IMG/VR virus record: IMGVR_UViG_3300025073_000050
Coordinates: 1 to 64,000 of that record
Direction: 5' to 3' (one strand)
Source: a virus
Length of the DNA stretch: 64,000 bases
In this document: one piece after another, positions 1 to 64,000 of the stretch
How the letters are laid out: each line of letters opens with the position of its first letter
How positions within the stretch are numbered: position 1 is the first letter of the stretch
The notes under the pieces: model-generated
Database searches by the model: none
What the model saw: only the letters and a program-made list of their open reading frames with translations
Told to the model about the DNA's origin: nothing
Made by a program: the position numbers and the translations under genes

Positions 1-2
1 AT

Positions 3-167
3 AATTCTTCCCATGATTTCTTTCAGGGCGAGAAAATTTATCCTGGCGATTTGCCGAGAGACAGAAAAAAATATAGGGTGATTAGAAAATTTGTAGCTAA
101 TGTTACAGGCAATTTAAGTGAACAGGGGTATACTCCTGAAAAAATTAGGGTAGGTGCACATGGCTGA
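3..167 (+). CDS. C-terminal end of an unknown gene cut by the window edge
   Basis: An open frame runs from the window start to a TGA at 165-167 and encodes about 54 residues rich in Lys and Arg, ending in VGAHG. No start is visible, so only the tail of the protein is present. It overlaps the start of the next gene by a few bases, as is usual in this genome, which supports it being coding. I do not recognise a family. Confidence 0.5.
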   Translation, partial: NSSHDFFQGEKIYPGDLPRDRKKYRVIRKFVANVTGNLSEQGYTPEKIRVGAHG

Positions 168-480
168 TACAGTAAAGGGAGAATTGATGGATTTATGGGC
201 GTTAGGAAGATTAGGGAAAAACGTTGGGATGGATATGCAAGAAAGCCAAACCACTGATGTAAATATAAGTATCATAAACCTCCGCACCCTCATTCTGGCG
301 GAGGTGGAAAAATTAAAATTATGTGAATGGTATAACGAGGCAGAGGAAGCACTTATACACGGCAGTCATTTATCGGATGAAGAACAACAATTTATCTGTC
401 TTTTTATGGCTGATAGAGTCAAAGAAGCCCTCGCCAAACTGTTTGAGGGCGGGAAGGAAGAAGTGAGATGGAAAATATAA
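160..480 (+). CDS. Small unknown protein (106 aa)
   Basis: The ATG at 160 is preferred over an in-frame GTG six bases upstream because it sits about 5 nt behind an AGG-rich stretch. The protein is acidic and probably helical, with no motif I recognise. It overlaps the preceding frame and the next gene (ATG at 468), as expected in a tightly packed early phage operon. Function unknown. Confidence 0.6.
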   Translation: MADTVKGELMDLWALGRLGKNVGMDMQESQTTDVNISIINLRTLILAEVEKLKLCEWYNEAEEALIHGSHLSDEEQQFICLFMADRVKEALAKLFEGGKEEVRWKI

Positions 481-1016
481 TTAACCGTTCAACTGTATCC
501 CCAATAAGTCCTGAATATGAAAATTATTTACAGATACGTGAATTATGGATAAAATTTAAGGAACCTGATATTGACAGCCAAGAATGGAAGGAATTTGTAG
601 ACAATGTTAGAGTTTGGGTTTATGAATTATTCCCAAAATACGGAACCATTGTAGACAAGGATATGGAGGATAAAATCTATTTAAAGGCAGTAGGCTACCT
701 ATTGGAAATGAGAGAAGCAATTTTGAAGCAGAAAACATTTTCAGCAAAACTAAAAGAAGTAGTTAAATATCATAAAATTTGGGATAGTATGAATGGTTTT
801 AACAAAGAAATAGTTATTTTAAAAGTTTTGAAAGTCCCGATTGCTCATCGTTCAACACATTTTATTGAGGATAAACAAACTCTTTTTGTATCAGATGGTT
901 CAAAATTGCTTATATTTATTCCATTTGAGGAGTGGGATAAAAAAATAGAACTGGAATTTGCAGATTACATAGATTGGGTATTGATAGAAAGATATGAGGG
1001 CGGGAAGGAGAGATGA
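468..1016 (+). CDS. Unknown protein (182 aa)
   Basis: The ATG follows a GGAAGGAAG-type ribosome site and overlaps the end of the preceding gene. The product is a mixed alpha/beta, Trp-rich and charged soluble protein without signal peptide or membrane segment. No known domain is recognisable. The stop overlaps the start of a 45-residue gene at 1013, so translation of the two is probably coupled. Confidence 0.6.
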   Translation: MENIINRSTVSPISPEYENYLQIRELWIKFKEPDIDSQEWKEFVDNVRVWVYELFPKYGTIVDKDMEDKIYLKAVGYLLEMREAILKQKTFSAKLKEVVKYHKIWDSMNGFNKEIVILKVLKVPIAHRSTHFIEDKQTLFVSDGSKLLIFIPFEEWDKKIELEFADYIDWVLIERYEGGKER

Positions 1017-1150
1017 GAAGGTTTTTTATATGGATTAGATATGGGTTTTTGAAAAGAAAAAGTTATTGCAGAAGTTGTAACTATTTCTTTAACTGCCCTT
1101 GTTATTATATTCCGCCAGAAAATATAATAGTATGTTTAAAATATAAATGA
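1013..1150 (+). CDS. Small cysteine-rich protein (45 aa)
   Basis: This frame starts with ATG overlapping the preceding TGA and has GGAG just upstream. The 45 residues begin with a basic, aromatic stretch (RRFFIWIRYGF) and then carry a CRSC pair, a CPC pair and one more Cys, suggesting a small metal-binding or membrane-proximal protein. Its support is the coupled start and the exact fit between neighbours. Confidence 0.5.
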   Translation: MRRFFIWIRYGFLKRKSYCRSCNYFFNCPCYYIPPENIIVCLKYK

Positions 1151-1157
1151 GGAGGAT

Positions 1158-1565
1158 ATGAAAAAGAGTAAATTTCTTGCAATCCTCATCTTCGCAAGCA
1201 CCGTCCACGCCGCAGACATTGACCAGGTCTTTGAGATAGGCAGAGAGTATAACATCAGACCATCAGACCTCAAGGCTATGGCGTGGGTGGAAACGGAACA
1301 TTCACTTGACCCTCTCTGGGATGAAGGTAATGGTAAGGAGTATGGGCTCTACTGTATCAATATCAAACTGCATAAACTCACAAAGATACAGGCACAAAAC
1401 CCCATAGCGGCGACACGGTGGACATGCAGGCGGTTAAATAGACTCGGCTATCAGAAGAATAGGTTGACAGCGATAAGAAGGTTTAATGGTAAGGGAAAAA
1501 GGGCGACGGCATACGCCAGGGTTGTGGATAAATGGTCGGGGAAATTTAGGAAGGAAGACTTATGA
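1158..1565 (+). CDS. Secreted lytic transglycosylase-like lysozyme (135 aa)
   Basis: This is probably a peptidoglycan-cutting enzyme acting outside the membrane. Residues 1-19 form a signal peptide (MKKSKFLAILIFASTVHA then A). Glu45 lies in AWVETEHS, where SLT-type lysozyme folds keep their catalytic Glu, and EYGLYCINIK matches the GLMQI-like segment of that fold. At 135 residues it is short, about one catalytic domain. GGAGG lies 5 nt before the ATG. Base composition is visibly more GC-rich than its neighbours, suggesting separate acquisition. It is far from the other lysis-like genes at 31 kb, so a role in infection rather than lysis is possible. Confidence 0.7.
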   Translation: MKKSKFLAILIFASTVHAADIDQVFEIGREYNIRPSDLKAMAWVETEHSLDPLWDEGNGKEYGLYCINIKLHKLTKIQAQNPIAATRWTCRRLNRLGYQKNRLTAIRRFNGKGKRATAYARVVDKWSGKFRKEDL

Positions 1566-1831
1566 AAGACAAATTCAGGGAGATTTTGGAAGAGTATCGG
1601 AAAGCAGGGAATCCACACGATAACATTACTACAAATTATCATACAAGAGAAAAGGAATTGTTAAATCACGCCCTATGTAAGATTGAGGAGTTACAGTTGA
1701 CGAAAGAAGAGTTAATGGGATTATGGGGTTATACTTTACCGACTTTCAGAAGCAGGGTTCTTGATGCGGGGTTGGGGAATGCATTTATCAGCCTCATAAT
1801 CTCAGTGCAGGAGAAAAAGAGGAGAAAATGA
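1562..1831 (+). CDS. Unknown helical protein (89 aa)
   Basis: The ATG overlaps the stop of the lysozyme gene in ATGA fashion. The protein is charged and mostly helical, with no visible catalytic motif, signal peptide or membrane segment. It overlaps the next tiny gene by 4 nt. Function unknown. Confidence 0.55.
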   Translation: MKDKFREILEEYRKAGNPHDNITTNYHTREKELLNHALCKIEELQLTKEELMGLWGYTLPTFRSRVLDAGLGNAFISLIISVQEKKRRK

Positions 1832-1935
1832 TAAAAGAAATTAAGTTAGATAATGATGATAAGTGTGTTAGGTGTTCGTTTTTCGTTTCTCGCTTTTTAT
1901 GCACCCTGTATGATAGGAGGGCAAGATGGGCTTAA
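1828..1935 (+). CDS. Tiny zinc-finger-like protein (35 aa)
   Basis: This is a short ATG frame in ATGA overlap with the preceding gene, with GGAG upstream and an overlap with the following ATG at 1926. It has a CVRC pair and one further Cys (FLCTLY), consistent with a metal site. The evidence is position and coupled starts rather than homology. Confidence 0.4.
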   Translation: MIKEIKLDNDDKCVRCSFFVSRFLCTLYDRRARWA

Positions 1936-2150
1936 AAGAAGCGGTAGAGAAGAAGATTAAAAATGTGCTAATCAATAATTACCTGAAAGCGGATGCACAT
2001 TTGAAGGAAGCAGATGCTAACTGGGAAAAAGCCAGAATGAAATGGAATAAATCGGGTGTAGCATATGAAGACTATGAGGAAGCATGTGTTAAGAGAGAAA
2101 AAGCATTTGAAGATAGGAAAAAAGCTAGGGCGGATTGGAAGAGGCGCTGA
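1926..2150 (+). CDS. Small coiled-coil protein (74 aa)
   Basis: A strong GGAGG lies 6 nt before the ATG. The sequence is an almost continuous charged helix with repeating alanine and Lys/Glu positions (KADAHLKEADANWEKARM and onward), so a coiled coil is likely. Hydrophobic positions are few. The family is not recognised; it could be a structural or regulatory adaptor. Confidence 0.6.
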   Translation: MGLKEAVEKKIKNVLINNYLKADAHLKEADANWEKARMKWNKSGVAYEDYEEACVKREKAFEDRKKARADWKRR

Positions 2151-2203
2151 AATGACTCCAGTTAAAACATAATGGAAATTATTGAAAAGATTAGGAGGAT
2201 AAT

Positions 2204-2446
2204 ATGTTTGAAGTTACGAGACCAAATTTTGAAGAACTACAAGAAGACGAAAAGAAAAAAGTGTCTAATAATGGTAGTGGCAAAGAATATGCTGGATATA
2301 TTAAGGTAATACACAACAATAAAACTATATTACTTCAATCCGATGCTATGGAACGAGAAGATGCTATATTTGATAGGGACTTGTCGTGGATACAAGAGAT
2401 AATTGAGAAGGCATACAAATTGGGCAAAGATGAAACCAGAATATAA
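2204..2446 (+). CDS. Unknown acidic protein (80 aa)
   Basis: GGAGGATAAT precedes the ATG at ideal spacing. The protein is acidic with a short central beta-rich part (YIKVIHNNKTILLQS). The 3' end overlaps the next gene. No family recognised. Confidence 0.6.
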   Translation: MFEVTRPNFEELQEDEKKKVSNNGSGKEYAGYIKVIHNNKTILLQSDAMEREDAIFDRDLSWIQEIIEKAYKLGKDETRI

Positions 2447-2663
2447 GCCAAAAACTATTGAACAAAAATTGGGTTATTTAATAGAGAAATGTGGTGAGGT
2501 GCTGGCAGCCACTGGTAAAACAATCCGATGGGGACTTAATTCAGTCAATCCCGAACTACCTCCCAAAGAAGCGGAAACGAATAGGGAGTGGATTATAAGA
2601 GAATTAAAGGATTTGAAAAGGGCGATAAAGTTTGTTGAAGAAAGTATTGATGATGACTTTTAA
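2430..2663 (+). CDS. MazG-like small phage protein (77 aa)
   Basis: I chose the ATG at 2430 rather than the upstream TTG, since the first residues then read MKPEYKPKTIEQKLGYLIEK. The pattern EKCGEVLAATGKTIRWGL followed by RELKDLKRAIKFVEE resembles small phage proteins related to MazG-type all-alpha nucleotide pyrophosphohydrolases, in which Glu/Asp pairs on helices bind metal. Here the usual EExxE metal motif is not clear, so activity is uncertain. Confidence 0.4.
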   Translation: MKPEYKPKTIEQKLGYLIEKCGEVLAATGKTIRWGLNSVNPELPPKEAETNREWIIRELKDLKRAIKFVEESIDDDF

Positions 2664-2693
2664 TTGATGACATTAAAGGTAAAGGAGGATAAG

Positions 2694-3116
2694 ATGGACT
2701 TGAAAGAAGCAATTGGTAGGGTAAAATCATTTTTAAAAAATGGGGATATAACAGACGCAATAAAAGATGAACAAGCGTTGGTATTTATGATTTCCTTTTG
2801 TGAAACCACTGTGGCTGCGAAGGAGGCGAAGGGAATTCCTCATAAATTAAAAGCGGATAGCGAAGCAGGGGAATTGTTTATTGGCGGATACAACAAATAC
2901 CATGACCTCTGGCAGGCATGGCTGGCGAAGGCGGTAGATGTTGAGAGGATAGAGATACTATTACGTAGATTTATTCCAGAGTATCTCATTGATTTGCGAG
3001 GTGGCGGTAAATGGAACGGATTCAACAATTTAACAGAAAGAGATAATGAAGTTTATAACACTATTGCAAAGCAATTAGCCGCCGCAATCGTTGCGGAGAT
3101 TAAAGGGGAAGGTTAA
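2694..3116 (+). CDS. Unknown protein (140 aa)
   Basis: The start is set at ATG 2694 because AAAGGAGG lies just upstream, although the frame is open further 5'. The protein is soluble and helical, without a recognised domain. Its last base overlaps the start of the glycosyltransferase gene at 3116. Confidence 0.6.
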   Translation: MDLKEAIGRVKSFLKNGDITDAIKDEQALVFMISFCETTVAAKEAKGIPHKLKADSEAGELFIGGYNKYHDLWQAWLAKAVDVERIEILLRRFIPEYLIDLRGGGKWNGFNNLTERDNEVYNTIAKQLAAAIVAEIKGEG

Positions 3117-3976
3117 TGGAAGTATCTGTAATAGTTTCATGTAACAATCTATGGACTTTGACAGTACAATGTTTGATGCATTTAAGTCATAACTTTGATG
3201 ATTACCCTTTTGAATTAATCGTGATTGATAATGGTTCAATTGATGATACCTATTGTCAGCTGCAGAGATTTAGAGCTTTAAATCAGTTTTTACCTTTAAC
3301 AAGTATTTCTCTACCGAGTAGAGTAGGGCCATCAAAGTGTTGGAATGCCGGAATAAAACAATCAAAAGGAAAATATATAGCAATAGTTGGTAATGATGTA
3401 ATAGTACCAAATCATTATCTAAAAAGGTTAACGGAAAAACTGGCCAGTGACTCAAATCTAGGGGTAATATCAGCAACAGAGTTTCAGCAGCATCCATTTA
3501 TGTTAAAGGAAATGTATGATATGATGGGAATGCCGAGACAGCTTTGTCAACCCTTGTTTGAACAGATGTACAGTGATAAAGACTACGGAAGAATGAGCGA
3601 AATGCTTTTAAAAGGATACGTAGACTTCGACAAATGGAACGATGAATGGTATAATAAGTTCAAAAACTGGGAGACAGAGCATGTTTCCGCTTCGTCATGG
3701 ATAATAAAAAAGGAAGTAATGGAAAAATTAAAGTTAGTAGACAAATTTGGAGAGAACGGTTTATTTGACGAGAGATACGAAGTACATAGGGAGGATAGTG
3801 ATTTTACGCATAGAGTAGAAAACTTAGCTGGATATAAGTCGAGAGCCTCAGGAACAGTATTTGTTCATCATTTTGGGTCTTTAACGGTAAAGCAGTTTGA
3901 AAGTGAAATGGAAGGGCATGTAAAAAAGAGTACAGAACGATTTGTGCAAAAGTGGGGATATGTGCCAACTAAGTAG
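3116..3976 (+). CDS. Family 2 glycosyltransferase (286 aa)
   Basis: This is an inverting GT-A fold enzyme expected to move a sugar from a nucleotide donor onto a surface or virion acceptor. The N-terminus VSVIVSCNN (3-11) and IDNGSIDD (37-44) form the nucleotide-binding strand, and GND at 92-94 takes the place of the metal-binding DxD. A later HREDSDFTHR segment matches the ED acceptor/catalytic region of this family. It is one of three GT2 genes within 4 kb, next to a methyltransferase. Two rml-type genes in the window point to deoxyhexose transfer, but the acceptor is unknown. Confidence 0.85.
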   Translation: MEVSVIVSCNNLWTLTVQCLMHLSHNFDDYPFELIVIDNGSIDDTYCQLQRFRALNQFLPLTSISLPSRVGPSKCWNAGIKQSKGKYIAIVGNDVIVPNHYLKRLTEKLASDSNLGVISATEFQQHPFMLKEMYDMMGMPRQLCQPLFEQMYSDKDYGRMSEMLLKGYVDFDKWNDEWYNKFKNWETEHVSASSWIIKKEVMEKLKLVDKFGENGLFDERYEVHREDSDFTHRVENLAGYKSRASGTVFVHHFGSLTVKQFESEMEGHVKKSTERFVQKWGYVPTK

Positions 3977-4226
3977 CGTATCTTGGAATGAAGAATATGT
4001 TAACGATGTTGTATTTTGTGATTTAATAAAATTAGAGAATAGGATGTATAGGCTAGAAAGAACAAGTGGATCTGGGTATTGGAGGGAAGAATATGTGTTT
4101 GGTTTGCCGGAAAATACTACTAATGAAAGTTCTCTTGTTGCCCAACTATTATTTAAGAATACCTCTTTGCGGAATAGGGGGTTTAGGGTAAAGGAATTCA
4201 TTAGAACAGATTTTAAAGGAGAATAG
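3960..4226 (+). CDS. Unknown protein (88 aa)
   Basis: ATG 3960 lies inside the end of the glycosyltransferase gene with GGGG just upstream, and is preferred over the upstream GTG. The product is rich in aromatic residues and Arg, without membrane segments. It ends directly before the methyltransferase start. No family recognised. Confidence 0.5.
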   Translation: MCQLSSVSWNEEYVNDVVFCDLIKLENRMYRLERTSGSGYWREEYVFGLPENTTNESSLVAQLLFKNTSLRNRGFRVKEFIRTDFKGE

Positions 4227-4880
4227 ATGGAAGAACTAATAAAAAAATATAGAGAAGAAATAACTGAAAAATCAAAAATAATAAGTGAGATGATGGAACA
4301 TTTGATGTTAATATTTGATACGGTTCTTGAAAGAAAATCTAAATTGATTGTAGAGTTAGGTACAGGTCATGGGAAGAGTACCCATTCATTTATTAGGGGG
4401 GCTCAAATAGTTGGGTGTCCATTAGTTAGTATTGACATAGACGATAGGAGTTACGTATTCAGGGACCCAACTATTGTTACTGATACTATTACTATTCCCT
4501 ATTTTTGTATTAGAGCGGAAGATGTTGAGTTTGGTAAAACCAAACTAAGTTCTTTTCTGAAAGAAAATAACTTACCTGATAAAATAGATATTCTTTTTAT
4601 AGATACTGACCATGAAAGGGGGCATACAAAAACTGAAATTGTAACTTACACTCCGTTCCTATCAGAGAATAACTTGATAATGTTGCATGATGCTTCAATG
4701 TTACATTTAGGGGTATATTCAGGTCTGGAAGATTTGTTAGACAGGAATTATGATTGGCATACCCATTTTGTGGATACTGCTAATGGGTGGAAGATAGAAC
4801 ACTGGCCAAACTGTTGTGGGCTAACATTTTTGCATAGGATAGATTTAACGGAACCAATACAAATGAAAATTGCGGGGTAG
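4227..4880 (+). CDS. Class I SAM-dependent methyltransferase (217 aa)
   Basis: The Rossmann SAM-binding loop IVELGTGHGKST is at residues 41-52, SIDIDD follows as motif II, and IDILFIDTDHE and LIMLHDA match the later strands of the methyltransferase-24/cephalosporin-hydroxylase-like group, which often modifies sugars. AAAGGAG precedes the ATG. It sits among three glycosyltransferases, so sugar O-methylation is a reasonable inference. The 3' end of the gene overlaps a tRNA-Met-like sequence beginning at 4871. Confidence 0.7.
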   Translation: MEELIKKYREEITEKSKIISEMMEHLMLIFDTVLERKSKLIVELGTGHGKSTHSFIRGAQIVGCPLVSIDIDDRSYVFRDPTIVTDTITIPYFCIRAEDVEFGKTKLSSFLKENNLPDKIDILFIDTDHERGHTKTEIVTYTPFLSENNLIMLHDASMLHLGVYSGLEDLLDRNYDWHTHFVDTANGWKIEHWPNCCGLTFLHRIDLTEPIQMKIAG

Positions 4881-4931
4881 CGCAGCTGGCCCATAACCAG
4901 TAGGTCGTGAGTTCAAATCTCACCCCTGCTA
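4871..4931 (+). pseudogene. tRNA-Met(CAU)-like sequence lacking the D arm
   Basis: A T arm is complete (GTGAG, TTCAAAT, CTCAC at 4907-4923). The acceptor arm pairs at six of seven positions (4871-4877 with 4924-4930). An anticodon arm GCTGG/CCAGT carries the 7-nt loop CCCATAA with anticodon CAT at 4892-4894. Only 6 nt (GCGCAG) lie where a D arm should be, position 33 is C instead of T, and no CCA is encoded. The total is about 61 nt against a usual 74-77. It looks like a tRNA that lost its D-arm region, possibly by recombination between short CTGG repeats. Confidence 0.6.
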
Positions 4932-4946
4932 CTTAAAAGGGATAAG

Positions 4947-5234
4947 ATGAAGAAATGCTTTAAAAAAAGGGAAAGTATACTTGGAATGACTGTTGGGGAA
5001 CTAAAGAAATATTTTGAACTTTTAAGTCGTAGGGAGTTAATTTTTTTGATTATAGAAAAGGAGAGGATAAATAATTATTTATGGCAAGATGTAAAATATT
5101 TCTACAAACAATTATTGAAATTAGAAAAAGTCACAGTTAAAGTTGCACCATATACTACTATGAAAGATTTTATTAAGAGTATGGAGAAACCAGTAGTAGC
5201 AGATGGAACCCAAGGAATGAGGAGAGGAGAATGA
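4947..5234 (+). CDS. Unknown protein (95 aa)
   Basis: It begins 15 nt after the tRNA-like sequence with AAAAGGGATAAG before the ATG. The protein is basic and helical in the first two thirds (SRRELIFLIIEKERI) and then more flexible. No family recognised. Confidence 0.5.
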   Translation: MKKCFKKRESILGMTVGELKKYFELLSRRELIFLIIEKERINNYLWQDVKYFYKQLLKLEKVTVKVAPYTTMKDFIKSMEKPVVADGTQGMRRGE

Positions 5235-5276
5235 AAAGGAGTATGGATTGGTAGATAAAGAAAAAGGAGAGTAAAA

Positions 5277-6140
5277 ATGGTAAGTATTATAATGGCAGTA
5301 TATAATCAAATTGGTTATACAAGACAATGTTTACAAAGTTTAGTAGAAAGTACGAATTCAGAAGACTACGAAATAATTTTAGTAGACAATGGAAGTACTG
5401 ATGGAAGCAAAGACATCTTTTCTGAATTTCCTGGGATAGGGTATAAGACAGTAGTAGTAAACAAAGAAAATATAGGTGCAACAAGGGCCTGGAACCAAGG
5501 TTGCAGAGCCGGAAGGGGAGAATATTTGTTTGTAATCAACAACGACATAGTTTTTCCACCAGACAAAGACTGGTTACCAAAGATGACTAAATTTTTAGAT
5601 GCCCATTCGGAAGTAGGGGTAGCATCACCTCAGTTATGTGGTAATGGCTACTTTGATGATGACCCAATATGCTTACCGCAGATGAACCCAACAGAGTTTA
5701 AAGAAAAATGGGGTGGGTTAGTAGCGGACACTTTTAGATGGGGTATGCACGGTTGTTTTATGATGATGAAAAAAGAGACCTTTAAGTATATCGGAGAGTT
5801 TGACGAGTGGTATAGTCCTGGCGGATGTGAGGACGCTGACTATCTAAGGCGTTGTACTTTAGCGGGATTGGTATGCGTAACATATCAGAATGTATTGTTT
5901 TATCATTTTGGAGCAGTTACACAAAGTATTACTGGACATGGGAACCATGAAATGGGGCATGCTTGGCATAAGTATCGTCAGAAATGGGGTACTGGCCCAG
6001 AACAGGATGAACTTTGGGCTTTGTATAACCATATTCAGAATGAACGAACAAGTCTAAATAATACAAGACGTAGTCTAGGATTGAAAATTTGGGTTCCGGA
6101 TGGTACAATTTGCAGAAAGTTTAAAGGCATAAAGGAGTAG
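5277..6140 (+). CDS. Family 2 glycosyltransferase (287 aa)
   Basis: It has VSIIMAVYNQ at the N-terminus, VDNGSTDGS at 36-44 and INND at 87-90 as the DxD-like metal site, followed by GGCEDADYLRR, the usual ED region of GT2 enzymes. AAAGGAG precedes the ATG. It is the best-conserved of the three GT2 proteins here and sits directly before the third. The role is sugar transfer to an unknown surface or virion acceptor. Confidence 0.88.
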   Translation: MVSIIMAVYNQIGYTRQCLQSLVESTNSEDYEIILVDNGSTDGSKDIFSEFPGIGYKTVVVNKENIGATRAWNQGCRAGRGEYLFVINNDIVFPPDKDWLPKMTKFLDAHSEVGVASPQLCGNGYFDDDPICLPQMNPTEFKEKWGGLVADTFRWGMHGCFMMMKKETFKYIGEFDEWYSPGGCEDADYLRRCTLAGLVCVTYQNVLFYHFGAVTQSITGHGNHEMGHAWHKYRQKWGTGPEQDELWALYNHIQNERTSLNNTRRSLGLKIWVPDGTICRKFKGIKE

Positions 6141-6145
6141 TGAAA

Positions 6146-7144
6146 ATGATATCAGTAATTATAGTAACACTCAATAGGTTAGAGTTAACAAAGCGAACGA
6201 TAGAATCAGTAAGACAGAATACTCATCTACAGTTTGAGATAATAGTAATAGACAATTTGTCTTTAGATGGAACACGGGAATGGCTAAAAGAAGAAGAAGG
6301 AAAGGGGAACTTAAGATGTATCCTAAACGAAACAAGGGAAGGAAAACTAAGGGCAGTAAACCAAGGTTTGGATATCGCTAAATTTGATACAGTAGTGGTG
6401 TTGGACAACGATGTTTTAATGGAAGAATACTGTATAGACGAACTGGTACGCTGTGGACATATGTCAGGTGCTGGTATGGTAGGTCCCAGAGCAAACTGTT
6501 GTTCTGGAGGGGCTAGCAGAGGAATGGAAGGAACGGACAACCCAGAAAACTGGAGGAGTTACGATAGATTTGAAGGCGGTAAAGAGTTGTGGGTATTAGA
6601 ATGCACGTATCTTTGGGGTGGCTGTTGGTGTATGATGCCGAAACTGGTTAAGTCAGGATTCAGGTTTCCGGATAAGGCACGAAACTTTGCTTTAAATGAT
6701 GCATTAGGTTGCAACTGGGTAAAGTACAACGGATTTTTCCTTGCTATTTGTTTATGGGCATTTGCTTACCATATTGGGCCACAAGGTTGTCCTCTTGGAA
6801 CTTCTATGACAGTAAGCAGGGAGTTTCAACAAGAAGAAGAAAGAGAAAGTAGGTATTGGATGGAACCAGAACATGCAAAAGAGTTGTATCCACCGGTTGA
6901 TATTGAATGGGAATGGCGAGTTTGTAAGAAACCTGATAAAGTAGAAATAACTAAAGAAACCGTAAGAGATACAGGTTGGTGTACAGGACATATGGGCCCT
7001 GTTTTAGGGCATATTTTTATGTGCGTAAAGGTTAAGGTAGAGAGAATGAAAGACGGTGGCAAGATATGGTGTACTCAACCGGATTGTTATAACTTGTTAA
7101 ATCCAATACAACAAGAAAAGAAGAAGCAGGGGGTAGAGGTATGA
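6146..7144 (+). CDS. Family 2 glycosyltransferase with extended C-terminus (332 aa)
   Basis: The start is ATG 6146, since AAAGGAG at 6131-6137 is correctly spaced for it but too close for the GTG at 6140. ISVIIVTLNR, VIDNLSLDGT and VLDND mark the GT-A nucleotide and metal sites. The C-terminal third contains Cys and His residues (GWCTGHMGPVLGH, CTQPDCYN) that could form a metal-binding tail absent from the other two GT2 proteins. It overlaps the following gene by 4 nt. Confidence 0.8.
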   Translation: MISVIIVTLNRLELTKRTIESVRQNTHLQFEIIVIDNLSLDGTREWLKEEEGKGNLRCILNETREGKLRAVNQGLDIAKFDTVVVLDNDVLMEEYCIDELVRCGHMSGAGMVGPRANCCSGGASRGMEGTDNPENWRSYDRFEGGKELWVLECTYLWGGCWCMMPKLVKSGFRFPDKARNFALNDALGCNWVKYNGFFLAICLWAFAYHIGPQGCPLGTSMTVSREFQQEEERESRYWMEPEHAKELYPPVDIEWEWRVCKKPDKVEITKETVRDTGWCTGHMGPVLGHIFMCVKVKVERMKDGGKIWCTQPDCYNLLNPIQQEKKKQGVEV

Positions 7145-7341
7145 ACTCCGATACCGGAAGAATTTATGACATAACAAACGCAATCAAAAACAGTTTTCTA
7201 AAGAAAGAAGAAGTAGAAAACTTTGTTCCTTTTACATTAGAAGAAATAGTAGAGATAAAAGGATGCAAATTTAAAGTACGGTCAATCCATCCGTTTCCAA
7301 CTAACATGATAACTTTAGAAGGTATACCAAAAGACAAATGA
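7141..7341 (+). CDS. Small unknown protein (66 aa)
   Basis: The ATG overlaps the stop of the glycosyltransferase gene and its own stop overlaps the next ATG, so it sits in a coupled series. The C-terminal half is beta-rich (FKVRSIHPFPTNMITLEGI). It resembles small phage proteins of unknown role; no family call is made. Confidence 0.55.
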   Translation: MNSDTGRIYDITNAIKNSFLKKEEVENFVPFTLEEIVEIKGCKFKVRSIHPFPTNMITLEGIPKDK

Positions 7342-7604
7342 CAAAAGAAATTCCAACTAGTCTTTTAGAAAGAATTAAGGATAAATATGGGAATTTTTTT
7401 GGACTACCAATATACATAAAACGGTGTAGAAGACTATTTTTCAAAAGACATTGCGGACTGCGAATGAGGAAAGCAAAGATTCTTTATGATTTTGGTACTA
7501 AGGATTACGGCGAAACAAATTGGGAAATATTTTATTGTTCGCATCCACAATGTACATTCTATATTAGTAGAAATACTAGTATAGGTGGAGCACCTGATTT
7601 TTGA
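7338..7604 (+). CDS. Small basic cysteine-containing protein (88 aa)
   Basis: It overlaps the preceding gene by 4 nt (ATGA). The first half is strongly basic (KRCRRLFFKRHCGLRMRK), and four Cys in CGL and CSHPQC contexts could bind metal, suggesting a nucleic-acid-binding protein. Family unknown. It is the last gene before a structured leader at 7643. Confidence 0.5.
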   Translation: MTKEIPTSLLERIKDKYGNFFGLPIYIKRCRRLFFKRHCGLRMRKAKILYDFGTKDYGETNWEIFYCSHPQCTFYISRNTSIGGAPDF

Positions 7605-7642
7605 TAACCTAAAAAGGGGGTGGTTAAAATAGTAAGGTTTGG

Positions 7643-7680
7643 GATAAGGACTATCCAAATAGAACTAACTCTATTTGGAT
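7643..7680 (+). promoter_or_regulatory. Tandem-hairpin leader of the radical SAM gene
   Basis: GATAAGGACTATCC (7643-7656) contains a small hairpin with loop AGGAC. A perfect 10-bp hairpin with arms 7653-7662 and 7671-7680 follows, and its last base abuts the ATG at 7681. The same GATAAGGACTATC element followed by a hairpin occurs at 10862 and 63853. No normal ribosome site lies between hairpin and ATG. One reading is that the folded hairpin brings AAGGA (7646-7650) close to the start codon. Confidence 0.5.
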
Positions 7681-9192
7681 ATGAAAGTACTGTTCATTTA
7701 TTTGAATCATAACTCGGTATTAGGTGTAAGTCACGGTATAAGTGCATTATCAGGGGTATTACGAAAGGCAGGACACGATACAAAACTGCTACATATTGCT
7801 GATAAACTCAGTTACTCTTGTGACGTAGGGAGGATAAAAAAAGATATTGAAGAATACAAACCAGACATAGTAGCATTTTCGTTACTGACAACGCAATTTT
7901 GGCACATAAAAGGAGTTATAGAGGAGATAGCTCAAAGTACTAAAGCGCATGTAATCTGTGGCGGACCCCATGTATCACAAGATCCACAGAGCGTTATAGA
8001 CCTGGTAGGCGTTGATTCAGTTTGTATAGGTGAAGGTGAAGGAGCAATAGTAGATTTAGCAAACGTGTTGCACAGAGGTGGAAGGACAAATGAGATAATG
8101 ATGATACAAAACTTGTGGGTTAAAACTTTGGGCGGAATAGTAAAAAATAGAGTTAGACCTTTTGTAAACTTAGAAGAACTACCTAAGGAAGATTTTAGCA
8201 TCTTTGATATGAAAAAACTTTGCGAGTTAAAAAATGGGGAAATAACCATTATCGCTGGAAGGGGTTGTCCATATCAATGTACCTATTGTGTGAATCTTAG
8301 TTTGCATAATCGGTATAAAAAGGATTTGGGACGAAAAAGTGGTAACTACATTAGGTTTAAAACTATTGACCAGGTAATCGGAGAAATCAAAGATATGATA
8401 GCCCAAATAGGTAACGTAACCCGTTTGGCTTTTGTGGATGATAGTTTTACGTTAAACAAAAAGCGGTTAAGGCAGCTACTGAAAGACTATAAGAAAGAAA
8501 TAGACCTTCCTTTTAACTGTAATACGAATCCAATGGTATTTGATGAAGAAGTAGCCAAGATTCTAAAGGATGGTGGATGTATAAACGTAAGATTTGGGGT
8601 AGAGTGTGGTAGTGAGAGAATAAGGAAGGAAGTTTTGCATAGACCTATGAACAATGAAAGGATAAAACAGGCATTTGAGATATGCCGAAAATCTGGGATA
8701 ATGAGTGGCGCTTATATCATGGTTGGGCTGCCAACAGAAACTGAAACTGAGTGGCTGGAGACAGTTAGGTTTTGTGCCGAGATACAACCAGATATGATTA
8801 GGGTGTCAACTTTTTACCCATTTGCAGATACTGAGATATACAACTTTTGTGAGGACAATGATTTAATAGATAAAAAAGTAAGAGCTGAACTAGAAAGTTT
8901 AGATGGAATGAGCTGTTTAAAGATGAGTGACGAAGAAAGACTAAAGTTAGATAAAATTCATCTACTGTTCTCTTGGTATTTGAATAGAGAGTTAGGAAAT
9001 GAAGCGTTTGAAGAATGGCTTAGAGGGGCGCAAAAGCTGAATGCGCAAGAATGGAAAGAATTTGATTTTAAAGGGGTGGAGAAAGGATTGTCAGAGAATG
9101 AAAAAGGAATTCATTACGAACATAGGTTTAACGATAGTATAAGTGTACGATTTCCAAACACATTTATGGAGGAGTATTTTGGCGGCAAATAA
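7681..9192 (+). CDS. B12-binding-domain radical SAM protein (503 aa)
   Basis: The N-terminal 150 residues have the alternating strands of a cobalamin-binding fold (HVICGGPHVSQDPQ, CIGEGEGA), but the corrin-ligand DxHxxG is not seen. The radical SAM motif is C196xxxC200xxC203 (GCPYQCTYC), and later GVECGSERIRKE and GAYIMVGLPTETE match the SAM and core strands. Such enzymes methylate or rearrange unreactive carbons in sugars, lipids or antibiotics. It is carried as cargo in the glycosylation region; its substrate cannot be told. The start is ATG 7681 rather than the TTG two codons upstream. Confidence 0.85.
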   Translation: MKVLFIYLNHNSVLGVSHGISALSGVLRKAGHDTKLLHIADKLSYSCDVGRIKKDIEEYKPDIVAFSLLTTQFWHIKGVIEEIAQSTKAHVICGGPHVSQDPQSVIDLVGVDSVCIGEGEGAIVDLANVLHRGGRTNEIMMIQNLWVKTLGGIVKNRVRPFVNLEELPKEDFSIFDMKKLCELKNGEITIIAGRGCPYQCTYCVNLSLHNRYKKDLGRKSGNYIRFKTIDQVIGEIKDMIAQIGNVTRLAFVDDSFTLNKKRLRQLLKDYKKEIDLPFNCNTNPMVFDEEVAKILKDGGCINVRFGVECGSERIRKEVLHRPMNNERIKQAFEICRKSGIMSGAYIMVGLPTETETEWLETVRFCAEIQPDMIRVSTFYPFADTEIYNFCEDNDLIDKKVRAELESLDGMSCLKMSDEERLKLDKIHLLFSWYLNRELGNEAFEEWLRGAQKLNAQEWKEFDFKGVEKGLSENEKGIHYEHRFNDSISVRFPNTFMEEYFGGK

Positions 9193-9352
9193 AATATATC
9201 GACGGCTTTGCTTATGGTGCGAGAAGAAATTGGTAACAAGAGATAAGACTTGTTGGTTTCATAATAATTGTAGGGAGAGAAGGAACAATCGGGTATTGTT
9301 GGATGAACTAAGTAGTAGAGGTAGGATGAAAAGGATAGTAAATTATGAATGA
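9179..9352 (+). CDS. Small zinc-ribbon-like protein (57 aa)
   Basis: A TTG start at 9179 is preferred because GGAGGAG lies 4 nt upstream; this places the start inside the end of the radical SAM gene. The pattern CLWC...CWFHNNC gives four possible metal ligands, followed by a very basic stretch. The stop overlaps the next gene's ATG region. Confidence 0.5.
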   Translation: MAANKIYRRLCLWCEKKLVTRDKTCWFHNNCRERRNNRVLLDELSSRGRMKRIVNYE

Positions 9353-10262
9353 GAAAAAAGTCTTAATTTTAGGAGCAACAGGGTTGGTAGGGGGAGCTTT
9401 AGTAGAAGAGTTTAAAAAAGATGAAAAGTACGAAGTACATGGAACATATCACAAGGTTTATAGCCCTGGAGAGTACAACCACTGGGAATGTGATATAACT
9501 GATTTTACGCAGGTAAGAAGGCTGGTAGAAAAAGTAAGTCCAGCTATAATCATAAATGCTACAGCCTTTGCAAATGTAGATAAATGTGAAACAGACAAAG
9601 ATTTGTGCTGGGCTGTGAATGTTAGGGGGTTACAGAACCTACTGCATATATCTTCAACTTCCTACATAGTCCATTTTTCTACTGACTATGTTTTCGATGG
9701 AACAAAAGATGTCTACGCAGAACAATCGGTACCTAATCCTATTAACTACTATGGGATAGCAAAACTTTGCGGGGAGCTGTTACTCCTTGGTCGCAAAAAC
9801 TCTTTGATTGTTAGAACGACTGGAGTGTTTGGTTGGGAGTTACAGAAGAAGAACTTCGTTTACAAAGTTTTGAATACAGTAGGAAAAAAACAAGAATTAA
9901 AAGTTCCTATAGACCAAATAGGATGTCCAACCTATGCTCCTAACTTAGCGGAAGTGGTAAAAGGTTTGGTAGGAAAAGAAATACACGGACTTGTACATGT
10001 TAATGGAGCAACAAAATTTGATAGGGTTGAATTTGCTGCTGAGATTTGTAATGTTTTTGGTTTAGATAAGAGTTTGATTAAACTAGTAACTACAGCAGAA
10101 CTAGGTCAGCTAGCAAAGAGACCATTAAAAGGAGGACTAAAAGCAGAATACGTAAAAGCTTTGTTACCAGAAATAAAGGTTTTAACAGCTATAGAAGGAC
10201 TAAAAGAAATGAAAGAAGACTTAATGAGGAGGGGAGAATATGCCACTACGGAAACGACCTGA
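9345..10262 (+). CDS. rmlD: RmlD-like dTDP-4-dehydrorhamnose reductase family protein (305 aa)
   Basis: This is a short-chain dehydrogenase fold with GATGLVG at 10-16, STDYVFDG at 112-119 and the catalytic Y136xxxK140. The length is normal for RmlD (about 290-300). It would reduce a 4-keto nucleotide sugar to the final deoxy sugar donor, with RmlB at 16411 supplying the 4-keto intermediate. No RmlA or RmlC was found in the window, so the phage probably uses host precursors or acts on a related sugar. Confidence 0.75.
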   Translation: MNEKKVLILGATGLVGGALVEEFKKDEKYEVHGTYHKVYSPGEYNHWECDITDFTQVRRLVEKVSPAIIINATAFANVDKCETDKDLCWAVNVRGLQNLLHISSTSYIVHFSTDYVFDGTKDVYAEQSVPNPINYYGIAKLCGELLLLGRKNSLIVRTTGVFGWELQKKNFVYKVLNTVGKKQELKVPIDQIGCPTYAPNLAEVVKGLVGKEIHGLVHVNGATKFDRVEFAAEICNVFGLDKSLIKLVTTAELGQLAKRPLKGGLKAEYVKALLPEIKVLTAIEGLKEMKEDLMRRGEYATTETT

Positions 10263-10677
10263 GATACTAAAAGGTACAACAACAAAAGCTAAGATGGATT
10301 GCGGTTCTTTATACCTTACTTTGAACAAAGATGGAAAAGAAAAAGAAGATTTAATGGAAGTTAGACTTGATTTAGGTAAATCAGGTCATTGCGTTACTGC
10401 ATTATTAAACTGTATAGGAAGATTAATAAGTGCGTTGTTACAGACGGATTTAGAACGAGCTGAGATAGTACGGCTAATAAAAAATAATATGCTAGGAATA
10501 TCATGCGGAACAAGGTTTAGAATAGGAAATAAAGAACTTTTAAGCTGTTTAGATTTTTCAGCAATTCAGATGTTAGAAGAACTAAAAATAGAAGAATTAA
10601 AAGAAAAGACTATACCTACAGAGAAGGAGGAACCTTTAAAAGATGGAAAAGTTGGAAAGGAAGGAAAAAAAGAATGA
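10240..10677 (+). CDS. Unknown protein (145 aa)
   Basis: GGAGGGGAGA precedes the ATG, which lies 23 nt inside the end of the rmlD-like gene. The first two thirds are mixed alpha/beta with several Cys, and the tail is Lys/Glu rich. It may be a small DNA-metabolism or assembly factor, but no motif supports a specific call. Confidence 0.5.
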   Translation: MPLRKRPEILKGTTTKAKMDCGSLYLTLNKDGKEKEDLMEVRLDLGKSGHCVTALLNCIGRLISALLQTDLERAEIVRLIKNNMLGISCGTRFRIGNKELLSCLDFSAIQMLEELKIEELKEKTIPTEKEEPLKDGKVGKEGKKE

Positions 10678-10846
10678 AATAGTTAGTAAAGGGCTTTTAA
10701 GTGGATTAGATTGTTCAGAGAAAGACTGGGAATGTAAAGCGTGTACGATATATAGAGAAGCATTACCTTATTCGGATATTGTAATCAGTCAAAAAGATGG
10801 GGAGGTGAAAGAAGTAAGAGTAGAGAAGTCTGGTACAAGAAAATAA
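10643..10846 (+). CDS. Small cysteine-containing protein (67 aa)
   Basis: The ATG lies within the end of the preceding gene behind AAGGAGGAACC, a ribosome-site context that recurs through the genome. Three Cys in DCSEKDWECKAC may bind a metal. It is the last gene before the hairpin leader and sigma-like gene. Confidence 0.5.
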   Translation: MEKLERKEKKNEIVSKGLLSGLDCSEKDWECKACTIYREALPYSDIVISQKDGEVKEVRVEKSGTRK

Positions 10847-10860
10847 TTTAATTTACTCTT

Positions 10861-10914
10861 GGATAAGGACTATCCTAAAAGAGCAGATTTAAGACAAAAC
10901 CTGCTCTTTTTTTT
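10861..10914 (+). terminator. GATAAGGACTATC element plus rho-independent terminator abutting the sigma gene
   Basis: GGATAAGGACTATCC occupies 10861-10875. It is followed by a 10-bp hairpin (AAAAGAGCAG 10877-10886 with CTGCTCTTTT 10901-10910, 14-nt loop) and a run of eight T ending at 10914. The ATG of the sigma-like gene is the very next base. This would end transcription of the upstream operon and may also gate sigma expression. Confidence 0.75.
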
Positions 10915-11562
10915 ATGGAAACTAAAGAAGAATACGAAAGAATAAACGAACTAGTAAAAAAAACTATTGAGGGAGATGAAGAATCAACTTTAGCGCTTTT
11001 AAAGGCTTATGAATATTTAATTATAAAAATAGCAAAAAAGTACTGTTTACCATTATGCTGTTGGGATGACTGGGTTTGCGAACTAAAAAGCCAGTTTTTT
11101 ATTTTAGTAAGAGAGTTTAATCCAATAAAGTTTCAAGGAACCTATACCCACCCTATTTTCTTTTCTCACTACATTACAAAAAAATTAACTTGGTATGCAT
11201 ACTATAGGGTTGTCCAACAAGATAAACAAAATGGACGACAAGTCCCATTGCATGACCCAAATTATAGCGAATGGCGTTTTGAAAACGAAGATGACAGGGC
11301 AAGGTTATCTCGAAAACTTACTTTTGAAGAAGAAAGAGTTTCGAATTCTATCCCATACCCTTTAGAGGATTGGGAAACAATAGTAACTTATGTAAAGGTT
11401 ACTTTTTCTGAAGTTGAGAATATTATCTTTTGTTTACATCACCACAATGGTTGTACTCAAGAAGAAGTAGGAAAAAAAGTAGGTAAATCACAGTCTACAA
11501 TTAGTCGTATACTAAGTAGGATAAAAGGCTGCTTGAAAGAAGAGTTCGGCAGGGACAAATAA
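10915..11562 (+). CDS. Phage sigma-70-like (ECF-type) transcription factor (215 aa)
   Basis: Residues about 10-85 look like sigma region 2 (a helical polymerase-binding segment with SHYITKKLTWYAYYRVVQQ). Residues about 170-212 form a region-4 helix-turn-helix (CTQEEVGKKVGKSQSTISRI then LSRIKGCLKEEF). The length fits the ECF/late sigma class. It probably directs host RNA polymerase to phage structural promoters; a conserved element lies 7 bases past its end and recurs at 20430 and 38716. No ribosome site precedes the ATG because a terminator hairpin abuts it, which is unusual. Confidence 0.7.
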   Translation: METKEEYERINELVKKTIEGDEESTLALLKAYEYLIIKIAKKYCLPLCCWDDWVCELKSQFFILVREFNPIKFQGTYTHPIFFSHYITKKLTWYAYYRVVQQDKQNGRQVPLHDPNYSEWRFENEDDRARLSRKLTFEEERVSNSIPYPLEDWETIVTYVKVTFSEVENIIFCLHHHNGCTQEEVGKKVGKSQSTISRILSRIKGCLKEEFGRDK

Positions 11563-11568
11563 AATAGG

Positions 11569-11602
11569 TAGGTTGCACTATTATCTATATGAGAGGATTA
11601 TA
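11569..11602 (+). promoter_or_regulatory. Conserved intergenic element (candidate phage promoter), copy 1
   Basis: The core ACTATTATCTATATGAGAGG starts at 11577, preceded by AGGTTG and followed by ATTATA, with the ATG at 11607. Near-identical copies lie at 20430 and 38716, each in a gap between gene blocks. The placement fits a promoter; the GAGAGGA end also serves as ribosome site here. Confidence 0.5.
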
Positions 11603-11606
11603 ATCA

Positions 11607-12221
11607 ATGGCAGAAAGTAATAATCAAAAAGTTTATCCACAAGTACGTATTGACAAAGAGTCTTTTTTATTTAATAACCGAATTTTATATTTGAAAGGAG
11701 AAATACAATCAGAAAACAGTAATATATTCGATGAAACCACGGATATTATTACCTCTCTTTTTATTTTAGATAGTATAAGTCATTCTACTATAACGCTTTA
11801 CATAGATTCTGCTGGCGGGGACGTTTATACGGGACTAGCGTTGTACGATGTAATAAGGTCACTTAAATCTCCAGTAGTAACCGTAGGAATGGGTTTAGTA
11901 GCATCGATAGCAGTCATTGTGTTTGTAGCCGGTGAAAAAAGGTATGTTTACCCAAATAGTAGAATCTTTATTCACGAGCCGTGGAGGTGGACATCTGAGC
12001 GAGAGGATGCTTCAAAACTAGAGGTAGAAGCTTGTGAAATAGGCGTTTTAAAAACTCGAATACAGGAAATACTTGTTGAACGAACTGGACAAAAACTAGA
12101 ACGAATTAAAAAAGACACTGACCGCAACAAATATTTTTCTAGTTTGGAGGCTAAAAAGTATGGGATTGTTCACGAAATTATAAGGGTAAAAAATGGAAAA
12201 CACGGAAAAAATGTTAAGTAA
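11607..12221 (+). CDS. ClpP-type (S14) serine protease (204 aa)
   Basis: It belongs to the ClpP fold with a visible triad: Ser100 in GLVASIAV, His123 in FIHEPW and Asp170 in IKKDTDRN, plus SAGGDVYTGLALYD (68-81) of the substrate groove. The length is that of ClpP subunits. In phages this family often serves as prohead maturation protease, but this gene is 28 kb from the capsid gene and a second protease candidate is fused to the scaffold at 39415. It could instead process the modular proteins that follow or retune host ClpP. The end overlaps the next gene by 29 nt. Confidence 0.8.
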   Translation: MAESNNQKVYPQVRIDKESFLFNNRILYLKGEIQSENSNIFDETTDIITSLFILDSISHSTITLYIDSAGGDVYTGLALYDVIRSLKSPVVTVGMGLVASIAVIVFVAGEKRYVYPNSRIFIHEPWRWTSEREDASKLEVEACEIGVLKTRIQEILVERTGQKLERIKKDTDRNKYFSSLEAKKYGIVHEIIRVKNGKHGKNVK

Positions 12222-14004
12222 TAAGAAAGGACAATATGGACTAGGTAAGTTAAAAAGGTCTTACGAATTTGCTTCTAAAGGTTTATATGATGATGAGCTA
12301 AACGATGAAGTTCTTTCTTATTTAGAACAGCTTTTGGGTAATAGGATGTTAGATTCTGGCTATTTAAGTGAGAAAGATCCATTTTTTGACCCATACTATA
12401 CAGCAATATTTAATAAAGTAATGACCTTAGTTGAGGAAGGGTACGGAACTACTGGTACAAATAAGTTTATTGTTATTGATAAAATTGTAGGATTTATTCA
12501 TAAGGACCTTTTACGTTATCTTCTTGGAGTAGAAACTAAATGGCCTCGTGCCTTTGGACGAGAAATAGAGGACTTATGGGAATGGCGAGAAAAAGTAAAC
12601 CAGGAAATGCGTTTATCAAATAAAGGTAAAGCATGGCAGGTGATATCAGAATCACCCATATACGTCACAATACTTTCAAGAGAAGGTAAAATGTATAACT
12701 ACGATTTAGGTGGTAACAAACCTGACGTTGCCCAAGACGTTTCTTACTTTTTTAGTAGGGGAGAGTATGGAAAAGGTTTTAACATATTGAAGAACTATTC
12801 GTTTGTCAAAAAAAGCAACCTAAGTGATATGTCTTGGCAACAATATGAAGGAACAAACGTAGGAAATAGCGGAACAACAGAGAAGAGTCCTCAAGACTAT
12901 AGCGCTCATTTTACCCCTCCAGCAACAGTAGATACTATGGCTAGGAATTTTAGATACGAATGCGATACCTGTCGTCAAGTTTATAGTGAAAGAACAGTCG
13001 TAGGTGATGATAGGAAATGGACTGAAATGAGAATAAGTTACCCTTGTCCAAGATGTGGCGGAAGACTATGGCCCCAATCTGAAGGAGATATAGAGCAAAG
13101 GTATAGTAAGCTAAGCAATAGAAAAGGCTCAAAAGAAAACCTCTTCAACTATCAAGATAGTAATCAAGAAAAAATTATTCATGGTGATTGGACTAAGGGT
13201 AGTTCGTACAGGTACGTCCTTGAAGGAACTGGAGATATTTTTAGAGAACTAACTAAATCTTGGGCTGATTGGGGTTACATAAATGAAAAAATTGAAAGAA
13301 TCAAAAAATACATCAACGATGTAAAATCTGGGACGCATCCAGAAACAGGAATTCATTTAGAAGACTCTTTTCAATACGCATTTGAAAATAATAAAGATAA
13401 ATTTACTACTATGCTACAACAATGGGAAAGTCAACCTACAGAAACTGGGGCGCAAAAAATAGCAGTAGAACTAAACAAAGCAATGTTACAAGGAAATATA
13501 GAGAAAACAGGAATTTTAATAGAACAACTTTTAAGTAGGAGAAAAGGAAAACTTAGCAATCGCATTGCTCAAACTACTCCTATTGCTCCAATCCCTACAG
13601 TACAACAACCTATTCAACCTACTACTCCTACTGTTCAGCAACCTGTTCAACGACTTGGAGAAATCCCTTTACCAGAAGAGTTTGCAGAAAAAGAGGTTGG
13701 AGAAGAACTTCCGACACCAATACCAAAGTATTTAAGCAAATGGAAAGGTGTATCCTGGGCGGGCAGAAATTTGCACATCGTTCGCGCGGATTATACGCGA
13801 TTAGACAATACACCGAGAACGTTAATGCTTGAACCTTATTCATATAGGATTAAAAGACCAAAGAGACTTGAAGGCGGAATAGAGAGTTACTTTTTTGGAT
13901 TTGATAGTACTGATTCAACCATTAAGGGCTTAATCAAGTCTAGAGTAAAGAAAGTTAAAGTGTTGCCAGAAACCTTTATTCCAAGATGGGAAATTGAGGT
14001 ATAG
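12193..14004 (+). CDS. Large modular structural protein with zinc ribbon and RK-A/G-Q motifs (603 aa)
   Basis: The product begins MENTEKMLSNKKGQ, the first of several KKGQ/RKGS/RIAQ sites; others are KLSNRKGS near 315 and RRKGKLSNRIAQ near 455. Between them lie a helical domain, a beta-rich part, a zinc ribbon (CDTCRQVY...CPRCGG near 255-300), a Pro/Gln-rich linker of TPIAPIPTVQQP type and a C-terminal beta domain. Domain spacing and linkers suggest a virion polyprotein cut at the motif. No enzyme motif is seen. Confidence 0.65.
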   Translation: MENTEKMLSNKKGQYGLGKLKRSYEFASKGLYDDELNDEVLSYLEQLLGNRMLDSGYLSEKDPFFDPYYTAIFNKVMTLVEEGYGTTGTNKFIVIDKIVGFIHKDLLRYLLGVETKWPRAFGREIEDLWEWREKVNQEMRLSNKGKAWQVISESPIYVTILSREGKMYNYDLGGNKPDVAQDVSYFFSRGEYGKGFNILKNYSFVKKSNLSDMSWQQYEGTNVGNSGTTEKSPQDYSAHFTPPATVDTMARNFRYECDTCRQVYSERTVVGDDRKWTEMRISYPCPRCGGRLWPQSEGDIEQRYSKLSNRKGSKENLFNYQDSNQEKIIHGDWTKGSSYRYVLEGTGDIFRELTKSWADWGYINEKIERIKKYINDVKSGTHPETGIHLEDSFQYAFENNKDKFTTMLQQWESQPTETGAQKIAVELNKAMLQGNIEKTGILIEQLLSRRKGKLSNRIAQTTPIAPIPTVQQPIQPTTPTVQQPVQRLGEIPLPEEFAEKEVGEELPTPIPKYLSKWKGVSWAGRNLHIVRADYTRLDNTPRTLMLEPYSYRIKRPKRLEGGIESYFFGFDSTDSTIKGLIKSRVKKVKVLPETFIPRWEIEV

Positions 14005-14006
14005 GT

Positions 14007-16025
14007 ATGCTTAAACAAGCGGGAGTTTTAGATTATCCCAGAGAAACTTTAGATGAAAAGATTTGGGATTTATCCGAAGAAAGATTTACTTTAAGAGAAG
14101 AAGTAAAAGAACAAATTTTAGATTATTTATATTTGACTTTAAGTAATAATGGGTTGGTTTACTTTGAAGACTGGATAACAAATATTTTTTTTATAGGTAG
14201 TTCTGCGACATATCAATGGGAAGAAGAAAGCGATATTGACATAACTTGCATAATTAACACTGAAAAATTTATAGAAAAAGAAAGAAGACTAGATTTATTT
14301 GAAGAAGAAATAATGAAATTGTTAAGAGAAATAGCTAACGAACAATTAAATGGAAAAACATTGGGGGAAACGAAACATCCAATAAACTACTTTTTTAGAA
14401 GTGATGAATTAGATGAAGACGTAGCGGATGCAATATACGACATAAAAAATGACGTTTGGATAAAAACGCCTTCAAAAGTTGACGTATCAGACTTTGAAGG
14501 CGTAGTTGATAGCGCAGTATCTTGGGCTAGGAAAATAGATTTAGACAAAGGGGAACTATGGCGAGATGTAGTTGATTACGAAAAAATAAAAAAAGTGGTA
14601 ATGAGATTAGATAGTGAAGAAAAAGAAAGAATAAAAGAGAAACTTAGAGGAAAACTAAAAGAAATAAATACCGATTTAAAGTTACTAACTAATAACTACG
14701 AAACCATTCACAGAGAAAGATTAAAAGCATTTGATACAAAACTAGAAAATGGCGAAGTCCCATCAAAGAACTGGTTACCAGAAAACATTGTCTATAAATT
14801 TTTAGAGCGGTGGAACTACTTACAACTTTTAAAGGAATTAAAGAAAATAGATACTGTAGAAGAAATACCAAAAATAAAAGAAATATTAGGACAAACCACA
14901 TTACCAAGAAACTTACCTAAGTCTATACCCGAAGTTCAAATCTACAAAATAGGGGAAAGATTTAAGGACGATCCAAAATTAGGCACATTTGTTAGTTCAC
15001 ATAAATCTAAAGTTCCAGGTGTTTATAAAACTTATGATATTTACCGAAAAGAGGGTTATACCGTTTATACTGTAGATTTAATGACTCAAGAAACTGACAT
15101 GCCGTTAGCTGTTAACTTTTCTACTTATATCGAAGCAAATGACTACGTTAATACTGAAATGATGAAAAAAGCACAACGTGGCAAACCTCTTGATAGGTTT
15201 GCTAGTAAAGTAATAAATGGAATAAAAATTTTATATGCAAATACCGATGAAGAAATAACACAGGGCTTAATAGGCGTAAACAAAGAAGACTTTCAAAATG
15301 CAGTAATGGTATTTAAAGTAACTCGAGGAACATTTCATATGAAAGGGGTTACATTTCCTATTGACATAGCTTTTATAGACCAAAATAACCGGATTTTGAA
15401 GGTTGCTAGCATGGAACCAGAGATAGGCTATAGTAATGCTCCAGAAGGAACTGAACTTGTAATAGAGGGGAATATAGGTTGGTTTAAACGGAATGAATTG
15501 ACGAAAGGGGATGTCGTTGGGTTTATAGGAAAGAGGGAAGGTAAATCAGAATTAGCATCTCAAATTGAAAGGTTATTACAACGCGGATTTGACCTAGATA
15601 GGGCAATTAATTTAGTAGCAGACACAAAGGAAATGTCTATAGAAGATGTAAGAGGAATCTGGGAAAATTATATTAAAGAAAGTAAAAGGGTAGCGACTAA
15701 AATAGTAATACCCGATTATAGATACTCAAGTTGGAGTAGAGGACAGACCACAGACGCTTGGAAAGTTTTAACGGAATATGATGGAAAGGATATACAGCCA
15801 ATAACAGAAGTTCCAAGCGATATTCAAGTAATTTGGAATGAAAGAGAAGGGAGAAAAGAATATATTCCATTAACTAGATACATAAATTTTATAGGCATGA
15901 CCTCAGAGCAGGCAAAAATAGTTCTAGGATTAACAAAAGGGGGTAAAGCGACGATAACTATAAATCGTTGGGGACAGGTATCTGCTTGGAAGTTATTAGA
16001 AGAAAAGGAGGAACCTAAAAAATGA
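14007..16025 (+). CDS. Nucleotidyltransferase-fold plus DUF192 protein (672 aa)
   Basis: Residues about 60-80 read FIGSSATYQW then EEESDIDIT, the GSxx...DxD signature of polymerase-beta-type nucleotidyltransferases (G64-S66, D76, D78). Around 410-510 the pattern GVTFPIDIAFID, GYSNAPEGTELVIEGNIGWF and LTKGDVVGFIG matches a DUF192 domain. A KKAQRG site and a KRVATK site flank these parts, suggesting proteolytic release. The pairing of these two domains is uncommon. It could be an injected enzyme that modifies a host RNA or protein, or a structural protein. Confidence 0.6.
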   Translation: MLKQAGVLDYPRETLDEKIWDLSEERFTLREEVKEQILDYLYLTLSNNGLVYFEDWITNIFFIGSSATYQWEEESDIDITCIINTEKFIEKERRLDLFEEEIMKLLREIANEQLNGKTLGETKHPINYFFRSDELDEDVADAIYDIKNDVWIKTPSKVDVSDFEGVVDSAVSWARKIDLDKGELWRDVVDYEKIKKVVMRLDSEEKERIKEKLRGKLKEINTDLKLLTNNYETIHRERLKAFDTKLENGEVPSKNWLPENIVYKFLERWNYLQLLKELKKIDTVEEIPKIKEILGQTTLPRNLPKSIPEVQIYKIGERFKDDPKLGTFVSSHKSKVPGVYKTYDIYRKEGYTVYTVDLMTQETDMPLAVNFSTYIEANDYVNTEMMKKAQRGKPLDRFASKVINGIKILYANTDEEITQGLIGVNKEDFQNAVMVFKVTRGTFHMKGVTFPIDIAFIDQNNRILKVASMEPEIGYSNAPEGTELVIEGNIGWFKRNELTKGDVVGFIGKREGKSELASQIERLLQRGFDLDRAINLVADTKEMSIEDVRGIWENYIKESKRVATKIVIPDYRYSSWSRGQTTDAWKVLTEYDGKDIQPITEVPSDIQVIWNEREGRKEYIPLTRYINFIGMTSEQAKIVLGLTKGGKATITINRWGQVSAWKLLEEKEEPKK

Positions 16026-16408
16026 TTTACGATTATAAATGTTATAACTGTAAAACAAGTAAAACTATAAGCTATGGAATAGATGAAGAACACTTACATC
16101 CTACTTGTCCAAATTGTAATGAACGAATGGGTAGACTATTTACAACAGGAATAATTTTTAAAGGCGGCGGGTGGCCATCGGAAAATATAAAAATAGCAAA
16201 AGAAGCAGAAAAAATAGAAGAAATTCAAGCAGAAGGATGGCGAAGTGAATCAGAAATAGAGCAGGGAATGGCAATGGAAAAAGAACATATAGAAAAGCGA
16301 AAAAAAGAAGGTAGGTTGCCATCGACAAGACTAGGAAATGGAAAGAAGAAGACTAAAGATGACTTAAAGATTTTACGTGATAAACAAGCTCAATTGATAG
16401 GACGGTAG
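16022..16408 (+). CDS. FmdB-type zinc-ribbon protein (128 aa)
   Basis: The N-terminal 55 residues carry YKCYNCK and PTCPNCNERM, a four-Cys ribbon, followed by FTTGIIFKGGGW, a hallmark of FmdB-family small regulatory proteins. The rest is a charged helix. The ATG overlaps the preceding TGA. It precedes the terminase region, so a DNA- or protein-bridging role in packaging is possible but unproved. Confidence 0.65.
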   Translation: MIYDYKCYNCKTSKTISYGIDEEHLHPTCPNCNERMGRLFTTGIIFKGGGWPSENIKIAKEAEKIEEIQAEGWRSESEIEQGMAMEKEHIEKRKKEGRLPSTRLGNGKKKTKDDLKILRDKQAQLIGR

Positions 16409-16410
16409 GT

Positions 16411-17412
16411 ATGAACATACTCGTTGCAGGTGGCGCGGGTTTCATTGGCTCAAACTTTGTAAAGCATGTAATCAAAAAGTATCCAAGTTATGGCGTTGTA
16501 GTGCTGGACAAACTTACATACGCTGGAAACCTTGAGAACTTAAAAGATGTGGACTTTACAGTACGTTACAAGTTTGTCTTGGGTGACATAAGAAGTAAAA
16601 CGGATGTAGAGAATGCTGCTAAAGGCTGTGATGTAATCGTTAACCTTGCTGCTGAGACACATGTGGACAAAAGTATCTTACAAGCAGATGAGTTTGTTAC
16701 GACAAACATCAATGGTGTGTATACCTTGTTAGAATATGCAAGAAACAATGGGACCTTAGTTCTCCAAGTGTCAACTGACGAGGTATATGCTAGTATATCA
16801 GAAGGCAGTTTTAATGAAGGTGCTAAGCTTAATCCTACGTCACCTTATTCTGCAAGCAAGGCATGTGGAGATCTGCTTGCTCTTTCTTTCTTTAAAACGT
16901 TTGGAACAAAAGTAGTAATAACTAGAAGTAGCAATAATTATGGACCATACCAGTTTCCGGAGAAGTTTATTCCGTTATGTGTAACAAATGCGATAACAGG
17001 TAATGTTCTTCCAGTGTATGGCAATGGCTTAAATGTTAGGGATTGGCTCTACGTTGAAGATAACTGTGAAGCAATTGATTTAGTTTTGCATAAAGGAAAG
17101 GTTGGGGAAATCTACAACATAGGTGGTAACAATGAACGAACAAATTTGGATATCGTTGAACTCATTTTAAGGATTTTAGATAAGCCAAAAAGTCTTGTTA
17201 CATTTGTAAAGGATAGAGTTGCGCATGACTTTAGGTATTCAATTAACTGCGACAAGATAAGAGAATTAGGATGGTGCCCAAAACATAACTTTGAAGATGC
17301 AATGAAAGCAACTGTAGATTGGTACCAGCAAAATATTTCTTGGTGGGCCGCATTGAAGGAACGTAATAAAACTTACTTTAACAAGCAGTATCAAGGAGTT
17401 GAAAAGGTATGA
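16411..17412 (+). CDS. rmlB: dTDP-glucose 4,6-dehydratase (333 aa)
   Basis: This is an extended short-chain dehydrogenase. GGAGFIGS (7-14) binds NAD, STDEVY (121-126) carries the Thr-Asp-Glu triad typical of dehydratases, and Y146xxxK150 (YSASK) is the catalytic pair; RSSNNYGP and GLNVRDWLYVEDN follow as in RmlB. The length is normal. It makes dTDP-4-keto-6-deoxyglucose, which the RmlD-like protein at 9345 or other enzymes could use for the three glycosyltransferases. It is oddly placed just before the terminase genes, so it may be a later insertion. Confidence 0.88.
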   Translation: MNILVAGGAGFIGSNFVKHVIKKYPSYGVVVLDKLTYAGNLENLKDVDFTVRYKFVLGDIRSKTDVENAAKGCDVIVNLAAETHVDKSILQADEFVTTNINGVYTLLEYARNNGTLVLQVSTDEVYASISEGSFNEGAKLNPTSPYSASKACGDLLALSFFKTFGTKVVITRSSNNYGPYQFPEKFIPLCVTNAITGNVLPVYGNGLNVRDWLYVEDNCEAIDLVLHKGKVGEIYNIGGNNERTNLDIVELILRILDKPKSLVTFVKDRVAHDFRYSINCDKIRELGWCPKHNFEDAMKATVDWYQQNISWWAALKERNKTYFNKQYQGVEKV

Positions 17413-18005
17413 GGACAAAAAGTGATCTTCCAATAGAGCAATTAGACGCTATGATAACGAAACTAGAAGACGAAAAGGGCTACAAACTTTGTGGATATCC
17501 AAGCAAGACTGAAGAAGCACCCTTCGTAGACATTTGTGAAAACAAAGCTGGAAAGAGCACAGATCACGTAGGTGAAGGTCACTGTGTCTTCCATGGGGGC
17601 GGCGGCGCGCCCAAAACGGCTGGCGGACTCTATTCAAAATTTTTGAGGAAAAAGCCAGAAATTTACGAGCGCTATCAAACATTTTTAGAAGACTCCGATA
17701 TCAAAAAAATAGACTCAGAAATACACTTAATTAGAACTTTGTTAAGTCAAAGAATTGATACAGATGAAGGTTGGGAAAATACTGATACTGGAAAAGTAGA
17801 TTTAAGCATAATAAGATTGGTTGACACAATTTCAAGGCTCGTGGAAAGAAAAAATCGGATGGAAACCGGTGAAAAATATGTTATTACCGTAGAAAATTTG
17901 AGCCTATTTTTAGTTCAGGTAGTTAATGTAATTAAGCAGGAGGTAGTTGACCCTAGTTTACAGATTAAAATTTTGAAACGGTTACAAGAAGAGGTAAGGG
18001 TATGA
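17409..18005 (+). CDS. Candidate terminase small subunit (198 aa)
   Basis: It sits two genes before the large terminase. GEGHCVFHGGGGAPKTAGG resembles the Cys/His-rich HGG...KT segment found in several phage small terminase or packaging proteins, with two more Cys upstream (KLCGYPS, DICENK) that could complete a zinc site. The C-terminal half is helical and could oligomerise. The 5' part has an unusually GC-rich stretch near 17595. The function is inferred mainly from position. Confidence 0.5.
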   Translation: MRTKSDLPIEQLDAMITKLEDEKGYKLCGYPSKTEEAPFVDICENKAGKSTDHVGEGHCVFHGGGGAPKTAGGLYSKFLRKKPEIYERYQTFLEDSDIKKIDSEIHLIRTLLSQRIDTDEGWENTDTGKVDLSIIRLVDTISRLVERKNRMETGEKYVITVENLSLFLVQVVNVIKQEVVDPSLQIKILKRLQEEVRV

Positions 18006-18469
18006 AACTAAACAATAGAAAAGCAAGAGAAGGAGATACAGTAGAACTAAAAGACCATACCTTAGAAGACTTGAATAGCGAAATGAAAAGACAACGGAAA
18101 TGGAAACGACAGTTGCGACCTGATTATAAAGAAAATGTAGGCGAAGCTGGTTGGTCAAGCGAAATGGGAAATACTGACGGAAAACCGGATAGAGCACTAA
18201 ACGATATTGCAACTGATAGAACAAGCCAAGTAAATAGAATTCCTCAATGGCTTCAACCAGGTCCAGCAGCCGGTTCCGGATACAGTGAAGAAAGCTATGA
18301 GTGTATAGGTTGTGGTTATGCTATTAACGAAGGCTACAAAAAAGATTCTGGAAAAGAAAACTTTGGATTTACGTGCCCAAACTGTGGCGGAACAGAATTG
18401 ATTCCGTTAGAAGACAATCCGCCAATGTCAGCTAGGGATAGATATGCAAAAACCAAAACTACTAATTAA
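18002..18469 (+). CDS. Zinc-ribbon protein between terminase genes (155 aa)
   Basis: The start overlaps the preceding stop and the end overlaps the terminase start. The N-terminal half is basic and charged, and the C-terminus has YECIGCGYAI and FTCPNCGGTE, a clear two-CxxC ribbon. It is possibly a DNA-packaging accessory protein. No specific family was recognised. Confidence 0.55.
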   Translation: MKLNNRKAREGDTVELKDHTLEDLNSEMKRQRKWKRQLRPDYKENVGEAGWSSEMGNTDGKPDRALNDIATDRTSQVNRIPQWLQPGPAAGSGYSEESYECIGCGYAINEGYKKDSGKENFGFTCPNCGGTELIPLEDNPPMSARDRYAKTKTTN

Positions 18470-20171
18470 CGATATAATACAAAATACTTTAAGCAATGCG
18501 ATACAGGAGATAGGCGTTGATAGTTCCCCTTATATTGAGCCCTCTGTAGATATACAAACCTTTGTTAATAGTAAAGATTACTTAGATGCTTCATCTACTA
18601 CCCGTCCGGCTGTTTTAGAAGACTTAATTTCTATATTTCAATTTGATGAAAGAGGAAAAATGAAGTACCACGAAATAGTTTTTGATGAGGGAAAAGGAAG
18701 CGGAAAGAGTTACAAAAGTAGTATTATAGTAACTTATTTAGTATATAGACTCTTGCGCTTAAAGAATCCACAAAAATATTTTTCAAATCTATCACCGGGC
18801 TCAAAAATAGCAATAATGAACATGAGTTTAACTGGAACACAGGCAAAAGATATTGTATTCGGACAAATAAGTGCCAGAGTAGCGCAATGTAAGTGGTTTA
18901 AGAAACATAACTTTGAGCCCGATCCTGATATAAAAAGTGTTTTAAGATTCCCCAAAGACATATATGTAATTCCAGGTAGTAGTAAAGAAACAGCCCCGGC
19001 TGGTTACGATATAATAGTTGGAGTTGTAGATGAAGCAGCATGGTATACAGAGACAGAGGGGCATGATGTAGCAGAAGAAATTTATTATAACCTTCAAAGA
19101 AGTAGCAAAAGTAGGTTTATTGAAGATTGGTTATTGATTATGATAAGTTCGCCAAGGTATACTGATGACTTTATAGAACGAAAAGGAAAAGAATCAGAAA
19201 CAAATAATGAGATATTTTTTAAGAGAAGGCCTACTTGGCGCTCACAAATGCCGGGTACGTATCCTTCTGGACAGGTTTTTAAATATGGAATATATGACGA
19301 CATTCCAATAGAATTAAAGTCAGATTTTGACAAAGCACCAATGAGAGCATACAGAGACTTTGGAGCTATACCAAGTTTAGTTTTGGAACCCTTTTTTGAA
19401 GAATACGAAAGGGTAACAGGTCACGTAAATGTTAATAGGGAAGACCCTTTACCAGAATTAGTAGATGATCAGGGAAACCAAACTCCAGAAAGTCCAAGAG
19501 AACAATTGGCAAGATTAAAACACTTTTCCGCAAATCCCAATGCAAGATATTTTATTCACGTAGACTTAGCAACTGGCGGGGAAGATGGTATGGGGTGCAG
19601 GTGTGGCTTTGCTATGGGCCATATAAAAACAGTAATAAGAAAAGGGGAAGACGAATTACCTGTAGGATACATAGATTTAATGACAAGATTTAAAGCATCC
19701 CCCACTAGAGAAATACAATTTGATGAAGTAAGAGATTTTATTTTATACTTTAAAGGCAAGGGATTTCATATAGAAAAGTGTTCATTTGATCATTTCCAGT
19801 CGGTTGATAGCATTCAAATACTTACTAACAAAGGAATAACCGCTGAAGTGTTAAGCATCCAAATAGATGCGTACATGACCATGAAAACTATGATGTACGA
19901 AGGAAGACTAGACTACTACAATCATAAAGGATTTTTAAATGAATGTAGACGATTAGAGTTAAAGAAAGGAAACGAGGTATCGAAACCAAGGACATCAACA
20001 AAAGATTTAAGTGATTGCGTAGCCGGAGTTTGTTATCATATGGCGGACTCTTTGATGCCTGGAAATAGAAAAAGACCAAGACGTTTTGAAGGAAGAACAA
20101 TGGTAGCTGGGGTAGGGACAAGAAGAACGGGTTTATTTAGCATTCCGAAAGAAAGGAAAGAAATTCTATGA
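18444..20171 (+). CDS. terL: Terminase large subunit (575 aa)
   Basis: This is the ATPase and nuclease that pumps and cuts phage DNA. Walker A is GKGSGKS (83-89), and Walker B is VGVVDEAAW with D196-E197. The C-terminal nuclease has acidic residues in IHVDLATGGEDG, CSFDHFQS and STKDLSDCVAG. The length is normal. The start at ATG 18444 overlaps the preceding gene. It is the anchor for assigning the window to a tailed phage. Confidence 0.92.
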   Translation: MQKPKLLINDIIQNTLSNAIQEIGVDSSPYIEPSVDIQTFVNSKDYLDASSTTRPAVLEDLISIFQFDERGKMKYHEIVFDEGKGSGKSYKSSIIVTYLVYRLLRLKNPQKYFSNLSPGSKIAIMNMSLTGTQAKDIVFGQISARVAQCKWFKKHNFEPDPDIKSVLRFPKDIYVIPGSSKETAPAGYDIIVGVVDEAAWYTETEGHDVAEEIYYNLQRSSKSRFIEDWLLIMISSPRYTDDFIERKGKESETNNEIFFKRRPTWRSQMPGTYPSGQVFKYGIYDDIPIELKSDFDKAPMRAYRDFGAIPSLVLEPFFEEYERVTGHVNVNREDPLPELVDDQGNQTPESPREQLARLKHFSANPNARYFIHVDLATGGEDGMGCRCGFAMGHIKTVIRKGEDELPVGYIDLMTRFKASPTREIQFDEVRDFILYFKGKGFHIEKCSFDHFQSVDSIQILTNKGITAEVLSIQIDAYMTMKTMMYEGRLDYYNHKGFLNECRRLELKKGNEVSKPRTSTKDLSDCVAGVCYHMADSLMPGNRKRPRRFEGRTMVAGVGTRRTGLFSIPKERKEIL

Positions 20172-20401
20172 CCAACAAACTTGTTATCCAAAATGCTCGA
20201 ATTAGTCGGATACTTGAACTATTACGAGCACTAGAAGAGACTGCATATGAATCAAACTATGAACTATCAAAAAGTGATTACGGGAAAGATTTAAGTGGTC
20301 CGCAAAGTTTAAATGGAAAAGAAGTAAAACAAATAAAAAAGAAGGTAAGAGAGCTATATGATGGATTAACACTTTTAATAGACAAAATAAGTGGAGTGTA
20401 A
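20168..20401 (+). CDS. Small charged protein after terminase (77 aa)
   Basis: It overlaps the terminase stop by 4 nt. It is helical and basic-acidic mixed with no motif recognised. It is the last gene of its block; a conserved promoter-like element follows at 20430. Confidence 0.55.
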   Translation: MTNKLVIQNARISRILELLRALEETAYESNYELSKSDYGKDLSGPQSLNGKEVKQIKKKVRELYDGLTLLIDKISGV

Positions 20402-20421
20402 CAAAATGTAAATAATTTTAG

Positions 20422-20456
20422 TAGGTTATACTATTATCTATATTGAAGGGATGTAT
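20422..20456 (+). promoter_or_regulatory. Conserved intergenic element (candidate phage promoter), copy 2
   Basis: It has TAGGTTAT followed by ACTATTATCTATAT beginning at 20430, then TGAAGGGATGTA. It matches the copies at 11577 and 38716 over at least 14 exact bases plus the AGGTT/GGGTT lead-in. It stands in the 86-bp gap before the modular protein block. Confidence 0.5.
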
Positions 20457-20487
20457 AGTTAAACAGGCTTAGAGGGAGGAATAAAAG

Positions 20488-20748
20488 ATGAACCAAATAG
20501 AAAGTGTGGTTGAAGCAGGAAAGGTTCCAATATTTTTAAATTCAATTAAAGTTCAAGAAATCCAACCAAAAGTAACAGTAGAAAAGAAAGCAGACCAACC
20601 TAGAGTTTCCGATATGGTAGAACACGGATTTGGAGTTTACGAGGATAATCAAGGCGATGTATGGTATGCAAAAGATGGGGTCATCTATCGGAATGCTACA
20701 ACTGAAGTTGATAAGGCTGTTCAAAGGGTTATGGCAAAAAGAGGGTAA
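20488..20748 (+). CDS. Small unknown protein (86 aa)
   Basis: AGAGGGAGG precedes the ATG, and this is the first gene after the promoter-like element. The central part (FGVYEDNQGDVWYAKDGVIY) is beta-rich and may form a small barrel. No known family. Confidence 0.55.
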   Translation: MNQIESVVEAGKVPIFLNSIKVQEIQPKVTVEKKADQPRVSDMVEHGFGVYEDNQGDVWYAKDGVIYRNATTEVDKAVQRVMAKRG

Positions 20749-20754
20749 GTAAAA

Positions 20755-20961
20755 ATGCTGATAATTAAGTGCGATAATTGTGGACGTGAAATTCCTGATT
20801 TTTGTTATCCTGTTAGATTTTATATAGTTAAATTTGATTTTTGTCACGAATGTTTTACTATAAATCTAGATAGTTTACTAAAAAATAGGGCAATAATGAA
20901 AGCAGAAAATAACCTACCAAAGATAAACAGTAAAAAACAAGGAAAGGAGGTATTCAATTGA
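20755..20961 (+). CDS. Small zinc-finger protein (68 aa)
   Basis: IKCDNCGREIPDFC and FCHECF give two CxxC pairs spaced as in a treble-clef or ribbon finger. The C-terminus is basic. It overlaps the next gene's TTG start. One of many tiny zinc proteins in this genome. Confidence 0.55.
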   Translation: MLIIKCDNCGREIPDFCYPVRFYIVKFDFCHECFTINLDSLLKNRAIMKAENNLPKINSKKQGKEVFN

Positions 20962-22667
20962 ACCCAATAGTTATAAAAGATGGTATAATGAATAAGTTAT
21001 ATGGAAAGAATGAGCGGAAAGCAAGTGTTGATTACATACCTACCTTTCCAGGGCAAATAACTGACTTTAGAGAAAAACCAAGTAACTTGTTAGATATGAA
21101 AGAGTTAGACAAAAAATGCGTAGGACGTTTAAAAGAACAATTAAAAGCTGTAGGAATAGAAAACCCATCAATAGTAAAAGTCGAAGAAAAATCTGAAAAA
21201 CAAGCCGCCCTCTTAAACAACCCAGATAACATTTTAAACGGAAGATTTGTATACCAAGTTGGTTTTGAATCATTTCCAAAGAAAAAATACCTCTTTGCCG
21301 CCCTTGAATACCAAGATGGTAACCTTGCCATTAAAGGCAAGGTTTTATCGATGGATAAAAAAGAATATAATTTTGATGTAAAAGGAATAAAAGAATTAGA
21401 AGCAGAGTTGCCGGAGGATGAGCAAGAAAATACAGAGCATATTTTTAGAGGTTCCGTAGAAAGAGGGGGAGATCTTGTAGAGATCTTAAATTCAAGACAG
21501 GGATGGTCTGTTTCTGGGCAACTCAAGGATATTTTAGGGGGTCAAGCGCTAGAAGAACAGAATTCAAATGCTTTAAGTATTATCGCAGAATTCTTGGATG
21601 AGAGGGAAGAAGAAGGAGCAGAAGAATTAGCTTCATTTATAAGAGAATACCTGAATGAAACTGGGCATAGTCAGGTAGCAATAAAACGAACTGGAAAAAT
21701 TTTAAAAACAATAGATTACGATGAACTATGGTATGGAATAATAACAGATAAATGGAATGAAGTAAAAGAAATAGGATCAGCAAATGAACTAAAAGAATGG
21801 CTAGAGAAACAAGGTTACCAAGTAGAATATGCAGACCTTAGAACAGTTTGGTATTTTATCAAGCAAGGTAAAAGTCCTACAACAACTGAAGACGATAGAA
21901 CGTCCCACGCTTTAGACGAATTTTCCGTTGGACGCCCCGGTAGACTAAGTAATAAAGCACGAATAGCAGTTAAAATAAGGGATATAGTAGAAAGTATCTA
22001 CAGTACAGTTACGAATCCTATTGAAGGTATGGTTCAGAGTATTTCAGTTGATCCCTTTAATAATGATATTATAGTAGAAATAATAGATTCTCAAGGAATA
22101 GAAACAGAAAGTCGTTTTAGTAGTGGAAAAGAACTAAATGAAATTTTAAAAGTAAAAAGTAATAAAAAGAAAGCCCAAAATGATGAAACTGAACAAATAG
22201 TAAGACAAGAAGAAAAAAGAAAAGATGAGCGGGCAACTGGTAAATGCGAATCATGCGGAAAGCCGGTAAGGAAAGAATATAGATTCTGTAACAATTGCGC
22301 AGACAGGTTAGAACAAGGTCAAGATTTATTTGCTAAGAAAGCACAAGAAGGAAGCGGTCCTCTAGCAGAAACTATTATAGCATACTCAAATACAGATGAA
22401 GTCCGAAATTTAGATTGGCCAGGTAGTTATCAAGATAGCGCAACTTTTTTAAGACAAGCAGAAATAGTAGTAAGATATAATAACTTTGATACCAGTGTAG
22501 CTGAAGAAATAGTAAACTACTTTGGAGATTCCGTAAAATACCGATTAGGTAGAGAAGGTAGCGCGGTTGTTTATATTCAACCCGTAGAAAAAGTTCTGCC
22601 CCAACATTCTTTTAACGCAGATGAAGTAACTTTAGAAGGTAATGAATTAAGACTTTGGTGGGATTAA
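20958..22667 (+). CDS. Modular structural protein with N-terminal tag and zinc ribbon (569 aa)
   Basis: It starts with TTG, decided by AAGGAGG 12 nt upstream. The N-terminus (IMNKLYGKNERKAS) resembles the short tags of other proteins here. Inside are SNKARIAV, NKKKAQNDE and FAKKAQEGS motif sites, a zinc ribbon (CESCGKPV...CNNCADRL near 425-450) and two or three small alpha/beta domains. It is probably a packaged virion protein cut at the KKAQ sites; no enzymatic motif is seen. Confidence 0.6.
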   Translation: MNPIVIKDGIMNKLYGKNERKASVDYIPTFPGQITDFREKPSNLLDMKELDKKCVGRLKEQLKAVGIENPSIVKVEEKSEKQAALLNNPDNILNGRFVYQVGFESFPKKKYLFAALEYQDGNLAIKGKVLSMDKKEYNFDVKGIKELEAELPEDEQENTEHIFRGSVERGGDLVEILNSRQGWSVSGQLKDILGGQALEEQNSNALSIIAEFLDEREEEGAEELASFIREYLNETGHSQVAIKRTGKILKTIDYDELWYGIITDKWNEVKEIGSANELKEWLEKQGYQVEYADLRTVWYFIKQGKSPTTTEDDRTSHALDEFSVGRPGRLSNKARIAVKIRDIVESIYSTVTNPIEGMVQSISVDPFNNDIIVEIIDSQGIETESRFSSGKELNEILKVKSNKKKAQNDETEQIVRQEEKRKDERATGKCESCGKPVRKEYRFCNNCADRLEQGQDLFAKKAQEGSGPLAETIIAYSNTDEVRNLDWPGSYQDSATFLRQAEIVVRYNNFDTSVAEEIVNYFGDSVKYRLGREGSAVVYIQPVEKVLPQHSFNADEVTLEGNELRLWWD

Positions 22668-22752
22668 AAAGAAGAAAAATAAAATAATAGATAGATCAAA
22701 AATAAAAGAAAGAACTAATAAATAAAGAAGAAAAAGAAGTAAGGAGGATAGG

Positions 22753-25344
22753 ATGCCTAAAGAATTTATAGAATGCGTAGATAGCGGCGGAAAGGTAAGA
22801 ACAGTATCAGGGCCAAATAAAGAACATGGATTAGGGAAAGGCGAATACGTGAAGTACTGCTATAAAGATGACAAGAGTTATAGAGGAGAAATCAAAATTA
22901 AAAAAGCAAAATTAAGTATAAATGAAATAAAAGAGATATGCCCAAATTGCGCAGAAAAAATGGAAAAGAAAGGAATGACAAAGTTGGCGTTGAATGAAGA
23001 AGATATAGATAAGGCGTTGGCCAAAGGTTTTATAAGTAAAGATGCCGCAAAAGGGTTACGGTTAGCGGTGAAGAGGAAAGGACAAGAAAGAAGAGAAAAG
23101 AAGGTAGCCACTGAAGATAGGTCTATAGATGACAACGAAGATATGATGGAAAGTACAGGGCATCCTCCAAAGCTTGTAAGTGAAGAGGGAAATAGACTGT
23201 ATGAAAGAATACTGGACTACCTAATAATGGCAGATGATCCAAGCTTTAACGTTATAGTGGGCTTTAGGAATAAAATAGAACGCTTAGACTATCCAGAGGA
23301 CAAAGCAGAACTAAAGAAGGAATTTGAGAAAGAGTTCGGTGGAGATCATACTAAAGGAACAACTGCTTGGGACTATTACAAAGAAAGAGATTCTGGCTAC
23401 TACAGAGAACGCGATGGAAAAAAAGTAGAAGGAATGGCTATACCAATAGGAGCAGATACGTATGGAATAACTATAGGGACGCAATTTCTTTTAAAAGGAG
23501 ATATTGGTGAAGAATTATATCAAAAACTAGCTGGATTAGCAGGAAGAAAGGATTCAGTAAATGTGCAACGAGGTAAAGGGTTTATAAGGATAGATGGAAT
23601 AGAACTGGCGCCCGAAGATTTTGCTGGCAGCAGTGTTTACTATCGTTTAGCTACTTATCTATCTGGTATAGTAGGTGGGTCAGAATTAGGGTATAAGGTG
23701 GATGCAGAAAAACTAAAAGTAGAAGGTTTTCGTGGTAAATCCATATTTGGTTTAAAAGTAGCTCAAGAAAAAAGTGATGGAGAATTCAAAGTAGGTGATA
23801 GAGTAATAGATGACGAAGGAGATAAAGGAACAATAACAACCACAGAAGGATATAATTTAGAAGAAGGGGAAGTATATGTAGAGTATGATGAAAAAGAGAA
23901 TCCAACACCTTACCCTGGATTTTTGGTTCATACTACCCATTTACAAAAGATAGGAAAAGTGGCACAACAACAAGAATCTGATTTTATAGAGAAAAGGAAA
24001 GAACCAAAAGAGGAAGTAGAACCTGAAGTCTTACTCAGAGGAATAGATACGCCTGAAGCTGCTAAACAATACCAACGAAAGAAAGAATACGGAAACTCAA
24101 AACTCGAAATGGATGAACTAAACCAAGGTAAGTTTAAGTTAGTAAGGAAAGCGCAATGGAAAAAATTCAAAGTTAGTAATAGCGTAAATGTTGGTGATGA
24201 AGTTAGGTTGAATGAAGGATTTAGTTATACAAGAAATTCCGAGCAATATGTACAATTAAGCTACCCTGAAAAAGCTACTGTAATAGGGATTAATGACGAT
24301 GGTACTGTTAATGTAACGATTAAATATAGCGGAGATATCGTTAAAAAAGTATCACTAGATGAACTAAATAGAGGCGAATGGTTTGGAGACGACAAAACAG
24401 CGCAAACCAAAGACGAAGAAGATGAAGTCTTAACTGACGAAGACATAAGAGGAATAATCGAACAATATGAAGCAAAAAAAAGAACAGAAGGACTAAGTGA
24501 AGATGAAGAAAAAGAATTAAAAATGTATAAAGAAGTTAAGAAAGAACAAGAACGATATGAAGAAGGGCAAGAACTAACTCCTGGAGAACCGCCTATAGCG
24601 CCTAAGTCAACTTTACCAAAAAGGTATAAGAAACCAACAGAGGCCCCAGAACAATTAAAAGACATCTCAGAGGACTTAGACTTAGTATCCTTGTTTACAG
24701 AGGCAGATAAACTAACTAAAGAAGTAACAAGAGTAGATGAACTAATAACAAATTTAACAGAAAAAATACAAGAAGAAGAAAAATATGAAGAAGTAAAAGA
24801 AAAGTTAGAAGGGGTTTGGAAAGAAATAAGGAAGAAAGTAGGTGACCAACCAGGAAGAGCAGCAACATTCAAAGATAGAGTATATGCTATAATGAACCAA
24901 ATTCGCAGGAGCTTTCATCCACCTTATATGAAAATAGCTGAACAACTAATAGAAGAATTCGGCGGAGAAGTAAAGGATTTACAAGAAAGAATGCAAAAAC
25001 GATATGAAATACTAAGGAAAACTAAACCAAAGTTGGTAAAAGTATTTACATTCTTTACAGCCCCAACAGAGCTTTATCGAAAGTTTAAAGGTAGTCTAAC
25101 TCTTGAAAGTCAACTAACAGCCCCAACTTTAGCTGAAGGCGTAGACTTACCCGCAGCACCAGTTAAAGAGGAAGAAGTAATGGACGAAGGAGAAGAAACT
25201 AAACAAAACTTGTTAAACGAGTTAGTAGGGTATAGTTATGACATTTTAGATGTAATGACTGGCGTGGAAGACGACTTTACCTTATTTGATTTTACTTTAA
25301 GTGAAATAGAGGATAGACTAGCAGAAACAACCAAAACAGAGTAA
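22753..25344 (+). CDS. Long modular lysine/glutamate-rich protein with SH3-like parts (863 aa)
   Basis: AAGGAGGATAGG precedes the ATG. Zinc ligands (YCYKD, CPNCAEKM) lie near the N-terminus. Two KOW/SH3-like segments follow (FKVGDRVIDDEGDKGTI near 355 and SVNVGDEVRLNEG near 475), each just after an Ala-Gln site (LKVAQEKS, VRKAQWKK), and KTAQTKDEE opens a long acidic coiled-coil region. The C-terminal part is helical. The layout suggests small domains linked by cleavable joints. Confidence 0.6.
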   Translation: MPKEFIECVDSGGKVRTVSGPNKEHGLGKGEYVKYCYKDDKSYRGEIKIKKAKLSINEIKEICPNCAEKMEKKGMTKLALNEEDIDKALAKGFISKDAAKGLRLAVKRKGQERREKKVATEDRSIDDNEDMMESTGHPPKLVSEEGNRLYERILDYLIMADDPSFNVIVGFRNKIERLDYPEDKAELKKEFEKEFGGDHTKGTTAWDYYKERDSGYYRERDGKKVEGMAIPIGADTYGITIGTQFLLKGDIGEELYQKLAGLAGRKDSVNVQRGKGFIRIDGIELAPEDFAGSSVYYRLATYLSGIVGGSELGYKVDAEKLKVEGFRGKSIFGLKVAQEKSDGEFKVGDRVIDDEGDKGTITTTEGYNLEEGEVYVEYDEKENPTPYPGFLVHTTHLQKIGKVAQQQESDFIEKRKEPKEEVEPEVLLRGIDTPEAAKQYQRKKEYGNSKLEMDELNQGKFKLVRKAQWKKFKVSNSVNVGDEVRLNEGFSYTRNSEQYVQLSYPEKATVIGINDDGTVNVTIKYSGDIVKKVSLDELNRGEWFGDDKTAQTKDEEDEVLTDEDIRGIIEQYEAKKRTEGLSEDEEKELKMYKEVKKEQERYEEGQELTPGEPPIAPKSTLPKRYKKPTEAPEQLKDISEDLDLVSLFTEADKLTKEVTRVDELITNLTEKIQEEEKYEEVKEKLEGVWKEIRKKVGDQPGRAATFKDRVYAIMNQIRRSFHPPYMKIAEQLIEEFGGEVKDLQERMQKRYEILRKTKPKLVKVFTFFTAPTELYRKFKGSLTLESQLTAPTLAEGVDLPAAPVKEEEVMDEGEETKQNLLNELVGYSYDILDVMTGVEDDFTLFDFTLSEIEDRLAETTKTE

Positions 25345-25442
25345 AATGGTCAATGTAAAGATATTGGATGCAGAAAGATCTTGTGGGTACAACAAAGGTC
25401 CAAAGGATTTTATAGGAAGAAATAAGGAAAATGGAGGTTTAA

Positions 25443-28289
25443 ATGGAAAAAAGAGTAATAGATAGCTGGATAGAAAATAAAGAAAGCAAGGGTATGAAGA
25501 GAGAGGGCCAATCTAGATTTAATCCTACAATAAGAAAACTAATAAGACAGGATATAAGAGAAATGGTAAATGAAGGTTCTAATGATGACGCTATTGTAAA
25601 GAGTTTAACTTATACCTATCCGGGATTAGGTGAATTTACTATAAAAAGGCTAATAAAAGAATTAAGAGGAGAAGGGCCAGATCAAGATTTAACTCCTTAT
25701 GCAAGTAAGCGAATAAGTCAAGGTGAGTGGAAATTAATAGAATCAAATATAGACTCTGGAGGCGGGTGGTTAATAGATCTCTATTACGACAAAGAAGGTA
25801 AACTCGTAAAAGAAGTCAAAACACGCGAAGATGATCCTACGAATCCAATCTTAACAAATTTTAAAGAAGTTATACTTAATATAGAAGAATTTGATCCTAG
25901 TCTTTATGGTAAGGCGGGGGAAAGTTTTTTGGAGAAAATACAGGGCGAAGAGAATAGCGATAGAAACACAAGCGCAAGTAAGAAACAAGCATTAACTTAT
26001 TTAGCGAAAGGCGAAACATATACAGGTGATAAATTAAATGAGTTAGGCTATGAAATTGGTGATCCAGTACCAAATACAGAAAGGGAGTACTACTTAGTTG
26101 ATAAAGAAGGGGATAATATTGGAATAGTATATGATACTGGAAACGATAATTATAGAATCGAAAAAAAGTTAAAAGCCAAGCTAGATTCTCAAGCTTCTTA
26201 CGCTAAACATTTAATAGACAAAGTAAATAGGGAAGCGTCAACGTTTGACAAACCAAACTGGAGTAACCCTGGTAGAAGACCTGGCGGTATTTATAGGAGC
26301 GCAATGAAGAAAAAAGGAGAAAAAGTAACTGGCGATAGAGGAGTAGGATTATATGAGGTAAGTTTAGGAAAGAGAAAGAAGGGGTTAGTAACAGATACCG
26401 ATGAAATAATATATGGAGCAACTATTACAAAACTTATAGATAACAAGTATGATTATAAGGTAGGAGATGAGGTTTTTGTTGTAAAAAATGGAGAAGGCGT
26501 TATTTGGGGAACTATAGACCCTTTTATAGAAGATGATAATGACGATAGTCCAAATGGTAAGGAGGCAAAGATGAATATCAAAGCGATGTTAACAGATATG
26601 TGGGACAAGGGAATGATAGGCGACAAAACCTTAGAAGTTTTAAAGGCAAGTAAGAACGAAAAACTAGTATTAGGTGAAATGCAACGCATAGCAAAGAAGA
26701 AAGGTTTTGATATAAAGGTAGTAGGAAAGAATAGTGAAGCAAGTAACACTGACGGACAAGTAAGCACTAAAGAGCGCCATGGTTATCCAGATGGAGATAA
26801 AGATGAAACAAATAAAGGCCCAGATGTAGGCGGAACAAGCGAACGGTTACCTGGCGCAAAGGAACCAAAGAAAGAAGGGCCAAGTGCAACTGGTAACGAA
26901 AGAAGAATGCCTGGTGTAGCCGAACCAAAGAAAGAACCATGGGATGGCTGGAAGAAAAAATATGACTTAAGAGAAAACGATATAGTAGATAGTCCAACTC
27001 CAGCAAGTTCAGGCGGGACAGACAAACGTTTACCCGGAGTAAAAGAGAAAGAGTTTACTCCTAAAGGCCCATACCCGGGTACACATTACGCGCAAAAAAG
27101 CCAATGGGTTAGTGTTAATATACCATTTACAAGAAGTGTTGGCGAGGATGTACTCATTAATATAGAAGAGGCCTTAGAGGAAAAGGGAATAACCTTTGAT
27201 ACAGGTACTGATTTTAAAAGTAGGGATTGGGAATTGGACTTTAGTTTAAAAGGCGCAACACCGCCCGAAGTTATGAAAATTTTAAAAGATGAAGGTATAA
27301 AATTTAGTGCAACACCAGTAAAGAAGGAAGGAATAAAGAAAGTAAAAGCTGATACAGAAGAGTTCGAGATATTTTACGATGACCTGATATCTGAAACTCA
27401 AGCAAGGTTTTTAGCTTTTCAAGATGTAACTGATTCCGAAGACTTAGGTATTGGTGCAATAGCAATAGTTCAAAGAGAAGTAGAAGAATTAGGTGAAGGC
27501 CCTGAAGAAGAAAAATACGAAGGCGGCCCAAGAGAGTCTTTGAAGAAAGAAGGGCAGAAAGGACAACATCGTACTCCTCAAGAGTTAATGAAAGAAAAAG
27601 TAGAAAGAGACCGAAAAATAGAAGGAATGCCTCATGAACCAAAGTTTGATCCAAGTAAACAAGAAAACTTAGGTGAGCCAAGAGTAAAAGAACAAGCACA
27701 TGGAAAAACAACTGATAGCTTAGGAACAGTGGGAGAAGTAAACCCAGACGCTGGGATAAACGATGTAACTAGTACTACTCCAAGTCCTCTAGGCTATCCA
27801 GAGAGTCAAACAAGTCTAAGCAAAAGTTTGAGAGGTTTCTTTACAGGAGTAGAAGGAGAAGTTAAAGAAGGCCAACTAGAAGACTTCAGTTTAAAAGGAG
27901 AGAATGAACCAAGGTTTGAATGGAGTGGAATACCGGGAGAGAGTAACCAAGAGCCAAAAGTAACCCCAGCAGCTCTTAGTACTCAAGAAAGTACAAAGGT
28001 ACCCGGAATAGGTAAAGGTGAAGATAACCAACCTCCAAAAAGTGCCTTAGCAGTTAAGTGTAAAGCTTGCAAAGAAGAAATGGTTTTATCGGAAAATGAT
28101 GCAAAAGTATGGAGACAAGAAGGAAAAACAATATGCAAATGTGGTAACCTTATTGAAGCTGCATACGATATGAAAATAGATGAAAGCTTATTCTCAGGCG
28201 TACCAAAAGGAAGTGAAGAAAGGGCTTTAACAGGAAAGAAAAGTAAAAAGGTAAGGAAACCACAAGTCAATTGGGAGATTAAGTACTAA
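25443..28289 (+). CDS. Very long modular protein with ERLPG repeats and zinc ribbon (948 aa)
   Basis: The N-terminal tag VIDSWIENKESKGMKREGQ ends in the EGQ form of the motif; further sites are KRISQGEW, HYAQKSQW and KKEGQKGQHR. Around 460-540 three copies of a T/N-x-R-L/M-PG-A/V unit followed by KEPKKE occur in a Pro/Lys-rich linker. A zinc ribbon (VKCKACKEEM...ICKCGN) is near residue 875. AATGGAGG precedes the ATG. No catalytic motif. It is probably a virion internal or scaffold-like polyprotein. Confidence 0.6.
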   Translation: MEKRVIDSWIENKESKGMKREGQSRFNPTIRKLIRQDIREMVNEGSNDDAIVKSLTYTYPGLGEFTIKRLIKELRGEGPDQDLTPYASKRISQGEWKLIESNIDSGGGWLIDLYYDKEGKLVKEVKTREDDPTNPILTNFKEVILNIEEFDPSLYGKAGESFLEKIQGEENSDRNTSASKKQALTYLAKGETYTGDKLNELGYEIGDPVPNTEREYYLVDKEGDNIGIVYDTGNDNYRIEKKLKAKLDSQASYAKHLIDKVNREASTFDKPNWSNPGRRPGGIYRSAMKKKGEKVTGDRGVGLYEVSLGKRKKGLVTDTDEIIYGATITKLIDNKYDYKVGDEVFVVKNGEGVIWGTIDPFIEDDNDDSPNGKEAKMNIKAMLTDMWDKGMIGDKTLEVLKASKNEKLVLGEMQRIAKKKGFDIKVVGKNSEASNTDGQVSTKERHGYPDGDKDETNKGPDVGGTSERLPGAKEPKKEGPSATGNERRMPGVAEPKKEPWDGWKKKYDLRENDIVDSPTPASSGGTDKRLPGVKEKEFTPKGPYPGTHYAQKSQWVSVNIPFTRSVGEDVLINIEEALEEKGITFDTGTDFKSRDWELDFSLKGATPPEVMKILKDEGIKFSATPVKKEGIKKVKADTEEFEIFYDDLISETQARFLAFQDVTDSEDLGIGAIAIVQREVEELGEGPEEEKYEGGPRESLKKEGQKGQHRTPQELMKEKVERDRKIEGMPHEPKFDPSKQENLGEPRVKEQAHGKTTDSLGTVGEVNPDAGINDVTSTTPSPLGYPESQTSLSKSLRGFFTGVEGEVKEGQLEDFSLKGENEPRFEWSGIPGESNQEPKVTPAALSTQESTKVPGIGKGEDNQPPKSALAVKCKACKEEMVLSENDAKVWRQEGKTICKCGNLIEAAYDMKIDESLFSGVPKGSEERALTGKKSKKVRKPQVNWEIKY

Positions 28290-28301
28290 TAGGAGGTTTA
28301 A

Positions 28302-30419
28302 ATGCAAAACTTTACAATAAAAGTAAAAGAGAACTGGATTGACAGACTCTTCGGTATGAAAAGAGTAGCTCAAGATGAAGAAGATAAACTAACATTAGAA
28401 AATACTCTTGTGACTATTGATGAGATATTTAGTGATGCGGGGGAATATATTGTCCCTTGGGCGGAAATTAAAATGGTGTTAGAACAAGCATTAAATGATG
28501 GGGTTTCCGCTAGTGTCCTTGTTGACTCTTTAAAGATAAGTAGCTACAGTCCAGAAGAGATACGCAAAATGGAGAAGTATATTTTTTCTGTAAATAAAAG
28601 GAAAGGGCAAATAACCATAGAAGAACCTTTACCAGCAATCCAAGAAGAAGTAAAGATAGCTGAAAGTGAAGAAGCACATGATTACGACAAAGAGTATAAA
28701 GATAAGTTTTTAAAGGATACGGTGCCTCAAAAAAGTAAGGACAAGGGTGAAGATCATGACTACAAAGGCCCTATAGAAGTAATGCTAGAGAAAAGTCCAG
28801 AACCTTTAGATACACAAAAAGATAGAGAGAAAGAGTTAAACGCAATGTGTGGCAAGCCAAAAAAGAAGAAAAAGAAAGCTCAAAATTGGAATGACGGAGT
28901 TTTTGGAGTGAAAGGAGAAGGGCAACTAAAGTATAAATTAGGGTTGAACGAAGGCGATTTTATACAGTGGGTTGCAGGAGTTCCAGGAATCCCTCAAGAT
29001 GAACTTTCTGAAATTACTGTAACTGTTAGATATGAAAATGGATACTGGAATTTATATATTAATGAAAATGATGTCCCCTTACAAACATTCCAGTTTGAAA
29101 ATAAGCCAGATACGATACAAGCAGCAGAAGACTTTATGAAGCTACATCAAACCTATCCAATAAAAAGAGATAGAATTGCCCAGATAGAAGATTCACCTTT
29201 TGATCAAGATGTAACTAAATTAAAACAAATCCCTATCGACGTATTAGCTCATAAATTAGGAATAACGTATAAACTAGCGAGATTGGTATATATGGCAATA
29301 GGAACCATGACACAAAATGAGTTGGATGATGCCGGAGCCAGATATAAAAGAAGATTGAAAGGACAAAGCGCAATAGATAAAAGTGATTTAGACGGAGGTT
29401 TACCCATAGACGAAGACTGTCCTTACTGTAGTGGAGAATGGGATGAAAATACAAAACAAGAATACTATGATATGGGTTCGGTAGAATGTCCACATTGTGG
29501 GGAACTGGTTGTAGAAAGAAACAGAAAAGGACAACTCTCAACAGAACAACGAATTATTAATTGGTTGAACACTAACTTAGAAGATGAAGGCGTAAACGTT
29601 TGGGGTGATGGTAGTGAGAGAACAGTAACTTATGACCCCAAAAAACATCTTTTTGTAGAAGATGTTTACAGTAGAGGTTTAGAAGGAGAAGGAACAACGA
29701 TGTATACTCCTGAAGAGTATTTTGAATACTATAAAGAAGATATAGAAGAAGAAGATTCTGACGGATTAACAGCAAAAAGAAAAGCGCAGAAAGGTTTAAA
29801 AGTCTACAACGAAAGAGGAACACCTAGTGAAATAGAAGACTCTATTGACAAAGGTATAGACGTTGGAACCTATAGAACAACGGGTAGAAAAGCTCAAGAA
29901 GAGGTGAACCTTACGACGCCACCTTTAGCAAATGAAATAGTAGATGAAATACTAAGTGAACTAAAAGAACAACTTAATGCTAACGCTGATGCTTTAAATT
30001 CCTTAGAAGTTCGTAAGTATCTATTGAAAAAAGTTAGAACATTAGCTCAAGGCCCGAGTAGAAAAGCTCAACTCAGTGAAACCGACCCAATGCAAATGTC
30101 AACTGGAGCACCAACAAGCGAAATAGAAAAAATAAAAATGACAAGAAAGGAAGTAACTGAACCAATAAATGTTATAATGACCCCAAGCATAGAACGAAGT
30201 AAAGGCGCTGGAACTCCAATAGACCCAACCTACTTAGCAGAACAAATAGTAAGAGGATTACGGTATAGTCATTACCATACCGCACAGGAAGGGTTTAACC
30301 ATATAATCAGGGCCACTAAAGACATAACAAAGGAACAGGTTGGAGAGTTAAAAGAACTAATGAGTCAGTTAGGCTACAGCGTAGAAGAACAAAAAGAAGG
30401 AATAGTAAAAACAGGATAA
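28302..30419 (+). CDS. Modular tagged protein with the densest RK-A/G-Q sites (705 aa)
   Basis: The N-terminal tag is NWIDRLFGMKRVAQ. Seven or more further sites occur: KRKGQITI, KKKAQNWN, DRIAQIED, NRKGQLST, KRKAQKGL, GRKAQEEV and SRKAQLSE. They separate short domains, one with a zinc ribbon (CPYCSGEW...CPHCGELV) and one acidic beta-rich domain. Codons for the motif vary (GGA, GCT, GCG; CAA, CAG), so it is kept at the protein level. I infer a polyprotein processed during capsid maturation. Confidence 0.6.
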   Translation: MQNFTIKVKENWIDRLFGMKRVAQDEEDKLTLENTLVTIDEIFSDAGEYIVPWAEIKMVLEQALNDGVSASVLVDSLKISSYSPEEIRKMEKYIFSVNKRKGQITIEEPLPAIQEEVKIAESEEAHDYDKEYKDKFLKDTVPQKSKDKGEDHDYKGPIEVMLEKSPEPLDTQKDREKELNAMCGKPKKKKKKAQNWNDGVFGVKGEGQLKYKLGLNEGDFIQWVAGVPGIPQDELSEITVTVRYENGYWNLYINENDVPLQTFQFENKPDTIQAAEDFMKLHQTYPIKRDRIAQIEDSPFDQDVTKLKQIPIDVLAHKLGITYKLARLVYMAIGTMTQNELDDAGARYKRRLKGQSAIDKSDLDGGLPIDEDCPYCSGEWDENTKQEYYDMGSVECPHCGELVVERNRKGQLSTEQRIINWLNTNLEDEGVNVWGDGSERTVTYDPKKHLFVEDVYSRGLEGEGTTMYTPEEYFEYYKEDIEEEDSDGLTAKRKAQKGLKVYNERGTPSEIEDSIDKGIDVGTYRTTGRKAQEEVNLTTPPLANEIVDEILSELKEQLNANADALNSLEVRKYLLKKVRTLAQGPSRKAQLSETDPMQMSTGAPTSEIEKIKMTRKEVTEPINVIMTPSIERSKGAGTPIDPTYLAEQIVRGLRYSHYHTAQEGFNHIIRATKDITKEQVGELKELMSQLGYSVEEQKEGIVKTG

Positions 30420-30422
30420 ACG

Positions 30423-30707
30423 ATGCCAGAAGACTCAATAACAGATCTATATACTAAGAGACAACTACAAAAAAGTAAGGAGACTAAACCTAACAAAGAC
30501 AAATACTATATAGAGCTGTCCGATGTAAAAAGTATTAAAGGAATAATAGATTTAGAAATATTTAGTGATATAGAAGAATTTGAAAGTTACCTTATGACTG
30601 AGTTAAGAGGAATAGAGCCAGGTATAGAAATGACAATAGGAAAAGGTAAAGAAGGGGACAAATGGTTTCCGCAACCAGTACGAGATATAATAACCAAGGA
30701 GATATAA
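30423..30707 (+). CDS. Unknown protein (94 aa)
   Basis: It begins four bases after the preceding stop and ends two bases before the next ATG. The N-terminus is basic, and the rest is acidic alpha/beta (YIELSDVKSIKGIIDLEIF). Family not recognised. Its position beside modular virion proteins hints at a structural role. Confidence 0.5.
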   Translation: MPEDSITDLYTKRQLQKSKETKPNKDKYYIELSDVKSIKGIIDLEIFSDIEEFESYLMTELRGIEPGIEMTIGKGKEGDKWFPQPVRDIITKEI

Positions 30708-30708
30708 A

Positions 30709-31014
30709 ATGGAAGGATCAAGGGAGAGATACAAAAACTTTTCAGTAACAGCAACAACGACAGAACAGGCCGTAACGTTTCCGCAAGCTACAAAGTTCAT
30801 AAAGATTAAAAATACTGGCGGACAGGCAGTAACCATAGTATTCCTAACTGACCAAGAGCTAGAACATGTTACGACTACAGTAGACAAATACTTAAGTCTA
30901 ATAGCCGGAACAACTGCGTTCATAGATACATTTGAAGATGACTTGGCAGTAAAAACAGTACGGTTTAAATCAGCTTCGTCAACTAGCGCAATGCAGATAT
31001 ATGGTTCTTGGTAG
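30709..31014 (+). CDS. Small beta-sandwich structural protein (101 aa)
   Basis: An almost all-beta sequence (FIKIKNTGGQAVTIVFLTDQ, TTVDKYLSLIAGTTAF, VRFKSASSTSAMQIYGSW) resembles head-decoration or tail-accessory sandwich proteins. AAGGAGAT precedes the ATG. There is no signal peptide. It is probably virion-associated, but this rests on composition and place. Confidence 0.5.
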   Translation: MEGSRERYKNFSVTATTTEQAVTFPQATKFIKIKNTGGQAVTIVFLTDQELEHVTTTVDKYLSLIAGTTAFIDTFEDDLAVKTVRFKSASSTSAMQIYGSW

Positions 31015-31031
31015 AGTTAAAGGTAGGGAGA

Positions 31032-31139
31032 ATGCGCCAGAAAAAGTTAGCCGACGATATATTCTCAGGATTTGTGTTTACGTTAATTCTTATAGTTGTA
31101 ACAGCAATATTCGTTTATTTAGTAACTAAAGGGAGGTAA
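31032..31139 (+). CDS. Single-pass membrane miniprotein (35 aa)
   Basis: GGTAGGGAGA precedes the ATG. One hydrophobic helix (FVFTLILIVVTAIFVYLV) spans most of the protein, with basic residues at both ends. It is the first of four consecutive membrane or exported proteins, the layout of a lysis cassette; it could be a holin, antiholin or pinholin partner. Confidence 0.55.
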   Translation: MRQKKLADDIFSGFVFTLILIVVTAIFVYLVTKGR

Positions 31140-31142
31140 TGA

Positions 31143-31514
31143 ATGGATGGTTTGCCAATTACATTTTTAGACAAGTATGGGGTAGGAGTATTTCTAGTGG
31201 TATGTACATCCGGGTTCCTATGGTACTTAATACGAATGATAGGAAAGTTAGTTACATCGTTTGCTACACAGATAAGTGATGAACGAAAACGATGGGAAGT
31301 AATAGTAGATAACCATTTATCAGAACTAGGTAAAAGTCAACAGAACATAGCAACTTCTTTAATCGAATCATCTAATATACTAAAAAGTATAACTATTTCT
31401 CATGCTGCGCATAGTGAAAACCAGGCAACTGACCATAGTCAACAAAGTACAGATCATACAGTAATGTTAGAACGATTACCTTCCAGGATAAACGGAAGGA
31501 AAAAGCGAAGATAG
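31143..31514 (+). CDS. Holin-like membrane protein (123 aa)
   Basis: GGGAGG is spaced 6 nt from the ATG. One N-terminal membrane segment (VGVFLVVCTSGFLWYLI, residues 14-30) is followed by a helical region and a His/Ser-rich tail ending in RKKRR. This shape resembles single-span phage holins or their regulators. The call is from topology and neighbours only. Confidence 0.45.
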   Translation: MDGLPITFLDKYGVGVFLVVCTSGFLWYLIRMIGKLVTSFATQISDERKRWEVIVDNHLSELGKSQQNIATSLIESSNILKSITISHAAHSENQATDHSQQSTDHTVMLERLPSRINGRKKRR

Positions 31515-31517
31515 AAA

Positions 31518-31736
31518 GTGAGAAATATAAATAAAGCAATAAGAGATATAACAATTATTATTTTAATAGGATTTATTGGTGTACTGTTAAGTATCGGAAT
31601 AATAAGAATAAAAGACTATATGTTTGGTAAACAAGGCATATATGAATATGGAAGAAAATTAGGATTTACAAAAGTTCAAGTAGATAAACTAATAGAAGGA
31701 ACAAAAAGGAGAGCAAATGATCCTAACTGGGAATAA
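31518..31736 (+). CDS. Small membrane protein (72 aa)
   Basis: It has a GTG start three bases after the preceding stop, with a weak ribosome site, so translation is probably coupled. One membrane helix (ITIIILIGFIGVLLSIGII) is followed by a basic helical tail. It overlaps the lipoprotein gene at 31717. It could be the inner-membrane member of a spanin-type pair. Confidence 0.45.
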   Translation: MRNINKAIRDITIIILIGFIGVLLSIGIIRIKDYMFGKQGIYEYGRKLGFTKVQVDKLIEGTKRRANDPNWE

Positions 31737-32223
31737 GAAATTAATTCTAATTGTATGTTTAGGATTACTATTATCCGGTTGCATAACTTTACCAAGAATA
31801 GTATCTCCAAGTAAACCAGAAACAACCTATGAGTATAGTGAACAAATAGTAACAAAACCAGTATCGGTAGTAGTAGGAAAAGATGGCGGAATGGTAGTTG
31901 TAACACAAGAAACCTCTAAAACTGTAGGGGCAACCTATACAGTACCAAAAAAGGGATTCATGCAACGATTAGGTAACTGGCTAGGAAGTTTAAGTATTCT
32001 TGGAATTGTAGCGTTAGTAATATGCTTAGTAGTATTTCCAGGCGGAACAATGGCATATTTAGTAAAACAGGTATTTAAATGGAGAAATGCACTAAAGGAA
32101 ACTGCCTCGGCTATAAAGGATGCAAAAGCAGTAGAGAACGATAATGCTTTAGAACTAGCTTTAAAAGAAAAACAAAGCGATGAAACAAAAGAGTTATTAG
32201 GTAAGATAAGAGCAAAACTATAA
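31717..32223 (+). CDS. Lipoprotein with central membrane segment (168 aa)
   Basis: The signal ILIVCLGLLLSGC has the lipobox LSGC, so the mature protein would be lipid-anchored at that Cys. A second hydrophobic helix (LGIVALVICLVVFPGGTMAYLV) lies near residues 93-115. AAAAGGAGAGC precedes the ATG inside the preceding gene. A lipoprotein nested in a membrane-protein group recalls outer spanins of Gram-negative phages, but the second membrane segment is atypical. Confidence 0.5.
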   Translation: MILTGNKKLILIVCLGLLLSGCITLPRIVSPSKPETTYEYSEQIVTKPVSVVVGKDGGMVVVTQETSKTVGATYTVPKKGFMQRLGNWLGSLSILGIVALVICLVVFPGGTMAYLVKQVFKWRNALKETASAIKDAKAVENDNALELALKEKQSDETKELLGKIRAKL

Positions 32224-32498
32224 TGGGCAGAATTTGCAAAGACTGTAGAGTTGAAATTAAACAAGGACTAAGCGCTAATAGTGCAATGTTAGCTGAGTAT
32301 AAAATGAATGAGTTTATACCAGAAGAATTTGATATAGAAAAAGGTTGCGCTGTTTGTAATCACCCAGAGTTAAAAGAAGAAACAAATAGGAAGATAACAG
32401 ATATGACTGATGGGTTAAGAAAAGTAGCACGAAGATATTATGAAGAAGAAGTAAGACCCCAAATTATAGAATCCAGACTTCTGGGAAGTAGTTTATAA
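32223..32498 (+). CDS. Zinc-binding small protein (91 aa)
   Basis: ICKDCRVEI and CAVCNHPEL give two CxxC pairs, followed by a charged helix. It overlaps the preceding stop by one base and the methyltransferase start by one base. It resembles small phage DNA-binding helper proteins, but no family could be named. Confidence 0.5.
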   Translation: MGRICKDCRVEIKQGLSANSAMLAEYKMNEFIPEEFDIEKGCAVCNHPELKEETNRKITDMTDGLRKVARRYYEEEVRPQIIESRLLGSSL

Positions 32499-32965
32499 TG
32501 AACTTAAACTTAGGTTGTGGTACTGATTATATAGATGGTTGGATAAACATAGATACAAGGACTGATGTTAAAGCTGATATACATTGTAGCATACAAGAAA
32601 TAGAGAAGCATGTAGAACCCGAAACAGCAGACCAAATACAAGCAACAAATATACTTGAACATATTAGTTGGAAAGAAATAGATAAAGTTTTAAAGGGCCT
32701 TTATAACTTACTTAGGATTAACGGAAAATTATTTATACGCGGGCCTGATATAAACCGAGCGGCAGAAAAATTTATAACCAAAAAAATAGACGAACAAGAA
32801 TTTATAAAAGTAGTATACGGAGACCAAGACTATTTAGAAAACACTCATAAGTCTGGTTGGTCAGAAGAAGGATTGAAAGAAAAATTAAAGGATGCTGGAT
32901 TTAAAGATATTGAGGTAACATGGAGAGATGAATCGTGGGGATTTGAAATAGGTGGGAAAAGATGA
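32498..32965 (+). CDS. Small class I methyltransferase (155 aa)
   Basis: LNLGCGTDYIDGWINID (3-19) is motif I to II of compact SAM-dependent methyltransferases, with NILEHISWKE and LLRINGKLFIRGPDIN as later strands. It is short for the family but has a complete fold. The substrate may be a sugar, a small molecule or a protein. It overlaps the next gene and sits in the structural region, so virion protein methylation is conceivable. Confidence 0.7.
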   Translation: MNLNLGCGTDYIDGWINIDTRTDVKADIHCSIQEIEKHVEPETADQIQATNILEHISWKEIDKVLKGLYNLLRINGKLFIRGPDINRAAEKFITKKIDEQEFIKVVYGDQDYLENTHKSGWSEEGLKEKLKDAGFKDIEVTWRDESWGFEIGGKR

Positions 32966-33141
32966 AAGATAACTACACAAAAATATGTAATTGCGGCCAT
33001 GAAATGAAAGTAGACGATAACACTTATAAACTAAATGTAGAATACGAAGACGAAAAACAAATAAGACATGAAGAGTTCGCTTTTATTTGTAAATCTTGTA
33101 ATAGAAAAATTCAAAGAGTAGTAACCGAAAAGGAATTATAA
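32962..33141 (+). CDS. Small zinc-ribbon protein (59 aa)
   Basis: The ATG overlaps the methyltransferase stop, with GGTGGG upstream. ICNCGHEM and FICKSCNRK form a four-Cys ribbon around a short beta hairpin. It is complete and ends just before the strong ribosome site of the next gene. Confidence 0.6.
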   Translation: MKDNYTKICNCGHEMKVDDNTYKLNVEYEDEKQIRHEEFAFICKSCNRKIQRVVTEKEL

Positions 33142-33150
33142 GGAGGAAAA

Positions 33151-35709
33151 ATGTTTAATGTTATAAGTAGAGTCAAAAATGCAATAGTAGATTTCTTAAC
33201 TAAAACTGATACTGAGGACAAGCCCCCTTTAAAAGTGAAAGCACAAACTCCTGCACCTATCCCCGCTGTTCAACCAGGAGTAACTCCAACTGGAACTACT
33301 GCTACTACTCCAATGCCTAGTACTCCTTGTCCAGCAGGTAAGATGTGGGTTGAAGACGGTACAGGTGGATGGGTATGTGCTGGCCCTGGAGAAGTAACAA
33401 AGAAAGCGCTTATTCACAAATACGACCCCAACGAACTAAAAATGTTTGGAGAAATAGACCAAATAAAAGACTTAGTAAGAAACAAATACCAAATAGGACT
33501 AAACATAGAGGAAGCAAAAGAGTTACTAGCTTGGCTTAAAGACCAAGAATTCACCCAAGACTTTGCAAATAGTGATACAGATTACTTCTACGCTATTACA
33601 TCATGGCTAAAGAGTAAAGGTTGGACAGTACAAGGAACAAAAAGAACGGCTGACATTACTTCTATACTTGAACCTTTACTACCAGAAATAGAAAAACAAA
33701 TAAACACCAAAGTACCTCTAGAAGAAATAAAAAATTTTATCATAGAAAAAGTAGGCGAAAGAAAGATAAACGAAGAAGACAAGAGAAAAATTAAATATAA
33801 TGTAGAAAAACTCCAAACACCAGATAACCTCTTAAAGTACCTATACAACTCAATACTAAAATATGAAGGACATGGAGTTATTAGTACAAAAAATCTTATA
33901 TCTATTAAGATAGGACAAAAAGTTAAGATAATAAAAGACCTTATTTATTCTCCAAAATATGGCGGTATTTTACCAAAAGAGGAGTATGCGGGGTCTCAAT
34001 ATTGGGAAGAGGATAATTCTGGTAAAAAAAGTAGCATGTATTTAAAGAAAGGAACTATTATGACAGCATTAGAAGATGGTTCTTTAGACCAAGTTGAATT
34101 TGAAGGGGGTGGGCATAATACATCCCTAGAGAAAAATTGGTTTACCCGTTTAAATGAAGGACATGGCGTAGTATCAAAACAAATAAAAGAACAAGGAAGA
34201 CAAATAGGCTTAAAAGAAATAGTAAAAGACAAATATAAAGTTGAACTAAACGATAAAGAGGTAGAAAGTCTATTCAACTTCCTCGAAGACCAAGATGTTC
34301 AAAGTACTGACGAATTTTACTTTAACGAGATAGAAAACTGGCTTAAAAGGAAAGGTAGGAAAGGCCAGTTATCTTCTTATATAACTGAAGGTATAGAAGC
34401 TGGGGCAGAAGAAACATTGAATAACGATAATGTCTTTGATTGGACAATAGAAACCTTTAACGCAAATGATATCTGCAAGCGAACAGGTTTACCAGATGAT
34501 GCTGACTTGTTAGAACACAAAGAAGAAATAAGTCAATCCTTTTTACCTAGTTATGAAGAACAAATCGAGAATAGTGGATTTGATTGGTTATTTGAGGACA
34601 ACGAAGACATATATGATATAACTGATGGAAACTCAATTGATACGTGTGAGATAGATGAACTTGATGAGGTTCCTAGTGGTACAACTGCTGGTAGGAAAGG
34701 ACAAAGCGAGAATTTAATTGGAAGACAGTTTACAAGGGATGGAAAAACATACACTGTAAAACATACAAATAGCGGTTTAAGACTAGTTACTATACAAGAA
34801 GGAACTACTGGAGAACTAAAAACTATAAATTATATAACTCTTTTACATGGCTATAATGAAGTTAGATCAAGTAGGGCTCAAATGGAAAAAACTGTTCCAG
34901 CACCTGTAACTCCAGTCAATCCAGTTGAACCCTTAAAACCAGGAGAGATACCTGTAATCCTCGAAGACGAAGTAACTGACGAAAAAGCAAAACCAAAAGG
35001 TTTAAATCCAGAAGAAGAAGAGGTAGAAAAGAAAACTGATCTTGGCAGAGAAGAAAAGGTAAAAACAGATGTGGGAGAATTAAAAGAAAATATAATTAAC
35101 TTAGCAAAAAGTGTTTATAGTATTGAAATGTCTGAGCAACAAGTCACAGATTTACTAGGCAAGATAATGGGATTTTTAAGTGAAAAAATAAGTGAAGTAA
35201 CATTGGGTAGAGTTCAAGACATAGTAGGAGATTTATTACCAAGGAAGGCAAAGTTAAGTAATAGGAAAGGGCAAAATAAATATACCTACAAACCTGAAAA
35301 TGCTGCAAAAGAAGCAGCGGATATAGCAGCTGGCCAAATTCTGGAAGCTGATGTAGATAACGTAGAAATGAAAAGAAAAATGATACAGCAAGCTATAGAT
35401 GATTTTAGTGATTTCGGTTATGAAAATTGGAACATAGCTGAGGAACAAATAGGAAAAGTAACAAGAGAAATGGAAAAATTACTAAGGAAGGCAAAGTTAA
35501 GTAATAGGAAAGGGCAAAATAAATATACCTACAAACCTGAAAATGCTGCAAAAGAAGCAGCGGATATAGCAGCTGGCCAACTAAGGAAAATGATACAGCA
35601 AGCTATAGATGATTTTAGCGATTTCGGTTATGAAAATTGGAACATACCTTATGAACAAATAGGAAAAGTAACAAGAGAAATGGAAAAATTACTAAGGACA
35701 TATTTGTAA
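33151..35709 (+). CDS. Modular repeat protein with tag and RKGQ joints (852 aa)
   Basis: The N-terminal tag (ISRVKNAIVDFLTK then KVKAQ) leads into a Pro/Thr-rich linker. Two copies of a helical domain (IDQIKDLVRNKYQIGLNIEE near 100 and LKEIVKDKYKVELNDKEVES near 355) and a third diverged copy (ENIINLAKSVYSIEMSEQQV) alternate with GRKGQLSS, GRKGQSEN, SRAQMEK and KLSNRKGQ sites. The last 150 residues are a tandem duplication (see 35241). I infer a virion polyprotein of repeated cargo domains. Confidence 0.65.
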   Translation: MFNVISRVKNAIVDFLTKTDTEDKPPLKVKAQTPAPIPAVQPGVTPTGTTATTPMPSTPCPAGKMWVEDGTGGWVCAGPGEVTKKALIHKYDPNELKMFGEIDQIKDLVRNKYQIGLNIEEAKELLAWLKDQEFTQDFANSDTDYFYAITSWLKSKGWTVQGTKRTADITSILEPLLPEIEKQINTKVPLEEIKNFIIEKVGERKINEEDKRKIKYNVEKLQTPDNLLKYLYNSILKYEGHGVISTKNLISIKIGQKVKIIKDLIYSPKYGGILPKEEYAGSQYWEEDNSGKKSSMYLKKGTIMTALEDGSLDQVEFEGGGHNTSLEKNWFTRLNEGHGVVSKQIKEQGRQIGLKEIVKDKYKVELNDKEVESLFNFLEDQDVQSTDEFYFNEIENWLKRKGRKGQLSSYITEGIEAGAEETLNNDNVFDWTIETFNANDICKRTGLPDDADLLEHKEEISQSFLPSYEEQIENSGFDWLFEDNEDIYDITDGNSIDTCEIDELDEVPSGTTAGRKGQSENLIGRQFTRDGKTYTVKHTNSGLRLVTIQEGTTGELKTINYITLLHGYNEVRSSRAQMEKTVPAPVTPVNPVEPLKPGEIPVILEDEVTDEKAKPKGLNPEEEEVEKKTDLGREEKVKTDVGELKENIINLAKSVYSIEMSEQQVTDLLGKIMGFLSEKISEVTLGRVQDIVGDLLPRKAKLSNRKGQNKYTYKPENAAKEAADIAAGQILEADVDNVEMKRKMIQQAIDDFSDFGYENWNIAEEQIGKVTREMEKLLRKAKLSNRKGQNKYTYKPENAAKEAADIAAGQLRKMIQQAIDDFSDFGYENWNIPYEQIGKVTREMEKLLRTYL
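35241..35699 (+). repeat. In-frame tandem duplication
   Basis: The unit at 35241-35483 is repeated at 35484-35699. The first 97 bases are identical, then copy 2 lacks about 30 bases and differs at a few positions. Each copy starts at the KLSNRKGQ motif and ends at the next LRKA, so the repeat unit equals one motif-bounded domain. Confidence 0.9.
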
Positions 35710-35722
35710 AGGCTTAATAATA

Positions 35723-35974
35723 ATGGACATTCAAATCTTTATAGACAGACTAAAAGTAGTAGGGGAGAGGGAAAAACAAAGAATAATCGATGCTTACCTT
35801 GAAGAAGTAAATAGAGAAGAAGAAATAATGTACAACATTGAATATTACTTGAAGAGAATAGAAGAAAACATAATATACTTAGAGGAACCACAAGAGTTAC
35901 AAAGATTAATAATCTTATTCAAAGGAAAATTAGAAGAAATAAAAGTAACACATAAAGACAGATTAGAGGTATAA
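35723..35974 (+). CDS. Small coiled-coil protein before portal (83 aa)
   Basis: A highly charged helical protein (REKQRIIDAYLEEVNREEEI). The stop is followed by the portal's ribosome site. It could be a portal-associated or scaffold helper; no family recognised. Confidence 0.5.
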   Translation: MDIQIFIDRLKVVGEREKQRIIDAYLEEVNREEEIMYNIEYYLKRIEENIIYLEEPQELQRLIILFKGKLEEIKVTHKDRLEV

Positions 35975-35985
35975 GGAGGAAGAGT

Positions 35986-38697
35986 TTGTCAAATAGAGTA
36001 ATAGTAACAGACAACATAAACGAAGAGTATAGAAAAGCTACCTCAAAAGCTGTAACCTTAGAAGGATTACCAAAAGAAATACAGGATAGAATGAAACGTA
36101 GAGCAACTTCTGGCGTATCAGTTGACAGAGTCGCTGACCAATATTATAACCCGTTTTTACAGACTACTGAAATAGAAGTTCCAAAAGACCGAAAGGAACG
36201 AAATCGTTGGTACCGATATTTCTTTTTAAATGAACCATTGGTACATTCGGCGTTGACTCTTCATACAATGTTTCCGTTATCTTCTTTTAGAGTCTCACAT
36301 GAAGATAAAGAGATAGAAGATGAATTTAACGCAATGATAGAAGACATAAGGCTATTTGATTTTATTTTAGAGTTGGGGTTAGAGTATTGGATAACTGGCG
36401 AGGCGTTTCCATTCGGATTTTTTGACGACCCTGATGATCCTAAGATGTGGACTGACTTTATTTTACTTCATCCAAACTTTGTAGAAGTAGAAGGTGACCC
36501 GTGGGTAAGAGGAAAAAGAAAGAAGCATATTTGGTTAACTCCTACCGATAGCTTAAAAAAATTAGTAGAAGGCGGGCCGAACGATCCCAAAACAGGGGAA
36601 CTCTATAAAAACCTTCCTCCAGACATAATAGAAGGAATAAAAGTCGGAAAAATAGAATTAGGGGATGTTCAAATAAGTCACATAAAACGCCCTGGAATAT
36701 ATTTTAATACAAGAGGAACAAGTATAATAGATTGCATTTTAAAGGCTTTAATGTATAGAGATAAACTAAGAAGTGCCCAGTATTCCATAGCTGATCGCCA
36801 CATAAGTCCGTGTCACGACGAACAAACAGAGTGCTTAACTAAAGTAGGATGGAAGAGATATGAGGAACTTACTTTAGAAGATGATATAGCTACTTTTAAT
36901 ATATCTAATGGATTACTAGAGTATCAAAAACCTGAGGAGATATATATTTTCCCCCATAAGGGAGATCTTGTACATTTTAAGAAAAATAGAATAGATGTAA
37001 TGGTTACACCTAATCATAGGATGTTAGTAAAAGAGCTAAATTATGATAAGGTTAAATCTAAAGAAGCAAAGAAAGTTAAAAAAAATATTCCTGGGATATA
37101 CACTTATAGTGATTGGAAAGTAGTAGAAGCTTCTAAGGTAAAAAAGAGTAGTATCTTTAGGTGCGTTATTAACAATTTTATTGGGGAAGATGTAAAAGAA
37201 ACTATAGTAGTTAATGATGTTTCAATTCCAATAGACATCTATTTAGAGTTTGTAGGTTACTACTTAAGCGAGGGCACTATTTGGCAATATAAGAAAGAAG
37301 GCAAAGATGTGTCTATTTCTCAAATGAAACATTCAAGGCACTATCAACAAATGAAGATAGCTCTTGAAAAATTTCCACTTAAGTTTACTGAGAAACTTAC
37401 TAATCGCGGATGCGCTATATGGAGTAGAACAGATACGGTTTTATGCGAGCACATAATAGAAAATTACGGGCAAGGGAGTTTCAATAAAAAAATTCCCGTT
37501 TGGGTTAAAAATTTATCTCCAAGGTTACTAAAGATACTTATAGATGCAATGGTTAGGGGCGATGGTAGTGTTAATACTATTGCTACTTGGAATAACAAAA
37601 CTTACAGTAATCGATATATAAACTATTATACTGTCTCTAAACAACTAGCGGATGATGTTCAAGAAATTGTCTTTAAGTGCGGGTATGCAGTGGCTTTAAA
37701 GAAAAGTAAAAGTAGAACTGCCCCCGTTAACTGGGCGGAAATATATACAGTTTATTGGTCAGAAACTACAAAAAATAGCAAATTTCCAAGATTAACTGCA
37801 GGAAAAGATTGTATTCAGAAAGTTTCTCATACTGGATATGTATGGTGTGTAAAGGTCCCAAACAAATTTTTTGTAACAAGGCGAAATGGAAAAATAGGGA
37901 TAAATCACAATACGGAGTTTTACTTTATAGGAGAACCTGGAGATCCAGCTGACGAAGACGAATTAGAGAAATTCCAGAATGCTTTAGTAGCATCTTGGAC
38001 ACAACCTAATCGAGCGATAATTTGGCATCATGCCGTAAAAGTTCAATGGGAAGGGGCTGCCGGACGCATATTACCACTACAACCGGAATTTGACATGATA
38101 GATAACCAAATTTTAATTGGATTAATGGTATCAAAAGGTGTTATCTTTGGGGAGGGGCCGACGTTCGCTAATGCATCAGTTGCACTGGACATTCTAATTC
38201 AACGATATTTAAGTTTTAGAATGCAGATAGAAAAATGGATAGAAAATTGCGTATTTGCTCCAATATGTAAGATACATGGACTTTACAAACCTACTCAAGC
38301 AGAAATAAAACATAGAATAAGAATTAAGGGTAAAGACAAACCTTTATGGATACCCCAAGTAAAATGGGACAAAGAAAACCTAAGAGATAACATGCAAAAA
38401 TTAGAGTTTATGTCTAGACTAGCGGAGAAAGAAATTGTTCCTTGGAAAATGGTAACAAACTTACTAGATTTAGATTGGGAAACAATTAAGAAAGGAATGG
38501 TTGAACAAAGAAAAGAAAGGGGTAAAATCGGATTACCCTCCCCGGTTGTTCCTACAGGGGCAGTACCTACAGGACTTCCAACTCCACCTACAGGTAGTCC
38601 TGTTGTAGAAATAACTCCTGCCGAAGGACCTTTAGAAGGGGGCGGGCCAATACCTTCAGAATCTCATCAACTTCCAGAAGTACCAACGGGCGGATAA
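35986..38697 (+). CDS. Portal protein interrupted by an intein (903 aa precursor)
   Basis: This is the dodecameric DNA entry ring of the head. The start is TTG 35986 behind AAGGAGG. The N-extein (1-275) has the portal features QDRMKRRATSG, FFLNEPLVHSALTLH and LELGLEYWITGEAFPFGFF, ending RSAQYSIADRHISP. The C-extein resumes TEFYFIGEPGDP and includes ALDILIQRYLSFRMQIEKWIE, with a Pro/Gly-rich tail. The mature protein would be 536 residues, normal for portals. The insert at residues 276-642 is a complete intein. Confidence 0.85.
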   Translation: MSNRVIVTDNINEEYRKATSKAVTLEGLPKEIQDRMKRRATSGVSVDRVADQYYNPFLQTTEIEVPKDRKERNRWYRYFFLNEPLVHSALTLHTMFPLSSFRVSHEDKEIEDEFNAMIEDIRLFDFILELGLEYWITGEAFPFGFFDDPDDPKMWTDFILLHPNFVEVEGDPWVRGKRKKHIWLTPTDSLKKLVEGGPNDPKTGELYKNLPPDIIEGIKVGKIELGDVQISHIKRPGIYFNTRGTSIIDCILKALMYRDKLRSAQYSIADRHISPCHDEQTECLTKVGWKRYEELTLEDDIATFNISNGLLEYQKPEEIYIFPHKGDLVHFKKNRIDVMVTPNHRMLVKELNYDKVKSKEAKKVKKNIPGIYTYSDWKVVEASKVKKSSIFRCVINNFIGEDVKETIVVNDVSIPIDIYLEFVGYYLSEGTIWQYKKEGKDVSISQMKHSRHYQQMKIALEKFPLKFTEKLTNRGCAIWSRTDTVLCEHIIENYGQGSFNKKIPVWVKNLSPRLLKILIDAMVRGDGSVNTIATWNNKTYSNRYINYYTVSKQLADDVQEIVFKCGYAVALKKSKSRTAPVNWAEIYTVYWSETTKNSKFPRLTAGKDCIQKVSHTGYVWCVKVPNKFFVTRRNGKIGINHNTEFYFIGEPGDPADEDELEKFQNALVASWTQPNRAIIWHHAVKVQWEGAAGRILPLQPEFDMIDNQILIGLMVSKGVIFGEGPTFANASVALDILIQRYLSFRMQIEKWIENCVFAPICKIHGLYKPTQAEIKHRIRIKGKDKPLWIPQVKWDKENLRDNMQKLEFMSRLAEKEIVPWKMVTNLLDLDWETIKKGMVEQRKERGKIGLPSPVVPTGAVPTGLPTPPTGSPVVEITPAEGPLEGGGPIPSESHQLPEVPTGG
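36811..37911 (+). mobile_element. LAGLIDADG intein in the portal protein (367 aa)
   Basis: It starts with Cys276 (CHDEQTECLTKVGWKRYEEL is block A), has block B DVMVTPNHRML, and ends in GINHN before a Thr that serves as +1 residue. The endonuclease part has two LAGLIDADG-like helices: YLEFVGYYLSEGTI and KILIDAMVRGDGSVN. All splicing residues (Cys1, block B His, His-Asn end, Thr+1) are present, so it should splice. It is inserted between two highly conserved portal segments, as homing elements usually are. Confidence 0.92.
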
Positions 38698-38707
38698 ATA
38701 AAATTGA

Positions 38708-38740
38708 AGGGTTAAACTATTATCTATATGAGAGGATTAT
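38708..38740 (+). promoter_or_regulatory. Conserved intergenic element (candidate phage promoter), copy 3
   Basis: AGGGTTAA followed by ACTATTATCTATATGAGAGG (from 38716) runs up to the ATG at 38741; GAGAGGA doubles as the ribosome site. It is nearly identical to copy 1 at 11577. Confidence 0.5.
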
Positions 38741-38884
38741 ATGAAAAGAGTTATTAGTGGAAAAATTAAAGGCATTTTAAAGACGAAGAGCTGTCTAAAC
38801 TGCGGTAAGGATATAGATTTATACGGGATAGACCTTTGCGCTGAATGTAAAAAGGGTATAGAAAAAAGTGGAAAACAAAGATAG
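38741..38884 (+). CDS. Small zinc-ribbon protein (47 aa)
   Basis: CLNCGKDIDLYGIDLCAEC is a compact four-Cys ribbon preceded by a basic N-terminus. The ATG is directly after the promoter-like element, and the end overlaps the GTG of the next gene. Function unknown. Confidence 0.6.
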   Translation: MKRVISGKIKGILKTKSCLNCGKDIDLYGIDLCAECKKGIEKSGKQR

Positions 38885-39125
38885 AGGCAAAATACCAGCG
38901 CAAATTGTAGATATTTGCCGAAACCGCCTTGATGAACTAAGTTTGGTGCAATTTGGAACAGTAGCTTTTGACATTCGTTTTGGTAATGTGTATAGATTAC
39001 GAACCCAGAACGATATTTTGGTAGATAAAGATAAGTTACCAAGAGACGTTTTAGAAGGTAAAACCAAGGAAGAATTAGTAGATTTGATAATCGGAAAGCG
39101 GAAGGAAGAAAAAGGAGGAACCTAA
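38868..39125 (+). CDS. Unknown protein (85 aa)
   Basis: A GTG start lies inside the end of the preceding zinc-ribbon gene. The protein is alpha/beta with a basic Lys/Glu tail and no recognised motif. It ends at a GGAGGAACC ribosome site used by the next gene. Confidence 0.5.
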   Translation: MENKDRGKIPAQIVDICRNRLDELSLVQFGTVAFDIRFGNVYRLRTQNDILVDKDKLPRDVLEGKTKEELVDLIIGKRKEEKGGT

Positions 39126-39127
39126 AA

Positions 39128-39415
39128 ATGCGTTATACGTGTACAAGTTGTAATGTGGATGTAGAGTTAGGAAAAGATAATGAGAAAAGATGCCCTAGAT
39201 GCGGTTATAAAAGTTATATGAAAGAAGCAAAAGAAAAAGTAGTGGCAAAAGTAATATCTAAAAAAGATATAGTGTATACAGCAGTCCAATGTGAGAACTG
39301 CGCTGTTGTCTGGGATAAAAGTTTATCAGAAAAGTGCCCAGTATGCGGAAAGATAGGCGGTAAATTTATAAATAAAAAAGAAGCATTGAAAAAAGAGGAG
39401 TTAGTAACAGTATAA
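39128..39415 (+). CDS. Double zinc-ribbon protein (95 aa)
   Basis: Two rubredoxin-like ribbons are present: CTSCNVDV...CPRCGYKS and CENCAVVW...CPVCGKIGG. The linker is basic. It lies just before the prohead protease, with which its stop overlaps by one base. A nucleic-acid- or assembly-related role is plausible. Confidence 0.6.
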   Translation: MRYTCTSCNVDVELGKDNEKRCPRCGYKSYMKEAKEKVVAKVISKKDIVYTAVQCENCAVVWDKSLSEKCPVCGKIGGKFINKKEALKKEELVTV

Positions 39416-42400
39416 TGTTTTACCGAACAGCACAACTGAAAATTAAGGATAAAGATTTATATTTATGTGGTAAAGACGAAACTAAGGTTTGTAACTGTTG
39501 CGGAACCCAGTCTTGTAGTTTTAGACAAGCCGCAAAACGGTTAATAGCTGTTGACCCAAATTTCCTTTATGTTATTGTAAGCGGATTACACGGCGACTCT
39601 CCTAATGAGAACGGAGATTATTTTGAATGGGATAAAAATCATTTCGATTGGGAGAAAGAAGTATTCGGGTATGAAGGAGAGCTTTTAAACAAACGAAACG
39701 GCGCATACGTTTATGAGACTTGGCGGGGAAAACCAAATTTGACCAACCACGATGAAAAGTCAGTCGTAGGCCATATAGAAGATGTGTTTCATATACTCGA
39801 AGAAAAAAGTATAGATAAACTATTAGCCGTTAATCGTAGAACACAACCTTTATTAGTAGGGGATATAGAGAAAGGACTTATTAATGAAGTTAGTATGGGA
39901 TGCCTAGTAGCATCGTCAATCTGTAGTAAGTGCAAACATATTGCGCATGATGAGCAAGAATGGTGCTTTTTACCCGGCACTAAAGTTTTAATGGCGGATT
40001 ATACCTTAAAAAATATTGAAACTGTTTGTGAAGGGGAGCATGTTATTACACATAAAGGAAATAAGAAAAAGGTACTTAAACCAATGTCTCGTAGTTATGA
40101 AGGCGAGATACTAGTAATTACTAGTGTAGGAGATAGTGGTAAGTATCCTTTAAGATTGACTCCTAACCATGAAATTTTTACATTACAAAGTAATGGAAGT
40201 ATTGGAAGTGGGACGGTAGGATTTATTCTGGCGAAAGAAATACAAATAAATAATGAATTACTTGTTCCAGTAGTAAGGGAACAAAAAACCAATTTAGAAG
40301 TAACAGAAGAGGAATCGAGGTTATTGGGTTATTATGTTAGTGAGGGAAGTATTGGAAATAAAAATTATAAGACTACTAGACAGCTATCTTTTTCTTTTAA
40401 TAAATCTGAAGCGGCATACGTAACTGAAGTCGCTAGTTTATGTACTAAGTTATTTAATCGGCAAATTTGCGTATACGAAAACCCAAAATCATCTGGAGTA
40501 GAAATACGTACTAGTGTTCCTTTGAATGTCGCTTCTAAGCTCCAATATATAGGAGGAGAATACGCAAAACAGAAACAACTTGTAGGCGAATTTGTAGAGC
40601 AACCCCTTGATATTGTTAAAGCATTTTTAGATACCTACAATAATGGGGATGGTTGGAAAAATGCGAAGGGGTTTAGTTTTGAAACAGCTTCAGAACAATT
40701 AGCTTATCAGTTAGTAATATTAGGAAGACGCTTTGGAGGTAGTGTATATTGGAATAAATTACCTAATACACATTCTCCTACTAATCCTGTTAAAGACCTT
40801 ACCATTTATAGGGTAAATATAAAACCCCTTATTAATGTGGTACGATATTTATCTTACGATGGAATTGGTTATTTTAAGAGATTAGTAAGAGATATCAAAT
40901 CTGAAAGGTATTCCGGATTAGTATACAACTTGGAAGTAGAGGATGACAATTCTTATATTGCAAATGATGTAGCAGTTCATAATTGTGATCACTTAAAGTA
41001 TCATAAGGGAAGGTTAGATGATGAAGGAAGCAAAATTTACGAAATAAATAAGGGTGTAGTAGGACAAGAATGTTCTTGGATAACAATGGGTCAGGCCGCT
41101 GATCCAAAAGCAACAAAGAAAAAGATAGTAGCAGAAAAGGAGGAAGAGATGAGCACATTTAAAATAAACCCAATTGCTGGTAAACGGTCCGTAGAGGCAG
41201 GAGTCTCAAGTGAAACAAGTGTTCCTGCTGGGGGTATAAAAAACGCAATTGCTTATGAATCGGATATGAGCAGGTTTACAGGTATGAAAAAAGAAAAAGG
41301 GATGGCTGGAGTATCCCCTGAAATGCAAACTAAATTAGCTTTATTAGCAAAAATCCCTGTAGATAAATTAATTGGATTAGTAGATGATAAAGATGTAAAA
41401 GAGATTTTAGCTCAAACAATGACATCTTCTACAGTAGCAGAAGAAAAGGAAACCATAGCAACTGAAATAGAAAAATTAGAAAAAGAGATTGTAAAACCCG
41501 TAGTTGCAGAAAGTTTAGGGAATGTCAAGGAAGAAATAGCTAAAAGGAAAGAAATTTTAGCGGGTTTATACAAAAAAGAAGAAGCAATGAAAGGAACAAA
41601 TGCTGTTAGACGTATATCAGCAGAAATTATTAGATTAGAAGATGAAGTAACAGAATTAGAAAAGCAAGAACCAGCAGTTGCTACTAAGGGGAGAACCATG
41701 AATTCCTTTAGAGATGTAGATGTAAGTAAAATAGATGAATTTAAGAGGTTGTATGATTGGGATCAGTTTGATGATTTATGGCAAAAAGCTGTTGAAAAAG
41801 CGTTAACTATTATTGATGAAAAAGATTACAAAGTTTTTCAAGAAGTATTACAAGATATTCCTACTTCAGCTGCTGAAGATATTACTACCCCCAATGCTTT
41901 AGCACGCTATCTTTTTAACTATGTAGAACGATATAAGAGGACACCTCTCCTCGAGGAGGCAAGCATGGATATAAATGCATTAGCAAAAATGATAAAAGAA
42001 ACAGTAAGGGCTGAAATGAAATCCTTAAAGGCCCAATTTGGTGAAGAGAAAGATAAGGATAAAGATTTAACAGAATTGCCGGAGCCTGCTTTAGAAAAGC
42101 CGAAGGTAGATAAAAAGGAAATTCCTAAAGAGACTAAAGACGAACCTTCAGATGAATCTTTAGAATTAGAAGACAAAAAAGAGGAAAAACCAGCAACTCC
42201 TAAGAAAGAGTTACAGAAAGATTTAGAAGAGGGGGCTAATATTGAATCCGGTAAGGCTAAAGAAATAGTAACTGACATAGAAAAAATAGTAAAGGACGAA
42301 GTAAAGAAAACTAAACTTTCTAAACCAGAAGAGAAGGAAGTAGTAGAGATGGAACCTAAAGAAGAAACTGAAGAGCCTTTAATGGATGAAGATTTGGACT

Positions 42401-43566
42401 TAAACTTCATAGAAGGAAAAAGAAAGTCAGAGTCAAAGTGGATAGTAAGAGCAAAAAAGAAACCAGTATTTTCAGTTAACCTAAAACAAGCGTTTGATAC
42501 AGATAGTTGGAGTAAAAACTGGAAGTTCTTTAGTTCAAAAGAGTATGGAAAAGAGTTGCGGGAAGCAATAAAGGAGAAAGGTATTAAGCGAACAATAGTT
42601 GAAGAGTTTCCAGCAGGGGTAACTAGATTAAGTCAAGTTGAACTTCCCCCAGAAACGCCAACTACTCAACCAGTTGGACAGGCCCCTCAAGCTGTTTTAC
42701 CGCCACAGTCTCAGCAACAGATTTTGGAAGGGCCAAAAGCAAAAGGGTCATTCGTGAAATTCTTAACAAATATGACAGCTCCGTTGATTGCATTAGATAC
42801 TCCAGTATTTGATGTAGATAGTATTACGACAGAGTTAACCTCAACTTTTGGTGATGAAGCAGCAACTAATCAGTTTAAAGGTGAACTAGAAGCAAAGGTT
42901 CAAAGCTTAAAAGAACCAAAAGAGGGAGTGCCGGCTCAACCAATAACTACTGCAAAGAGTATTAAAGCGCTTAAGAAAGCGTTATTTGAAGAGTTCCAAA
43001 AGGTAAAGCCAACTATAAGTGAAGATGAAGTATGGTTAATTTATAGTGCTGGAGACTCTGAATTTAAGAGAGAACTTTTAAAAGGTGGAGAAAGAATAAC
43101 GGCTCTAAAGGGGGAACTCAATAAAGAAATTAGTGCTCATAAGAGAACTCAAGCATCTTTAGAAAACCTTTTAGAGGAGAGAAGCCTTAGATTTAAAGCT
43201 CGTAAAGCAGTTGAGTTAGTAGATAGAGAAATTATTGTCGGGTTAGTTGATACAAAAGAAACTTTAATGGCAAAAGGCGAAAAAGATGAAAGAGTAGCAA
43301 CAAAGACAGCAAAAGAAATCTACGAGCATGAAGTAGATGAGTTAGTAGCTATGGACGATAAAACGTTTAATAGTTTTACTAAGAAAGTAGAAGCAATGTT
43401 AAAAGAAACAAAAATGACAAAAAGAGCTTCAATAGGAAAAGTAATAGGGTCATTAGTAGATGCAACAACTGATGATGAACCTAGAGCAAGTATAGAAGGA
43501 AGCAAAAGTACAACTCTTGAGACCGTATGGTCAAGGCCACCTATAGTAAATGAGAATGAGAAATAA
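39415..43566 (+). CDS. Prohead protease-scaffold fusion interrupted by an intein (1383 aa precursor)
   Basis: The N-terminal 200 extein residues look like an H/S prohead protease of the HK97/herpes assemblin type: NHDEKSVVGHIEDV with His112, and LINEVSMGC with Ser160, then a zinc cluster CSKCKHIAHDEQEW with CDHLKYH. The rest is a long acidic, Lys/Glu-rich, coiled-coil scaffold. The N-terminus MFYRTAQ ends in the Ala-Gln motif, suggesting self-cleavage. The spliced product is 1043 residues. Placement between portal and capsid genes fits. A strong internal start at 41149 suggests that the scaffold is also made alone. Confidence 0.75.
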   Translation: MFYRTAQLKIKDKDLYLCGKDETKVCNCCGTQSCSFRQAAKRLIAVDPNFLYVIVSGLHGDSPNENGDYFEWDKNHFDWEKEVFGYEGELLNKRNGAYVYETWRGKPNLTNHDEKSVVGHIEDVFHILEEKSIDKLLAVNRRTQPLLVGDIEKGLINEVSMGCLVASSICSKCKHIAHDEQEWCFLPGTKVLMADYTLKNIETVCEGEHVITHKGNKKKVLKPMSRSYEGEILVITSVGDSGKYPLRLTPNHEIFTLQSNGSIGSGTVGFILAKEIQINNELLVPVVREQKTNLEVTEEESRLLGYYVSEGSIGNKNYKTTRQLSFSFNKSEAAYVTEVASLCTKLFNRQICVYENPKSSGVEIRTSVPLNVASKLQYIGGEYAKQKQLVGEFVEQPLDIVKAFLDTYNNGDGWKNAKGFSFETASEQLAYQLVILGRRFGGSVYWNKLPNTHSPTNPVKDLTIYRVNIKPLINVVRYLSYDGIGYFKRLVRDIKSERYSGLVYNLEVEDDNSYIANDVAVHNCDHLKYHKGRLDDEGSKIYEINKGVVGQECSWITMGQAADPKATKKKIVAEKEEEMSTFKINPIAGKRSVEAGVSSETSVPAGGIKNAIAYESDMSRFTGMKKEKGMAGVSPEMQTKLALLAKIPVDKLIGLVDDKDVKEILAQTMTSSTVAEEKETIATEIEKLEKEIVKPVVAESLGNVKEEIAKRKEILAGLYKKEEAMKGTNAVRRISAEIIRLEDEVTELEKQEPAVATKGRTMNSFRDVDVSKIDEFKRLYDWDQFDDLWQKAVEKALTIIDEKDYKVFQEVLQDIPTSAAEDITTPNALARYLFNYVERYKRTPLLEEASMDINALAKMIKETVRAEMKSLKAQFGEEKDKDKDLTELPEPALEKPKVDKKEIPKETKDEPSDESLELEDKKEEKPATPKKELQKDLEEGANIESGKAKEIVTDIEKIVKDEVKKTKLSKPEEKEVVEMEPKEETEEPLMDEDLDLNFIEGKRKSESKWIVRAKKKPVFSVNLKQAFDTDSWSKNWKFFSSKEYGKELREAIKEKGIKRTIVEEFPAGVTRLSQVELPPETPTTQPVGQAPQAVLPPQSQQQILEGPKAKGSFVKFLTNMTAPLIALDTPVFDVDSITTELTSTFGDEAATNQFKGELEAKVQSLKEPKEGVPAQPITTAKSIKALKKALFEEFQKVKPTISEDEVWLIYSAGDSEFKRELLKGGERITALKGELNKEISAHKRTQASLENLLEERSLRFKARKAVELVDREIIVGLVDTKETLMAKGEKDERVATKTAKEIYEHEVDELVAMDDKTFNSFTKKVEAMLKETKMTKRASIGKVIGSLVDATTDDEPRASIEGSKSTTLETVWSRPPIVNENEK
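39964..40983 (+). mobile_element. Intein in the prohead protease (340 aa)
   Basis: It begins at Cys184 (CFLPGTKVLM, block A), has block B with PLRLTPNHEIF and ends in LVYNLEVEDDNSYIANDVAV followed by HN, with Cys as +1 residue. LLGYYVSEGSIG and VKAFLDTYNNGDG are LAGLIDADG-type helices; the second has lost one acidic position, so nuclease activity is uncertain. It is inserted exactly before a Cys that should bind zinc in the mature protease, so the zinc site forms only after splicing. Confidence 0.9.
41149..43566 (+). CDS. Nested scaffold protein from an internal start (805 aa)
   Basis: An in-frame ATG at 41149 has AAGGAGG at 41137-41143, as good as any gene start in the window, and directly follows the protease domain. 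The product would be the free scaffold, as for lambda Nu3 inside gene C. A further in-frame ATG at 41965 also has GAGGAGG (41953-41959) inside a small palindrome. The protein is acidic and coiled-coil, suited to a core removed during maturation. Confidence 0.6.
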   Translation: MSTFKINPIAGKRSVEAGVSSETSVPAGGIKNAIAYESDMSRFTGMKKEKGMAGVSPEMQTKLALLAKIPVDKLIGLVDDKDVKEILAQTMTSSTVAEEKETIATEIEKLEKEIVKPVVAESLGNVKEEIAKRKEILAGLYKKEEAMKGTNAVRRISAEIIRLEDEVTELEKQEPAVATKGRTMNSFRDVDVSKIDEFKRLYDWDQFDDLWQKAVEKALTIIDEKDYKVFQEVLQDIPTSAAEDITTPNALARYLFNYVERYKRTPLLEEASMDINALAKMIKETVRAEMKSLKAQFGEEKDKDKDLTELPEPALEKPKVDKKEIPKETKDEPSDESLELEDKKEEKPATPKKELQKDLEEGANIESGKAKEIVTDIEKIVKDEVKKTKLSKPEEKEVVEMEPKEETEEPLMDEDLDLNFIEGKRKSESKWIVRAKKKPVFSVNLKQAFDTDSWSKNWKFFSSKEYGKELREAIKEKGIKRTIVEEFPAGVTRLSQVELPPETPTTQPVGQAPQAVLPPQSQQQILEGPKAKGSFVKFLTNMTAPLIALDTPVFDVDSITTELTSTFGDEAATNQFKGELEAKVQSLKEPKEGVPAQPITTAKSIKALKKALFEEFQKVKPTISEDEVWLIYSAGDSEFKRELLKGGERITALKGELNKEISAHKRTQASLENLLEERSLRFKARKAVELVDREIIVGLVDTKETLMAKGEKDERVATKTAKEIYEHEVDELVAMDDKTFNSFTKKVEAMLKETKMTKRASIGKVIGSLVDATTDDEPRASIEGSKSTTLETVWSRPPIVNENEK

Positions 43567-43575
43567 GGAGGAAAA

Positions 43576-44085
43576 ATGAAAAGAATTAAATGGTTATTAG
43601 TAATAGTACTAGGAATGTTAATTGGACTGGTAATAGTAACAAATGTTACAGCGGGTGACAATACAGCATTTAGAAAGTATATCAATAATGAGTTATCTAT
43701 TGGTATAGATAAAGGGTCACCTGTTTCTGTTTATGACATTAAGAAAACAGAAGTAAAAGTTGGTTATTCAATTCCGTTGATATTGTATGAGTTTTCAGAC
43801 AGTAACGCGTTACTTGCACCATATGATGTTTCTTTAGATGGCGGTATAGTAGGAGACCTAAATGGTATAGACCCTATTTTAGGTCCTGGATCTAACGTTC
43901 CTAAAGTATTTGCTCAGTGGGTTATAGATCACTCTATTAATAAAGTGTTAAGTAACGATATAACTATTCCAGAAATCGTAAAAATAGGTATAGTAGGAAG
44001 AGCAGATACTCAACGGTTATGGAATGAAAAAGAGTTAGCTATTAGTCCTGGTATCGAAGCAGGTGTAAATTTTAAGTTTAACTAG
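43576..44085 (+). CDS. Exported or membrane-anchored protein (169 aa)
   Basis: AAGGAGG precedes the ATG. The N-terminus is a signal or anchor helix (WLLVIVLGMLIGLVIVTNVTA), followed by a soluble beta-rich domain. It is unusual to find an exported protein between scaffold and capsid genes; it may act in the host envelope, for example as superinfection exclusion, or be an anchored virion part. Family not recognised. Confidence 0.6.
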   Translation: MKRIKWLLVIVLGMLIGLVIVTNVTAGDNTAFRKYINNELSIGIDKGSPVSVYDIKKTEVKVGYSIPLILYEFSDSNALLAPYDVSLDGGIVGDLNGIDPILGPGSNVPKVFAQWVIDHSINKVLSNDITIPEIVKIGIVGRADTQRLWNEKELAISPGIEAGVNFKFN

Positions 44086-44231
44086 CTTCAAATTTAATTA
44101 AATAGGTAGGTGATAAATTTTACATGGCAAATAAGAAAAAGAAAAAGGGTAAGTAACAAGAATCAAAAACAGGGAAGGTGATAGGATGAAAAGTCAAAAC
44201 TATATTATAAACAAGGAGGTGAAATAACAAT

Positions 44232-44690
44232 ATGGCAATAATGAAAATATTGCATGGTGGTAGAATACGAATGGCATTTGATGTTCCTGCAGACCCAACA
44301 AGTGGTACAACTCGTGCTGCTGCTGAATTTTGGACCAAGGGTGATGTAGGCCAACTTCAGACTGATGGGATAGTAAAATCAGCTACAGCTGTGAATGGCG
44401 CAGTATTTGGACCTCTTTATGAGACTCGTACTGAGGACGTAAATCCAGGACTATTAACAGATGAGTGCGCTGGAAGCGGAAAGGTAACTATGATATTAGA
44501 CCCGGCTGTTGTTGAGACAGATCAGTATGCTTCTGGACTGAAGAACTGGGAAGAGAATCAGAGTGTATATACCAATACAAGTGGAAAATTGACCAACGTT
44601 GATGGTGGTTCAGCTACTAAACTTGGTATGTGCTTAACACCAATACAATCTGACGGAACATTTAAATATTTGTTTAGTCCACAATATTAA
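44232..44690 (+). CDS. Candidate capsid decoration protein (152 aa)
   Basis: AAGGAGGTGA precedes the ATG. The sequence is beta-rich, Thr/Gly-rich and lacks Lys-rich linkers (FDVPADPTSGTTRAAAEFW, VFGPLYETRTEDVNPGLLT). It lies directly before the capsid gene, the usual position of lambda gpD-like cement proteins. Between 44085 and 44232 only two tiny frames (10 and 13 codons) are seen. Confidence 0.6.
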   Translation: MAIMKILHGGRIRMAFDVPADPTSGTTRAAAEFWTKGDVGQLQTDGIVKSATAVNGAVFGPLYETRTEDVNPGLLTDECAGSGKVTMILDPAVVETDQYASGLKNWEENQSVYTNTSGKLTNVDGGSATKLGMCLTPIQSDGTFKYLFSPQY

Positions 44691-44766
44691 AATATAAGAG
44701 AGAAAGGCCTATTCTTTAGCCAAAAAGTAAAGAAAAGTAAAAAGTTAAATATAGGAGGTGAAATGT

Positions 44767-47700
44767 ATGGAAAGAACCGAAGCACAGAAAGAGTACGCAG
44801 TGGCAGCTGCACTTCGAACTGCGTCGGGTCGGAATGAAATTGGTCAAACTATGTTGGAGCCTTTTAAGGAGGGCAGAGATTACGTAGGAATGGGTCGTAA
44901 GTGTTTCTACGTGGATAAACTCCCAACAGCAGCACCGATTCGTACAGAGTCGCACTTAAGTAGTAGTAAGTGAAAAATTTGGCTATATGCTGGAAACTCT
45001 TTAGAACCTTAAATACAAAACAGTAACTTGGAAAAGTAGACTGAAAGTGAAAATTTTAAGGATTAGACAATCAGCAGGGAAGTTTAAGAGAACCTTAAAC
45101 CCCTCAGAGACTACACGCCAAACTAAAAGTTATGGATGAAATAAAACTAAAAAATACATTGCAAGAATACCATTTATTTAAAGGGGTATTTGATAGCCTC
45201 TTTAAACGATTACTGGCAAACTGGGATAGATTGGAACTAAATTGGATACGAAACGAGATAACCATCCTTTCTAGACTGTTTGCAGAATCCAAAAAATGTT
45301 TAGAGGGTATAGATATTGAAACCACTCTGGAACAGAAAAAGTTAATCAATTTAGGCACTTTAAAAAAGAAATGGGAAAAACAATTTAGACACCCTTGGGA
45401 AAAATTTTTAGAAAAATGGCGCCCAAAACTTTTTAGATGATATAGTCCGAGCATGTATAGCGATATACAGAAGCAAACAGAAATGATTTGCTCTTAACTA
45501 AAAAAGTTAAAGTAACAGAACTGGTGGTATGACAAGGACCCGCAGTTTAGTGCAGTAGTGATTAGCCAAAGAGGTAGTGTTCCATACGAGCGGATTGAAG
45601 GAACCAGGGTGGAACTCGAACCGATTCCAATAGCGGTTTGGGTGAAGATCCCGGTTTTAGAGATAGCAGTTCGTAGGTTCAATATTCTTGACCGTGAAAA
45701 ATCTCACTTAATGTTTGCGGTCAAAAAACTTAACCATATGCTGGAACAACCGAGTATTCAACTTAGCCAAAGAGCAAAATTAAGTTGATGCGGTCAATCA
45801 GCAGGAAAGGATGGCAAAAATGGCAAAAAGATCGTTCAAATTTGAGGCTTGGACTCCTGAATTAGCTTACGTGATAGGAGCTTATTTAGGCGATGGGTGG
45901 TTGGATTTAAACCAAAGATATGGATTTGGAATAGGATCTATTGATAAAGAATTCATTGAAAAGGTTAAATCATGTTTAACTACTTTCATCAAAGGCAATT
46001 TAAATGAGATTAAGCAGTCAGAATGGAATAAGCAACAGTCTTTTAAAAATAACACAGTTTGGAAGTTGACCTTTACTTGTAAAGACTTTGTTATTTGGTT
46101 AAAGGATTCTTGTAGTGGCAAAGAGCATGTTCCTATAAATTTTCCTAAAGATAATATACTAATTACTACAGAGTTAATCAATGGTTTTATGGATGCAGAG
46201 GGGTACATTAGTATGAATAGAAATAGGTATGGAAAGTTACGTTTTCAAATAGGAGTGTGTTGTTGTGATTCTTGCATATTTGGTATTATTGACTTATGTA
46301 GTCAATTAAATCTGTTACCTTGGAAGTGTTACAAACATATTACCAAGAGTGGTAGAGTATCGAATGACTTTAGATTTCACGTTAATCAAATTGCCAAAAG
46401 TCCTATAAATTTTTCAATAGAAAGAAAGCAGAAACGGTTAGTAGTGCTTAGGAAGGCCATCTTCCTCAACGACTTTACGTTAAGTGATAAAGATTTAGAA
46501 TCTTTATCAATGATAAAGTCTGGTCTTATTGGCGACGATAAGAGACGATTAGAAATAAGTCGTCCATTATATGCTGGGCAAGGATATAAGTTTACGTCTT
46601 CTACAGGTAAAGAAGCAGTAAAAATTCAGAAAGAAAAAGGGTTGCTTAAATCTTTTAATGACTTTGATAGATGTAATGCAGCTCAACGTAGAATGGAACT
46701 TGGACAAATAAAGAAGAGTAAATTACTTCCTAGCTAAATATAGTGTAACAAGTAACAGAACAGGTGAGAGCGCGCGCGGAAATGGCTGAGGCAGAAGATA
46801 CAAAGATTCTGTCAGCTATTAGCACCGCAACGACTACAGCAACCGGTCGGAATACTACGCAAACAAGTACTGGTGGTTTAACAAGAAATTGTTTAGGCGG
46901 CTTGTTTGCAGAAATTGAACAACATGACGCTCCAGTGGCTAACATCATAATGCATCCGATTAACTATAAAGACATTCGCGCATGGGCAAAGGATAACCAA
47001 AAAATTTGTCCTTTTAAAACTTAGCTATATGCAAAGACGCCCTAACAAGGGTAATTTGCAGGGAAGACTCACACAAAATGGATAAAAGAATAATAGCAAA
47101 TAGAAAAAGAATAAAGAAAACTTACGAGGAACTATATGGTATAGAAAGAGCTTTACAGATTAAAGCAAAACAATCAAAAGCTCAGAAAGGTGTTCCCGAT
47201 GGGCCACAGTCAGCAGAAACTATAAGGAAAAAGCGTTTAATTATGAAGAAATCTGCTAAAAGAGGTTCTGAACACTATAGATACAATTACCATTATACAA
47301 CAGATGAAAAGAAACAGCTTTCTCAAAGATCTACATTTGGATTGTTGAAGTACTACTCAAAAAATTCGGGTAGTCGAATAACGGGTGGGCATTGGAGTAA
47401 GGATGGAAGACGGGTAGACCTTGACAACCAATATTTCAGAAGTACTTGGGAAGCTAACGTAGCTAGACTGTTAAACTTTTTAAAAGTCTTTTGGATTTAT
47501 GAACCTGGAAGGTTTTCTTTATACGATGAGAATGACGATTTAATTTGCACATACAAACCAGATTTCTTTTTACCAGGGTGTAAGGTATACCTTGAAGTAA
47601 CGGGCCGAACTTTTGGTAACAAGTTAAGAAAACTAGACTTGTTTAGTAAAAAGTATAATTTGGTTGTTATTGATCAAGGAATGTATGTTTACTTAAAAGA

Positions 47701-49480
47701 ATGGATAAGTAATGTTATTCCCTTTTGGGAGAACCCTCAGAGACTATACGCTAAGCATTTAGAGATGAATGATGACATAGTCCAAACTGCATGTATAGAT
47801 AAAGATGCAGACCTAAACAGAAATGATTTAGGCGCTACTTAAACTAGTAGTTATGTAAGTAATAGATTGGAATTTGACCCCGTTAATAACATAGCGGCGC
47901 TAAATTAGAAATGATTTAGTGGAAAAGTTGACTATATCGGTGGAACTCCTAGCAATAGGACAATACCGAGGAAAGATTTTAAAGGTAAAACTTTAAAAAA
48001 TCCGTAGAGACTGTACGTCAACCTCCTTTGAACTTAAAGGAGATGATACAGGCCGAGCTGTTTGGTAACAAACAGAGTTCAACAGAAATGGTTGAACCCT
48101 TAACTATAAAAAGTTAAGAGTAACAAAACTGTACAAAACGCGAAATGATAAAGACTGGTTACATCGGAGATATTTGGAATTCACAACTGCGTATAACAAA
48201 GAAAGCAACATCCGGTACTGTGTATGCTTTGGCTGACCCTGAGTTCATGGGTGTAATATCCGTTAGGATCGATTAAAAATGAAAATGTTAATAGAGAATA
48301 TTGGAAAAATCATTTTCAGAAAATAGTCGCTTTTATCAGTAATGATAATTGCAAAACCAACTATATCGGTGAAACTCCTGAAAAGGACAATACCGAGGGA
48401 AGTCTTAGTGACCCCGTAGAGACTGCACGTTGGATTCCTATTAATAGGAATATGATACAGTCCAATCTGAATAGTAATATTCAGAGTTTACCAGAAATGA
48501 GTAAACCCCAACTAAATTAGTTGGAGTAATAAAAATGTTAGACCAAATGGATGCGCCAGATCAAGAGAACTTATGTCTTGGTTGGATATTCTATGAGTAA
48601 ACAAACTTGCTCATATAAAACCTAGCTATATCGGTGGAACTCCTGCGAAGCAGGACAATACCGAGGGAAGAGAGGATATGGACACAAATAGAAAAGCATT
48701 GGCTTATGTAATTGGTGTATATTTGGGTGATGGTTGGATAACTAAGCAAACTATTAATGGTAATGATTACTACACTTTTGGGGTGGCTTCAATAGACAAA
48801 GAGTTTATTGAAAGAGCAAAATCTCAAATGGAAGTGATATTATCTAGATGATCCATACCCGAAGTAAAACACTGGTTAAATAACATGTATGCTTTTCAAA
48901 TAAGTGGTTCACCCTTTTTTAAAGAATTAAAAGAAGAAACTTTTAATAAATTAGTAATTCCTAATTGGATCTGTGAATTAGATCCGTTTTCAGAGGAACT
49001 AACAGAATTCTTTAGAGGGGCTATTGATAGTGAAGGGTGTATTACACGAGGAAATTGTGCAATGGATTTTGGGTTTATAATGAATGTTAAAGGAGATTGG
49101 TTTTTACCATTTGTATCTCTTTTAAAAAACAGGTTCAAAACCCTACCATTAACAAAAAGAAAAGATGGTATTTGGAATATAGAAAAACCGCTTTATTCCT
49201 TTTTACAGGCGCATATACCATTGACTATTAATAGAAAAAGGGACCGAATAAAAGAGTATCTATATAAGGTAAGTCATAGACCTCTCCCCGTAGAGACTAT
49301 ACGCTGGGCATCTTTAGAATATGGTAAAGATGATGATATAGTCCGAGCTGCATAGTAATATGCAGAGGATATTAGAAATAGATATCCCCCTAGAAATAGG
49401 AGCAACAAACTGACGTAGGAATTGCCGTAATCATAGCCCAAGGCACAGCAAAAGCTACTATTACTGGTAGTATAGCATAG
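44767..49480 (+). CDS. Major capsid protein, seven exons split by six group I introns (286 aa)
   Basis: The ATG at 44767 follows AGGAGG. The exons are 44767-44939, 45524-45695, 46764-46994, 47870-47883, 48132-48273, 48538-48598 and 49413-49480; their sum is 861 nt with one open frame ending TAG. The joined protein has the order of a known tailed-phage capsid family: MERTEAQKEY, MLEPFKEGRDYVGMGRK, WYDKDPQFSAVV, ARAEMAEAEDTKI, FAEIEQHDAPVANIIMHP, EFDPVTKREMIKTG, DPEFMGVI and GWIFYEYVGIAVI. No single exon could make it. Each 5' site has a P1 pairing and each intron ends in G. Confidence 0.88.
44940..45523 (+). ncRNA. Group I intron 1 of the capsid gene (584 nt)
   Basis: P1: exon CGATTC pairs with intron GAGTCG (44947-44952) with T.G at the splice site. 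Core strands: P at 44981 (GGCTATATGCTGGAAAC), Q at 45066-45082, R at 45105-45117 (CAGAGACTACACG) and S at 45436-45449 (GATGATATAGTCCG). A 102-codon frame sits in the P8 loop between R and S. The exact cut could be one base later; the reading shown restores the frame as ATG. Confidence 0.85.
45132..45440 (+). CDS. Unknown intron-encoded protein (102 aa)
   Basis: It lies in the P8 loop of intron 1, and its stop is formed by the intron's S strand. It is a basic, Trp-rich helical protein (WDRLELNWIRNEITILSRLF, KKKWEKQFRHPWEKFLEKWR) without LAGLIDADG, GIY-YIG, HNH or PD-(D/E)XK motifs. There is no clear ribosome site. It may be a splicing cofactor (maturase-like), a worn nuclease remnant or non-coding filler. 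Confidence 0.4.
   Translation: MDEIKLKNTLQEYHLFKGVFDSLFKRLLANWDRLELNWIRNEITILSRLFAESKKCLEGIDIETTLEQKKLINLGTLKKKWEKQFRHPWEKFLEKWRPKLFR
45696..46763 (+). ncRNA. Group I intron 2 of the capsid gene (1068 nt)
   Basis: P1 is very clear: exon TTGACCGT pairs over 8 bp with GCGGTCAA (45717-45724), with T.G at the splice site. P is near 45734 (CATATGCTGGAAC) and Q at 45792-45810. Standard R and S strings are absent; the best P7 is CATTA (46565-46569, inside the nuclease gene) with TAGTG (46741-46745), a flipped base pair compared with the other introns. Confidence 0.8.
45811..46737 (+). CDS. LAGLIDADG homing endonuclease in intron 2 (308 aa)
   Basis: LAYVIGAYLGDGWL (near residue 19) and ELINGFMDAEGYIS (near 122) are the two LAGLIDADG helices with acidic active-site residues, so one chain forms the two-domain enzyme. 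The ATG directly follows the intron Q strand, whose GGAAAGG doubles as the ribosome site. The basic tail of about 100 residues after the nuclease core overlaps the presumed P7 strand, so it may add DNA- or RNA-binding. It should cut intronless capsid genes at the exon 2/3 joint. Confidence 0.88.
   Translation: MAKMAKRSFKFEAWTPELAYVIGAYLGDGWLDLNQRYGFGIGSIDKEFIEKVKSCLTTFIKGNLNEIKQSEWNKQQSFKNNTVWKLTFTCKDFVIWLKDSCSGKEHVPINFPKDNILITTELINGFMDAEGYISMNRNRYGKLRFQIGVCCCDSCIFGIIDLCSQLNLLPWKCYKHITKSGRVSNDFRFHVNQIAKSPINFSIERKQKRLVVLRKAIFLNDFTLSDKDLESLSMIKSGLIGDDKRRLEISRPLYAGQGYKFTSSTGKEAVKIQKEKGLLKSFNDFDRCNAAQRRMELGQIKKSKLLPS
46995..47869 (+). ncRNA. Group I intron 3 of the capsid gene (875 nt)
   Basis: P1: exon AAAGGAT pairs with GTCCTTT (47009-47015). 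Q is TTGCAGGGAAG near 47056, R is CTCAGAGACTATACG at 47737-47751 and S is GATGACATAGTCC at 47771-47783; R and S lie inside the 3' end of the nuclease gene. The intron ends GTAATAGATTG before the 14-nt exon 4. Confidence 0.85.
47078..47842 (+). CDS. PD-(D/E)XK-type homing endonuclease in intron 3 (254 aa)
   Basis: The C-terminal half has FRSTWEANVARLLNFL (helix with Glu), FWIYEPGRFSL, YKPDFFLPG and VYLEVTGRTFGNK, the fold of phage PD-(D/E)XK/EDxHD homing nucleases; the E-x-K position reads E-V-T, so activity is not certain. The N-terminal part is basic with a repeat-like KAKQSKAQKG region, probably DNA-binding. The ribosome site is the intron's Q strand. The reading frame runs through R and S of the intron. 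Confidence 0.75.
   Translation: MDKRIIANRKRIKKTYEELYGIERALQIKAKQSKAQKGVPDGPQSAETIRKKRLIMKKSAKRGSEHYRYNYHYTTDEKKQLSQRSTFGLLKYYSKNSGSRITGGHWSKDGRRVDLDNQYFRSTWEANVARLLNFLKVFWIYEPGRFSLYDENDDLICTYKPDFFLPGCKVYLEVTGRTFGNKLRKLDLFSKKYNLVVIDQGMYVYLKEWISNVIPFWENPQRLYAKHLEMNDDIVQTACIDKDADLNRNDLGAT
47884..48131 (+). ncRNA. Group I intron 4 of the capsid gene (248 nt, no ORF)
   Basis: P1: exon CCGTTA pairs with TAGCGG (47893-47898). P is at 47930-47949 (CTATATCGGTGGAACTCC), Q at 47958-47975, R at 48002-48017 (CCGTAGAGACTGTACG) and S at 48042-48054. It is compact and free of ORFs. The strands are nearly the same as in introns 5 and 6. Confidence 0.85.
48274..48537 (+). ncRNA. Group I intron 5 of the capsid gene (264 nt, no ORF)
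   Basis: P1: exon CGATTA pairs with TAGTCG near 48327. P is at 48359 (AACTATATCGGTGAAACTCC), Q at 48385-48402, R near 48415-48429 (CGTAGAGACTGCACG) and S at 48451-48463 (TATGATACAGTCC), giving a GACTG/CAGTC P7. It ends AATAAAAATG. Confidence 0.85.
48599..49412 (+). ncRNA. Group I intron 6 of the capsid gene (814 nt)
   Basis: P1 is perfect over 7 bp: exon TATGAGT with GCTCATA (48609-48615), T.G at the splice site. P begins near 48624, Q is at 48653-48670 (GGACAATACCGAGGGAAG), R near 49289-49303 and S at 49331-49344 (TGATGATATAGTCC). It carries a broken homing nuclease gene and ends ACAAACTG. Confidence 0.87.
48678..49355 (+). pseudogene. LAGLIDADG homing endonuclease broken by an in-frame TGA
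   Basis: Translation from ATG 48678 gives ALAYVIGVYLGDGWITKQ, the first LAGLIDADG helix, and stops at TGA 48849-48851 after 57 codons. The same frame continues with a second helix (LTEFFRGAIDSEGCITRG) to 49355, so one base change separates it from a full 225-residue enzyme closely like the one in intron 2. Other genes here use TGA as stop, so recoding is unlikely. The nuclease is probably inactive and the intron no longer mobile by itself. Confidence 0.8.
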
Positions 49481-49488
49481 CACTAAGT

Positions 49489-49520
49489 CTTAGGAGGGGT
49501 AGACAACTATCCCTCCTAGG
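49489..49520 (+). terminator. Hairpin after the capsid gene
   Basis: TAGGAGGG (49491-49498) pairs with CCCTCCTA (49511-49518), extended by wobble pairs on both sides, around an 8-nt loop. There is no T run, so it may act as mRNA stabiliser or weak terminator. It is placed 9 nt after the capsid stop. Confidence 0.55.
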
Positions 49521-49552
49521 ATTACTTATCTACCAAGAGTAGAAAAAGGAAC

Positions 49553-49572
49553 GGGGGCACGAAAATGCCCCC
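49553..49572 (+). terminator. Second hairpin after the capsid gene
   Basis: GGGGGCA (49553-49559) pairs with TGCCCCC (49566-49572) around loop CGAAAA. It is very stable for such an AT-rich genome. No T tract follows. The rest of the 49573-49724 gap holds no gene that I can support. Confidence 0.55.
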
Positions 49573-49724
49573 TGAAGTTTAAAGGTAATGGTGATTGAGA
49601 CAGTCGTAAGTGTGCGATTGGTAGAGCAACCGCTCTCTCGGCCATTTAATTAAATAAGGTTTTAAACATCGTTAAAAAGGTATCTCCAATACCAAAAATA
49701 AGGAAAACCGATAGGAGGAATAAA

Positions 49725-50270
49725 ATGGACAAAATAGTAAGAGACGGCTTTGATTCAGCCGAAAAAGAATTAAAGGAAAAACAGATCGCAGAAGTCAAGA
49801 AAATAGTCTTAAAGACACTAGAAAAAATAGAAGGAAAAACTAAAGAACGCGATAAGCTAAGTGAAGAGATAAGACTATTAAAAATGGACATAGACGATTT
49901 AAAAGAAGGAAAAATAGAAAGAATTGTTGAGAGACAGGAGAAGGATCCAAAGGCAAAAGAAGTAGCAGTAGTAATAATTATCAAGGAAAAAGAGGTAAGA
50001 GAGCTAAGTCCTTGGTATTGGCCATATCAGATTATATGGCAATATCCGGTATATTCTACTCCAGGATTAACGTTTACAGGTGGAACATTTGGAAGTTATG
50101 CAACCAGTAATGCAACAATTGGATTGGCAGAAGGGGCTACAATAACAGGTACTTCAGGCGGTGGCTCTATAACTTTAACATCCGACAATTGTTGTATAAC
50201 CAATTCAACGGCAAAAGATGGGGTAGTAGGAAGTTACACAATAGAAAATAAGGTAATACACTTAAGGTAA
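49725..50270 (+). CDS. Coiled-coil plus beta-rich structural protein (181 aa)
   Basis: AGGAGGAATAAA precedes the ATG. Residues 1-90 are a charged coiled coil (ERDKLSEEIRLLKMDIDDLK). The rest is Gly/Thr/Ser-rich and beta-like (LTFTGGTFGSYATSNATIG), like a fibre or spike segment. Its last 27 codons lie in the 161-bp repeat copied at 50820. It may be a head fibre or capsid accessory. Confidence 0.55.
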   Translation: MDKIVRDGFDSAEKELKEKQIAEVKKIVLKTLEKIEGKTKERDKLSEEIRLLKMDIDDLKEGKIERIVERQEKDPKAKEVAVVIIIKEKEVRELSPWYWPYQIIWQYPVYSTPGLTFTGGTFGSYATSNATIGLAEGATITGTSGGGSITLTSDNCCITNSTAKDGVVGSYTIENKVIHLR

Positions 50271-50350
50271 GTAGAGTATTGGAGATATCCTTTTATGGGT
50301 GAATTAATAAACTTATTTTGGAAGAAAGAAGCACAATTAGGGAAGGTTAT
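50190..50350 (+). repeat. 161-bp direct repeat, copy 1
   Basis: It is identical to 50820-50980. It covers the last 27 codons of one gene, the intergenic ribosome site, and the first 18 codons of the next, including the complete tag MGELINLFWKKEAQLGKV. Perfect identity implies a recent duplication. Confidence 0.95.
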
Positions 50351-50810
50351 TAATCCTAAAGACTTCCAGTCTGGGAATGAAGAAGCAGATAAGCATAATT
50401 TATTGTTTCATTTATCAGTGTTAGATAGCATACTATTAGAGTATGATCCTGAAGATCCTCCAATCAACTCAAAAGAAGAGATAGTTACAGAAATAGTTGA
50501 AGCAATGCAGTACTATAAAGAACGCTTTAACGAAGTTCCAGAATATGAGGGATTTACAACATCGATTACTGTTAAAACAAAAGAAGATATGGAAAAAGTA
50601 TTTCCTAAAATAGAAGAATCTTTTTTAGATATAGTAGAAGAAGGAAATACTGCTCAAGTATCCTTAAGTGCTATAACTACATATCTTGGTGGTAGAATAC
50701 AAGAAGGAAAGACTTTTACTAATTCTAAAGGAAAAGTCTTTAAAGTGCTTAAGGTAGATTCTAAAATTCAAAAAGCAACAGTAAAAAGAATAGCCCAACG
50801 GAGTCAATAA
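50295..50810 (+). CDS. Tagged small virion-type protein (171 aa)
   Basis: The N-terminus MGELINLFWKKEAQ is the clearest example of the tag shared by several proteins: a short amphipathic segment, two Lys and a terminal Ala-Gln. The body is an acidic alpha/beta protein; near the C-terminus VKRIAQRSQ repeats the motif. If the tag is removed, the mature protein starts at Leu15. The body family is unknown. Confidence 0.6.
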   Translation: MGELINLFWKKEAQLGKVINPKDFQSGNEEADKHNLLFHLSVLDSILLEYDPEDPPINSKEEIVTEIVEAMQYYKERFNEVPEYEGFTTSITVKTKEDMEKVFPKIEESFLDIVEEGNTAQVSLSAITTYLGGRIQEGKTFTNSKGKVFKVLKVDSKIQKATVKRIAQRSQ

Positions 50811-50813
50811 ACA

Positions 50814-50900
50814 ATGGCATGTTGTATAACCAATTCAACGGCAAAAGATGGGGTAGTAGGAAGTTACACAATAGAAAATAAGGTAATACACTTAAGGTAA
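50814..50900 (+). pseudogene. 28-codon fragment made by the repeat
   Basis: ATG GCA followed by the duplicated last 27 codons of the gene ending at 50270. It is a by-product of the 161-bp duplication; it may still be translated but is too short to fold. Confidence 0.6.
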
Positions 50901-50980
50901 GTAGAGTATTGGAGATATCCTTTTATGGGTGAATTAATAAACTTATTTTGGAAGAAAGAAGCACAATTAGGGAAGGTTAT
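50820..50980 (+). repeat. 161-bp direct repeat, copy 2
   Basis: It is identical to 50190-50350 at a distance of 630 bp. It supplies ribosome site, start codon and tag to a new gene body beginning at 50981. Confidence 0.95.
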
Positions 50981-51284
50981 AGATTTTGTTGGCCCGGCAC
51001 AAGATGTACCTAAAATTCTGTTAGACTACGATGTTGTAAGCGTTAAGGGTTTCCCTGCTAGCGGAACATTTAAAGCTGTAGAACAAGCAGAAAACTGGTT
51101 AGTGGAGAATGGTTATGGCCTTGGACCTATGCAGAGGGATGCCCCTAGGGGTATTGCCAAAGACGTTGATTATATTGCTAAATGGAGAAATATCTCTCCA
51201 GACGAGTATTCTAGATTAGACGGCGTTATGTTACCAGCACCTGAATTTCGAGAGGGCGGGGCTACAATACTATTTTTTAGGTAA
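50925..51284 (+). CDS. Tagged protein with a different body (119 aa)
   Basis: It has the same 18-residue start as the gene at 50295 because of the direct repeat, but the rest is unrelated: a small alpha/beta domain (DVVSVKGFPASGTFKAVEQA, ENWLVENGYGLGPMQ). This is direct evidence that the tag can be moved onto new proteins. Body function unknown. Confidence 0.6.
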   Translation: MGELINLFWKKEAQLGKVIDFVGPAQDVPKILLDYDVVSVKGFPASGTFKAVEQAENWLVENGYGLGPMQRDAPRGIAKDVDYIAKWRNISPDEYSRLDGVMLPAPEFREGGATILFFR

Positions 51285-51301
51285 GAGAAGAGGAATACTA
51301 A

Positions 51302-52261
51302 ATGCCATTAAGTAACTATTTACGAATACGAGAAGATTACATATACAATGGATCAAAAGCAAACTTTGACTTGTATGGAACCGCAAGTACCGGACATACA
51401 ATAACAGTAACAAACCCGTCTGGAACAACTGTAGATACATTTACTATGACTACGGATAACAATGGAATAGCAACCACTGAACGGTCAGTAGGTGCATCAA
51501 CTTGGGGAACAGCAATAGGGACCTATACCGGAAAAGTAACTATAGGGGCGACTGAATATTCTGATAATGCTACATATTCATATAAGGAAGTACTTATAAA
51601 CCACGGACTAAATACTTTATTTGATTTATTCCAGAATTTAGAGGTAAGGGATGAGGTAGGCGTATTAAACAGTGATAGAAGTCAAGCAAGGTTTACTTAT
51701 GATAACTGGCAACGAAAATACGTTCCTCAGTTCTTTAAAAATGATACTACATTTTTAACTTTATGGACAGACATAGACATAGATCATGAAACTGGAATAG
51801 CTTACCCTGGAACTACCGCACAAGGAGATGAAATAAGCTCTCAGTATAGATTTAAATATTTTACTGATGGGTACTGGGGCGATATTTTAGACCTTGCAAT
51901 AACGATGGGTAATGCGTTAAAACCCCACACAAGTTACAGTATCAATGATGCGCCCGCAGAGTGGGATGATTTACTCGTAATGTATTCATACATAAAATCT
52001 TTAGAGAAATTATTACTTGATTTAAACTTGTGGCGGACACGGTTGATATTTCCAGACCCAACAGCCATGTACAATACGTTAACAAGTTTATTGGCTGCTG
52101 CAAGAGCGGAGATGATAGAAATAAAAAAGCAAACAAAGAGACGTGGGGATACAAGTCCAAAAGTGGTAACCAGTTTTAAACAAAGTGTTCCTCGGAGTGT
52201 TAATGGTGTTAACTGGCGGTCCTACAGCATACTTGGTACGTTTGATGCTAATGGCAGTTAA
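51302..52261 (+). CDS. Ig-like head-tail or neck protein (319 aa)
   Basis: The N-terminal 95 residues form an Ig-like beta domain (DLYGTASTGHTITVTNPSGT, GTYTGKVTIGATEYSDNAT). The rest is helical with FDLFQNLEVRDEVG and LLVMYSYIKSLEKLLLDLNL. It lies just before head-tail joining genes, so a neck or whisker role is likely. A free-standing homing nuclease follows 9 nt later. Confidence 0.5.
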   Translation: MPLSNYLRIREDYIYNGSKANFDLYGTASTGHTITVTNPSGTTVDTFTMTTDNNGIATTERSVGASTWGTAIGTYTGKVTIGATEYSDNATYSYKEVLINHGLNTLFDLFQNLEVRDEVGVLNSDRSQARFTYDNWQRKYVPQFFKNDTTFLTLWTDIDIDHETGIAYPGTTAQGDEISSQYRFKYFTDGYWGDILDLAITMGNALKPHTSYSINDAPAEWDDLLVMYSYIKSLEKLLLDLNLWRTRLIFPDPTAMYNTLTSLLAAARAEMIEIKKQTKRRGDTSPKVVTSFKQSVPRSVNGVNWRSYSILGTFDANGS

Positions 52262-52270
52262 GGAGTAGAA

Positions 52271-53038
52271 ATGACAAAAGAGCACAGAGATAAAATATCA
52301 TTGGCTAATAAACTTTCTTGGATAAATAAACCAGAAAAAGAGAAAATGGAAAGAATCCAAAAGTTAAGCAGAATTACTAAACAATTATGGCAAGATCCGG
52401 AATATATTGAAAAAATGAAGTTACGATATCGCGGAACAGGCATGACTGGTAAAAGACATTCTGAAGAAACGAAAAGGCAAATTTCGGAAAGGAAGAAAGG
52501 TAATGTTCATTTAAGTACAGAATCACGTAGAAAAGTATCTGAATCATTAAAGAAAGCGTATACTTCTGGGAAAAGAACTTTAGGAATGAAAGGAAGAAAA
52601 CACTCTTTAGAGATCCGAAAGAAAATGTCAGAATCTCAACTACGGGTTAGACAGTATCCAGAAGTAGTATTAAGGATAATAAAGGGGCAACATAGAAAAC
52701 CAAATAAACCTGAACTAGCATTACAGAACCTACTAAACAACCTTTTACCAGGAGAATATCATTATACAGGAGACGGAAAAATAATCATAGATGGCAAATG
52801 TCCCGATTTTCTAAATATGAATGGACAAAAGAAACTAATAGAGTTATATGGAACATATTGGCACAAAGGCCAAGATCCACAAGACAGGATAGCCTTATTT
52901 AAGAAGTTTAGTTTTGATACTTTAGTTGTTTGGGAAAATGAATTAAAAGATACAGAAACACTGAAAATCAAAATTTTAGAATTTCATAATAAACCTCACG
53001 AAGAACCAGACAAAGTTTTACAGGAGATCTTAGTTTAG
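52271..53038 (+). CDS. Free-standing Vsr-like (EDxHD) homing endonuclease (255 aa)
   Basis: The N-terminal 130 residues contain NUMOD3-type DNA-binding repeats (GKRHSEETKRQISERKKG, GRKHSLEIRKKMSESQ). The C-terminal nuclease has KPNKPELALQNLLNNLLPG, DGKCPDFLN, KLIELYGTYWHKGQ and DTLVVWENEL, the EDxHD residues of Vsr-like homing enzymes. AAGGAG precedes the ATG. No intron signals surround it, so it is inserted between genes and probably spreads by cutting related phages. Confidence 0.85.
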   Translation: MTKEHRDKISLANKLSWINKPEKEKMERIQKLSRITKQLWQDPEYIEKMKLRYRGTGMTGKRHSEETKRQISERKKGNVHLSTESRRKVSESLKKAYTSGKRTLGMKGRKHSLEIRKKMSESQLRVRQYPEVVLRIIKGQHRKPNKPELALQNLLNNLLPGEYHYTGDGKIIIDGKCPDFLNMNGQKKLIELYGTYWHKGQDPQDRIALFKKFSFDTLVVWENELKDTETLKIKILEFHNKPHEEPDKVLQEILV

Positions 53039-53066
53039 TGTCTAACGGCATAGATAAGGAGTAGCA

Positions 53067-53327
53067 ATGTCTTTAATAAATTTATTTTGGAAGAAAGAAG
53101 GTCAATTAGAAGAATTTAAAGTAGGGAGCAAAATAGTAGTAATAGAAGATAACGAATTTGATCCAAATTCTCCTAGTTCTGGAGATACTGGAAATGTGGT
53201 AGAGATAGATCCTATGGATGTGTTGATTAAAGTAAAATTTGATAGCTGGAAAAGTAAGAGCGGAAGTCCTTTTTGGCACATTAGTCCAAGTAGAATAAGA
53301 AAAATTTATACTAATGGAAGACATTAA
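53067..53327 (+). CDS. Tagged SH3-like small protein (86 aa)
   Basis: The tag MSLINLFWKKEGQ is followed by a barrel-like domain (FKVGSKIVVIEDNEFDPN, GDTGNVVEIDPMDVLIKVKF) with KOW/SH3 character similar to parts of the protein at 22753. AAGGAG precedes the ATG. The Gly-Gln variant of the cut site is used. It is probably packaged in the head. Confidence 0.6.
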   Translation: MSLINLFWKKEGQLEEFKVGSKIVVIEDNEFDPNSPSSGDTGNVVEIDPMDVLIKVKFDSWKSKSGSPFWHISPSRIRKIYTNGRH

Positions 53328-53795
53328 ATGAGTTACGCAAATAGTGTTTCAGAAGTATTAAGGTGGGCAAGACAGCTCGTTGTCGGAACAGGAAAAGCAG
53401 ACACTATGCAAAATCCAGATGCTCTTTTGTACATGTCCGATGCAGACGAAATAATAAATTCAATGTTAAGTCCAATATATGCAGTACCGTTAAACACAAT
53501 TACAAGGGCGAGTAGACCCGATATTTATCCTGACCCAATACCATTAATAGCCAAACGTTTATCAGCAGGGTTGATGATAAAAAATGTGTATACAGAAATA
53601 GAACCAAACGCTAGTGCAAGAGGAGAAGAAGAAAGAGCGCAAGCAATGGATATGCTTAGTGATTTTATAAGTGGGTTAGTAGGTGGAACCGCAAGATTAG
53701 CAGGGCAACGTTTAAAAAGCCGGAATCGATTTTTACCACCCGGAGTTTATCCAAATGAGTTGCCAGCTAAACCCGCAACGGTATTAGGAGTATAA
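53328..53795 (+). CDS. Head-tail connector-type protein (155 aa)
   Basis: It is mostly helical in the first 100 residues (YMSDADEIINSMLSPIYAVP, LIAKRLSAGLMIKNVYTEIE), like small adaptor proteins of the DUF1320/gp6 group that sit below the portal. Position after capsid and before tail genes fits. The C-terminus is Pro-rich. Confidence 0.5.
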   Translation: MSYANSVSEVLRWARQLVVGTGKADTMQNPDALLYMSDADEIINSMLSPIYAVPLNTITRASRPDIYPDPIPLIAKRLSAGLMIKNVYTEIEPNASARGEEERAQAMDMLSDFISGLVGGTARLAGQRLKSRNRFLPPGVYPNELPAKPATVLGV

Positions 53796-54275
53796 ATGGT
53801 ATCATTACAAAACGAAATTCTGAATAGTTTATGGAAATTATTAGATAACAACTTACAATATTTGACAAACAAGTTAACCGAATTTACAAGTTCACAGCCG
53901 ATAACAAGGGTATGGAAAGGTGCAGCAGCGGTAATAGACAAATACCCAGCAATAAGGATAGTCCCTCAAGGACGAGATAGCGAATGGGGCGCAACAAGAA
54001 GCCAGGATGACACGTACCGTTTTTCCGTAGAATGTTTCATACGTACTACCGCACAACCGGAAATAGCACAGGAATGGATAGGCGCATTTGAAGCAGTAGT
54101 AATGAACTTATTATTGGAACCTGTAAACCTAACCTTAGATATAGGAAGTGGATTAAAAACTTATGATGGTTATGCCACAAGCGGAACAGCGCCAGAACGA
54201 ACCGGAGAAGGAATTTATCAAGCGAATATTGATGTATGGTACAAAACGTGGCAAAGTCCAATAGCGGTTGCTTAA
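53796..54275 (+). CDS. Tail completion or minor tail protein (159 aa)
   Basis: It begins right after the connector stop. The alpha/beta pattern with YPAIRIVPQGRDSEWG and a C-terminal GEGIYQANIDVWYKTW resembles tail-terminator proteins that cap the tail tube. The family call is from order and fold pattern only. Confidence 0.5.
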   Translation: MVSLQNEILNSLWKLLDNNLQYLTNKLTEFTSSQPITRVWKGAAAVIDKYPAIRIVPQGRDSEWGATRSQDDTYRFSVECFIRTTAQPEIAQEWIGAFEAVVMNLLLEPVNLTLDIGSGLKTYDGYATSGTAPERTGEGIYQANIDVWYKTWQSPIAVA

Positions 54276-54287
54276 AGGAGAAAAGTG

Positions 54288-54539
54288 ATGTCTAACATAG
54301 TAGATTTATTTTGGAAAAAGAAGGCGCAAGAAGACTTTGAAGAAATAGAAGGCCCAAAACGAGAACGAAGGTTTCGAGCTTCAATTTACGTAGACGTATG
54401 GGTAATTGAAACAGACAATATAGAAAATGATAGAGAAGTAGCAAGAAAGGAAGTAGAAGAATACCAAAAAGGGATACCTAATTCGTATATTGGAGATATA
54501 GGCTGGTTCAAAGGAATGACGTTAGATAGAGAAATATGA
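54288..54539 (+). CDS. Tagged small protein (83 aa)
   Basis: ATG 54288 is chosen over GTG 54285 because AAAGGAG is then 7 nt away. It starts MSNIVDLFWKKKAQ and continues with a small alpha/beta domain (FRASIYVDVWVIETDN). It is one of the five closest tag examples. Function of the body unknown. Confidence 0.6.
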   Translation: MSNIVDLFWKKKAQEDFEEIEGPKRERRFRASIYVDVWVIETDNIENDREVARKEVEEYQKGIPNSYIGDIGWFKGMTLDREI

Positions 54540-54540
54540 A

Positions 54541-54753
54541 ATGGATAAAAGTATCATTAACATATTTTACAAGGAACAAATGAAAAAGAAAGCAACTACT
54601 GACAAATATAAACTAAATAGACTAAAAGAAGAAATAAACAAAATAATAGAAGTAAGAGAACTAACTAAAGAGGATATGCTGAAATTTATGGAAAAATATG
54701 AAGTAGGAATGCACGATTTACAATTTATCATAAATAAAATAAAGGAGAAATAG
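54541..54753 (+). CDS. Small helical protein with divergent tag (70 aa)
   Basis: MDKSIINIFYKEQMKKKAT resembles the tag (I-I-N-x-F-Y then Lys-rich and Ala) but lacks the Gln. The rest is a charged helical hairpin. It starts directly after the preceding stop. Confidence 0.5.
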   Translation: MDKSIINIFYKEQMKKKATTDKYKLNRLKEEINKIIEVRELTKEDMLKFMEKYEVGMHDLQFIINKIKEK

Positions 54754-54754
54754 T

Positions 54755-55546
54755 ATGCCGATTTTGTCCAATACTTTAATGGAAAATCTAAGTGACCGAC
54801 TTGCAAAACAGGTGCAACTTATACTTGCCGGGATTAGGGATGCTAGAGTAATTGGTGGCGGGGAACACTTTGACCGAGTAACAACAGCCGACGATTACGA
54901 TGTGGAAAACGATTTTATAGATGATACGCATTCCTGGGACAAATATGTTAGTGGTCAGTACATATTTCCTGATATAACTGAATTAGCTGATTATGTGAAT
55001 GTGTTCAACACCCATGCTACAAATCAGGGAGCACCCGACTTAAACAGGTTCCTTCAGACATCTGGTATAGATGTAGCCGACTATTTTGCTGATGTTTATT
55101 ATTGGATTAGAGGAAATAGACTTTCTGCATACAACGTATTTTATACTACCTCTTTAGATCCTATGGGTACTTTAGATGTAATTTCTTCGGGAATAGGAAC
55201 TTTTACAGACGGTTATTCTTTATCAACAAACGGAACGGGAAATTATACGGGACGAGACGACTTAACAGCATTAAACACAGCCGCAGTAAATCTTGAATGT
55301 TACGCTTCTGGAGTAGGTATCGGCGCAAATGGTTTAGGTGTAAACATAACTTGTAAAAAAGATGACAATACTACTGAGGTAAAAACAGTAACTTTTGCAG
55401 CTAATGATCCCGTGTGGACAAGTAAAGATATAGGAACAAGTGTAAATAAATATATTGATATTACAAATATGGCTATTGCTACTGGAAGTAACGCTAATGA
55501 CAAAGTAATTGTAAAATCTAAAATATTAAGGGCAATAGCCCTTTAG
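54755..55546 (+). CDS. Tail structural protein, paralogue A (263 aa)
   Basis: AAAGGAG precedes the ATG. The N-terminal part is helical (SDRLAKQVQLILAGIRDA), the C-terminal half beta-rich (CYASGVGIGANGLGVNITCK) ending in KSKILRAIAL. The next gene has the same plan and ending, so the two arose by duplication. It is probably part of the tail or neck. Confidence 0.5.
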   Translation: MPILSNTLMENLSDRLAKQVQLILAGIRDARVIGGGEHFDRVTTADDYDVENDFIDDTHSWDKYVSGQYIFPDITELADYVNVFNTHATNQGAPDLNRFLQTSGIDVADYFADVYYWIRGNRLSAYNVFYTTSLDPMGTLDVISSGIGTFTDGYSLSTNGTGNYTGRDDLTALNTAAVNLECYASGVGIGANGLGVNITCKKDDNTTEVKTVTFAANDPVWTSKDIGTSVNKYIDITNMAIATGSNANDKVIVKSKILRAIAL

Positions 55547-55555
55547 GAGGATAAA

Positions 55556-56317
55556 ATGCCAGTAGTCTCAACTACAATTTTTAAGACAATAAGTGATAGA
55601 TTGTCAAAACAACACAGTTTAATCAACACCGCTCTCAAAGATGCTGGAGGAGGAACCGAACATTTTACTACTATTACAACTTCAAACGATTACAATGTAG
55701 AACTTGATTTGAATCAACGTGGTTATGAATTAGATCATGGTTTATCAGGAATAGAAATATTCCCTAGTATACCAGAATTTACAAATATTATAAATTCTCA
55801 TGTAACACACATAACAAATAGAGGGTTACAAACACTAGATCAATATCTTACTTTAAGTGGTACAAATGTATCGTCTGAGTATGATGATTTGCATTTTGCT
55901 ATCAAAAATAGTCACCTAAACTCAATCAATGTCTTCGGGCCAGTTATGCAAATGGGGACATATCAAGTAACAAGTGGGTTAAGTGGGGTATTCACAGATT
56001 TAGATGCTGTAGGAACAGGTAGTGGAAAAGCCGGTTCTGGAAACTATGCTGCAGCGAACTGTGAAATTTATGTAGATACTGGAACCACAATAGGCGCCAA
56101 AGATGTAAATATAGCTATAACCTGTAAAAAAGAAAATTTAGCAACGGAAGTAAAAACAGTAAAGGTACCAACAGGGGTATCAGGATTGAATACTTTTGCA
56201 ATAGGGATACCAGACACAAATATGTATTTGGATATTTCGGATGTGACACATCAGTCTGGCATGGCTGATGATTTAGTGAAATTTCGGAGTAAATTAGAAC
56301 GGATTATAGCGTTATAG
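55556..56317 (+). CDS. Tail structural protein, paralogue B (253 aa)
   Basis: It shares with the preceding gene the start MPxxSxT, the SDRLxKQ helix, a DYNVE segment, VNIAITCKKEN and the end RSKLERIIAL. GGAGG precedes the ATG. Differences are spread evenly, so the duplication is old and both copies are presumably used. Confidence 0.5.
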   Translation: MPVVSTTIFKTISDRLSKQHSLINTALKDAGGGTEHFTTITTSNDYNVELDLNQRGYELDHGLSGIEIFPSIPEFTNIINSHVTHITNRGLQTLDQYLTLSGTNVSSEYDDLHFAIKNSHLNSINVFGPVMQMGTYQVTSGLSGVFTDLDAVGTGSGKAGSGNYAAANCEIYVDTGTTIGAKDVNIAITCKKENLATEVKTVKVPTGVSGLNTFAIGIPDTNMYLDISDVTHQSGMADDLVKFRSKLERIIAL

Positions 56318-56325
56318 GAGGAACC

Positions 56326-56706
56326 GTGCATCAAGAATTAGAAATAAAATTTAATGGAACAGGCGCTCAAATCCTCCATTTAGGCCCTTTAGAGTTAAAA
56401 GGAGGAGAAACAAAATACTTGCCAATAAAAAATGATATAGCAACATTTGAGCAGTTAAAGAAAATAAGCAGTTTATCGGTAAAAAAGGTGAGTGTTGCTG
56501 ATAAAGAAGACAAAAAAGAAGATTTAGGAAAAGATGTGGTAATAAAAGAAGTAAAGAAAAAATACTTTGTAAAATATGTGGGTCATCAATTAGAGCGGCC
56601 TGTTAGAGGGTTTGGGAGTTTTTATAAGGATGTAGAAAAAGAATTAAAAGTAGAAGAACTTGAACGGTTTAACAATGACAAAGAATTTGTTGTTAGAGAA
56701 GAATAA
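56326..56706 (+). CDS. Small tail-region protein (126 aa)
   Basis: It has a GTG start behind AGGAGGAACC. A beta-rich N-terminus (LEIKFNGTGAQILHLGPLEL) is followed by a Lys/Asp linker and a short alpha/beta end. It may be a tail accessory; family unknown. Confidence 0.5.
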   Translation: MHQELEIKFNGTGAQILHLGPLELKGGETKYLPIKNDIATFEQLKKISSLSVKKVSVADKEDKKEDLGKDVVIKEVKKKYFVKYVGHQLERPVRGFGSFYKDVEKELKVEELERFNNDKEFVVREE

Positions 56707-56719
56707 GGAGGAATGAACT

Positions 56720-57550
56720 ATGCCGATGGTATGGCGCGGATATTTATCTTTGGGCGGCGTGGCTGTCCCATGTAACAGTACGGGATTAGAAATAGAACCA
56801 GGGTTTAAATTTAGTGATGATGCAATAACCTCAAAGGGGCATGTAATAAACTATGCCCAGGTACAAAATGCCTATCAAGGAAGTATAGAATTTCCGTTAA
56901 ATAGAGATTTTATGGCTACGTTATGGGCATGGGCAATTACATCTAGAGATACAAGCAAAACAGTTATTTTGTCCCCTGATGGAACAACTGCATATACATA
57001 CCCCGAAGCAAGCGGTAAGTGTTTAGTTAAAACACTTACTATTACTGGGGCACAAAATGAGTATATAAAATGTTCACTTGATTTAGTAGCAACTGGACGT
57101 AGCGCTGCTGGAAGTGTGCCTACATATACAGCAACAAGTACTACTAATTTAAATTATACGCCAATACCATATTGGAAAACAAGTTTTATATCAACTACTC
57201 CTACGGCATATGGCGGCGCAAGCGATGCAACACAGGTAGTATCTTGGAATGTATCAATAAACAATAACCAGTTTGTATTATATACTTTTGATTTATCAAA
57301 TGACCCGCATGATATACAACCGGGTTTAATGGATGTAACAGGAAATGTAGTATTGTATAATGCAAGCAGCACTCCTATACCAAGTGATGGCGGTAGCTCA
57401 ACAGTAACTATAGATAATGATAGTTTAACACTTAACTATTTGGTATACACCAAATACGCTATGGAGATGTCTGGCCCGAACGTAAAAGCAACGAGGTCAT
57501 GCGATTTTAGATCAATAGGGAGTACATTAGTAGCTCCAATATACGAATAA
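56720..57550 (+). CDS. Probable major tail tube protein (276 aa)
   Basis: AAGGAGG precedes the ATG. The sequence is beta-rich with Thr/Ser repeats and two related halves (SIEFPLNRDFMATLWAWA; QFVLYTFDLSNDPHDIQPGL), matching tail tube proteins. It sits directly before the tail assembly chaperone, as in most long-tailed phages. No tail sheath was identified in the window. Confidence 0.6.
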   Translation: MPMVWRGYLSLGGVAVPCNSTGLEIEPGFKFSDDAITSKGHVINYAQVQNAYQGSIEFPLNRDFMATLWAWAITSRDTSKTVILSPDGTTAYTYPEASGKCLVKTLTITGAQNEYIKCSLDLVATGRSAAGSVPTYTATSTTNLNYTPIPYWKTSFISTTPTAYGGASDATQVVSWNVSINNNQFVLYTFDLSNDPHDIQPGLMDVTGNVVLYNASSTPIPSDGGSSTVTIDNDSLTLNYLVYTKYAMEMSGPNVKATRSCDFRSIGSTLVAPIYE

Positions 57551-57579
57551 AAAGTATAATTTAAAGGGAGGAACCCAAA

Positions 57580-58274
57580 ATGGAAGAAAAGGAAGCAGTA
57601 AAAGAACAACCAATAGACTTTACAGTTGGGGAGGGGGAAACATTTAAGGTCAAAATCAGTGTGGATTGTAGCAAAAAGAAACCGGTACCAATCATAGGCC
57701 CAGTATCTGATGCTTTGCAAGGCAAAGTAAAAGAGATCTGGGCTGAATTTTATTATCAGCAGTTTGGAGTAGAGCAACGGATACACGGGGAATCGATAGC
57801 AATAACAACAGTCTTTGACCCACAAAGTAAGCAGGTAGTAAACCAACGATTTTTAGACGTAGTAAGGTTGGAAGAAAACAGGTTAAAGTATTTGTTAAAG
57901 GACTGGAACTTAACCGACAGGTTTGGCAAAATAGAGTTAAAACGTGAGAACGGTCAGTTGACAGGAGAAAGTCTAAAAAAAGTGTTAAGTGTCCAACCAG
58001 TAATTCTAAGAGCAATTTTGAATAAAACGTCAATGATACTTGATATGGGAGCAGAAGAAGACTCGGATTTTCCAAGTTAGCGAGTGCATATTTTTCTCCA
58101 GGCAGGCGCGATATTGACGTAAGTGGGGAACCAATTTTATACGAGTACGGAATACTAAAATATTTCCACGAGGAGTTTGGGCTAAACAAAAAAGAATTGG
58201 AGGCTATGGACAGTCGGTGGGTCAAAAAAATGATTGTGTTGGGAAATATCAAAAGCCAAATAACAAGTCACTAA
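57580..58274 (+). CDS. Tail assembly chaperone with -1 programmed frameshift
   Basis: The 0-frame product (57580-58080, 166 aa) is alpha/beta with a helical end (RLKYLLKDWNL, VQPVILRAILN). The slippery heptamer GGATTTT is at 58065-58071 (0-frame GAT TTT), 7 nt before the stop. Shifting -1 continues SKLASAYFSPGRRDIDVSG and onward to a TAA at 58272-58274, giving about 231 residues. The -1 frame has no start codon before the join, so a shift is needed to express it, as for lambda G/GT. Confidence 0.75.
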
Positions 58275-58396
58275 AAGTAGATACATTAAAAATAGCAAGG
58301 GAAGACTACATAAAATTTTTTAAAGGTATATGTAGAATTATACATGATTATAATGCAGTAATAAAAGAGGTTAGAAGAAAAAGGAAAAAGAAATGA
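58217..58396 (+). CDS. Small basic protein in a third frame (59 aa)
   Basis: A GTG at 58217 lies inside the end of the frameshift product with GGAGG about 14 nt upstream, a wide spacing. The product ends in a very basic tail (RRKRKKK) and its stop overlaps the next ATG as ATGA. These features support it, but the start is uncertain. Confidence 0.4.
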   Translation: MGQKNDCVGKYQKPNNKSLKVDTLKIAREDYIKFFKGICRIIHDYNAVIKEVRRKRKKK

Positions 58397-58566
58397 CTGT
58401 ATGGTGTTATAATTGTCAAAAACATGCAATAACAAACCAAACAATACAAGATAATATAGACCCAAAATTGGAGACCGTAGAATACAGTTGCGCAACTTGC
58501 AATATTACTTTACAACATCGGTATAGGCAAAAACAAGATTTATTGGTAGAAATACCTAAATTGTAG
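58393..58566 (+). CDS. Small zinc-ribbon protein (57 aa)
   Basis: MTVWCYNCQKH and YSCATCNIT form a four-Cys ribbon with a basic C-terminus. The ATG overlaps the preceding TGA. Function unknown. Confidence 0.6.
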   Translation: MTVWCYNCQKHAITNQTIQDNIDPKLETVEYSCATCNITLQHRYRQKQDLLVEIPKL

Positions 58567-58589
58567 TATAATATAAGTGGGGAGACAAG

Positions 58590-58769
58590 ATGAGTAACCT
58601 ATACGGAGAAAAATTACTAGGAACTGGAAATCACTTAACTGATTACAAAGTAAAATATGTAGAAGTGAAATGCGAAGACTGCAATGGCAACGGGTTTAAT
58701 GAAATAACTGGAGAAGACTGTATGCCCTGTGATGGAACTGGCTCGATAGAAGTAGAAAAGTGGGAATAA
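58590..58769 (+). CDS. Small DnaJ-type zinc-finger protein (59 aa)
   Basis: GTGGGGAGA precedes the ATG. CEDCNGNGF and CMPCDGTGS are two CxxCxGxG motifs, the hallmark of the DnaJ cysteine-rich domain, which binds zinc and unfolded protein. The location beside the tail assembly chaperone makes a tail-folding helper role attractive but unproved. Confidence 0.7.
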   Translation: MSNLYGEKLLGTGNHLTDYKVKYVEVKCEDCNGNGFNEITGEDCMPCDGTGSIEVEKWE

Positions 58770-58770
58770 A

Positions 58771-59226
58771 ATGGATACTTTCGAAGAAAGAGAATTGACT
58801 AAAGACAAACAAATAAATGGCCTCTTACAAAATATTAAGAAGAACTTACCTGAATTAAAGAAAGTATTAGAAGAAGTAAAAGGGATAGATTATGAAGATG
58901 CCTTCTATAGGTTTTATCATCATTCATTTAAGGCATACTATATTCAAGGCTATACAACTGAAATAGTTAAAGTATTAACAAGCGTTTCACCGTCTAGCGA
59001 AATAGAAAACGAGGATTTTAAACAAATATTAAAAGAAGGCACAAAAGACTGGAAGCATGAACATAACAGTGGATGGCACAAAGAGGTAAGACCTATTTTA
59101 GAAGCATACTTTCATGCACGATATTTTCTTGAAATGGCAATAAAATATGGCGAGAAATATGATATAGCACCGCACGTAATGGATTACGGTTGGGCGGCAG
59201 TATTATATTTGTATAGGTTAAGATAG
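58771..59226 (+). CDS. Unknown helical protein (151 aa)
   Basis: It is all-helical with many His, Tyr and Trp residues (YRFYHHSFKAYYIQGYT, EAYFHARYFLEMAIKYGEKY). There is no membrane segment. It belongs to the group of small genes between tail chaperone and tape measure. Family unknown. Confidence 0.55.
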   Translation: MDTFEERELTKDKQINGLLQNIKKNLPELKKVLEEVKGIDYEDAFYRFYHHSFKAYYIQGYTTEIVKVLTSVSPSSEIENEDFKQILKEGTKDWKHEHNSGWHKEVRPILEAYFHARYFLEMAIKYGEKYDIAPHVMDYGWAAVLYLYRLR

Positions 59227-59242
59227 GAAGGAGAAGAGATAA

Positions 59243-59530
59243 ATGTCTACTGACAATGGTATATACATAATCAAATTTCCAGAAGGCTTTAGAGTAGCAC
59301 ATTGCCAAGCAATAGAAAGCATTGACTATTATTCTCCTGGGTCAAAAGAAAGAAAGCAAGAATTAAAATGGAGGTTTAGTAAAAGTAAGGTATTTCAAAC
59401 ATGGCATGATGCTATTTCAAATGCTCGTAATTTAGCAGAAGAAATAAGGAATGATGACTTTTGTCCAATACTTGAATATGGGATACAGTATTTAGGAGAA
59501 TATGAAAGTTGGAGAAAGGATAAAAAATGA
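59243..59530 (+). CDS. Small conserved-type phage protein (95 aa)
   Basis: GGAAGGAGAAG precedes the ATG. NGIYIIKFPEGFRVAHCQAI is typical of a phage protein group of unknown role that reports on display or timing of late genes only by position. The rest is helical (WHDAISNARNLAEEI). It overlaps the next gene by 4 nt. Confidence 0.55.
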   Translation: MSTDNGIYIIKFPEGFRVAHCQAIESIDYYSPGSKERKQELKWRFSKSKVFQTWHDAISNARNLAEEIRNDDFCPILEYGIQYLGEYESWRKDKK

Positions 59531-59847
59531 ACATAGGATTTGATGTAACGGATACAATAACAAGATATCCTAAACAATGTAAAGCTTTAATAGATTCTCT
59601 ACATAAAGATGGTTGGAAAATATTTGTGGTAAGTCCTAATGCTATAGATACAATAGAGAATGACTTGTTCCTAACAAAAATAGACAAAGAAAAAGTAGAA
59701 ATAATAGTTAGTAGAGATAAATGGGTAGTATGCAAAGAAAAAGAAATAGACATCTTTCTAGACGATTTAGACGATTACCTAGATCCAATGTTAGAAAATA
59801 AGTTAGACATAATGCCCCTAAAAGTAAAAAGGAAGGACATGCTGTAA
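59527..59847 (+). CDS. HAD-like phosphatase-fold protein (106 aa)
   Basis: IGFDVTDTITRYP resembles HAD motif I (Asp nucleophile), KIFVVSPN motif II and DIFLDDLDDYLD motif IV, in the right order but in a very short chain. The first motif has an unusual spacing (DVTDT), so catalysis is uncertain. It might act on a nucleotide or sugar phosphate. Confidence 0.55.
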   Translation: MNIGFDVTDTITRYPKQCKALIDSLHKDGWKIFVVSPNAIDTIENDLFLTKIDKEKVEIIVSRDKWVVCKEKEIDIFLDDLDDYLDPMLENKLDIMPLKVKRKDML

Positions 59848-60302
59848 TGGAAGGCTACTGGTTAAACCTAGACAACGGAAAATATGAAGAAGTATTTGAC
59901 CACGCTAACTGGATACATAATCCCGATAACCAGCAGTTAATTGGACTAGATGAGGGTATTGGTCAACAGATTTCAGCATTACCGGATTCTGATTTTAAAG
60001 GAAAGAACCGGGAAAATATTGTTATGCTTGCTACGCAGGGAGATTTAATACGGATACGCAGATATGAAGGGGCAATATCATTTGAGTTTCAATCAAAAGG
60101 GGTAAACAAGGAAAAAGTGTTATTAGCAATATACCAGTTTTTAATTGTTGTTGGAATAGCAGGAGATTATACACAGCTAACAATAACCAATCTCAGTAAC
60201 AATGAATCAGTAGGAATATTGTGGAAAGATTTTAAAGGCAAAGTAGAACAAAATGACTTGGATGGAATTCTAAGGTTAGCACAAAAAGTAGTAAGAAGAT
60301 AA
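59847..60302 (+). CDS. Unknown protein (151 aa)
   Basis: It starts on the last base of the preceding gene. A globular alpha/beta protein with GLDEGIGQQISAL and a beta-rich middle (RIRRYEGAISFEFQ). No family recognised. Confidence 0.5.
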   Translation: MEGYWLNLDNGKYEEVFDHANWIHNPDNQQLIGLDEGIGQQISALPDSDFKGKNRENIVMLATQGDLIRIRRYEGAISFEFQSKGVNKEKVLLAIYQFLIVVGIAGDYTQLTITNLSNNESVGILWKDFKGKVEQNDLDGILRLAQKVVRR

Positions 60303-60317
60303 AAGGAGGAACCTAAG

Positions 60318-60920
60318 ATGAGCGTAGAACCATTAAATTTAGAAAATGTACCAACAGAAACAACAGTAACAAATTTGGAGTTAGACAAAAAGGATAGTCA
60401 AGAACCAGGTATGACAATAGTAACTGTACAAGGGAAAGAAATTCCTATACCAAAAATAAAAGAGCTTTCGAGTTCAATACCCCCCGGAACCGCAGCAGAA
60501 GGTGACCATGACGGTAGAGATGGCGACCCAGAACTAGTAAATTTTTTAATGGACGAAAAGGACAAATACATAAAAGTAGAAATAAGGGCAGATATCGTTG
60601 ATGGAAAACCAGTAATAAAAGAAGATGGCAAATACCTGATTTGGGCGAAGTTTTTAAGGCCAACGTGGAAGTTGGATAATATTTTAAAGAATAAAAGGTT
60701 AGGAATGACACAAGAAGGAACAGTAGTATTAGATAACACAAAGTATAATGAAAATCTCTTACGGTACTGTCTAAAAGAATGGAATCTCCCACTTCAGTTA
60801 ATTTTTGGTTTTGATTTAGATAATAATGCCGAATTAAAAAATATAGATAAAATTACAAGTGAAACTGGCGTACATCCTATAATTTTAAATGAATTATTAA
60901 ATAACATAAAAGAGGAATAA
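60318..60920 (+). CDS. Second tail assembly chaperone-like protein (200 aa)
   Basis: The C-terminal half (LLRYCLKEWNLPLQLIFGFD, TGVHPIILNELLNNIKEE) matches the plan of the chaperone at 57580 (RLKYLLKDWNL, VQPVILRAILN). It lies right before the tape measure gene. An acidic N-terminal extension with GTAAEGDHDGRDGDPE is unique to it. GGAGGAACC precedes the ATG. It is probably a diverged paralogue or the second chaperone subunit. Confidence 0.5.
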   Translation: MSVEPLNLENVPTETTVTNLELDKKDSQEPGMTIVTVQGKEIPIPKIKELSSSIPPGTAAEGDHDGRDGDPELVNFLMDEKDKYIKVEIRADIVDGKPVIKEDGKYLIWAKFLRPTWKLDNILKNKRLGMTQEGTVVLDNTKYNENLLRYCLKEWNLPLQLIFGFDLDNNAELKNIDKITSETGVHPIILNELLNNIKEE

Positions 60921-60935
60921 TTTTAAGGAGTAAGC

Positions 60936-62987
60936 ATGGCTGAGAAATATTCTGACTGGCAAAAAGATGTATTATTTACATTAGTTTCTATTAATAAAGT
61001 ACTTGCCGGTACAAAAGGTAGTAGTGGTTCGCCCAGTAGTTCAGGATTAAGTGGTGGTAAACCTAGGGTAATGGATCCCAGAACTGGCCAAATGATAGAT
61101 TTGGATACTTCCAAAATTAAAGCTGCTGAACAATCAGTATCGAGACTTGGTAACGCTTTTAATCTTGCAAAAGGCGGAGCTAAAAATCTTAAAGAGGCTG
61201 TTGGTGCTTTAGATAGCGGTTTACGCGGTTTAACTGGAGTTAGCGTTCTTGGTATAGGTTCTCTTGTTGGTTTAGGTAAAGTTATACGAGATGTAACTAG
61301 TATTACGGTATCGTATAAAAAAGAACTTTACGAAGTATCAAGAAGCTTTAGTGTTGGTACTTCTAATATGGCAAGTTATAGTAAATTTCTTAAAGAAATG
61401 TCTAGTAGTACTGGAAGAGGAATAATAGAAACAACTAAATTAGTTTCAACATTAAAATCCAGTTATGTAACAGCTAATTTATCTAATGCATCTATGAAAA
61501 AAATAGTAGAAACCTTATCAAAAGAATTTCCATTTAACTTAGAAGAAGTTACTAAAAAATATATAGAACTTCAGAAAGCTCTTCCTACAGTAAATAATTT
61601 ATTAGAAAAAGAGGCGTTAACTCTAGCTGATTTAGCTGATGTTTCCAGAGCTACCGGGGGCGATAAAGACTTCTTTTTAAGACTATATGCAAGACAGCAC
61701 GGGGTATTGACGCAAGCTTCAGAAGATATAACTGAATTAACAGAACGAATGCTGCGATTTAATAAAGTAAAAGAAGACTGGCAATTGGGTTTAGGCGGAG
61801 CATTATTTGATTTTGGTATGTCTGCAATGGAACTAGCTTCACATCCCCTTAAGACAAGAGAAGAAACTTTAGAGGGAACATCTGCCTTAGGAGAAGAACG
61901 CGGGGGATTAATAAAAAGAAAAGCGGCAAAACAAGAAGCGTTATCACGACTTATGCCAGGCCCTTTAGGCGGTATTTTTAGAGGGGGGCTGGAAAAAGAA
62001 ATAAAAGAGCTAGATTACCAAATTAAAGCGATTGATATCGTTATTCAAAGCACGCGTAATGCAACCATGGCAGAAACTGATAGATTAAATAAATTAAAAG
62101 CTGAATCAGATGAATATGAAAGACAAAAAGATGCTGCTAATAAACACATAGATATAATTAATATAATAAACCAACGATATGATGCACAACTTGGAATTTT
62201 AGAAGCTACATATAGGCCGATAATGGAACAAGGTTCCTTTCTTTTATTACAAGTAAATATGTTAGAAAATATAGTATCAGAACGCCAAAAAATTGTTGAT
62301 ACATTACGAGAGGAAGGAAAAGCCCTTGAGGATAATAAGGAATATCAGGAAGCTCAGACTAATTTAGCACAAGCCGAATTAGCAGTAGCTCAAAAACGTC
62401 AATATATTCAACGTTCCTTTATGGAAAAGATGTTACAGTTACAGCTAGGACTATCAAAAGGAACATACACAATGCCAACAACTATGGGAGAAGGTTTAAC
62501 CAAAGGGCCAGGATACAGTCCATTTGCACCGTTAGAACGAGGTGGAACAGGCGGTAAGGCATGGGGAAGTTATAATGCAAAAGGAGAATTTGAAAAAAGA
62601 CCGCAGACGGGACCTTACGAAAAGTTTTATCAACGGTTATTTGGTGGAGCTGCTGGATTTAGGAGTCCGCATGAAAAAGTAGTAGAAAACAGGTTAAGTG
62701 GAATAGAAGACAACACCCAAAAAATGGTAAATACCTTGAATGTACCAACTACTGCTGGAACTACTCCAGTTGCAGGGGGGTCCCCCGCAATTACCGGAAC
62801 AGTTGGGAGTACAGTTACTCCTGTAGCTTCAACTACACCAAGGTGGAATGAATCTCCTTCTTGGGGAAGGGTAAGAGCCGAAGAGGAAAAACCTATTCCT
62901 ATAGCTAAAGAATCAATTAAAGAACTTATAGATGGTTTTATTAATGGACTAAAAGATATTGGTATAAGCATAGTAACGCACCCATAA
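60936..62987 (+). CDS. Probable tail tape measure protein (683 aa)
   Basis: AAGGAGT precedes the ATG. The protein has Gly/Ser-rich and hydrophobic helical parts (LTGVSVLGIGSLVGLGKVI), long coiled coils (LNKLKAESDEYERQKDAAN) and a Thr/Pro-rich end. Position after tail chaperones fits. At 683 residues it predicts a fairly short tail if the usual rule of about 1.5 angstrom per residue holds. Confidence 0.65.
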   Translation: MAEKYSDWQKDVLFTLVSINKVLAGTKGSSGSPSSSGLSGGKPRVMDPRTGQMIDLDTSKIKAAEQSVSRLGNAFNLAKGGAKNLKEAVGALDSGLRGLTGVSVLGIGSLVGLGKVIRDVTSITVSYKKELYEVSRSFSVGTSNMASYSKFLKEMSSSTGRGIIETTKLVSTLKSSYVTANLSNASMKKIVETLSKEFPFNLEEVTKKYIELQKALPTVNNLLEKEALTLADLADVSRATGGDKDFFLRLYARQHGVLTQASEDITELTERMLRFNKVKEDWQLGLGGALFDFGMSAMELASHPLKTREETLEGTSALGEERGGLIKRKAAKQEALSRLMPGPLGGIFRGGLEKEIKELDYQIKAIDIVIQSTRNATMAETDRLNKLKAESDEYERQKDAANKHIDIINIINQRYDAQLGILEATYRPIMEQGSFLLLQVNMLENIVSERQKIVDTLREEGKALEDNKEYQEAQTNLAQAELAVAQKRQYIQRSFMEKMLQLQLGLSKGTYTMPTTMGEGLTKGPGYSPFAPLERGGTGGKAWGSYNAKGEFEKRPQTGPYEKFYQRLFGGAAGFRSPHEKVVENRLSGIEDNTQKMVNTLNVPTTAGTTPVAGGSPAITGTVGSTVTPVASTTPRWNESPSWGRVRAEEEKPIPIAKESIKELIDGFINGLKDIGISIVTHP

Positions 62988-62995
62988 AAGGAAAA

Positions 62996-63832
62996 ATGGA
63001 ATTTAATTTATTGGATAAAGAAAAAGAAGGCTTATTCAAAAGATACCCCTATGTATCCGAGTGGACTAAAGGCCTCTCTAAAATTTTATTTTATATGTGT
63101 ATTAGCATTTTAATAATTTTATGGTTTCAATTTTCTTTTACGCCAATAAGTAAAAATCTACAAAAGCGAGAAATTACTCAAGTCCCTTTAGAAGTTACAC
63201 TTTTACCGGCAATTGAAGAAACAAAAAAGAATTTAGATATAAAGATTGTTAAAGAAGAAGTTAAAGATACTTCTATTAGACAAGTTCAAGCGAAAGGTAA
63301 TTTAGTATTTGCTAAAAATAATATAAGGGGGTCACAATCGTTCTCTTTGGAGGACTCAAGCGAAGTCATACAGCAATCTATAAATGAATTGCCGCATAGA
63401 GCAGGACCTGTTGTTGCAGAAACACCTTTAGAAAAGTCTTTAGAAGAACCTGTAAAAGAGGCAGTAGGAAAATATGAAGGAGCGGTTTTAGATATTGAAG
63501 CATTTTATTCTCTATTAAAGAAATTTAATAAATCTGTTAAGTTAGCATTATTTGCTAATGCCCAGTTTAATGGAGGAACTGCCGTGGATAATCTGCCATC
63601 TCCTTATAGAGAAATGGCTATACAAGACAGAATTGAATTGTCAAACAAGTATTCGTTTATTACTAAAAAATCTCCAAAAGAAGATAAAATGCTTTTAGAG
63701 GCTACTGCTGAAGACATAACCAGAGAAGCAGAAAGCTTGGGTGGTTGGCAAAATGTAGAAATAAGAATATTGCTAGACAGAACTGATTCTTATGGAAGAA
63801 GAATGTATATTCGTTTTGAAAGAAAAGTTTAA
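62996..63832 (+). CDS. Membrane-anchored tail-region protein (278 aa)
   Basis: It has one membrane helix near 30-47 (ILFYMCISILIILWF), then a long soluble part ending in a conserved-looking alpha/beta domain (VEIRILLDRTDSYGRRMYIR). It might enter the host membrane during DNA delivery. It is followed by the third tandem-hairpin leader. Confidence 0.5.
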   Translation: MEFNLLDKEKEGLFKRYPYVSEWTKGLSKILFYMCISILIILWFQFSFTPISKNLQKREITQVPLEVTLLPAIEETKKNLDIKIVKEEVKDTSIRQVQAKGNLVFAKNNIRGSQSFSLEDSSEVIQQSINELPHRAGPVVAETPLEKSLEEPVKEAVGKYEGAVLDIEAFYSLLKKFNKSVKLALFANAQFNGGTAVDNLPSPYREMAIQDRIELSNKYSFITKKSPKEDKMLLEATAEDITREAESLGGWQNVEIRILLDRTDSYGRRMYIRFERKV

Positions 63833-63852
63833 AAAGTAAAAAACTCTAAATA

Positions 63853-63915
63853 GATAAGGACTATCATAAAAGGAGTAAGTAGTTTTACTGTAAAAGGTAA
63901 AAGCTTACTCCTTTT
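63853..63915 (+). terminator. GATAAGGACTATC element plus hairpin, copy 3
   Basis: GATAAGGACTATC is at 63853-63865. A perfect 12-bp hairpin follows (AAAAGGAGTAAG 63868-63879 with CTTACTCCTTTT 63904-63915) and then CTATTTT, which could end transcription. Unlike the other two copies, a normal AGGAG ribosome site follows before the ATG at 63936. Confidence 0.65.
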
Positions 63916-63935
63916 CTATTTTATAGGAGAAAGAA

Positions 63936-64000
63936 ATGTTTGAACACTATTTGGACCGTTGCCTAACTTTGGGAGACAACGAGCTCAATTCGATATGGAG
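63936..64000 (+). CDS. Start of the next tail-region gene (cut by the window)
   Basis: AGGAGAAAGAA precedes the ATG. The first 21 codons read MFEHYLDRCLTLGDNELNSI and run off the window. Too short to identify; a baseplate or distal tail gene is expected here. Confidence 0.6.
   Translation, partial: MFEHYLDRCLTLGDNELNSIW

Follow-up and report, generated by a model that had tools for sequence, protein, structure and literature searches.

In phage T4, in SPN3US and in phiKZ and its relatives, the prohead proteases process core proteins and cut after Glu, e.g. in the form A-X-E (PMC5694885, PMC10052503), and the T4 enzyme removes short targeting segments (PMC5694885). In herpesviruses, assemblin, of the same fold class, is fused within pUL26 to a C-terminal scaffold, relies on a Ser-His-His triad and cleaves after Ala, at Ala|Ser or Ala|Thr bonds, as in the pseudorabies virus sites YLQA-T and VQA-S, which were predicted from homologues (PMC4498786). 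Besides, a divergent clade of SH peptidases is mentioned for the group 3 jumbo phages, phage G among them (Iyer et al., 2021, PMC7824862), and is probably the same as the clade of phage G gp19. This latter protein is about 300 aa long, without a long fused tail or an intein, and prefers [KR]xA followed by Ser. In the fusions of mycobacteriophages and other actinophages (PHROG 2774, e.g. ScoobyDoobyDoo gp90), a protease domain with a CSxCGN ribbon continues into a long C-terminal extension, its gene lying just upstream of the capsid gene, and the motif is of the [KR]TA type, then Ser or Ala.

The gene considered here lies in a stretch of 64,000 nucleotides (hereafter the window) taken from a virus record of 65,952 bases (IMG/VR IMGVR_UViG_3300025073_000050). 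It is likely that it encodes an SH-type head-maturation protease fused to a probable scaffold, in a large tailed phage that is a remote relative of Bacillus phage G, and that this enzyme cuts at [KR]-x-[Ala/Gly]-Gln. Its protease domain is homologous to that of gp19 (33% over 66% of the query, E 5e-6) with the same catalytic and zinc-ribbon residues, but Gln here takes the place of the Ser preferred in phage G. The fusion recalls that of the actinophages, though the two tails are without sequence similarity, and differs from T4, where the scaffold is a separate gene. Regarding gene order, portal, protease and capsid follow one another as in phage G and ScoobyDoobyDoo. The herpesvirus protease carries no zinc ribbon and is not known to require a basic residue at P3.

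Organization of the protease gene

The protease is encoded in a single open frame of 1383 codons, or 1043 aa once spliced, and the identical 1383-aa protein is found on two further IMG/VR contigs (127 and 56 kb). In the translated frame, His112 falls within NHDEKSVVGHIEDV (aa 111-124), Ser160 within LINEVSMGC (aa 155-163) and MFYRTAQ forms the N-terminus, all three exactly where the initial annotation of this DNA had placed them. His112 and Ser160 are invariant in protease alignments of 38-40 sequences; in the set of 40, invariance extends to M161, G162 and two Cys of the zinc ribbon, and an ExS...AD block comes close to it. In the window protease, the GK..H...S-M-G core and the CxxC...C.H ribbon are both present when the intein is disregarded. 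As for the third catalytic residue, E552 and D563 both lie inside the nearly invariant block, and either is a candidate judging from conservation; the alignment to T4 gp21 ends before that block. The features of the locus are collected in Table 1.

Table 1. Features of the head-protein locus; coordinates refer to the window, amino acids to the unspliced protease ORF.
Feature	Coordinates	Strand	Basis
ClpP-like protease, rival enzyme	11607..12221	+	PHROG 94, Pfam CLP_protease
Candidate substrate, N-terminal LSNKKGQ and internal LSNRIAQ	12193..14004	+	Motif scan
Candidate substrate, 2 sites	20958..22667	+	Motif scan
Candidate substrate, 5 sites vs 0.61 expected	22753..25344	+	Motif scan
Candidate substrate, 3 sites	25443..28289	+	Motif scan
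Candidate substrate, 8 sites vs 0.53 expected	28302..30419	+	Motif scan
Candidate substrate, 5 sites vs 0.60 expected	33151..35709	+	Motif scan
Protease fused to probable scaffold, whole ORF	39415..43566	+	One 1383-aa reading frame
N-extein, SH protease domain to zinc ribbon (aa 1-183)	39415..39963	+	PHROG 18299; 38-sequence alignment
Putative N-terminal site RTAQ (aa 4-7, in MFYRTAQ)	39424..39435	+	Relatives: MFHKTAR, MFTKFAS, MFTKIAV
His112, predicted catalytic	39748..39750	+	Invariant; hhalign onto T4 gp21 residue 85
Ser160, predicted catalytic nucleophile	39892..39894	+	Invariant; hhalign onto T4 gp21 residue 140
Zinc-ribbon pair 1, C170-x-x-C173	39922..39933	+	Invariant in 40 sequences; weak Pfam zinc-ribbon matches in relatives
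Intein with LAGLIDADG-type region (aa 184-523, 340 aa)	39964..40983	+	Sequence; Pfam matches just below cut-off
C-extein end of protease domain (C524, H526, E552-C-S554, D563)	40984..41112	+	ExS...AD block of relatives; placed by eye
C-terminal tail of about 820 aa, probable scaffold	41113..43563	+	Composition and position
Small protein, targeting-like N-terminus GELINLFWKKEAQ	50295..50810	+	
Small protein, targeting-like N-terminus GELINLFWKKEAQ	50925..51284	+	
Small protein, targeting-like N-terminus SLINLFWKKEGQ	53067..53327	+	
Small protein, targeting-like N-terminus SNIVDLFWKKKAQ	54285..54539	+	

Family and fold of the protease domain

Among the SH-type prohead proteases, the domain is placed in a diverged clade whose members carry a zinc ribbon as an insertion and which comprises phage G gp19 as well as actinophage and jumbo-phage relatives. 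A match to PHROG 18299, a family of head maturation proteases, covers aa 91-180 (E 1.4e-7), and tblastn against named phages retrieves phage G gp19, jumbo phages including NCTB, PaBG, Lu11 and PhiXhv-15, mycobacteriophages and Eggerthella phage LE2-3. With a profile built from four sequences, 63 viral loci were recovered, contigs of the same phage included, and a genome scan gave one match, on a 156,949-base contig from a Streptomyces assembly. Fusion proteins with a length of some 600-2200 aa are frequent among these relatives; the members resembling that of phage G measure about 300 aa. No Pfam family spans the zinc-ribbon protease clade. PHROG 2774 is labelled as of unknown function, yet every one of the 40 aligned protease sequences matches it, so that its annotation could be improved.

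The initial annotation had proposed an HK97/assemblin-type fold. Searching PDB sequences with the protease profile returned nothing relevant, and no similarity to herpesvirus proteases was detectable in this way. A fold search with a model of the window's own N-extein (183 aa, the final strands missing; pLDDT 62) returned nothing either. For a relative, L010 (33% identical to the window protein), the AlphaFold model is mostly above pLDDT 85 in the core and below 50 in the 53 N-terminal residues. Its eight closest matches in the PDB are T4 gp21, the best among solved structures, and the proteases of HCMV, EBV, KSHV and HSV-1; the best of them reaches E 0.004 and probability 0.95, these scores being modest, with a TM of about 0.3 by query length. 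Among predicted viral structures, the same model matches phage G gp19 and the proteases of phiRSL1 and PaBG, together with other prohead proteases. In a single hhalign comparison with T4 gp21 (E 0.0009), to which sequence similarity is only distant, H112 aligns with residue 85 and S160 with residue 140, which we take to be the catalytic pair of gp21. The proposed fold therefore stands, its support being drawn from a relative of the window protein.

C-terminal tail and N-terminal site

The tail that follows the protease in frame is long, Cys-free and highly charged (D/E 20%, K/R 17%), and no relatives of it were detectable among the sequences fetched. Composition and gene position suggest that it is probably a scaffold through which the core takes up the protease, on the model of herpesvirus pUL26. 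The earlier description of a long acidic scaffold thus holds for the length and the charge but overstates the acidity, the net charge being only -22.

The same annotation had read the Ala-Gln at the N-terminus as a means of self-release. The site itself is present as RTAQ, and [KR]xA recurs at this place in relatives, namely MFHKTAR in Rctr197k, MFTKFAS in L039 and MFTKIAV in L017. In a set of ten dissimilar protease ORFs of the clade, no pair of which matches above 55% identity over 100 residues, six have [KR]xA at the N-terminus, where 1.9 would be expected. Self-release is rejected, since a cut there would remove about six residues and could not free a scaffold located at the other end of the protein. 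Judging from this recurrence, RTAQ would rather be a conserved N-terminal processing site. Besides, [KR]x[AG]Q is absent from the whole tail, so that no such release site lies between protease and scaffold; KMTKRA|S, about 45 residues from the C-terminal end, fits only the general motif of the clade.

Glutamine sites in the head-type proteins

In an unsupervised motif scan of the whole window, with ORFs called mechanically and expectations taken from shuffled sequences (expected counts varying slightly between runs), [KR].AQ ranks top. It occurs 25 times against 4.2 expected, and [KR].GQ 16 times against 6.3. The excess is concentrated in 12 head-type proteins, picked partly for holding sites, with 19 [KR].AQ against 1.7 expected and 14 [KR].GQ against 2.6, counts reached by 0 of 1000 shuffles; the remaining proteins of the window hold 6 against 2.6 and 2 against 3.6, respectively. 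A cleaner control is provided by 92 kb of the same phage outside the window, where the observed numbers are those expected (5 vs 5.0 for [KR].AQ and 6 vs 7.5 for [KR].GQ). The corresponding Glu form is not enriched in the window ([KR].AE, 10 vs 12.9), nor is the Gln motif in the protease ORF alone (1 site vs 0.73). The Gln sites are thus real, being enriched in head-type proteins and hardly so in the other proteins of the window. Upstream of the Gln, basic residues cluster, and no strong preference is seen for the residue after it. When intermediate relatives were sought with the protein encoded at 28302 and with the portal, nothing beyond copies of the same phage came up.

It could be argued that these repeats reflect the composition or the structure of linker-rich core proteins, for instance as DNA-binding basic patches, rather than cleavage sites, a reading with which the clustering of basic residues upstream of the Gln would agree and which the prediction of the cut sites from sequence leaves room for. 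We consider it improbable, because the motif closes short N-terminal segments shared by small proteins, and because relatives keep the basic-x-Ala core and differ at the next residue, control motifs remaining flat. The segments concerned, with (I/V)xLFWKK(E/K)(A/G)Q near the N-terminus of all four small proteins, resemble the short targeting segments trimmed by the T4 protease. Under cleavage as the preferred reading, candidate internal head proteins and targeting segments can be named for large-headed phages. In the protein encoded at 33151-35709, a segment of about 80 aa starting from KAKLSNRKGQNKYTYKPENAAKEAADIAAGQ is tandemly repeated at the C-terminus, a Gln site opening each copy.

Code of the clade and choice of the enzyme

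In the ten dissimilar protease ORFs, 48 instances of [KR].A[SQAT] were counted where 20.1 would be expected, and control motifs in which either position is given a different residue are flat. The Gln form is not enriched in this set; Ala is the common residue and the next one varies, [KR]xA being followed by Ser, Ala or others. In LR745208, an uncultured 485-kb phage with a family member near the portal, [KR].AS is the top motif of the head locus (25 vs 7.0), and two other regions of the same genome have 17 against 16.2. The signal is weaker in phage G, with 294 [KR].A against 240.6 in the first 130 kb and 448 against 428.4 in the next 270 kb, sites being found in both protease and portal. As six-frame ORFs are partly spurious in GC-rich relatives, the clade statistics were made to rest on the protease ORFs and LR745208.

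The distribution of this code bears on which enzyme would make the cuts. A second, triad-complete ClpP-like protease had been pointed out at 11607, and it is real (Pfam CLP_protease, 2.1e-45), with Ser, His and Asp at the usual ClpP positions by eye. It might cut at the Gln sites, the SH protease being inactive or doing something else: it has a match in PHROG 94 (2e-39), whose members are head maturation proteases, and its gene adjoins a core-like gene carrying two sites. The strength of the Pfam match and the distance of 23 kb between the gene and the portal make a ClpP-like role possible. In all, 17 records were searched for the ClpP family, one of them the same phage on a contig starting downstream of that gene; among the 16 others, the gene occurs in phage G only, the 158-165 kb mycobacteriophage genomes lacking it, yet the clade carries the [KR]xA code. 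Since the code occurs without ClpP, the SH protease is favoured and cleavage by the ClpP-like enzyme appears very unlikely. The initial proposal of the SH protease as the Gln-site enzyme therefore keeps the best candidate, the motif being found in the proteases and head loci of relatives nearly all devoid of ClpP, but not the release it had attached to it nor, probably, the bond.

Probable position of the scissile bond

The sites had been thought to be cut after Gln. If the SH protease is the enzyme, a cut between Ala/Gly (P1) and Gln (P1') is preferred with reasonable confidence, as Ala is shared by relatives while the next residue varies, and as the herpesvirus proteases cut after Ala. A cut after Gln, with Ala/Gly at P2, is kept as the main rival because the Gln is so rigid in the window, resembling in this the Glu of the sites cut by T4, SPN3US and phiKZ relatives (PMC5694885, PMC10052503); such invariance would also fit P1, and so would the lack of a strong preference at the residue behind. 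Set against the Ala shared across the clade, the variable residue behind it and the habits of the same-fold herpesvirus proteases, it has a real but clearly smaller chance than the Ala|Gln bond. Capsid-protein cleavage was considered as a test and proved uninformative, the PDB chain of phage G gp27 aligning from near the predicted N-terminus and the start of the window capsid protein resembling gp27. The literature searched gave no mature N-termini for any clade member.

More broadly and tentatively, at somewhat less than even chances, the broad zinc-ribbon SH clade, with its phage G-like, actinophage and huge uncultured-phage members, may use a basic-x-Ala code that parallels the herpesvirus Ala|Ser rather than the Glu of T4 and phiKZ. 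Dozens of sites, spread over many proteins, would have switched here to Gln at P1', the specificity of enzyme and substrates having shifted in concert. If so, cleavage sites could be predicted from sequence across a clade of unstudied prohead proteases, the P1' switch would offer a case for how a protease evolves along with its many substrates, and the shared Ala would add to the known link in fold between phage and herpesvirus capsid proteases.

In the course of head assembly, the spliced protease would join the prohead core through its C-terminal region and, once the shell is complete, would be activated within it and act on proteins of the core and of the head interior. The cuts would fall at [KR]-x-[Ala/Gly]-Gln, the bond most likely being the one that precedes the Gln. 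It would strip the short N-terminal targeting segments and chop the linker-rich core proteins, the one encoded at 28302 being cut at up to eight sites.

Self-splicing elements in the head genes

The intein presupposed when the structure of the intein-free protein was first proposed as a check is indeed present, with the borders CFLPGTKV...VAVHN|C (Pfam Intein_splicing E 1.4e-7, slightly short of the cut-off). It is inserted immediately ahead of C524, which aligns with the conserved third zinc-ribbon Cys of relatives, and its splicing would have to precede the formation of the ribbon and so, probably, of the active enzyme. When the window ORF was aligned with the intein left in, the intein fell on the C-terminal strands of the relatives, and this alignment was discarded.

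Self-splicing elements interrupt the portal, protease and capsid genes alike. In the portal gene (35986-38697), too, there is an intein with a LAGLIDADG region. The major capsid gene (44758-49465), judged from its homology with phage G gp27, appears in six pieces, namely 44776-44934, 45528-45701, 46761-46994, 48130-48273, about 48547-48597 and about 49394-49465, the last two being weak matches. Rfam group I introns are found in the capsid region at 47874-48075 and 48304-48484, with weaker ones at 49184-49365 and 44967-45123, and the ORFs within the gaps of the gene include two that are LAGLIDADG-like by appearance. In Eggerthella phage LE2-3, the protease (L009, 5980-9093) has its intein elsewhere, right behind the catalytic SMGLN and before a Cys.
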